NCBI GenBank assembly: GCA_026182355.1
Contig: JAPFBL010000241.1
Location: 376,501 to 440,500 of the forward strand
Source of the DNA: Hermatobates lingyangjiaoensis
Taxonomy: Eukaryota > Arthropoda > Insecta > Hemiptera > Hermatobatidae
Direction: 5' to 3'
DNA: 64,000 bases
Part shown: positions 1 through 64,000 of the stretch, in pieces
How the letters are laid out: each line of letters starts with the position of its first letter
Numbering within the stretch: the first letter of the stretch is position 1
Program-made: the position numbers and the translations under genes
The notes under the pieces: generated by a model
Database searches by the model: none
What the model saw: only the letters and a program-made list of their open reading frames with translations
Told to the model about the DNA's origin: nothing

Positions 1-418
1 CACCTACTAATTAGTAATTTAATTACATTTGGGGTGGGGGGACTTGTTTTTCATTATTTCTCCCTATTTAGTAATTGTAGTAGTCTTGGCTTCGTAACTG
101 ATGTCAGTTACAGTATTAACGTTTTACTTAGAAATATGCATTCCTGTAAAAAAAATTGAATGTTTAATTTTAATAGTTTTTTTATTGTTTATTGAAAGCG
201 GTATTTTTAACTTAATTCGCATGGCTATATATTTAATAAATCTCATTACTTTTTCTTACCCAAACTATTAAGTTCCTGTTTTCTCTAGGTAACAGAATGA
301 TTAATATGTAATGTATATTAACCTTTTACTTTTTCCTTCTAAATTACTTAAAAAACATATTCAATGGTAATTAATTAGGCAATCTTATTTTGTTTTCATA
401 TATATATATATATATATT
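1..418. other. AT-rich intronic or intergenic sequence
   Basis: No exon, RNA gene or recognisable mobile element. A short (TA)n run at about 400-416 borders the inverted repeat that follows. Presumably an upstream intron of the MARK gene. Confidence 0.6.
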
Positions 419-1168
419 GTTGAAATGTACTGCAGCTTCGGCATTAACGACTTTCAAACTAAGCTGTTCCAGTCCTGACAATCTTACGAATACAAGGTGG
501 TAATTCCCAAATAAGTTGCCCCAAGGACATTGAGACACTTTTTTGAAACAGTTTAATAAATATGAACAATTTTAAGACAGCTGAATCACTTCCAACTGAA
601 TCATATTGAAAACAACATCACAGATAAAGAATTTGATATAACTTACACTAATTGATTGGCCTACTATGAATAATAAAGCTTTTATATTTAGTAACTTGTT
701 AGTTCTTCCAAGTATCGCTAGATTGCACTTTGTACTTAGTTCTTCCAAGTATCGCTAGATTACACTTCGTACGTCCAGTGATAACCGCTATCTTCAAAGC
801 CTTGTTTAGTTGTAAACTTTCTGTGAAATTCTTTTATTCGATTTCTGTGATTTTAATCTAAGAATTTGGAAAATGTAAGACTAACCTGATGATTACTAAA
901 GAATAGTCGAAAGCTAGTTTTTATAAGTAAGTTTTGTAAGTTATGTCAGATTCTTTATTTGTGATGTTGTTTTCAATATTATTCAGTTCGAAGTGATTCA
1001 GCTGTCTTCAAATTGTTCATATTTATTAAAGTGTTTCAGAAAAGTGCCTCAATGTCCTTTGAGTAACTTATCTGGGAATTACCACCTTGTATTCGTAAGA
1101 CTGTCAGGAGACTGGAACAGCTTAGTTTGAAAGTCGTTAATGCCGAAGCTGCGGTACATTTCAACAAA
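419..1168. repeat. Inverted repeat, arms ~230 bp, flanked by (TA)n
   Basis: Left arm 419-650 and right arm about 930-1168 are reverse complements with scattered mismatches (e.g. GCAGCTTCGGCATTAACGAC against its complement at 1132-1151). Both outer ends abut (TA)n. The loop carries a tandem direct repeat of about 37 bp (about 699-770, core TTCTTCCAAGTATCGCTAG). Same overall build as the other TA-flanked palindromes, but I see no clear CTGANGA core here. Confidence 0.8.
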
Positions 1169-1202
1169 ATATGCCTCCAAGAAGATTTGCTGCCAACCTA
1201 TG

Positions 1203-1204
<2 letters not shown>

Positions 1205-1258
<54 letters not shown>
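1205..1258. repeat. (TA)n microsatellite
   Basis: About 27 TA units ending in AAATATTG. The translated Tyr-Ile run in it is an artefact. Confidence 0.98.
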
Positions 1259-1262
<4 letters not shown>

Positions 1263-1290
1263 TTGATAAAAGTATCAACCGTGGAATAGA

Positions 1291-1565
1291 AACAAAACTA
1301 AAGTTTATCGGGACTCGGTCAGTTCTTTATTGCTAACTCTCCAGAGTAATTAAACAAACCTTTGCCTTGTTTTCCTTTTAGGTTAGATAGCTTCTTTTCT
1401 AAATTATATTTCGATTTCATAAATGTACTTTCTCTGAGCCTGGCCATTGTATCTATATAGTTTCTAACAATAATATCTGGTAATTTTTCATTTGCCTTTT
1501 CATTACAATTTCTAATAGTCCTATTAACTGAACTGACTTAGTCCCGATAAACTTTAGTTTTGTAT
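1291..1565. repeat. Inverted repeat (AAAGTTTATCGGGACT arms)
   Basis: Arms about 1294-1325 and 1530-1561 are complementary over roughly 30 bp; the loop is AT-rich. The arm ends resemble the outer ends of the palindromes at 21103-21545 and 55007-55353 (both carry a GGGA(T/C)(T/G)CGGTCAGTT-like word), so it is probably a decayed member of that family. Confidence 0.6.
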
Positions 1566-2662
1566 ATATATAAAACAAATTAGCAAAATAAGGAAAAAGT
1601 TCTTAATCCTTTCGAGAACAAGAATTAATCTCGGAAAGTTTTCAAACTCTCTTCTTTATTTCATTTATTAGTGTGGTAAATTTTTTGGTTTTAGTTTTTT
1701 TTTTATGTACAAATTAACATACATGTAATACTACTTTTCTTTCTTTATGGAGGTTTTTGGTCTTTCATCAAACAGTTAAAACACCTTTAAGCCAACGTTT
1801 TGTCTATATTCGTAGCCCTAATGAAGTCAATAAATAAATATGGATGATACTTCGACTTAATGGTGTTTTTTTTGAGAAGTCTTTGATGCTGGTGCAAACC
1901 TCAGTAAAGAAAAATAGTGTATATTTATATATATTTTATAGGTGAATATAGAGATAGGAAAAATTGAAATGCAAGGACCCTTTAATCGTTTTTTTTTCAT
2001 TTCTTTCAAGGTAGTGGTTTGTCTTTAAATGTAATGATGTTTGCTAGAAAATTCTCGCGCCCCTCTCTTCTCAATAGTTAAGTCAAACTTTTTTTCATTT
2101 CGATCTACTCCCAAATGCTGCATACAATAAACTAAGATTTCTTCACAAAATGAACCCCTTTAGTTAATTAAACTAAATAAAAAGTGATATTATAAATAAC
2201 TGACACTAATATAAGTTCTTCATTTTTTTCCAAAGCGAATGTCAGTGTTTAGTATAATTTATATTTAGACTTTGCTTTCAAGTTATTGGATTGAATGACT
2301 ATTTCTTGTTTACTGTAACTCTTTAGCTTATATTTAATAAAAACTTGAGTCTGAGTTTTGAGGAATTTTTATTGCTTTTCAGTTTTATCTTTGTTTTGTA
2401 TCTATTTTGCATAGAAATATATTGTATATTGTTAATCTCAAAGTGCCATTAGTTTTGCATCGTTTATAAAAACTTTGTTGTGTATGTTTATGTCATTTGT
2501 TTCGACTATTAGTTTCTAAGATTGAATGAAATATCTTGATGTTTTATTTAAATTATGAAATATTCCAATGTTCTGTTGTATTTCTGTTTCATTTAATGTT
2601 TTTTTCTCGGTTTTAATTTTTCCCCCCCTAATCCTTAGCTTAAATGTTAGTGACCTATATAC

Positions 2663-2667
<5 letters not shown>

Positions 2668-2700
<33 letters not shown>
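2668..2700. repeat. (TA)n microsatellite at palindrome edge
   Basis: About 16 TA units directly left of the palindrome at 2718-2995, whose right edge also ends in (TA)n (2991-3002). Confidence 0.95.
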
Positions 2701-2701
<1 letters not shown>

Positions 2702-2717
2702 TTTTTCGTTGGAAATA

Positions 2718-2995
2718 CGATCCAAAACGGACAAATATAGTTCAATATAGACAAAGAAACATAGAGAAATCAAAAGAACACACTTACAGTCTCTAATTTT
2801 CGGTTTGAACCGTCTTCAGGAGAGATAAGAGAGGGAAACCAAGCGCACTGGTTCAGAGACGGTTGGAGACCACTGAACCAGTGCGCTTGGTTTCCCTCTC
2901 TTATCTCTCTTGAAGACGGTTCAAACCGAAAATTAGAGACTGTAAGTGTGTTCTTTTGATATCTCTATGTTTCTTTGTCTATATTGAACTATATA
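2718..2995. repeat. Palindromic element, CTGAAGA/GGTT-AACC family
   Basis: Long arms (about 2718-2854 and 2877-2990) pair almost perfectly around an ~20-bp spacer. In the left arm (minus strand 2798-2819) lies CTGAAGA-C-GGTT-CA-AACC-GAAA. The right arm (2929-2950) has TTGAAGA in place of CTGAAGA. A diverged second copy follows at 3001-3580 with the same outer words. (TA)n on both outer edges. Confidence 0.85.
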
Positions 2996-3000
2996 TATAT

Positions 3001-3600
3001 TATAGATAAAGAAACATAGATAAATCAAAAACACACATTTACAGTACTTAATTTTCGGTTTGTTATATTCGGTCTAATAGTCGTTAAATGAAATGGGAAT
3101 GGGAAACCAACGCACTGGTGCAGAAAGAGATGTTTGGAAACATCTTTCCTGATGTTCCCACATGCTCCCTTGGTCTTTGTATTTATTCTTCGTTTATCTT
3201 ATTTTTGTTACATTATTATGATTTTAAGATTTATTTTATTTTTAATTTTTATTTATTTATCACATCCTTTGTAAAAAAAAAATCATAAAATTTTTATTGA
3301 TCATCTTAAAATCATCTTTTTTTATTTTCTTTATTATTTTCTGATTCCCTATTCTATATTTAAATTTAAAAAAGATTTTTGTCTACCTTATTCTTGGTCA
3401 CCGGGCGCGCACGCGATCACATTGTTTGTCTCCAATCGTCTCTGCATCAGTGAGCTTTGTTTCCCTATCTTATCTCAATGTGTTGACTGTTCAAATCGAA
3501 AATTAGTGACTGTAAGTATGTGTTTTGAATTTATCTATGTTTATTTATCTATATTGAGCTTTAGTTGTCCGTTTCGGAACGTTTTTTCATCATTAAAGTA
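3001..3600. repeat. Diverged copy of the preceding palindrome family
   Basis: The left part (3004-3060) and right part (3485-3560) share the outer arm words of the 2718-2995 element (AGATAAAGAAACATAG, CAAATCGAAAATTAGTGACT) in inverted orientation. About 400 bp of AT-rich sequence separates them, including an isolated GC-rich patch near 3404-3416. Confidence 0.6.
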
Positions 3601-3961
3601 TATATGTCTTAAAACAAGTCATTTTCTCTTTAATATTTGGTTCAAATCAGTGGCTGAATTTTGTTTAAAATCTTACTTGAATCAAACGCTCCCTTCTAAT
3701 CCCATTCTGAACGCTTCTGCTAGTCTAACTTAGCAGACTTAGTACTGCAGTTCAAAATAGTCTTTAACTTCCCGTCTGTGTTTAGGGAGATTAATCTTTT
3801 TCTAGTATTCAATACTATAAAGTAAGGTAAAATTAGTTGCGATTAATTTACCTGAATAATTATATCAAATGTCAGCTTCTACTTTTTAGTCTATTTTTCA
3901 CAGTTAATTGCTGATATAAGAACATGAAACTGTCCTAACTATTGAAGTGAAATAGTAAATA

Positions 3962-4341
3962 CAGTGGTACCTCGGTTGTCGACCATAATTCGTTCGAGTT
4001 TGTTGGTCGAAAACCGATTTGTTCGAGAACTGAAACATTTTTTCCCATAAGAAACAATGGTAAGTATTTTAATCCGTTTTTCCCAAAGAAAAATACCTAA
4101 CAAATTAAAAAAAAACGTGTATCTAAACAACATTAAAGACCTAAATGTGTACATAATAAAGAAAACATAAAAAAGAAGAAATATAAGCCATTTTGTATCA
4201 TTTACATACCTTTTGAACAGCGGTGTGATGACATACAGGGTGACGTTGCGTACGTTTCGGCTATTTTTGGTTCCCAGCCTGAGTGTTCGAACACCGAAAT
4301 CTGTTTGAATTGTGAGGATGTCGAAAACCGAGGTACCACTG
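3962..4341. mobile_element. TA-flanked MITE, Tc1/mariner-type (CAGTGGTACCTCGG ends)
   Basis: Terminal inverted repeats CAGTGGTACCTCGGTT and its complement lie at the ends, each next to a TA dinucleotide (3960-3961, 4342-4343), the target of Tc1/mariner-group transposases. Sub-terminal arms (TTCGAGAAC-like words) also pair. No transposase is encoded. Length about 380 bp. Open frames within are spurious. Confidence 0.88.
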
Positions 4342-4689
4342 TATTATACACTTTGGATGTATAATAAACATGTTGTATTGCTCTTACATAATTGAGTATG
4401 TGAAATGTCAAGAGCTGCACAGGAAGATTGATTCTCGGTCACCGGAATTCATGTATAGCTTAAGAAGTTTCATTGTTATCTTCATTGGTGTTATTTATTT
4501 AACTATTGTGTTAATGATTAGGAATAAGCAGTGATAAGACTTTAAGAAGTACTGAATACCCAGTGTAAGAAATCCAACAAAGTCATTTAAAACTCGACAC
4601 CCATCTGTTTCCAGAAACAATTTCTGTTTGCATTTATATTGTAAATTATATTATTAGTTGGAAATCTTGTACTGACTATCTCCCTGAAC

Positions 4690-4935
4690 AGAAATAAAGC
4701 TCATACTAGGGTAAATGGATAAAACAAAGTCTCTACATACAAAAAGAAGCCTTTTTATTCACCACGTCTCTAACATTTCGTGTTCATCGACAGGTAAACT
4801 TACAATGGAAGTAGTGGTGAACCAAACATTCTAACGATTACTAGAAGTTTACCTGATGATGAACACGAAGTGTTCGAAACGCCTTGGATAAAACGACTTC
4901 TTTTTGTGTGTATTTAGGCTTTGTTTTATTGTTTT
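4690..4935. repeat. Palindromic element with hammerhead-like core, GAACAC/GTGTTC stem
   Basis: Arms about 4700-4790 and 4840-4932 are complementary (GATAAAACAAAG... / ...CTTTGTTTTATTG). In the right arm 4853-4879 reads CTGATGA, T, GAACAC, GAA, GTGTTC, GAAA, the best stem of all copies. The left arm version is degraded (TCGATGAACACGAAA). Confidence 0.8.
4853..4879 (+). ncRNA. Hammerhead-like core, GAACAC/GTGTTC stem
   Basis: CTGATGA, T, 6-bp perfect stem with GAA loop, GAAA. Layout of the hammerhead catalytic core (CUGANGA, stem II, GAAA) with one extra base before stem II. Stem III and the cleavage site were not identified. Confidence 0.5.
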
Positions 4936-5323
4936 ATCCAAGTATCAATAAATAAGATACTATTACGGATTGCACAACTAATGAAAAATAAGCTGGTTTG
5001 TTTTCAACACTACATCAGCTTAAAAAATCATATTTATTGAATATGAGGAGTTAAAAGATACTCGTATTGCAATATTTTCTAAATTATTTTAGTCAAATAA
5101 AGATAGGAAGTAAGTTATTTCCAATAAAACAAATTTTATTCTTGTATAACTGCTTCAGACAAGTTGCTATGCCTTACTAATTACGTTATTATTTTTTTAT
5201 AATCTAAAGTTACCTTTTCTCTAACTAACTAACCATCATTTAAAATATAAAGATATTTAAATAGTACTGTATTTAAAGAAGTAAAATGTATGTATGTTTT
5301 ATGTTTGCTGTTATTTGTTACAG

Positions 5324-40593
<35,270 letters not shown>

Positions 40594-42794
40594 CTGGCGC
40601 TAGCAGATGCCGTTGATTCGTCCTTATGATACGAACAGCGACCATCATAAGCCCCTCTACAATTCACCGTCTTTCAACATCCAAAAGCCCCCCCCCCCCC
40701 CCTCTCTCACGAAACGTGAAACTTTTTCTACAACAAGAATTCCTTTAAAAGACTATAAATCCGAAGGCAGTTTCATAACATTCATTTTAAATGTTATGCT
40801 TCGTGTACATTTATAAATAATATATTTATATACATACAAGTTACATTGTGTTTTCAAGTGTAAAAAAAAAAATGGGACTCTTACTTTAAATATTCAACCT
40901 TGTGCGGCCATTGTAAATAGATTGTTACATATTATTTGTAGGCTGTTAAGATTCTGGTGAATATAAATCCGAGGAGTATGAAAGAAGATATTATGCTCAC
41001 AGTGACATTGAGTATGAAAACTAAAAAAAAAAAAAGTGTCAAAATATTACACTAATTGTAATTGTAAAATAAGCAAAAAAACTTGTATAGATTCGTAATT
41101 TATTTCGTAAACGTGAAGTTTGTACTATTCAACTTGTGGATACTGGGTCCAAACCGGGGCTGATAGTACTAGGTATTCCCAAGACACCGTGTACTTATGT
41201 CAAATTAGATCTTTGTGCCCATTGTATCATTTATTTATAGTGAAAAAAAAAAAAGTTTTGTTTCCAAATAAAAAAAAAAGAAATGGAATGCATATTGATA
41301 GGAGAAGGATAGTTTCTACCCTTAATACAATATAAAGTTTCCTTATCATTTATGAGATGTATGCGTCATTATACCGTGCAGGATCAACAACTTCTTCAGA
41401 CAAACCCCTTTCTCAGGGATGGTTTTTTTTTTTGCATTTTAAATTTATAATTTCAAACTTGAAAAAAAAAATTTTTTTTTTTGTGCCCCTAAAATATCTT
41501 TTTTCTGTATTTAATATTTGGAAACATTTTTAATTTGGTGCTGTGTTTTCGATTTTGTGATTAAAATTGTACATACGATTCCTTGTTACAGTGTATCACC
41601 CTAGCTTTACCTACTAAAGATCTTTTCCCATTCAACATTGATTAATGTCACTCAGTATGTTATTGATTAACTTTAGAATTTTTAAAATGTAAAAATTTAA
41701 TTTTCTACATAATTATAATTTATTTTAAAGGTCCTTTTTGTTGATTAACTTGTATTTATTATTTATTGAAAATATGTTATTAATAAAATTTCCTGTTTAC
41801 CCTGTATATATATATATATATATTTTAATAACAATGTCATAGACAATAAGACATAGATCTCACATATTATTTCAGTTGATCCATTGTGTGAGGATTCTAT
41901 TTTAACGTTTCAATTTAATACACACATCTCAATTTTATCTCATTGTATGGTATTTCTAAATAAATTTTTTTTTTAAAATACATTTATTCATTATTTTGTC
42001 TCTTGTTATTTCGAGAAGAAAGAGTGATGATTTTCATGTTGGATCCTCTTTCAACTGCTTTTTTTTTTTCATTTTTCCCAAACATATGTTCAATTATTAA
42101 TGGTATTTACATAAATGATATGTTTTTAGGGAAAGTACTATGGTTGAACGAATACATTTGTTAATCCGTGGGGTTTAAGGATTACTATTGACATACGCAA
42201 ATTGTATTAACATGTAGATGTATACTACCAGAAAAAACACATGTAAAAAAAAACAATTGCAGTGTTTTAGTAGCGACGAAAGCGGGAGTAGTATTGAATT
42301 GAATTTACAATGCTTCGTCTCTTTTTTCAATATTGTTAGTTTTGCTTAAACGAGTCTCTTGTATATATTTATACATATTTGTTACCTACTTTCACAGAAA
42401 TAAGGCCAGCATATTATTTTGAGCTACAGAGACTGATCTGGAACATTGTTTATCATTTTTTTTTTAAGAAAAAAAAATAATATTTTTTATCACCTCCCTA
42501 ATAACTTTTTTCCTTTAATTTTATTCTGCACTGAGTGTGAAATTTGTATTTTACTTGCTTTTAAAGCCCTATTGTTCATTAAAATAAAACCTACACTTCA
42601 TTTATGAAAAAATAAAATGTACTCAGAACCACAATGAAATGATACGGTGAAGGTTGACTGTAGTAATAAATTAATTTATAATAAAAATTAAAATAATACT
42701 GTTTAATTATTTCCAATTAAATCCTTTACCCTTAAGATATGATAACCGTATTTTCTTAAAACTGATATTTATGTTACTACTTCCTTATTACGAT

Positions 42795-43010
42795 ATAAAG
42801 ATTTCACATAAACACGTGAAATAACAATCAATGATCAAACCACAATAAGAGATGGGACAACAAGACTAAGATCTTTCAACCGTAACAAGCGGTCTTCGTC
42901 AGAGTCAAAAACCCAACAGTTGGGTTTTTGACTCTGACGAAGACCGCTTGTTACGGTTGAAAGATCTTAGTCTTGTTTTCCCATTTCTTATTGTGGTTTG
43001 ATCATTTATT
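42795..43010. repeat. Near-perfect palindromic element, CTGACGA / GACCG family
   Basis: Arms about 42827-42917 and 42919-43008 pair almost perfectly with no real spacer (CCCAACAGTTGGG at the tip). Cores: minus 42874-42902, + 42934-42962: CTGACGA, A, GACCG-CTTGTTA-CGGTT, GAAAGATCTTAGTC. The left side carries TTTCACATAAACACGTGAAA outside the paired arms. Confidence 0.92.
42934..42962 (+). ncRNA. Hammerhead-like core, GACCG/CGGTT stem
   Basis: CTGACGA, A, GACCG-CTTGTTA-CGGTT, GAAA, followed by GATCTTAGTC. Recurs at 27226 and 46717 on + and at 10208, 27155 and 42874 on minus. Confidence 0.45.
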
Positions 43011-43183
43011 ACGATATATTTAATGGTTCATTAACCGTGCAATCTCAACACCTGTACCTCAAAATAACACATACATTTAACAGGAATTCGAAATGGTTGA
43101 ATAGCAGCGATATCATGATGTTCCTATGAATACAATCCCTATGGTTTGCTCGCAATTTTAGTTAATTTATTAATAATATTCAT

Positions 43184-43490
43184 GGGGGTCAGGTTAGCTC
43201 AGTGGTTAACGTACTCGCCTCTGAACTGATACGTCCAGCTATCAATACTCACCTAGCCCTCGATTCATTCGAGAATACTTCGTCCCTCGGAGAGGACGTT
43301 AAGCCGTCGGTCCCGAGCCTGTACGATGTCAGGTACTCGTTAAAGATCCCTACTTTAAATATACTTGAGTTAGGCAAAATTTAGGACTCCCAATGTGGAA
43401 TAACCAATCTTCATTGTGTGGTATCATAAAGGTCTGAATGTTCGGCATACGTGTGTTCCCTTGTAGGGGGACAGCCACCGCAACCTAAAA
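43184..43490 (+). mobile_element. tRNA-derived SINE, nearly full length
   Basis: Head GGTTAGCTCAGTGGTTAACG, body CTCGATTCATTCGAG, CTCGGAGAGGACGTTAAGCC domain, GAGCCTGTACGATGTCAGG, and 3' tail TTCATTGTGTGGTATCATAA...GCCACCGCAACCT. A 60-codon open frame in it is meaningless. Sits between the MARK and METTL22-like genes. Confidence 0.9.
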
Positions 43491-45316
43491 AGTATTACCT
43501 ACTACCTACTACTTACTAATAATAGTAACCATATTAATATTTGGTTTCTGTGTTAGGCACATTTTGTGTATAAATAAAGGAGAGGTAAGGGACTTTCTGT
43601 AGAAGTTTATTTTTTGTTTAAATAAATTTAAAAAAACGAATCGAAATAAATTTAAATGACAATTAAGGAGGATTACATTTTTGAATATTTAAGTTTTATA
43701 GCAATATACCTCGAAAATTCAAAATAACTAACTCCCTGCTACAAAAGTAGATGCAACGGATATACATTGTGTTTATTATTGAGTGAACGTAAATGAAGCC
43801 TTATGAAGTGTTGCCAAAATTTGACAAACTCAACATATCAATTACTTTAGCAATTTATTTGGAAAATTAAACATTGAGGATTACTGTTACTAAATTTGTT
43901 ACAAAAAAAAAGAAGAAGTTATTTCATATGGTTGAACAATTTGACGTCTTATTGAAAATTATAAAAATTATTTATCATTAAATTATTGATATGTTTGTCA
44001 ATGTTTTCAATAGTAACTTTTGTTATTAATGTTGAATGGCTAATTATAAAATTAAAAACTTTTGGCTGTAGCGAAAAAGTTTTCTATACCTTTTTACTTT
44101 AATAAGGAAAATCTGTATGCATACTTGAGAGAATTATTACTAATCTATGTTTTGAAGCCCACATGTCATGTCTTAGTGTATGAAGAAATTAGAAACCAAG
44201 GTTCGTCGAATCTCAGTGTTACAAAGTACACTACTGGGTCAAAGATTTAGTGAACAATTCGTCTATTTACTGTTATATGCTTCTCTTGGTCATACGAACT
44301 TAAAGCTCAAGGAAACTTGAAATACGTTTTGATTCTCTTCTTTTGAAGTTTCGTGATGGAACATGGTAGCAAGTTACGTATGACTGTTTAGTTACGCGAT
44401 ACTTTAATGTCGTTTGCAAAATGTAAATATGACGAAGTAAAAATGCAATTAATTTGAATACTCATTGCGAGTTGAAGGTATTTTAAACACCAAATTCCTG
44501 TTTGTGGCAACCTAAAATAACCGTAACTTTTAGTTGAGGACTCTAATTACACAAAATCCGTTATTATGTTATTAAAATACCGAGTTTCAGAAAACTAGAA
44601 TAACGCATTTGTTATTTAGTAAGTAATAGTTTCTACTAAATTCTACATATGAATATTGTAATATACCTAAATGGTACTCTAAACAAGCTATTTTCGGAAT
44701 GACAAAACAGTTACAGTTACGTAACTGTTACAGAACATTTACAGTTACCCAATGAATACTAACTGTATCTCCCATAATTTGAAGTAACTAGTTAATATAT
44801 ACATTCATAATTGTGAAATATCTTTGAGACATTAGTAGTAAGTTGCCAAATAATTTTTGATGAACTATTCATATATTAATTTGCTATCATAGTTACTAAT
44901 TTGAGAATTACTAAAGCAACAATTTGGTAAACAGTTATTTAAAATTAATTTATTAAGAGTCTTATTTATCTTTCAGACATAAAATTACTATTTGGTTTGT
45001 AAAAAAAGATACATTTTTGAAAAAAATAGGTTAATTTTAATTGTGAAACACTGAATTATATCAGGTTTCTTATCAATATGTGTAGGTTAAGTACTGTGAT
45101 TTAAAGACGTTGATATTTCAATCCTTAGTTAAAAAAGTACTTAAGACTATATTAATCTAACTTCGATTTGCGTATAAAAATAATGTAGCCTTAAATTATT
45201 TTATAGTGACCCCAAAATTTAGGATATGTGCCAGTTGGCTACGTTCCCTTACACCCAATTGATGGTCTTTGTTTCCTATTCATTGAAATTTAGCGGTTCA
45301 TTTCTTTCTTGATGAC
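43491..45316. other. Intergenic region upstream of the METTL22-like gene
   Basis: AT-rich with no recognised element. The promoter of the METTL22-like gene should lie near the 3' end, but I see no convincing core promoter motif. The open frame at 44062-44250 lacks any recognisable domain. Confidence 0.5.
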
Positions 45317-45410
45317 ATGTCTACCTCAAATTTGAATGTGGTGTCAGAATTGTATAGTGAGATGACAGTTGTTAGTGGGAAGCAAATTTCCGTAGAGGAT
45401 AATTTAAATG
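45317..45410 (+). CDS. METTL22-like exon 1 (putative start)
   Basis: ATG at 45317 begins MSTSNLNVVSELYSEMTVVS and runs to DNLN plus one base before a GTATTC donor. It is chosen because phase 1 joins exon 2 and because the VVSELYS segment resembles the N-terminal V.SDVHLY region of METTL22. An ATG five bases earlier closes at once. A promoter or earlier non-coding exon could not be recognised, so an upstream start is possible. Confidence 0.62.
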
Positions 45411-48400
45411 GTATTCTTAGTGAAATTCTATATTTGATAGTGGTCTAATTCGGGCCTTATAGTGAATTGTACTATTATTTTGTTTTAGGTAGTTTAATAA
45501 TTGTGAATGTAGAAAGAGGAAAGTGGCCGTGTGGAGTTAAAACCAAAACCAAAGATGAAGATGGTGATTTTATCCTTCATCGAATTCCTGCGGAAATAAA
45601 TCTCGGTTGAGTTGTTAAGTATTTTCAAAATTTCATAGACTCTTAAGTTTTATTATTAATAATTGGGAAAAGATATTTAAAATTGCTTTATTTATAAAAG
45701 TTTTTTTAGTGAATTGGATGTGAACTTTTTTCCCAAGTATATTTTCTAAATATTCTTCATTATTTAGAAGTCGAGTGCACCACAGCGTTGAAAGGCGTGG
45801 GAAACCAGTTATGGAGAGGTTGCATTGTTACTCAGTGACTTCATAGTCCACAATTCAAGTTACTTCAAAGATAAAATAGTATTAGAATTGGGGTCTGGAG
45901 TTGGTTTAACCAGTATTGTTGCATCAAACTTTGCCAAAGCCGTTATTGCAACAGGTAATCAATATTTCAATGATTTTTTTTATTGGTACTGGTTATTAGT
46001 TTACATAATATATATTTTTCGCACATAGTTGTGTATATACATGCACTCATATATAACGTATTTCGTCTTTAATAATGAGTTATAATAGGCTTCTTACAGG
46101 AAATTTAATTCTTCCTGAACGAAATGCAATTTTATCAAAAAAATGCGATTGGTGTGGTAATTCCACAGTTCCACGTCAGTTTTGGTAAAATAAATATTTT
46201 GTAATTCTGTTCTTTTTTTCGTAATTAATTCACATTGTGTGATTAGATTAGTATCGTTGGAGTCATCGGAGTATACTGTTAACAGCCCCTTGGTTCAAAA
46301 ATATTAAAGTGAAATCTCAGACTAGAGTAAGCCAGCAACATTATTTAACGTAGCTAAAATTTATACTTGTCAAACATTTAGGAAACTTTCTCAATAAAGT
46401 TTATTTTAAACTTGACGAGAATTTTTGAAATGCACTTGTATATGTAACACAAGATAATATTTTTTGTTTCAAATGGCCTCCTATTGCTATATTCAACAGC
46501 AGCAGCATACAGACTTGCCACGTGTATATATGGTTGTTTCTTTTTCATTACTATTAAATCAAGAGTGTGTCACCAAATGATTGAATTCTGCAATCAACCT
46601 ACTTAAAAAAATAACAGGCATTTATACACTTAATCCGTAAACTTAAATAAATGATCAAACCACAATATGAAATGAGAAAACAAGACTAAGATCTTTCTTG
46701 AGTTGGGTTTTTGACTCTGACGAAGACCGCTTGTTACGATTGAAAGATCTTAGTCTTGTTTTCCCATTTCATATTGTGGTTTAATCATTGTTTGTTATTT
46801 CACGTGTTTATGTGAAATCTTTTTATCGGTAAACTTAAAATATAAGTGTTATTCAGAATCTGATTAAAATATCCAAAAGAAGTTTAAATTACATAACATA
46901 GTAACTAAAAAGTTTACAACTTCTGCCACGGTGACAGAAAGAATCAAAAAACTATTTATTTCTTGGGTATATTGTAGCTTGAAATCCCTGAGCACATTGA
47001 TATAATAATATCATTGACCACTACCACAAACTTAAAACCAACAAAAGCCCTTATAGATTTTTTTCGGTTTTAGGATCATCACTCATTTTTAATATTATAT
47101 ATTTGGTCTTCTCCAAAACGATTTTATTATTTTGACAATAAATTTAGTTATTCCGTAAATAATGTTTATTTTATTTTGATAAACAATGATATGTTGTTTG
47201 TTTGTATGTTCTTTACAAAAGTTAAAGGTTTGATTCTTCAGTTGACATTCTTGAATGTTATATAGATATTCCTGATCTGGGTATTCTAGAAAAATTAAAA
47301 AGAAATGTTGAACGAAATAGAAACTTATGTAAGTGTCCAGTGAGGGTTTTACCTCTGAATTTCTTTGAAAGGCAGTGGGATTATCAAGTTGAAGAGAGTA
47401 TGAAGGAAGCCGATGTCATCATTGCAGCAGACGGTAAGAAAAAGTACTTTATATTCGATAGAGCTTTTACCACTCGTGAAATACTCTTAGAGAGTCATCA
47501 TCTGTTATTGCATTATATAGTTTACGGTACTTGAAATAATTATTTTATCTCCAGAAGGGACAAAAAAGTAACTTTTCACGTCTAGTTTTCAAGTAATAAT
47601 GTAAGACCTTTAATCCCCGTACTTATAAACGAAGCAATAATGAAAAATCTGGAGTGGCCTACACTCTACTTTACTATAAGTAACTCAATGTCAAATTTCT
47701 TGAGTATATAAAACATAACGTATTATTTAAGCATAACATAAATATCTAAATGGGATATAATTATTAGCATTGCATTCGTGTGGTAGTACAGATAGTGATT
47801 GAAGGACATATCAATTTATAAGCTTATTTTTGTACATCACAAATAATTTATTATTTGCAAATAATTTCATTAGTATAACTACAGCAGTAATAACATTTTT
47901 GAAAAACCAATGTGAACATTTCTTGAAACGAAATATTATCCTACAAGAGAACATGGCTATTGTTCAAATAGCCAGTAGATTTCTTACATCGTTTACTTGA
48001 CATCCTTCTACATTGAATATTAATGTAAAATTTTCAAATTTGAAACAGTAAAATACCCTTTTTTTCTCTGAAAAACATCTTAAACAGCGAAGAAAATGTT
48101 GTTTTAAGCTGATTTGTTAATTAAAGATGTACGATAATTACAGTTATTAATCTCTAAACGAAAGATTTATATTTTGAATTATCTTTTACATTTTTGGTTT
48201 TTAACAGAATTATTATACTGAGAATTTTATGGCTTCTTAGTATTTAATAAGATCATTTTCCATCCCCTTTGTCAAATAACATATATACGAATTTTTTTTT
48301 AATGAGTGTTATCATTTACCTGCACAACATTATTCCTCTTACATCTCTTATAAGTCAATAATATATTTTAATTTTTCCATTAGAAACATCAATTTTATCT

Positions 48401-51400
48401 CAGTGGATTCGCTCAAAAAATTTCTAAGTCAATGTAAACAATGTAACAAAATACAAAAAATTCGACAAGTATAGCAGGTGATCTCTTAGTCTAGGGTAAA
48501 CAAAGAGTTTTTATATCGTTATTGCTCTTTCCCGTAATTGAAACTTCATGATTTTTTTTTTTATGAATTGCTAATTTTTTGTTCCATTTTTGGTCAAATT
48601 TTCATTACTTTTTAACGAGCCGTTTAGCGTCAAAAAAACATTTTCTGAAAACACAAATCGTACTGTAACGCCCCTTTAGCGAATGTAATTTTAGAAAAAA
48701 ATATCTCAACTCATTCTCCATATAATGTTCTATTTATAGGCATAGTTTCATCTTTGTCCGTCAAACAGTATGGCTTGTATCGCTCTCACAAGGTTTGAGA
48801 TTGAATTATAAGTCAAAATTTTTACATTTTATTGAAAAAAAAATATTTCCTGTTGTTTTAAAATTCTGAATATATTTTTCGTTTGTTCGATTTGTAACTT
48901 CAAAGATAATGTCAAAATTTCAAAACTCTAGGGTTATCAGTTTAGGAGAAATAAATGTTTTAAAAAAAACGGTTTTTGGCAAAAAAAGTGACTTTCCCAT
49001 CATGCATAATTCTTCGCAAACAATAGGGATCTTCGTCTTTATGAGGCCCATTTTTGTGTAAAATATCAACTTGATCCATCAAAGATTCTGGACCGTAGCG
49101 TGGTAACAAGCAATGCTAACACACTCACCCACCCACACACACACAGACATCATCGTAAAAACGTCATAAAACGACTTCTGGGACCTCAAAACATGTAATT
49201 CCGTCAAAATCTCGAGATCGAATTTTTTCACGATCACTATACTTTATTTATAGTAAAGTAAAAAAGGCGGGGGAATAATGGAAAAACAGGGATGTAATCC
49301 AGGTTGTCCAACCTAATTATTTTGTTGATATTGATTTTATTTTTTATTGATATTTTTTATTATTTTTTTTTAGATATGAAATGAAATGAGATCTGAAACA
49401 CTTAAGGTGGCTTAGTTACTAGCAATAGTTACTATATCACTGAATGAAAGTACTATTTAATGAATACCATAGTATCTAGACATCGTTTTGTTTAATAGAA
49501 ATATAAAAATATCCTTATGACATTGAATACATTAACGTAACCTTTCGAAATCAGCTTGAACCTTCCACTATTTCATATTACAAAAGAATCTCGTAGTACG
49601 AGTCCCTTATGGCAAGAGCAATTTGGTTTACGAGCAGCCATGCGTAAAAGTTTTTGTCTCGTATAAGGAATAAACATTTGTTGTACGAGCGACCGTCTTT
49701 CTTACGCCTAGATGGTCTCCGTTTTAAGTTTAATAGATTAATAGAAACATGATAATTTCTTGCATGTGTTTTTATTATATATATTTCATATGAAATATTG
49801 TTCATTTTTTTATAATTCTACTATTTCTGTTTTAAAAAAGTAAACTTAAAAACAGGCATTTTCGGAACGGACTATTTATTTTCATATTCATTTCAATGCA
49901 CAAATTTGCTTCGTAATACGAGTAAATCGCAAAGGGAGCTCTGTATGGGAACGAATCAAACTCGCACTTCGAGGTTGTTCTGCATAGTATTTCTTTATTA
50001 GTGTTTTATGGTAAAAGAATAGTAAAAGATTATTATTTAATCTTTTATATGTTATTACTTCTAGTTAATACTTTAAACTAACAATTAGTTTGAAAGAGTT
50101 TTATCTATATAATTACTTTATACATTATATTTTATTTAAAAATGTATATTCTAACTTTACCAAGATGATTTGTTAATATTTCATACTTACTTTAAATTAT
50201 TTTTTAACAATATTCATACTTGTATGTATGGTTACTAGTTTGAAAACATGAGTGAATATTATTAATTATTAGTTAATTATTAGTAATTAATTATTAGTTA
50301 ATTGGTTAGTTCCACTGAGGTTAGTAATATTAGAATTAGTAATAATACAATCCGTCATATCTCGTAAAGTCTCAGAAAAGCTCGACCGGTTTAGAGTCCG
50401 TCTGGATCCCATCTTCAAGAGCACCTAACTGACTGTGAATGTTATTTTCCTATAACTTACCTATATATGTCATCTACATTGTGGAATCAGTGTTGTCTGT
50501 GTAGTTAATTTTTTTTTTCATATTTCTTTAATTGCTATGTTTTTTCCTTTTATTTCTTGTTTCATTATCTATTTCCAGTTCCTTGTGTCGTCTTTTAAAT
50601 GTTATTAGTGGTTTTGTTAAGATGTCGGTTTGGTGGTTTGTTTGTTCATTGATTATATTGTCTGTCATTTTATGTTTGTATATTTCTATTTGTTCCTGTA
50701 TGTTCATTCGTTGTCCTTTTTGTCCCGTCTGTAGTAAGTCCATTGTGTTTTCCATACTGTCTGGGTTATGTCCAAATTTGTTTAAGTGGTGTGCATAGTT
50801 TGATTTGTTTGTGTTGTTGGTGTAGTCTGTAATGTGTTCTTTGAATCTGTCTTTTAGTGTCCTTCCCGTTTACCCGATGTAGTTTTTACCACAATCTTTG
50901 CGTTTAATTTTGTATATTCCGCTTAGAATATTTAATATTCTTAGAATATTTTCTTAGAAGAGTCGCAATTTTTTCGCTAGGTTTACCTATGTAAGTTAAA
51001 GACGCGTATCTGTTCGTTATCGTTAAATAAACACAATAATAACAGTACAACACCGGGAATAACGAACAGATACGCGTCTTTAACTTACATAGGTAAACCT
51101 AGCGAAAAAATTGCGACTCTTCTAAGAAAATATTCATTAAAAATAGGTTATAAAACGAATAATACTATAAACCAAATCACAAACAACACAATAGAGAACA
51201 AAGATAATAAATTAAGATAATAAAGAAACAAGCGGAATATACAAAATTAAACGCAAAGATTGTGGTAAAAACTACATCGGGTAAACGGGAAGGACACTAA
51301 AAGACAGATTCAAAGAACACATTACAGACTACACCAACAACACAAACAAATCAAACTATGCACACCACTTAAACAAATTTGGACATAACCCAGATAGTAT

Positions 51401-54400
51401 GGAAAACACAATGGACTTACTACAGACGGGACAAAAAGGACAACGAATGAACATACAGGAACAAATAGAAATATACAAACATAAAATGACAGACAATATA
51501 ATCAATGAACAAACAAACCACCAAACCGACATCTTAACAGAACCACTAATAACATTTAAAAGACGACACAAGGAACTGGAAATGGATAATGAAACAAGAA
51601 ATAAAAGGAAAAAACATAGCAATTAAAGAAATATGCAAAAAAAAATTAACTACACAGATAACAATCTATGAGATAGCAATCTATTGAGAGACACAGCAGG
51701 CGGCAGCCTCACGTTACATTCCTGAACAGTAAATAAAGAAATCCATTTATTCTGAATAAAAACAATCTGGAACTGGTAAAGTGAACTGAAAAATATCTTA
51801 ACAGTTCAATTCATTGGATAAATATAACCATTTAACTATTTTACTATTAGTTTTTTTCCTTTCCAAGATTATCTGGTGAGGCAGTGTCTACCCTGACTGC
51901 ATGTCCCTGATAGAAATACATTGCCTTATCTGTTACGTTATCATCAATCTCGACCGGTTTCTGAACTCGTTCGTTGTCAAGAGCTAACTCCCCCTTCCTT
52001 CTGTATATTGTATACATCTGTATACTAATAGTATCATTTAATTATCAGCAATTAATTTGTAATTAGTATAGTAATTAATGAAACAAATTTTAAATTTTAT
52101 TTACCTGTGCAATACAGATTACAATTCGTACCATCATTAAAGAAACGTGTTCTCGATAACTTTTTTCGCTTATTTTTTTTTTCAGTTATTTATGATGACG
52201 ATTTGACAGAGGCTTTTGTGGAGACGTTGAAAAAAATCTTATTACTCAAGAAGAAAGAAGTGTTTATTGCTTTAGAAAAAAGGTAAACTTGTGTTTAGTA
52301 TTTAAAAAAAAAAATTATTATGCTATTGAAATTCAAAATATTGAAATTGATTTTGCATTAGTCAGAGGTCCTTATGACTTTTCTCTTTTTCTTTTCAATC
52401 GTATTTTAGTAATTAGGTTTTTGTCGTGTTGTTTTCGTAATATTTCATTTCCTTATTCTAGAGCTGCATGTTGTCAATTAATTTTATAAAACACTTTTTC
52501 TTTTTCTCGGAGTTTGGTCAGGGTAAATATATGGAATCACCTTTTTGCCAACGTTTCGTCTTTATTTCAAGACATCCTCAGGGCTATAAACTAACAAAAA
52601 ACAATAAACAATGGACATTTTTTCATTTCTACTTTAAAAACATCATAAACAAATTGAAAAAAGAACTTACTGAAGGCTTGGTTCTGTTACATTTACAAAC
52701 AACCGTTAACTGTCATTACATGTGCTGTTCCAAGCGACAAATTATTGAACCACTGTTTTTTTAGTACAATCCATTATATATAAACATATATATCACCATA
52801 ATATATATCTATAATACATTTATAATAAATTATTATTTTAACAATCCTTAAAATAATTTAAGGATTGTTAAAATAATAATTTATTATAAATGTATTATAG
52901 ATATATATTATGGTGATATATATGTTTATATATAATGGATTGTACTAAAAAAACAGTGGTTCAATAATTTGTCGCTTGGAACAGCACATGTAATGACAGT
53001 TAACGGTTGTTTGTAAATGTAACAGAACCAAGCCTTCAGTAAGTTCTTTTTTCAATTTGTTTATGATGTTTTTAAAGTAGAAATGAAAAAATGTCCATTG
53101 TTTATTGTTTTTTGTTAGTTTATAGCCCTGAGGATGTCTTGAAATAAAGACGAAACGTTGGCAAAAAGGTGATTCCATATATTTACCCTGACCAAACTCC
53201 GAGAAAAAGAAAAAGTGTTTTGTGAATATTTTGTGGTCAAGAAAACAGTACCGAATTAATTTTATATCTAATTATTTGAACCAGCGCGAATTAATTAATT
53301 ATGCGTATTTGTTAATGTAATGGAAACAATCGATAGACTAGAGAGGGGTGTTAGGGAGCCAGGTTAGCTCAATGGTTATCGTACTAGCCTCAGAACTGGT
53401 AGCTCCAGGGTTCGATACCCATCAGGCCCTCGATTTATTCACGTGGGAGGTGAATAAATTTGAGCACGTCGTCCCTCGGAGAGGACGTTAAGCTGTCGGT
53501 CCCGAGCCTGTACATAACTGCTTACATAGGTCCAGGGTTCGATACTCACTCTGGCCCTCGATTTATTTACGTGGAAGGTGAATAAATTTGAGCACGTCGT
53601 CTCTCGGAGAGGACGTTAAGCTGTCGATCCCGAGCCTGTACATAACTGCTTACATAGGTCCAGGGTTCGATACTCAATCTGGCCCTCGATTTATTTACGT
53701 GGAAGGTGAATAAATTTGAGCACATCGTCCCTCGGAGAGGACGTTAAGCTGTCGATCCCGAGCCTGTGCATAACTGCTTGCATAGGTCCAGGGTTCGTTA
53801 CTCACTCTGGCCCTCGATTTATTCACGTGGAAGGTGAATAAATTTGAGCACGTCGTCCCTCGGAGAGGACGGTTAAGCTGTCGGTCCCGAGCCTGTTCAT
53901 AACTGCTCACATAGGTCCAGGGTTCGATACTCACTCTGGCCCTCGATTTATTTAAGTGGAAGGTGAATAAATTTGAATACGTCGTCCCTAGGAGAGGACG
54001 TTAAGCCGTCGGTCCCGAGCCTGTACGATGTCAGGTACTCGTTAAAAATCCCCTACATTAAATATGCTTGAGTTAGGCAAAATTTAGTACTCTCATTGTG
54101 GAATCAGTCTTCTTTGTGTGGTATCATAAAGGGCTCAATATTCGGCCTACGTTTGTTCCCTTGTGGGACAGCCACTGCAACCTTAAGGGTTGTCTACTAC
54201 TACTAGAAAGGGGTGTTCAAGCTGTGACCCGTGGTTTATATTTCATTGACCTTCTGCGAATCATAAAAATATAATCGAATTTGAATCAATCAGACATGAA
54301 AGATACACTTGACTGTAATGGTGTGGTCAATTGACTTTAAAAATTCTGGTAATTAGTGGTACAATCAGTCAATTGGCTATAAAATACTGGCACCAATGTT

Positions 54401-56414
54401 TAATATGAAGTTTTAGACGGGATTAAGTTTCATCATGAAAAACATAAAAAAATTCAATGGCCTCATTCATTTATAGGATTAGATACATACAGCGTAAGTA
54501 TAACTATAGTTACGTTAGAGTATTCTTTATACAGACATGGACAACCTGCGGCCCGCGGGCCATATACGGCCCAAGACGTGTTATGCGTCGACCTTAGAGT
54601 TTATCTAGAATTTTTTCTTCATATTAAAAATTCCTTTGCTTTTTGCTTACTAACTAAAGCTCACCTAGTCTTTTGGAAGGATATTACAACTTCGGAAAGA
54701 TATAGAATATATATAGAGAGAGAGAGCGCAACAACATCAAATCCTTTAGTTTTTTTTTATATGGCGATACTAATCTTTCGATGTTTTCATTGTGATAACT
54801 GCTTCATTATGATTATGATATAAAGAGATAAGTACAATAATTTTCATAAGACTAATAAAAATTTAAATAATTATTGACACGTTAATTAGCACGTAGTATA
54901 GTATACTACGTGCTAATTAACGTGTATACGTTGTTAATCGTGTTAAGGTTAATTCTATATATATATATATATACGCAAAACAGTAATAAATTGTCGACCG
55001 TGGGACAGATATGCAACACAAAAAGGATAAATTGGGATGCGGTCAGTTTCTTCCTCTTCCAATCAAACTCTCATTGCCGACGTTTCGATTTTATTCAAAA
55101 TCTTTTTCAAAGGCCAAAGTAGGAATGTTTGAAAATGAACAAACTATTACAAATTACATTACAAAACAGTATGGAAGTTTGGAAACTTCCATACTGTTTT
55201 AGTAGTGTAATTTGTAATAGTTTGTTCATTTTCAAACATTCCTACTTTGGCCTTTGAAAAAGATTTTGAATAAAATCGAAACGTCGGCAATGAGAGTTTG
55301 ATTGGAAGAGGAAGAAACTGACTCCATCCCAATTTATTCTTTTTGTGTTACATATATATATATATACAAAACACTTTTTCTTTTTCTCGGAGTTTGGTCA
55401 GGGTAAATATATGGAATCACCTTTTTGCCAACGTTTCGTCTTTATTTCAAGACATCCTCAGGGCTATAAACTAACAAAAAACAATAAACAATGGACATTT
55501 TTTCATTTCTACTTTAAAAACATCATAAACAAATTGAAAAAAGAACTTACTGAAGGCTTGGTTCTGTTACATTTACAAACAACCGTTAACTGTCATTACA
55601 TGTGCTGTTCCAAGCGACAAATTATTGAACCACTGTTTTTTTTAGTACAATCCATTATATATAAACATATATACTTATACACATATTATAATATATATCT
55701 ATTATAATATGTATCACCATAATATATATCTATAATACATTTATAATAAATTATTATTTTAACAATCCTTAAAAATATAAACTAGATAACATTGCATCTT
55801 TAACTATTTATGATGGAACTATAAATCCTACTTAAATTGTCTGTATCTGTTTTTCTATTGCAAGTATTATTAGTATTTTTGATATGTATCATTTCTTTTA
55901 TCAATCTTTTATTGTATGAAGTTTCATAATCTAAAATTGATGCATTCTCAAATTGAAATGTGTGTTGATTTTTAATTGCATGAGAGGCTAGGGCACAAAA
56001 CATTTTTTTATTTTTAAAATTCGATTTGTGTAAAGCTAATCTATCTTTTAGATATTGTTTGGTTTGACCTATGTATACATTATTACAATTATTGCAAGGA
56101 ATAGATTATATTGCAAGCAATATAATTTGTCAATAATTTGTCGCTTGGAACAGCACATGTAATGACAGTTAACGGTTGTTTGTAAATGTAACAGAACCAA
56201 GCCTTCAGTAAGTTCTTTTTTCAATTTGTTTATGATGTTTTTAAAGTAGAAATGAAAAAATGTCCATTGTTTTTTGTTAGTTTATAGCCCTGAGGATGTC
56301 TTGAAATAAAGACGAAACGTTGGCAAAAAGGTGATTCCATATATTTACCCTGACCAAACTCCGAGAAAAAGAAAAAGTGTTTTGTGAATATTTTGTGGTC
56401 AAGAAAACAGTACC

Positions 56415-56460
<46 letters not shown>

Positions 56461-59400
56461 ATATATATCAGTAGCCCTCTGCTTGTACGAGTGGACGCAC
56501 GTGCCTCTTCCTCTTCCCTTCTTCTTCCCTTCTTCTCCCTGACGACGAACTTCAGTTCGAAATATCGACCCAGTAAGTTTTCTCGCTTCTTCTATTTGTT
56601 GTCTTTTTTCATTTATATATATATATATATATATACCATGATAAACGAAAAACGGTCCGGCAGGACAGATAACACTTAAAATAAACAGTGACACATAGAC
56701 TGAAACATACAAAAGACTCACTTTTCAATATTTTGACCGTAATGGCGGTCGACATATTGAAAAGCGAGTCTTTGTTATGTTTCTGTCTATGTGTCACTGT
56801 TTATTTTTAGTATATATATATATATAGTAATTAAATGAAACAGTCCAATTGACTTTTAAATAAAAATGAATTAAAACAAAGGTGGTACACAGATGGACAC
56901 AGGAGTAACTCACTTCTATATTTCGACGATTTTCGTCATCAGGAAGTGAAGAGTCCTGCAGGAAGGCAGAGCGGTGAGCGAACACGGTCAGGAACAGCAA
57001 GACCGTTAGTCAATACCCCCACTAAAACTACGAAACGAGAAGGGAGGGGAAGGAATGAATTTGGAAGAGCCAAATTAAGAAGTAAAAAATGAATAAAATA
57101 AAAATAAAGAAGAGATATGTAAATTAATAATGAAAAAGTGCATATATTTAAAAGAAATGAATGTTTGAGTCCAAGAGAAGATCCAGTCTCCTGGACTCAA
57201 CCTCAACCGTTAATTTTTTTTTCTAAATGTATGTATTTTTTTCATTATTAATTTACTTCTGTCTTCTTTATTTATATTTTATTTAACTCTTCTATAATTT
57301 TTATTTTGTTATTCTTATGTTTAATTAACTACTATATTTTATTCGTTTTTTGACTTCTTAATTTGGTTCTTCATTACCTTCCCCTCCCTTCTCTGTTGGT
57401 GGTTGTAGTGGGGATACTGACTAAAGGTCGTGCTGTTGCTAATCGTGTTCAGTTGTCGCCCTTACTTCTGCAGATCTCACTTTCCGGTTTAGTCATAAAC
57501 CTTAGCCCCTAGTGGGGCCATGCCGCTCTACCACAAGCTGCATTGGCTTATATATATATCCACAGGTTCTTTGAGCTAGGGGCTACAAAGGCCACTGACC
57601 TTACCTGATGCTGAGCAGGTTCAGTAGGACCATTGGTCCGGAGTTTGTTCCGAAACTCTTAAAATAAGTCGGTACTACGGCCGGCGAGGCCCATGGAGGG
57701 ATTCTCTCTCCATCCCGCCAAATAAGGTTGGATTCGTAGTGGCTGTTGGTTCTCATCCAAGTTGAGTAGACCCTTGTGGTTGCTGTGTGAGAAGCAGTAA
57801 CATCTTGAGAGGATGCCTGCTTAGCATACGGGGGAGCTAGAGACCCCAAACCATTACCAGTGGGAACGGGTCTTGAACTCAGCTGATTGGACTGGACAAC
57901 TGGTACTTGCCTAGTAGAAGTTCGGTTCTTGACGGGAGGTCTTGACGATTAGGTACCACCCCTTCGAGCCCATTTCTGTTCAAGCCAAGGAAAGACCTTA
58001 GAGAGTCTCACAACTAGCACAGACCAGGTGTCGTTTAGCCAGCGAGAAGTTTGTAATCTCTCTCTATGACTTGTTTCTCTTGAGGTACTAACAACACTCT
58101 TTACAGTGGCGCCCTTAACAGGGGTTCGATTCACTACTAGTTGCAAACCCTGATCCCGGAGTAAGGAGCATATTGCCCTCTTCGGAGGGGGACGACCGAG
58201 TTCAGAAGAACACTAGGGTAGACCTAAAACTGTTAGGTATTGTTGGTTAGCCTGACCATAATTTAATCATAAACCTGCTTTGCTTTGTCTTTTAATATTC
58301 GAAGCTTTTGCCTCCGTGAGTTTTCACTGCGAAAACTATATGTGTAGTGATATCGTAAATTAAATATTGTTTCTACTGAATTAATGAAATATTAGTAATA
58401 TATATTAATTATATCACTTCATAATTATACTAGCTCTGGTAACCTACTGTTAACGTATAGTTCAGTTTTATAACTAAGAATGATAAATCAATTACTTTTA
58501 TGCTGAATATTTTGTTGGAAGACTAAATAAAATACCTGGGCTTTCCATTTTTCCACGTATGATTGAAGTTTTCCTGTTGTTACTTCGTGGTTCTTACAAT
58601 TTCATGGAGCCCTAGATTCTGCCTTGAAAAGATTCTGATGTTCTTTTACGTCATATCTTCAAATTATTTCTTCGCCTTCACAATTTCTTTAAAATAGTTT
58701 TTTTTTTCTTAATAAACTCAAAAGATAATTCGTTCATAGCTGTCCTTTTTTGGAAAGTCTAATTGTCTAAAATTCATAACATAAACTTGTTGATATTTGC
58801 AAGATTAAAGAAAAATAATTTGAAGATATGCGATTTAAATGTAATTGCTTCTAAATACTTTCATCAAAAAAACTTTTATTGATTCGTAGATAAATACCAA
58901 AATGAAAAGAAATAGCAGTCAAAGGCAAATTCACTGTGACATCAACCTTTGAGCTACCTAAAACCTTCCCATGATCAACCTCAATTAACATGTAAATTTT
59001 CACTTGTCTGTCAGAAACGAAAAATGATCCTTTAAATGTATTGGTCTAAAAAATAAAACATATACTTCATTATATAACATGTAAAGAGACGAATACACTT
59101 GCAGTCTCTAATTTTTGGTTGAACCGTCATCAGGAGAGTAGAGATAGGGACACCAAGCGCACTTGCGAAGCGATGGTTGGAGTCCCTATCTCTACTCTCC
59201 TGATGACGGTTCAACCAAAAATTAGAGACTGTAAGTGTGTTCGTCCCTTTACTGTGTATCTATAGTTTACTGTGAAACGTATATATATATAAATGAAAAA
59301 GACAACACAGAAAAGAAACAAGAACACTTACTAGACCAATATTTTGAACTGAAGTTCGTCATTAGGAAGAGAATAGAAGGGAAGAAGAAGAGGTACGAAC

Positions 59401-60284
59401 TTCAGTTCAAAATATTGGTCCAGTAAATGTTATTGTTTCTTTTCTGTGTTGTCTTTTCCATTTATTTATCTGTCCGGTTTGGACTGTTTAGTATTTTATT
59501 TATATATATACACACTCAAAATAAACTGTGACACATATACAGAAACATAACAAAGACTCACTTTTCAATATTTCGACCGTAATATTTAATATTTCAACTC
59601 AAGTTGACTGTCGTCCCTCCGTCAATTCACTTCTTCTACTGAGGACGACCGCCATTACGGTCGAAATATTGAAAAGTGAGTCTTTGTTATGTTTCTGTCT
59701 TGTGTCACAATTTATTTTGAGTGTTTCTGTCCTGCCGAACCGTTTCCGTTTATCATATATATATATATATATATATATATGAAGTTTTGAAGAATCATGT
59801 CAATCTATTGGTGTTTTCTTGAAGCCTTCAAGTATATTCAATTTTCAATTACAATTACCTATTTTTGATTTTGGTTCCATATTAAATTATTCCTTTGAAT
59901 CAATAGTAGAGGTAGGTGAGTGAGTGTCTATCATGTTTATATAAACATGTTTATATATTCGTATATACAATTAGTGGAAATAGTTTGGAAACATCGATAC
60001 TTATAATATATCCTTTATGAAATAATAAACATTCAAAAATCCTTTCCTAACAATCTTGTAATAAACATGTGTGATTTTTTTTTCAAATTTTTAGGTACGT
60101 CTTCACGGTGGAAGATCTGGATTCAGTTGCTCCCTGCTACCATCATTTTAATGAATATATAAAAAAAAATTGGAATATTCCCCCAATGTCAAAATGGAAA
60201 ATTTCATCAATTGATATCGATTTTCCATCCTACTTTAAATATGAAAGGTCTAAACAATTAATTTTATTTAAAATTTCATCTTGA
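45317..60284 (+). CDS. METTL22-like methyltransferase gene (6 exons, gene-level span), with a +1 frameshift
   Basis: Exons 45317-45410, 45489-45605, 45768-45954, 47266-47433, 52186-52282, 60095-60284. The parts code for a seven-beta-strand methyltransferase of the METTL21/METTL22 group, close to METTL22: acidic DEDGDF segment, VGNQLWRG, motif I VLELGSGVGLTSI (SAM binding), ADVIIAAD, VIYDDDLTEAF, and a C-terminus ending YFKYERSKQLILFKISS. METTL22 methylates lysine in a KOW-domain protein (Kin17) in mammals; the substrate here is inferred. Exon 3 is 187 nt although both flanking introns are phase 1, so the frame breaks between QLWRG and LLLSD. Without that extra base the product would be about 283 residues, shorter than the roughly 400 of the human protein, mostly at the N-terminus. 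Gene identity is solid; functionality is doubtful. Confidence 0.85.
45489..45605 (+). CDS. METTL22-like exon 2 (acidic segment)
   Basis: Acceptor TTTTGTTTTAG, donor GTTGAG, phase 1 on both sides. Codes SLIIVNVERGKWPCGVKTK then TKDEDGDFILHRIPAEINL. The DEDGDF stretch matches the DEDGDLDVV region of vertebrate METTL22 that precedes the methyltransferase fold. No known catalytic role. Confidence 0.7.
45768..45954 (+). CDS. METTL22-like exon 3: SAM-binding motif I, frameshifted
   Basis: Acceptor TTATTTAG, donor GTAATC. The first part reads VECTTALKGVGNQLWRG in the frame set by exon 2. The second part reads LLLSDFIVHNSSYFKDK and IVLELGSGVGLTSIVASNFA in the next frame, which is the one that joins exon 4. 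The two blocks are contiguous in the family, so one T too many lies at 45820-45821 (GGTTGCA). As read, translation stops at a TGA shortly after. ELGSGVG is the glycine-rich SAM-binding loop. Could be a disabled allele, an assembly indel, or, less likely, programmed shifting. Confidence 0.85.
46640..46825. repeat. Palindromic element, one core deleted
   Basis: Left arm 46650-46698 ends in ATCTTTCTTGAGTTGGG, so the left core has been lost. Right arm 46699-46790 has the core at + 46717-46745 (CTGACGA, A, GACCG...CGATT, GAAAGATCTTAGTC). Outer word TTTCACGTGTTTATGTGAAA at 46798-46819. In intron 3 of the METTL22-like gene. Confidence 0.85.
47266..47433 (+). CDS. METTL22-like exon 4
   Basis: Acceptor TTATATAG, donor GTAAGA, phase 1 both sides. 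The split codon gives Asp at the position of the conserved acidic residue ending motif II (CTD in relatives). It then reads IPDLGILEKLKRNVERNRNL, VRVLPLNFFERQW, and KEADVIIAAD, corresponding to motif III/post-I and strand beta4 (ILFAAE in METTL22). Confidence 0.85.
50528..50936 (-). pseudogene. GIY-YIG endonuclease domain, Penelope-like, broken (left arm)
   Basis: Minus-strand reading with YIG then an in-frame stop (50870-50872), TGRTLKDRFKEHITDYTNNT, HLNKFGHNPDS, MDLLQTGQKGQRMNIQEQIE and a Lys/Arg-rich end. The mirror of the right-arm copy with a few substitutions, e.g. DILTKPL versus DILTEPL. The reverse transcriptase is missing, so not functional. Confidence 0.82.
51233..51626 (+). pseudogene. 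GIY-YIG endonuclease domain, Penelope-like, broken (right arm)
   Basis: Reads SGIYKIKRKDCGKNYIG, stop, TGRTLKDRFKEH, then an open frame to 51626. GIY and YIG motifs and the arginine of the RFKEH helix are the active-site landmarks of this nuclease family. In Penelope-like elements the domain follows the reverse transcriptase and nicks the target. Interrupted by one stop and without the polymerase. Confidence 0.85.
52186..52282 (+). CDS. METTL22-like exon 5 (VIYDDDLTEAF)
   Basis: Acceptor is a long T-run plus CAG; donor GTAAAC, left in phase 2. Codes IYDDDLTEAFVETLKKILLL then KKKEVFIALEKR. The (F/I)YDDDLT motif is the most specific METTL22 signature, following beta4 and contributing to the active site. 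VFIALEKR matches AILSVEKR. Only about 200 bp downstream, the intron holds a nearly spacerless 734-bp palindrome. Confidence 0.9.
52488..53221. repeat. 734-bp spacerless palindrome, CTGAGGA / GTCTT-AAGAC family
   Basis: Symmetry axis between 52854 and 52855. Every block I compared pairs, with only a single A/A mismatch next to the axis. Cores: minus 52554-52581 and + 53128-53155 (CTGAGGA, T, GTCTT-GAAATA-AAGAC, GAAACGTTGGC). The arm sequence recurs in the same orientation at 55368-55775. The open frames inside are mirror images and do not look coding. Confidence 0.95.
53352..54190 (+). mobile_element. tRNA-derived SINE with five-fold tandem core
   Basis: Head GGTTAGCTCAATGGTTATCG with B box GGTTCGATACC, then the core unit. 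The B-box word TCCAGGGTTCG starts at 53404, 53531, 53659, 53787 and 53916, giving units of 127-129 bp that each contain half a head, the CTCGATTTATT body and the CTCGGAGAGGACG domain. The single 3' tail follows (GTGTGGTATCATAAAGGGC, GCCACTGCAACC). Open frames are repeat artefacts. Confidence 0.93.
54534..54605. mobile_element. hAT-like MITE end (GCGGCCCGCGGGCC)
   Basis: ACATGGACAACCTGCGGCCC and GCGGGCCATATACGGCCC form the GC-rich left end known from many hAT-derived MITEs. No matching right end was found nearby, so probably truncated. Confidence 0.4.
54877..54925. repeat. 49-bp near-perfect palindrome
   Basis: Two 24-bp arms (starting ACACGTTAATTAGCACGTAG) around a single G at 54901. May be the remnant tip of a larger element. 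Confidence 0.9.
54990..55366. repeat. Palindromic element, GATTTT/AAAATC stem family
   Basis: Arms 55007-55180 and 55182-55353 pair nearly perfectly, with (TA)n at 54957-54972 and 55353-55366. The core equivalent in the right arm, 55254-55282, reads TTGAAAA, A, GATTTT-GAAT-AAAATC, GAAACGTCGGC; the left arm has its complement. The last part matches the GAAACGTTGGC of the CTGAGGA family. Confidence 0.88.
55368..56412. mobile_element. Penelope-like palindrome with internal GIY-YIG fragment
   Basis: Left arm 55368-55680 and right arm about 56128-56400 are inverted copies, nearly identical to the arms of 52488-53221. Cores: minus 55434-55461, + 56290-56317. Between the arms lies a minus-strand GIY-YIG endonuclease fragment (55800-56110). 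Right edge runs into a 40-bp (TA)n. This is the direct physical link between the hammerhead-like palindromes and a Penelope-type retroelement. Confidence 0.85.
55800..56110 (-). pseudogene. GIY-YIG endonuclease fragment, Penelope-like
   Basis: Minus-strand reading CNNCNNVYIGQTKQYLKDRL (YIG at 56067-56075), then ALHKSNFKN, ALASHAIKNQHTFQFENASI, LIKEMIHIKNTNNTCNRKTD and a stop at the low-coordinate end. C-x2-C before YIG and the following Gln-Thr and basic helix are typical of the nuclease in Penelope-like elements. The GIY strand upstream is degraded and the polymerase is absent. A different subfamily from the 50506 copy. Confidence 0.8.
56416..56457. repeat. (TA)n microsatellite
   Basis: About 20 TA units at the outer edge of the preceding palindrome. 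Confidence 0.97.
56459..56620. repeat. Half element with core CTGACGA / GAAC-GTTC
   Basis: Core + 56539-56562: CTGACGA, C, GAAC-TTCA-GTTC, GAAATATCGACCCAGTAAGT. A pyrimidine-rich CTTCCTCTTCCC stretch precedes it. (TA)n on both sides (56416-56457, 56616-56634). The palindromic sibling with the same stem is at 59285-59465. Confidence 0.75.
56539..56562 (+). ncRNA. Hammerhead-like core, GAAC/GTTC stem
   Basis: CTGACGA, C, GAAC-TTCA-GTTC, GAAA, followed by TATCGACCCAGTAAGT. Confidence 0.5.
56635..56826. repeat. Palindromic element, tip collapsed
   Basis: Arms 56672-56740 and 56742-56808 pair (AGTGACACATAGACTGAAAC / GTTTCTGTCTATGTGTCACT). The tip is TTTTGACCGTAATGGCGGTCG, with CTGANGA deleted. 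Family of 22395-22910 and 59505-59775. (TA)n at both ends. Confidence 0.85.
56827..57010. repeat. Half element with core on minus strand
   Basis: Words ACACAGATGGACACAGGAGTAACTC and CACTTCTATATTTCGACG match the left arm of 5757-5960. Core minus 56921-56942: CTGATGA, C, GA-AAATCG-TC, GAAATATAGAAGTGAGT. The opposite arm is not adjacent. Confidence 0.7.
57011..57429. other. Region with diverged inverted copies
   Basis: Segments at 57030-57200 (GAGAAGGGAGGGGAAGGAATG, AAAAAATGAATAAAAT) recur in inverse form at 57235-57395 (CCTTCCCCTCCCTTCTC, ATTTTATTCGTTTTTTGAC). Pairing is broken by indels; class unknown. Confidence 0.55.
57430..58225. other. GC-rich block of unknown origin
   Basis: About 800 bp near 50% GC within strongly AT-rich DNA. 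Two minus-strand open frames of 65 and 82 codons (57949-58146, 57601-57849) have balanced amino-acid composition, suggesting a decayed coding or 5' region of a transposon on the minus strand. I recognise no domain. A short inverted word pair (TTAGCCCCTAG at 57503, CTAGGGGCTA at 57577) lies at the left edge. Confidence 0.4.
59075..59285. repeat. Palindromic element, CTGATGA / GGTT-AACC family
   Basis: Arms about 59080-59158 and 59180-59262. Right-arm core 59200-59220: CTGATGA, C, GGTT-CA-ACC, AAAA (the usual G of GAAA replaced), then ATTAGAGACTGTAAGTGTGTT. Same family as 2718-2995, including the ACCAAGCGCACT loop word. Confidence 0.85.
59285..59465. repeat. Palindromic element, GAAC-GTTC stem family
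   Basis: Arms 59299-59378 and 59385-59462 (AATGAAAAAGACAACACAG / CTGTGTTGTCTTTTCCATT). The core in both arms is degraded (minus strand: CTAATGA, C, GAAC-TTCA-GTTC, AAAA). Confidence 0.82.
59505..59780. repeat. Palindromic element with strong GACCG/CGGTC core
   Basis: Arms about 59510-59584 and 59655-59725 (AAACTGTGACACATATACAG / CTGTCTTGTGTCACAATTT). Core + 59639-59666: CTGAGGA, C, GACCG-CCATTA-CGGTC, GAAATATTGAAAAGTGAGT. The left arm lacks the CTGANGA tip. (TA)n at 59757-59780. Confidence 0.88.
59639..59666 (+). ncRNA. Hammerhead-like core, GACCG/CGGTC stem
   Basis: CTGAGGA, C, GACCG-CCATTA-CGGTC, GAAA, followed by TATTGAAAAGTGAGT. The fully paired 5-bp stem makes it one of the clearest copies. 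Confidence 0.55.
60095..60284 (+). CDS. METTL22-like last exon
   Basis: Acceptor TTTTTAG. One base completes Arg, then YVFTVEDLDSVAPCYHHFNE and IDIDFPSYFKYERSKQLILF, then KISS and TGA. Matches the FTLRHLDV...YDHF and FPQLLVYERLQQLELWKI C-terminal strands of METTL22. Overlapping AATAAA signals follow at 60290-60299, only a few bases past the stop; another is at about 60464. Confidence 0.88.
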
Positions 60285-60975
60285 AATATAATAAATAAAA
60301 AATTGCTTATTTATAGTTCTTATGGAGTTTTTCAAGATTGATGTTTTTGTAAATCATATATCGTTTACATTGTTAAAACACTTTCTTTTTTGCTATCAAA
60401 GTTCAGTCATCCAATCTAAATTATAATTATGGTTATTTGAATCTGTGATCTTGATTTATGGAAGAAAATAAAGATTAAATCAAGAACTAAAATGATGCCT
60501 AGTGGGAAAGAAAATGTTTAAATTGTTCCGGCTCCATTATTATCTAGTCAATTTTTTATAACCTAATTCTGGAATTAGTCTTTCAAAAAGTCATTCTTTT
60601 GTTGACATATTGGTTTTTCTATAGCCAAGTCGTTTGCTTAATTTTGTTTTGATTGCAATTCCCAAAAAAAAAAAACGAAACTATAAAAGTGAGACGTAAT
60701 CTATTTACTTTTGAAAGTTTTACTGTCATCCAGTAGTATTTTTTAAATTTGACAAAATGTTTGTTTAGATTTTACATATCTATAATAATCTTATGTTGTA
60801 AAAGTATAATTTTTATAGAAATAAAATTTGGGTTCAACTAAAGACTGAATATGTACGAAATATCTATTAAAGACAATAATAATATTATGTTATACGAAAA
60901 TAAATAGCTTTAAATTGAATTTATTTTTTGAAATCTCTTTCTTACTTAATAGTTTAGCAGTAGAATTTTATGTGT
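60285..60975. other. 3' flank of the METTL22-like gene
   Basis: AT-rich with AATAAA at 60290-60299 and near 60464. No other recognisable element. Confidence 0.55.
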
Positions 60976-60982
60976 AAGTAAT

Positions 60983-61150
60983 GCCGGCCCGCGAGAGACT
61001 ATAGGGTTGAAGTCCGTATCAACATTGCCTCTCCTATAAATAGAAGGAGCTGACTAATAAATCGGATTCTTGTCTTCAATCACGTGCGAGCTAGTTTTAT
61101 TAAATTCCTTTTTTTAAAAACCCTTTTGTTATCCGGACACGCGTAACTTG
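60983..61150 (+). mobile_element. Possible LTR or retroelement 5' fragment
   Basis: A GC-richer block with CTATAAATAGAAGG (TATA-like) and AATAAATCGG (poly(A)-like) 30 bp apart, as in many retroelement LTRs. It runs directly into the LINE fragment. No terminal duplications were seen, so this could equally be unrelated. Confidence 0.25.
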
Positions 61151-61616
61151 TATGTAGAGGAAATTGGAAATGTGATTACCATGGCATCAGGAGTTCTTGT
61201 AAAAGTAAGCGACAATATACTACTTACTACTCTCCATAATAAATCTAAGCTTGGAATTTACTTGTTATGTAATCTATATTCTCTTTTCAAATCAAGGAAT
61301 TCTCCCGATTCGGTCAAGGACCTTGTCTATAAGGGGGTTCTTCGTTCAGCGATGACTTATGGATGCTCCTTTCTGGTTTAGAGCTGCACCAACGAACAAG
61401 GCTTGTATCCAGATTGTTCAAAATAAGTGTGCCCGCCTTATAGCCAGGGATCCTTGGTCTGCCCATAATGTTGATATTCATCATGATTTGAAAATGGAAT
61501 CCATAGATAGTTACATCACCCGACTTACTACCAATGAAAACAAACTATCTACTCATCCGAACCTCCTGGTACAAACTCTAAATCCTGCCTCCAACCTTCC
61601 TCAACCCCACTGAGCA
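61140..61616 (+). mobile_element. Jockey-type LINE reverse transcriptase C-terminal fragment, frameshifted
   Basis: Two overlapping open frames together make the C-terminal part of a Jockey-clade reverse transcriptase: NLYSLFKSRNSPDSVKDLVY, LRSAMTYGC, then, in another frame after about 61370, FRAAPTNKACIQIVQNKCAR, LIARDPWSAHNVDIHHDLKM and SYITRLTT. The (L)YK.VLR..MTYG...W..A....(I/L)Q..QNK..R.I...PW pattern is typical of Jockey. 5'-truncated, with a one-base frameshift, so a pseudogene. It ends in a stop at 61612. Confidence 0.85.
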
Positions 61617-62765
61617 ATTATTTCATTCACTATCTCACTACTCGTCCAACTCATGACTAACAAGACTACATGACCGCGAATACGACATCATTACTGTACA
61701 GACTAACTTAATATCTGATATGAATTACTGACATTCCAAGTTATAGTAGTACAGTAGTCAAGCAGTAGAAGGCCTTTGGTCTGGAACTGCTAGTTACGAC
61801 GTTGTCATAACGACGAATATATAACTGCGGATATATTCGTTGGTCGTTGATCATTACTACTATTTTTAAAAAGTTCAAATTCATAATAAAACCCTTAAGG
61901 TGTTTTCTTATGAATTTGAGGTAAAGTTTCTTCAAATAACTTTTAACGTGAAACGATTATAACTTTCAGATTGTAGGGTTGACACCTGAACGAGAGAAAG
62001 TGCGTTTTTCTAGAAATCCTATCTTGTGTAAATGTTTTCTATGTTAATTGACATTGCATTGCAAAGTTTAACATCGTCGACAAAACAAAATTTTGCGTTT
62101 TTTTTTTAACTTGGTGAGATCTCTCTCTCTTTCTCTCTCCCTCCCTCTCCCCTGGGTCCTTGAATTCATGGGTATAGTGACACTGTACTCGTTACTCCAG
62201 TTCATTCTATCCTTAATCTTTATACAGACTGCTCATACCTCCAAATCTTTTGAATTCATACTCTTAAAGGATTTCGCTTCTTGCCTATCAAAGTTCTTAC
62301 TAGCCGACAATTCTTTAGAACAAGACTGTAGGAGTTACATTCGATGTTTCATTAAAGAATGAGAGTTGTGGAGTATGTGTCAGAAGTTGTTGTGTTATGT
62401 TTTAACAATGAGAATAATCAAGTAATTTATTGCTGGTAGAGTCTCAATCAAAGTGTTTTTAAAGAATGTTGGTTGTAGATTTAACAAGAGTAGTTCAATT
62501 TGACATTAAAAATGTCAAATTGAAGTGTATACTATGTTTATAAATGGATTGTTACTTTCCAATCAGGGTTGTCAGGGTTATTACTTTTGGTAACAAATTA
62601 GTACCTTCTACTTTCAAGTTTAAATTTTTTTATTTTTGTTATAAAGCAACCAAATTTTGTTACTATTTCACTTTGAATATTAATATATATTTGAGTTTTA
62701 ATGTGGTTCAAAATTAAACGATAAATTTTTACTTGTACAAAGCAAGCAAGTATTTATTAAATGTT
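61617..62765. other. AT-rich flank
   Basis: No supported gene. A CT-rich low-complexity patch lies at 62120-62152. The first ~120 bp may be the LINE 3' UTR. Confidence 0.5.
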
Positions 62766-63184
62766 GAATAAAATGATGTTATTATAGTTAAGATGGTTTT
62801 AAAATGGTTTGAACAAAAGATGTTCTGTTTTCGTATAAAACATGTTTTGAGCCAGCGACGAACGAACTTTGTTGTTTCAGTATATGTCAGTTGTGAGATA
62901 TGTGGGAGCGATTCTAGTTATTCATTGCGTTGTTTATCGTACTATCACTCTTATTTCACCTTGATTTTGATAAGAAAGTTATCTGTCGATGAAACTGACA
63001 TACTATACCAGAAAAGAAAAAAGTTGAGTAAAATGTACAAGCGAGAGTTAAGAAAAGGACTGGTTACAGGATGAATACACAAAGTTCGTTCGTCGCTGGC
63101 TCAAAACATGTTTTATACGAAAACAGAACATCTTTTGTTCAAACCATTTTAAAACCATCTTAACTATAATAACATCATTTTATT
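62766..63184. repeat. Inverted repeat with ~106-bp perfect arms
   Basis: Arms 62766-62872 and 63079-63184 are exact complements as far as I compared (GTTAAGATGGTTTTAAAATG ... / ...). The 206-bp loop encodes nothing I recognise. No (TA)n edges and no CTGANGA core, so a different class from the other palindromes. Confidence 0.92.
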
Positions 63185-63556
63185 CGCACTTTTGACTGAA
63201 ATAAGTAAAGTATATATGACCAAAGTTTTGGAAATTTTTGAAAACTAAATTCCAGCCGGAATTACTCAAGTTGAAAGGCAGGCACTCTCATACAGACAAA
63301 CATAGTAAAAAAACAAAATATATCTTGTATTTATAAATTTCGAAATTAACAGACTTCATGCAATCAAAAATATTATCGCTCTAAGTAAAAAAGTTGCAAT
63401 CACGTATATGCTTTAGAAGATCTAGTTGGGAGTATTTATTCAAGCCTTTCAAAGAGCCCAGAGCGTCTTACTTAGTGCTAATAGTTTCAGAATTTGACTA
63501 ATACCAATCCTAGAAATACTGTGTATGTGATCTGTACAAGATGGTTATGTGTAAAG

Positions 63557-63794
63557 CAGTGGTTCTTAACCTTGTGGAGCTATCAAACCCAACCAGTTTC
63601 ATATGCGCATTCACCGAACCATTTTCTTTAGTTAAAAATTAAAATTTTTTTTTTTTCAAATTAAGTCATAGGTGTATGTTTTTTTTATTACTCGTGCACA
63701 AAATGAATTGTGTATGAACTCAAAACAAATTACATACCTGGAAATCACTCGACTTTTGCTGTCCGACTCATCGAACCCAGGTTAAGAACCACTG
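63557..63794. mobile_element. hAT-type MITE (CAGTGGTTCTTAACCT ends)
   Basis: CAGTGGTTCTTAACCT and AGGTTAAGAACCACTG are perfect inverted ends of a 238-bp element. Flanks GTGTAAAG (63549-63556) and GTTTAAAA (63795-63802) match at 6 of 8 positions, as expected for an ageing hAT target duplication. Confidence 0.85.
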
Positions 63795-64000
63795 GTTTAA
63801 AACAAGTTGTGAAATTAGCTCACTCGGTTTATTTTTTCACTTTTGTTTCTTTAGAAGATATTGCTAATCGGTGCAACAGCGACAAAAAGTAATTGTGAGC
63901 TGTGTATGTGAATTGTGAACAAATAAAAAAGTCCAAATAGGATGTATTATTTAATTTTATCTTTCATTTCTTTGTGGTAAATAAAACTTAATGTAGAATT

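Follow-up and report, generated by a model that had tools for sequence, protein, structure and literature searches.

Minimal type I hammerhead motifs with an extra core base in head-to-head Penelope-like repeats of Hermatobates lingyangjiaoensis

The motif that recurs in the window analysed here (64,000 nucleotides of contig JAPFBL010000241.1 from Hermatobates lingyangjiaoensis) is a type I hammerhead in which stem III is a loop-less palindrome and an extra base is present at position 10. We consider it highly probable (about 0.88) that the repeats come from the 3' parts of Penelope-like elements (PLEs) with such minimal hammerheads, that a dimer joined through the palindrome would cut at H17, and that the repeats were inserted as two copies at a time. 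The evidence consists of the anatomy of the motif, three kinds of covariation, linkage to PLEs, the head-to-head order of the copies and an excess of (TA)n beside them. A more far-reaching version describes a PLE-borne lineage of hammerheads that would cleave only when two molecules join. Stem III would be a palindrome without a loop, base 10 would be almost obligatory and in some families would complete the AUG of an ORF (A9-U10-G10.1), the core pair would be naturally swapped (U3-A8), and the lineage would have come to occupy ~150,000 sites because the element primes on the two strands of (TA)n and inserts as mirror-image pairs. Taken as a whole, this version is tentative, and we rate it at a little short of even odds.

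A recurring core with one extra base

The sequence-only reading had described a repeated grammar of CTGANGA, one base, a stem and GAAA, and all of the sites that it named were present; for its minus-strand sites 2798 and 5826, C3 lies at 2819 and 5847. We searched the 64-kb window for stems II of at least 3 pairs with loops of 3-12 followed by GAAA. This search returned 20 copies with exactly one base between CTGANGA and the stem, compared with a chance expectation of 0.13 (mean of 60 first-order Markov sequences), and no copies in the window with spacers of 0, 2 or 3 bases. In 322 kb fetched independently of the motif (the window together with RT and GIY-YIG loci and their neighbours, excluding a minisatellite at 23.9-25.5 kb), all 24 strict matches and 54 of the 56 relaxed ones had one free base, which upholds the claim of a single base before stem II for nearly every copy. 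Across the 910-Mb genome (1,629 contigs), CTGANGANG..CGAAA gave 148,122 matches versus 1,463 with the pattern reversed, stem pairing not being required for a match.

The stems at the named sites are generally paired as had been stated, with one mismatch at 46717 (GACCG/CGATT). Closure of the stem with C, also part of that description, is not universal, because the A10 family (27226, 42934 and 10236 on the minus strand) closes stem II with a G-U pair. Among 64 distinct strings from the 100 genome matches listed, stem II pairing beyond the forced G-C averaged 2.58 positions versus 0.62 after shuffling (maximum 0.92 of 500), and 43 of the 64 had at least three pairs while 21 had one or two. The loci examined contain 21 distinct outer-4-bp stems; the motif is therefore not one sequence by descent, and the stem covaries as had been proposed.

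Families differ in the extra base, which is U, C or A. When it is U, A9-U10-G10.1 spells AUG, which is in frame in the element at L068, but a start codon cannot account for the C10 and A10 families. In IMG/VR, 31 complete type I hammerheads with stem III ACGUCG..GACGU have no extra base and 2 have one. The latter two, at L117:12754-12783 and L154:2077-2111, carry U or C at position 10. One extra base between A9 and G10.1 also occurs in the plus-strand hammerhead of chrysanthemum chlorotic mottle viroid, for which the available part of the report describes a moderately lower rate with A10, harmful effects of C10 and G10, and an increase with U10 (PMC3705267). That hammerhead belongs to a single viroid RNA, whereas the base varies over many families in Hermatobates, and C10, detrimental in the viroid, is nevertheless present among them. 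The increase with U10 in that study reportedly concerns the cleavage rate.

The window also contains repeats outside the ribozyme set. A minisatellite of ~38-bp units (CTGAAGAGAAGGTGAATGGAGGGGGG.. on the minus strand) at 23941-25400 repeats CTGAAGAGAAGG, and all three of its plus-strand frames are open (497-690 codons). Tandem arrays have units of 55 bp (16138-16538) and 128 bp (53407-54046), and a GGACGTTAAGC-like stretch is common to the 128-bp unit and single copies near 12111, 29286 and 43273. Inverted repeats with no CTGANGA match span 50491-51663 (434-nt arms, 99%) and 62766-63185 (114-nt arms, 97%).

Stem I, stem III and the 3-8 pair

The predicted order of parts would be stem I, CUGANGA, base 10, stem II, GAA, a self-complementary word and H17, followed after the cut (^) by the second strand of stem I. 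For the anatomy we used 40 of the 100 genome matches listed, with flanks, chosen as mostly distinct strings. A self-complementary 4- or 6-letter word lies directly 3' of GAA in 30 of the 40 (3.8 after shuffling, maximum 11 of 1000); these words include ACGU, AUAU, AAUU, AGGCCU, ACAUGU and ACGCGU, and an intact palindrome was absent in 10 of the 40 and in 6 of 29 copies of another set. In the 30 palindrome-bearing copies, H17 is U (20), C (6) or A (4) and never G, and among 42 family representatives it is not G in 39 and G in 3. The strand 3' of H17 pairs with the bases just 5' of CUGA to give stem I: over 33 distinct cases across loci, 2.64 of 4 positions were paired compared with 2.00 when partners were permuted between families, and 0 of 2000 permutations reached 2.64. 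Families were counted by the first letters of the stem, the palindrome, base 10 and H17, simple keys that do not amount to a phylogeny. Examples of family cores are GCC-CUGAGGA-U-GUCUU..AAGAC-GAA-ACGU-U^GGC, CUCU-CUGAUGA-U-GUUGCAAC-GAA-AGGCCU-U^AGAG, UCUC-CUGAAGA-C-GGUUCAAACC-GAA-AAUU-A^GAGA and GACU-CUGACGA-A-GACCG..CGGUU-GAA-AGAUCU-U^AGUC. The hammerhead-like RNA that had been suspected thus has a definable stem I, H17 and palindromic, loop-less stem III, as well as a C3-G8 pair that is swapped to U3-A8 in some families.

Because stem III is reduced to a palindrome, it can pair only with a second copy. Nearest-neighbour energies of the palindrome duplexes are +1.6 (AUAU), +2.2 (AAUU), -1.7 (ACGU) and -9.1 kcal/mol (AGGCCU), and by this calculation AU-only palindromes cannot hold two strands together alone. 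In 2 of 8 scorable cores from 10 picked by hand, the hammerhead fold was 8-9 kcal/mol above the best fold. CUGANGA and GAAA flank stem II as in canonical hammerheads, but the Rfam hammerhead models to which the sequence-only reading had pointed lent it no support, with no hit at the gathering threshold in the window, and none in the window and 20 loci when E values up to 10 were allowed. Given the extra base, the lack of an intramolecular stem III and the lack of an Rfam score, we do not class the motif as a canonical three-stem hammerhead. Its sequence suggests a minimal PLE type I hammerhead as the working type, with self-cleavage as the predicted activity.

In hammerheads C3 pairs with G8, a tertiary contact that structures and mutants have revealed. 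We scanned motif-independent sequence with a pattern of xUGANyA, stem II, GAA and a palindrome, which gave 0.5 matches in total per shuffled control. The 3-8 combinations were C-G 32, U-A 22, C-A 2, U-G 1, C-U 1, G-A 1 and A-A 1, that is, C-G or U-A in 54 of 60, in a scan where the loci chosen for GIY-YIG enrich U-A families. The Fisher value for this covariation, 1.7e-12, is overstated because the copies are related; by our grouping U-A spans six families, one of them doubtful. Genome counts with GAAACGUC (ACGUC) gave 4,229 matches for U3-A8 (control 13) versus 227 for C3-A8 (control 6). The exchange between C3-G8 and U3-A8 is covariation specific to the hammerhead fold. The core of one autonomous family (L068-L070) is off consensus, having A at position 3 with G8. 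A literature search found no mention of a U3-A8 or C3-G8 pair in connection with hammerheads, a weak negative given varying notation and partial coverage, and IMG/VR contigs contained 0, 0 and 0 examples of U3-A8, C3-A8 and U3-G8 in the type I form without the extra base and with stem III ACGUCG..GACGU. For the Poseidon element from Anolis (PAc), the accessible part of the report states that C3G and G8C each kill cleavage and that the double change partly restores it (PMC11167929).

Head-to-head copies and their link to Penelope-like elements

Copies in the window often form palindromes. In the GTCTT/AAGAC family these are the head-to-head palindromes at 10641..10932 (core 10842 on the plus strand, GAA-ACGT-T^GGC, then (TA)n) and 27634..27916 (cores 27731 minus and 27819 plus), a long palindrome at 52483..53226 with 370-nt arms (99%) and cores at 52581 (minus) and 53128 (plus) that read GCC-CTGAGGA-T-GTCTT..AAGAC-GAA-ACGT-T^GGC, and a second copy at 55360..56391 (cores 55461 minus and 56290 plus), which we compared with the 3' end of an autonomous element. 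The A10 family has a head-to-head palindrome at 27123..27286 (cores 27183 minus and 27226 plus, GACT-CTGACGA-A-..-GAA-AGATCT-T^AGTC) and a near-perfect one at 42826..43010 with a 1-nt centre (cores 42902 minus and 42934 plus). Head-to-head palindromes also lie at 2735..2994 (minus-strand core with C3 at 2819, TCTC-CTGAAGA-C-GGTTCAAACC-GAA-AATT-A^GAGA, and a plus-strand partner TTGAAGA), at 4734..4912 (core 4853 plus, CTGATGA-T-GAACAC..GTGTTC-GAA-ACGCCT, palindrome word not intact) and at 5757..5955 (minus-strand core with C3 at 5847, CTGATGA-C-GAC..GTC-GAA-ATAT-A^GACG). A divergent core pair has its C3 positions at 10378 and 10473, the latter (plus) reading CTCT-CTGATGA-T-GTTGCAAC-GAA-AGGCCT-T^AGAG. 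The palindrome at 55009..55355 carries U3-A8 cores, TTGAAAA-A-GATTTT..AAAATC-GAA-ACGT-C^GGC, with (TA)n beyond its arms, and in the one at 59081..59252 (cores 59133 minus and 59200 plus) GAA reads AAA.

Other copies are plus-strand cores. Three have an inverted neighbour: 15205..15260 (CTGATGA-T-GACGAGGTC-GAA-ATAT-T^GAAG; same-family neighbour 15010 minus), 22822..22880 (CTGATGA-C-GACGATTGTC-GAA-ATAT-T^; neighbour 22513 minus, (TA)n downstream) and 59639..59700 (CTGAGGA-C-GACCG..CGGTC-GAA-ATAT-T^; neighbour 59598 minus). No same-family neighbour lies within 1 kb of the core at 56539..56600 (CTGACGA-C-GAACTTCAGTTC-GAA-ATAT-C^GACCCAGTAAGT) or of a degenerate core at 886..940 (CTGATGA-T-TACTAAAGAATAGTC-GAA-AGCT-A^GTT), which is within a longer inverted repeat at 473-1109. 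At 2819 (minus), 15205, 22822, 56539 and 59639 the strand after the predicted cut often resembles a 5' splice site (GAAGTGAGT, CTGTAAGTG, CCAGTAAGT), a donor that stem I would then hide; the likeness may be chance or may reflect a link to introns.

Among 28 listed cores in the window, 21 lie less than 1 kb from another core of their family, making 14 distinct pairs, and all 14 nearest pairs are divergent and none is tandem. The same order was found for GIY-YIG pairs (15 of 15 under 2 kb; 18 of 19 neighbours under 5 kb) and for U3-A8 neighbours under 2.5 kb (21 of 22, among the 100 matches listed). Of the 40 sampled copies, 14 have the motif region repeated in inverted orientation in the 250 nt upstream. 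(TA)6+ was present within 327 nt downstream of 23 of the 40, versus 8.6% of random 327-nt stretches, and within 250 nt upstream of 9.

PLEs with RT and GIY-YIG ORFs carry the same motif in the pLTR or at the 3' end, and the Penelope connection raised in the sequence-only reading is thereby supported. At L068, motif copies at 5111 and 2438 (pLTRs) are on the same strand, a tandem arrangement that might permit a dimer in cis, and one at 8010 is on the opposite strand; in the L050 group the motif is at the 3' ends of the elements. Direct homology between the tails in the window and PLE tails is only moderate. At L068:5341 the 5' truncation of the right-hand Penelope copy falls within the hammerhead, ~27 nt ahead of the predicted cut. 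In L057 and at L071:1845-2148, members of different Penelope families face each other with their 3' ends on either side of one (TA)n tract, a pattern suggestive of repeated hits to that tract.

A two-copy mechanism, its rivals and its meaning

From these features we infer a mechanism in which each repeat would be the 3' part of a PLE holding a minimal type I hammerhead. One RNA by itself cannot form stem III; two RNAs, or a long transcript through its two pLTR copies, would pair via the palindrome into a double hammerhead that would cleave at H17, possibly aided by a protein of the element. Short palindromes have one core per strand, which makes a cis dimer impossible there. The palindromic DNA would arise because the element inserts as a pair of copies, each truncated at the 5' end, that face outwards and meet at the centre. 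The probable route is priming on the two strands of (TA)n, a self-complementary target in which each strand offers the same primer, so that a pair of outward copies would be made and linked.

The palindromes could instead come from self-priming on the antisense template, as proposed in the available part of a study of Adineta PLEs with head-to-head repeats and palindromic junctions (PMC3846280). Centres of only 1-4 nt (I2, I13) are what snap-back would give, but junctions in which one arm extends alone at the 5' side (79 nt at 27634-27916, by eye, in the right arm; ~210 nt at L068) speak against it, as do the self-complementarity of (TA)n and its enrichment downstream. PAc, in the part of the report at hand, cuts both strands at AT-rich sites and extends both (PMC11167929), a further point against self-priming. 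We regard self-priming as a serious contender that nonetheless falls clearly below an even chance. The RNA might also be a relic or non-catalytic, its fold kept for protein binding or for the start of reverse transcription and its cleavage lost or marginal. The PAc ribozyme, as far as the report could be consulted, shows no activity unless protein is present, and insertion in vitro does not depend on the ribozyme; insertion occurs without cleavage, no cleavage-site RNA ends are described, and insertions reach past the predicted cut, so that the template RNA would have been uncut at its 3' hammerhead (PMC11167929). The A3-G8 pair of the L068 family and AU-only palindromes that pair too weakly alone fit this reading as well. 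However, the absence of G at H17 (0 of 30) and the conservation or covariation of catalytic-core residues, the 3-8 pair included, are not predicted by mere protein binding, and we consider this reading less likely than not.

Two readings that dispense with PLEs fare far worse. Metazoan retrozymes, tandem circular-RNA repeats with canonical type I hammerheads, match the type I order, the weak stem III and the very high copy number, and the axolotl is comparably rich, with 126,247 motifs in the available account (PMC7229834). Direct tandem ~300-bp repeats, a non-LTR retrozyme feature, are found in 0 of the 14 nearest same-family pairs (<=1 kb) in the window, all of which are inverted, and with the linkage to PLE ORFs this makes a retrozyme origin very improbable. 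The inverted repeats of a MITE-like DNA transposon, with the hairpin serving in the DNA, for instance as a transposase site, would account for terminal inverted repeats and AT-rich flanks but not for the same head-to-head order in motif-bearing copies with RT and GIY-YIG ORFs, nor for an exchange that involves a hammerhead tertiary pair; we give this origin hardly any credence.

Minimal, dimer-acting Penelope hammerheads are already published: the available parts of earlier reports describe PLE hammerheads without helix III that are thought to act as dimers (PMC7761336, PMC6155905, PMC6466107). The Hermatobates motif resembles the minimal PLE type I hammerheads (Cervera & de la Pena 2014; Lunse et al. 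2017), so far as these are described, in its type I order, a stem III without its non-conserved part, its pLTR location, thousands of dispersed copies and the expected dimers with palindromic stem III. It differs from the hammerheads described in those parts in the extra base 10 of almost all copies examined, several 4- and 6-nt palindromes, U3-A8 families and inverted rather than tandem order (PMC7761336, PMC6155905, PMC6466107). PAc likewise has stems I and II without stem III, a hammerhead at the pLTR-ORF junction and an AT-rich target (PMC11167929, available part); its ORF begins where stem II begins, which would fit A9-U10-G10.1 as the start codon, and its repeats are tandem whereas the Hermatobates copies are head-to-head palindromes. 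Adineta vaga Penelope elements share the head-to-head inverted copies and palindromic junctions, but the consulted part of that paper does not mention a hammerhead (PMC3846280), and Hermatobates has very many copies and (TA)n flanks. The near-fixed extra base, the variety of palindromes and the natural U3-A8 swap may be new.

A previously unplaced motif thus becomes a defined RNA with a predicted cut site. If active, the natural exchange of C3-G8 for U3-A8 would provide evolutionary support for the tertiary pair and a test of how much change the core tolerates. With ~150,000 natural copies in one genome, Hermatobates offers a large data set on the evolution of a two-strand ribozyme, and, with copies lying head to head next to a self-complementary target, the insertion mode of PLEs becomes directly testable.
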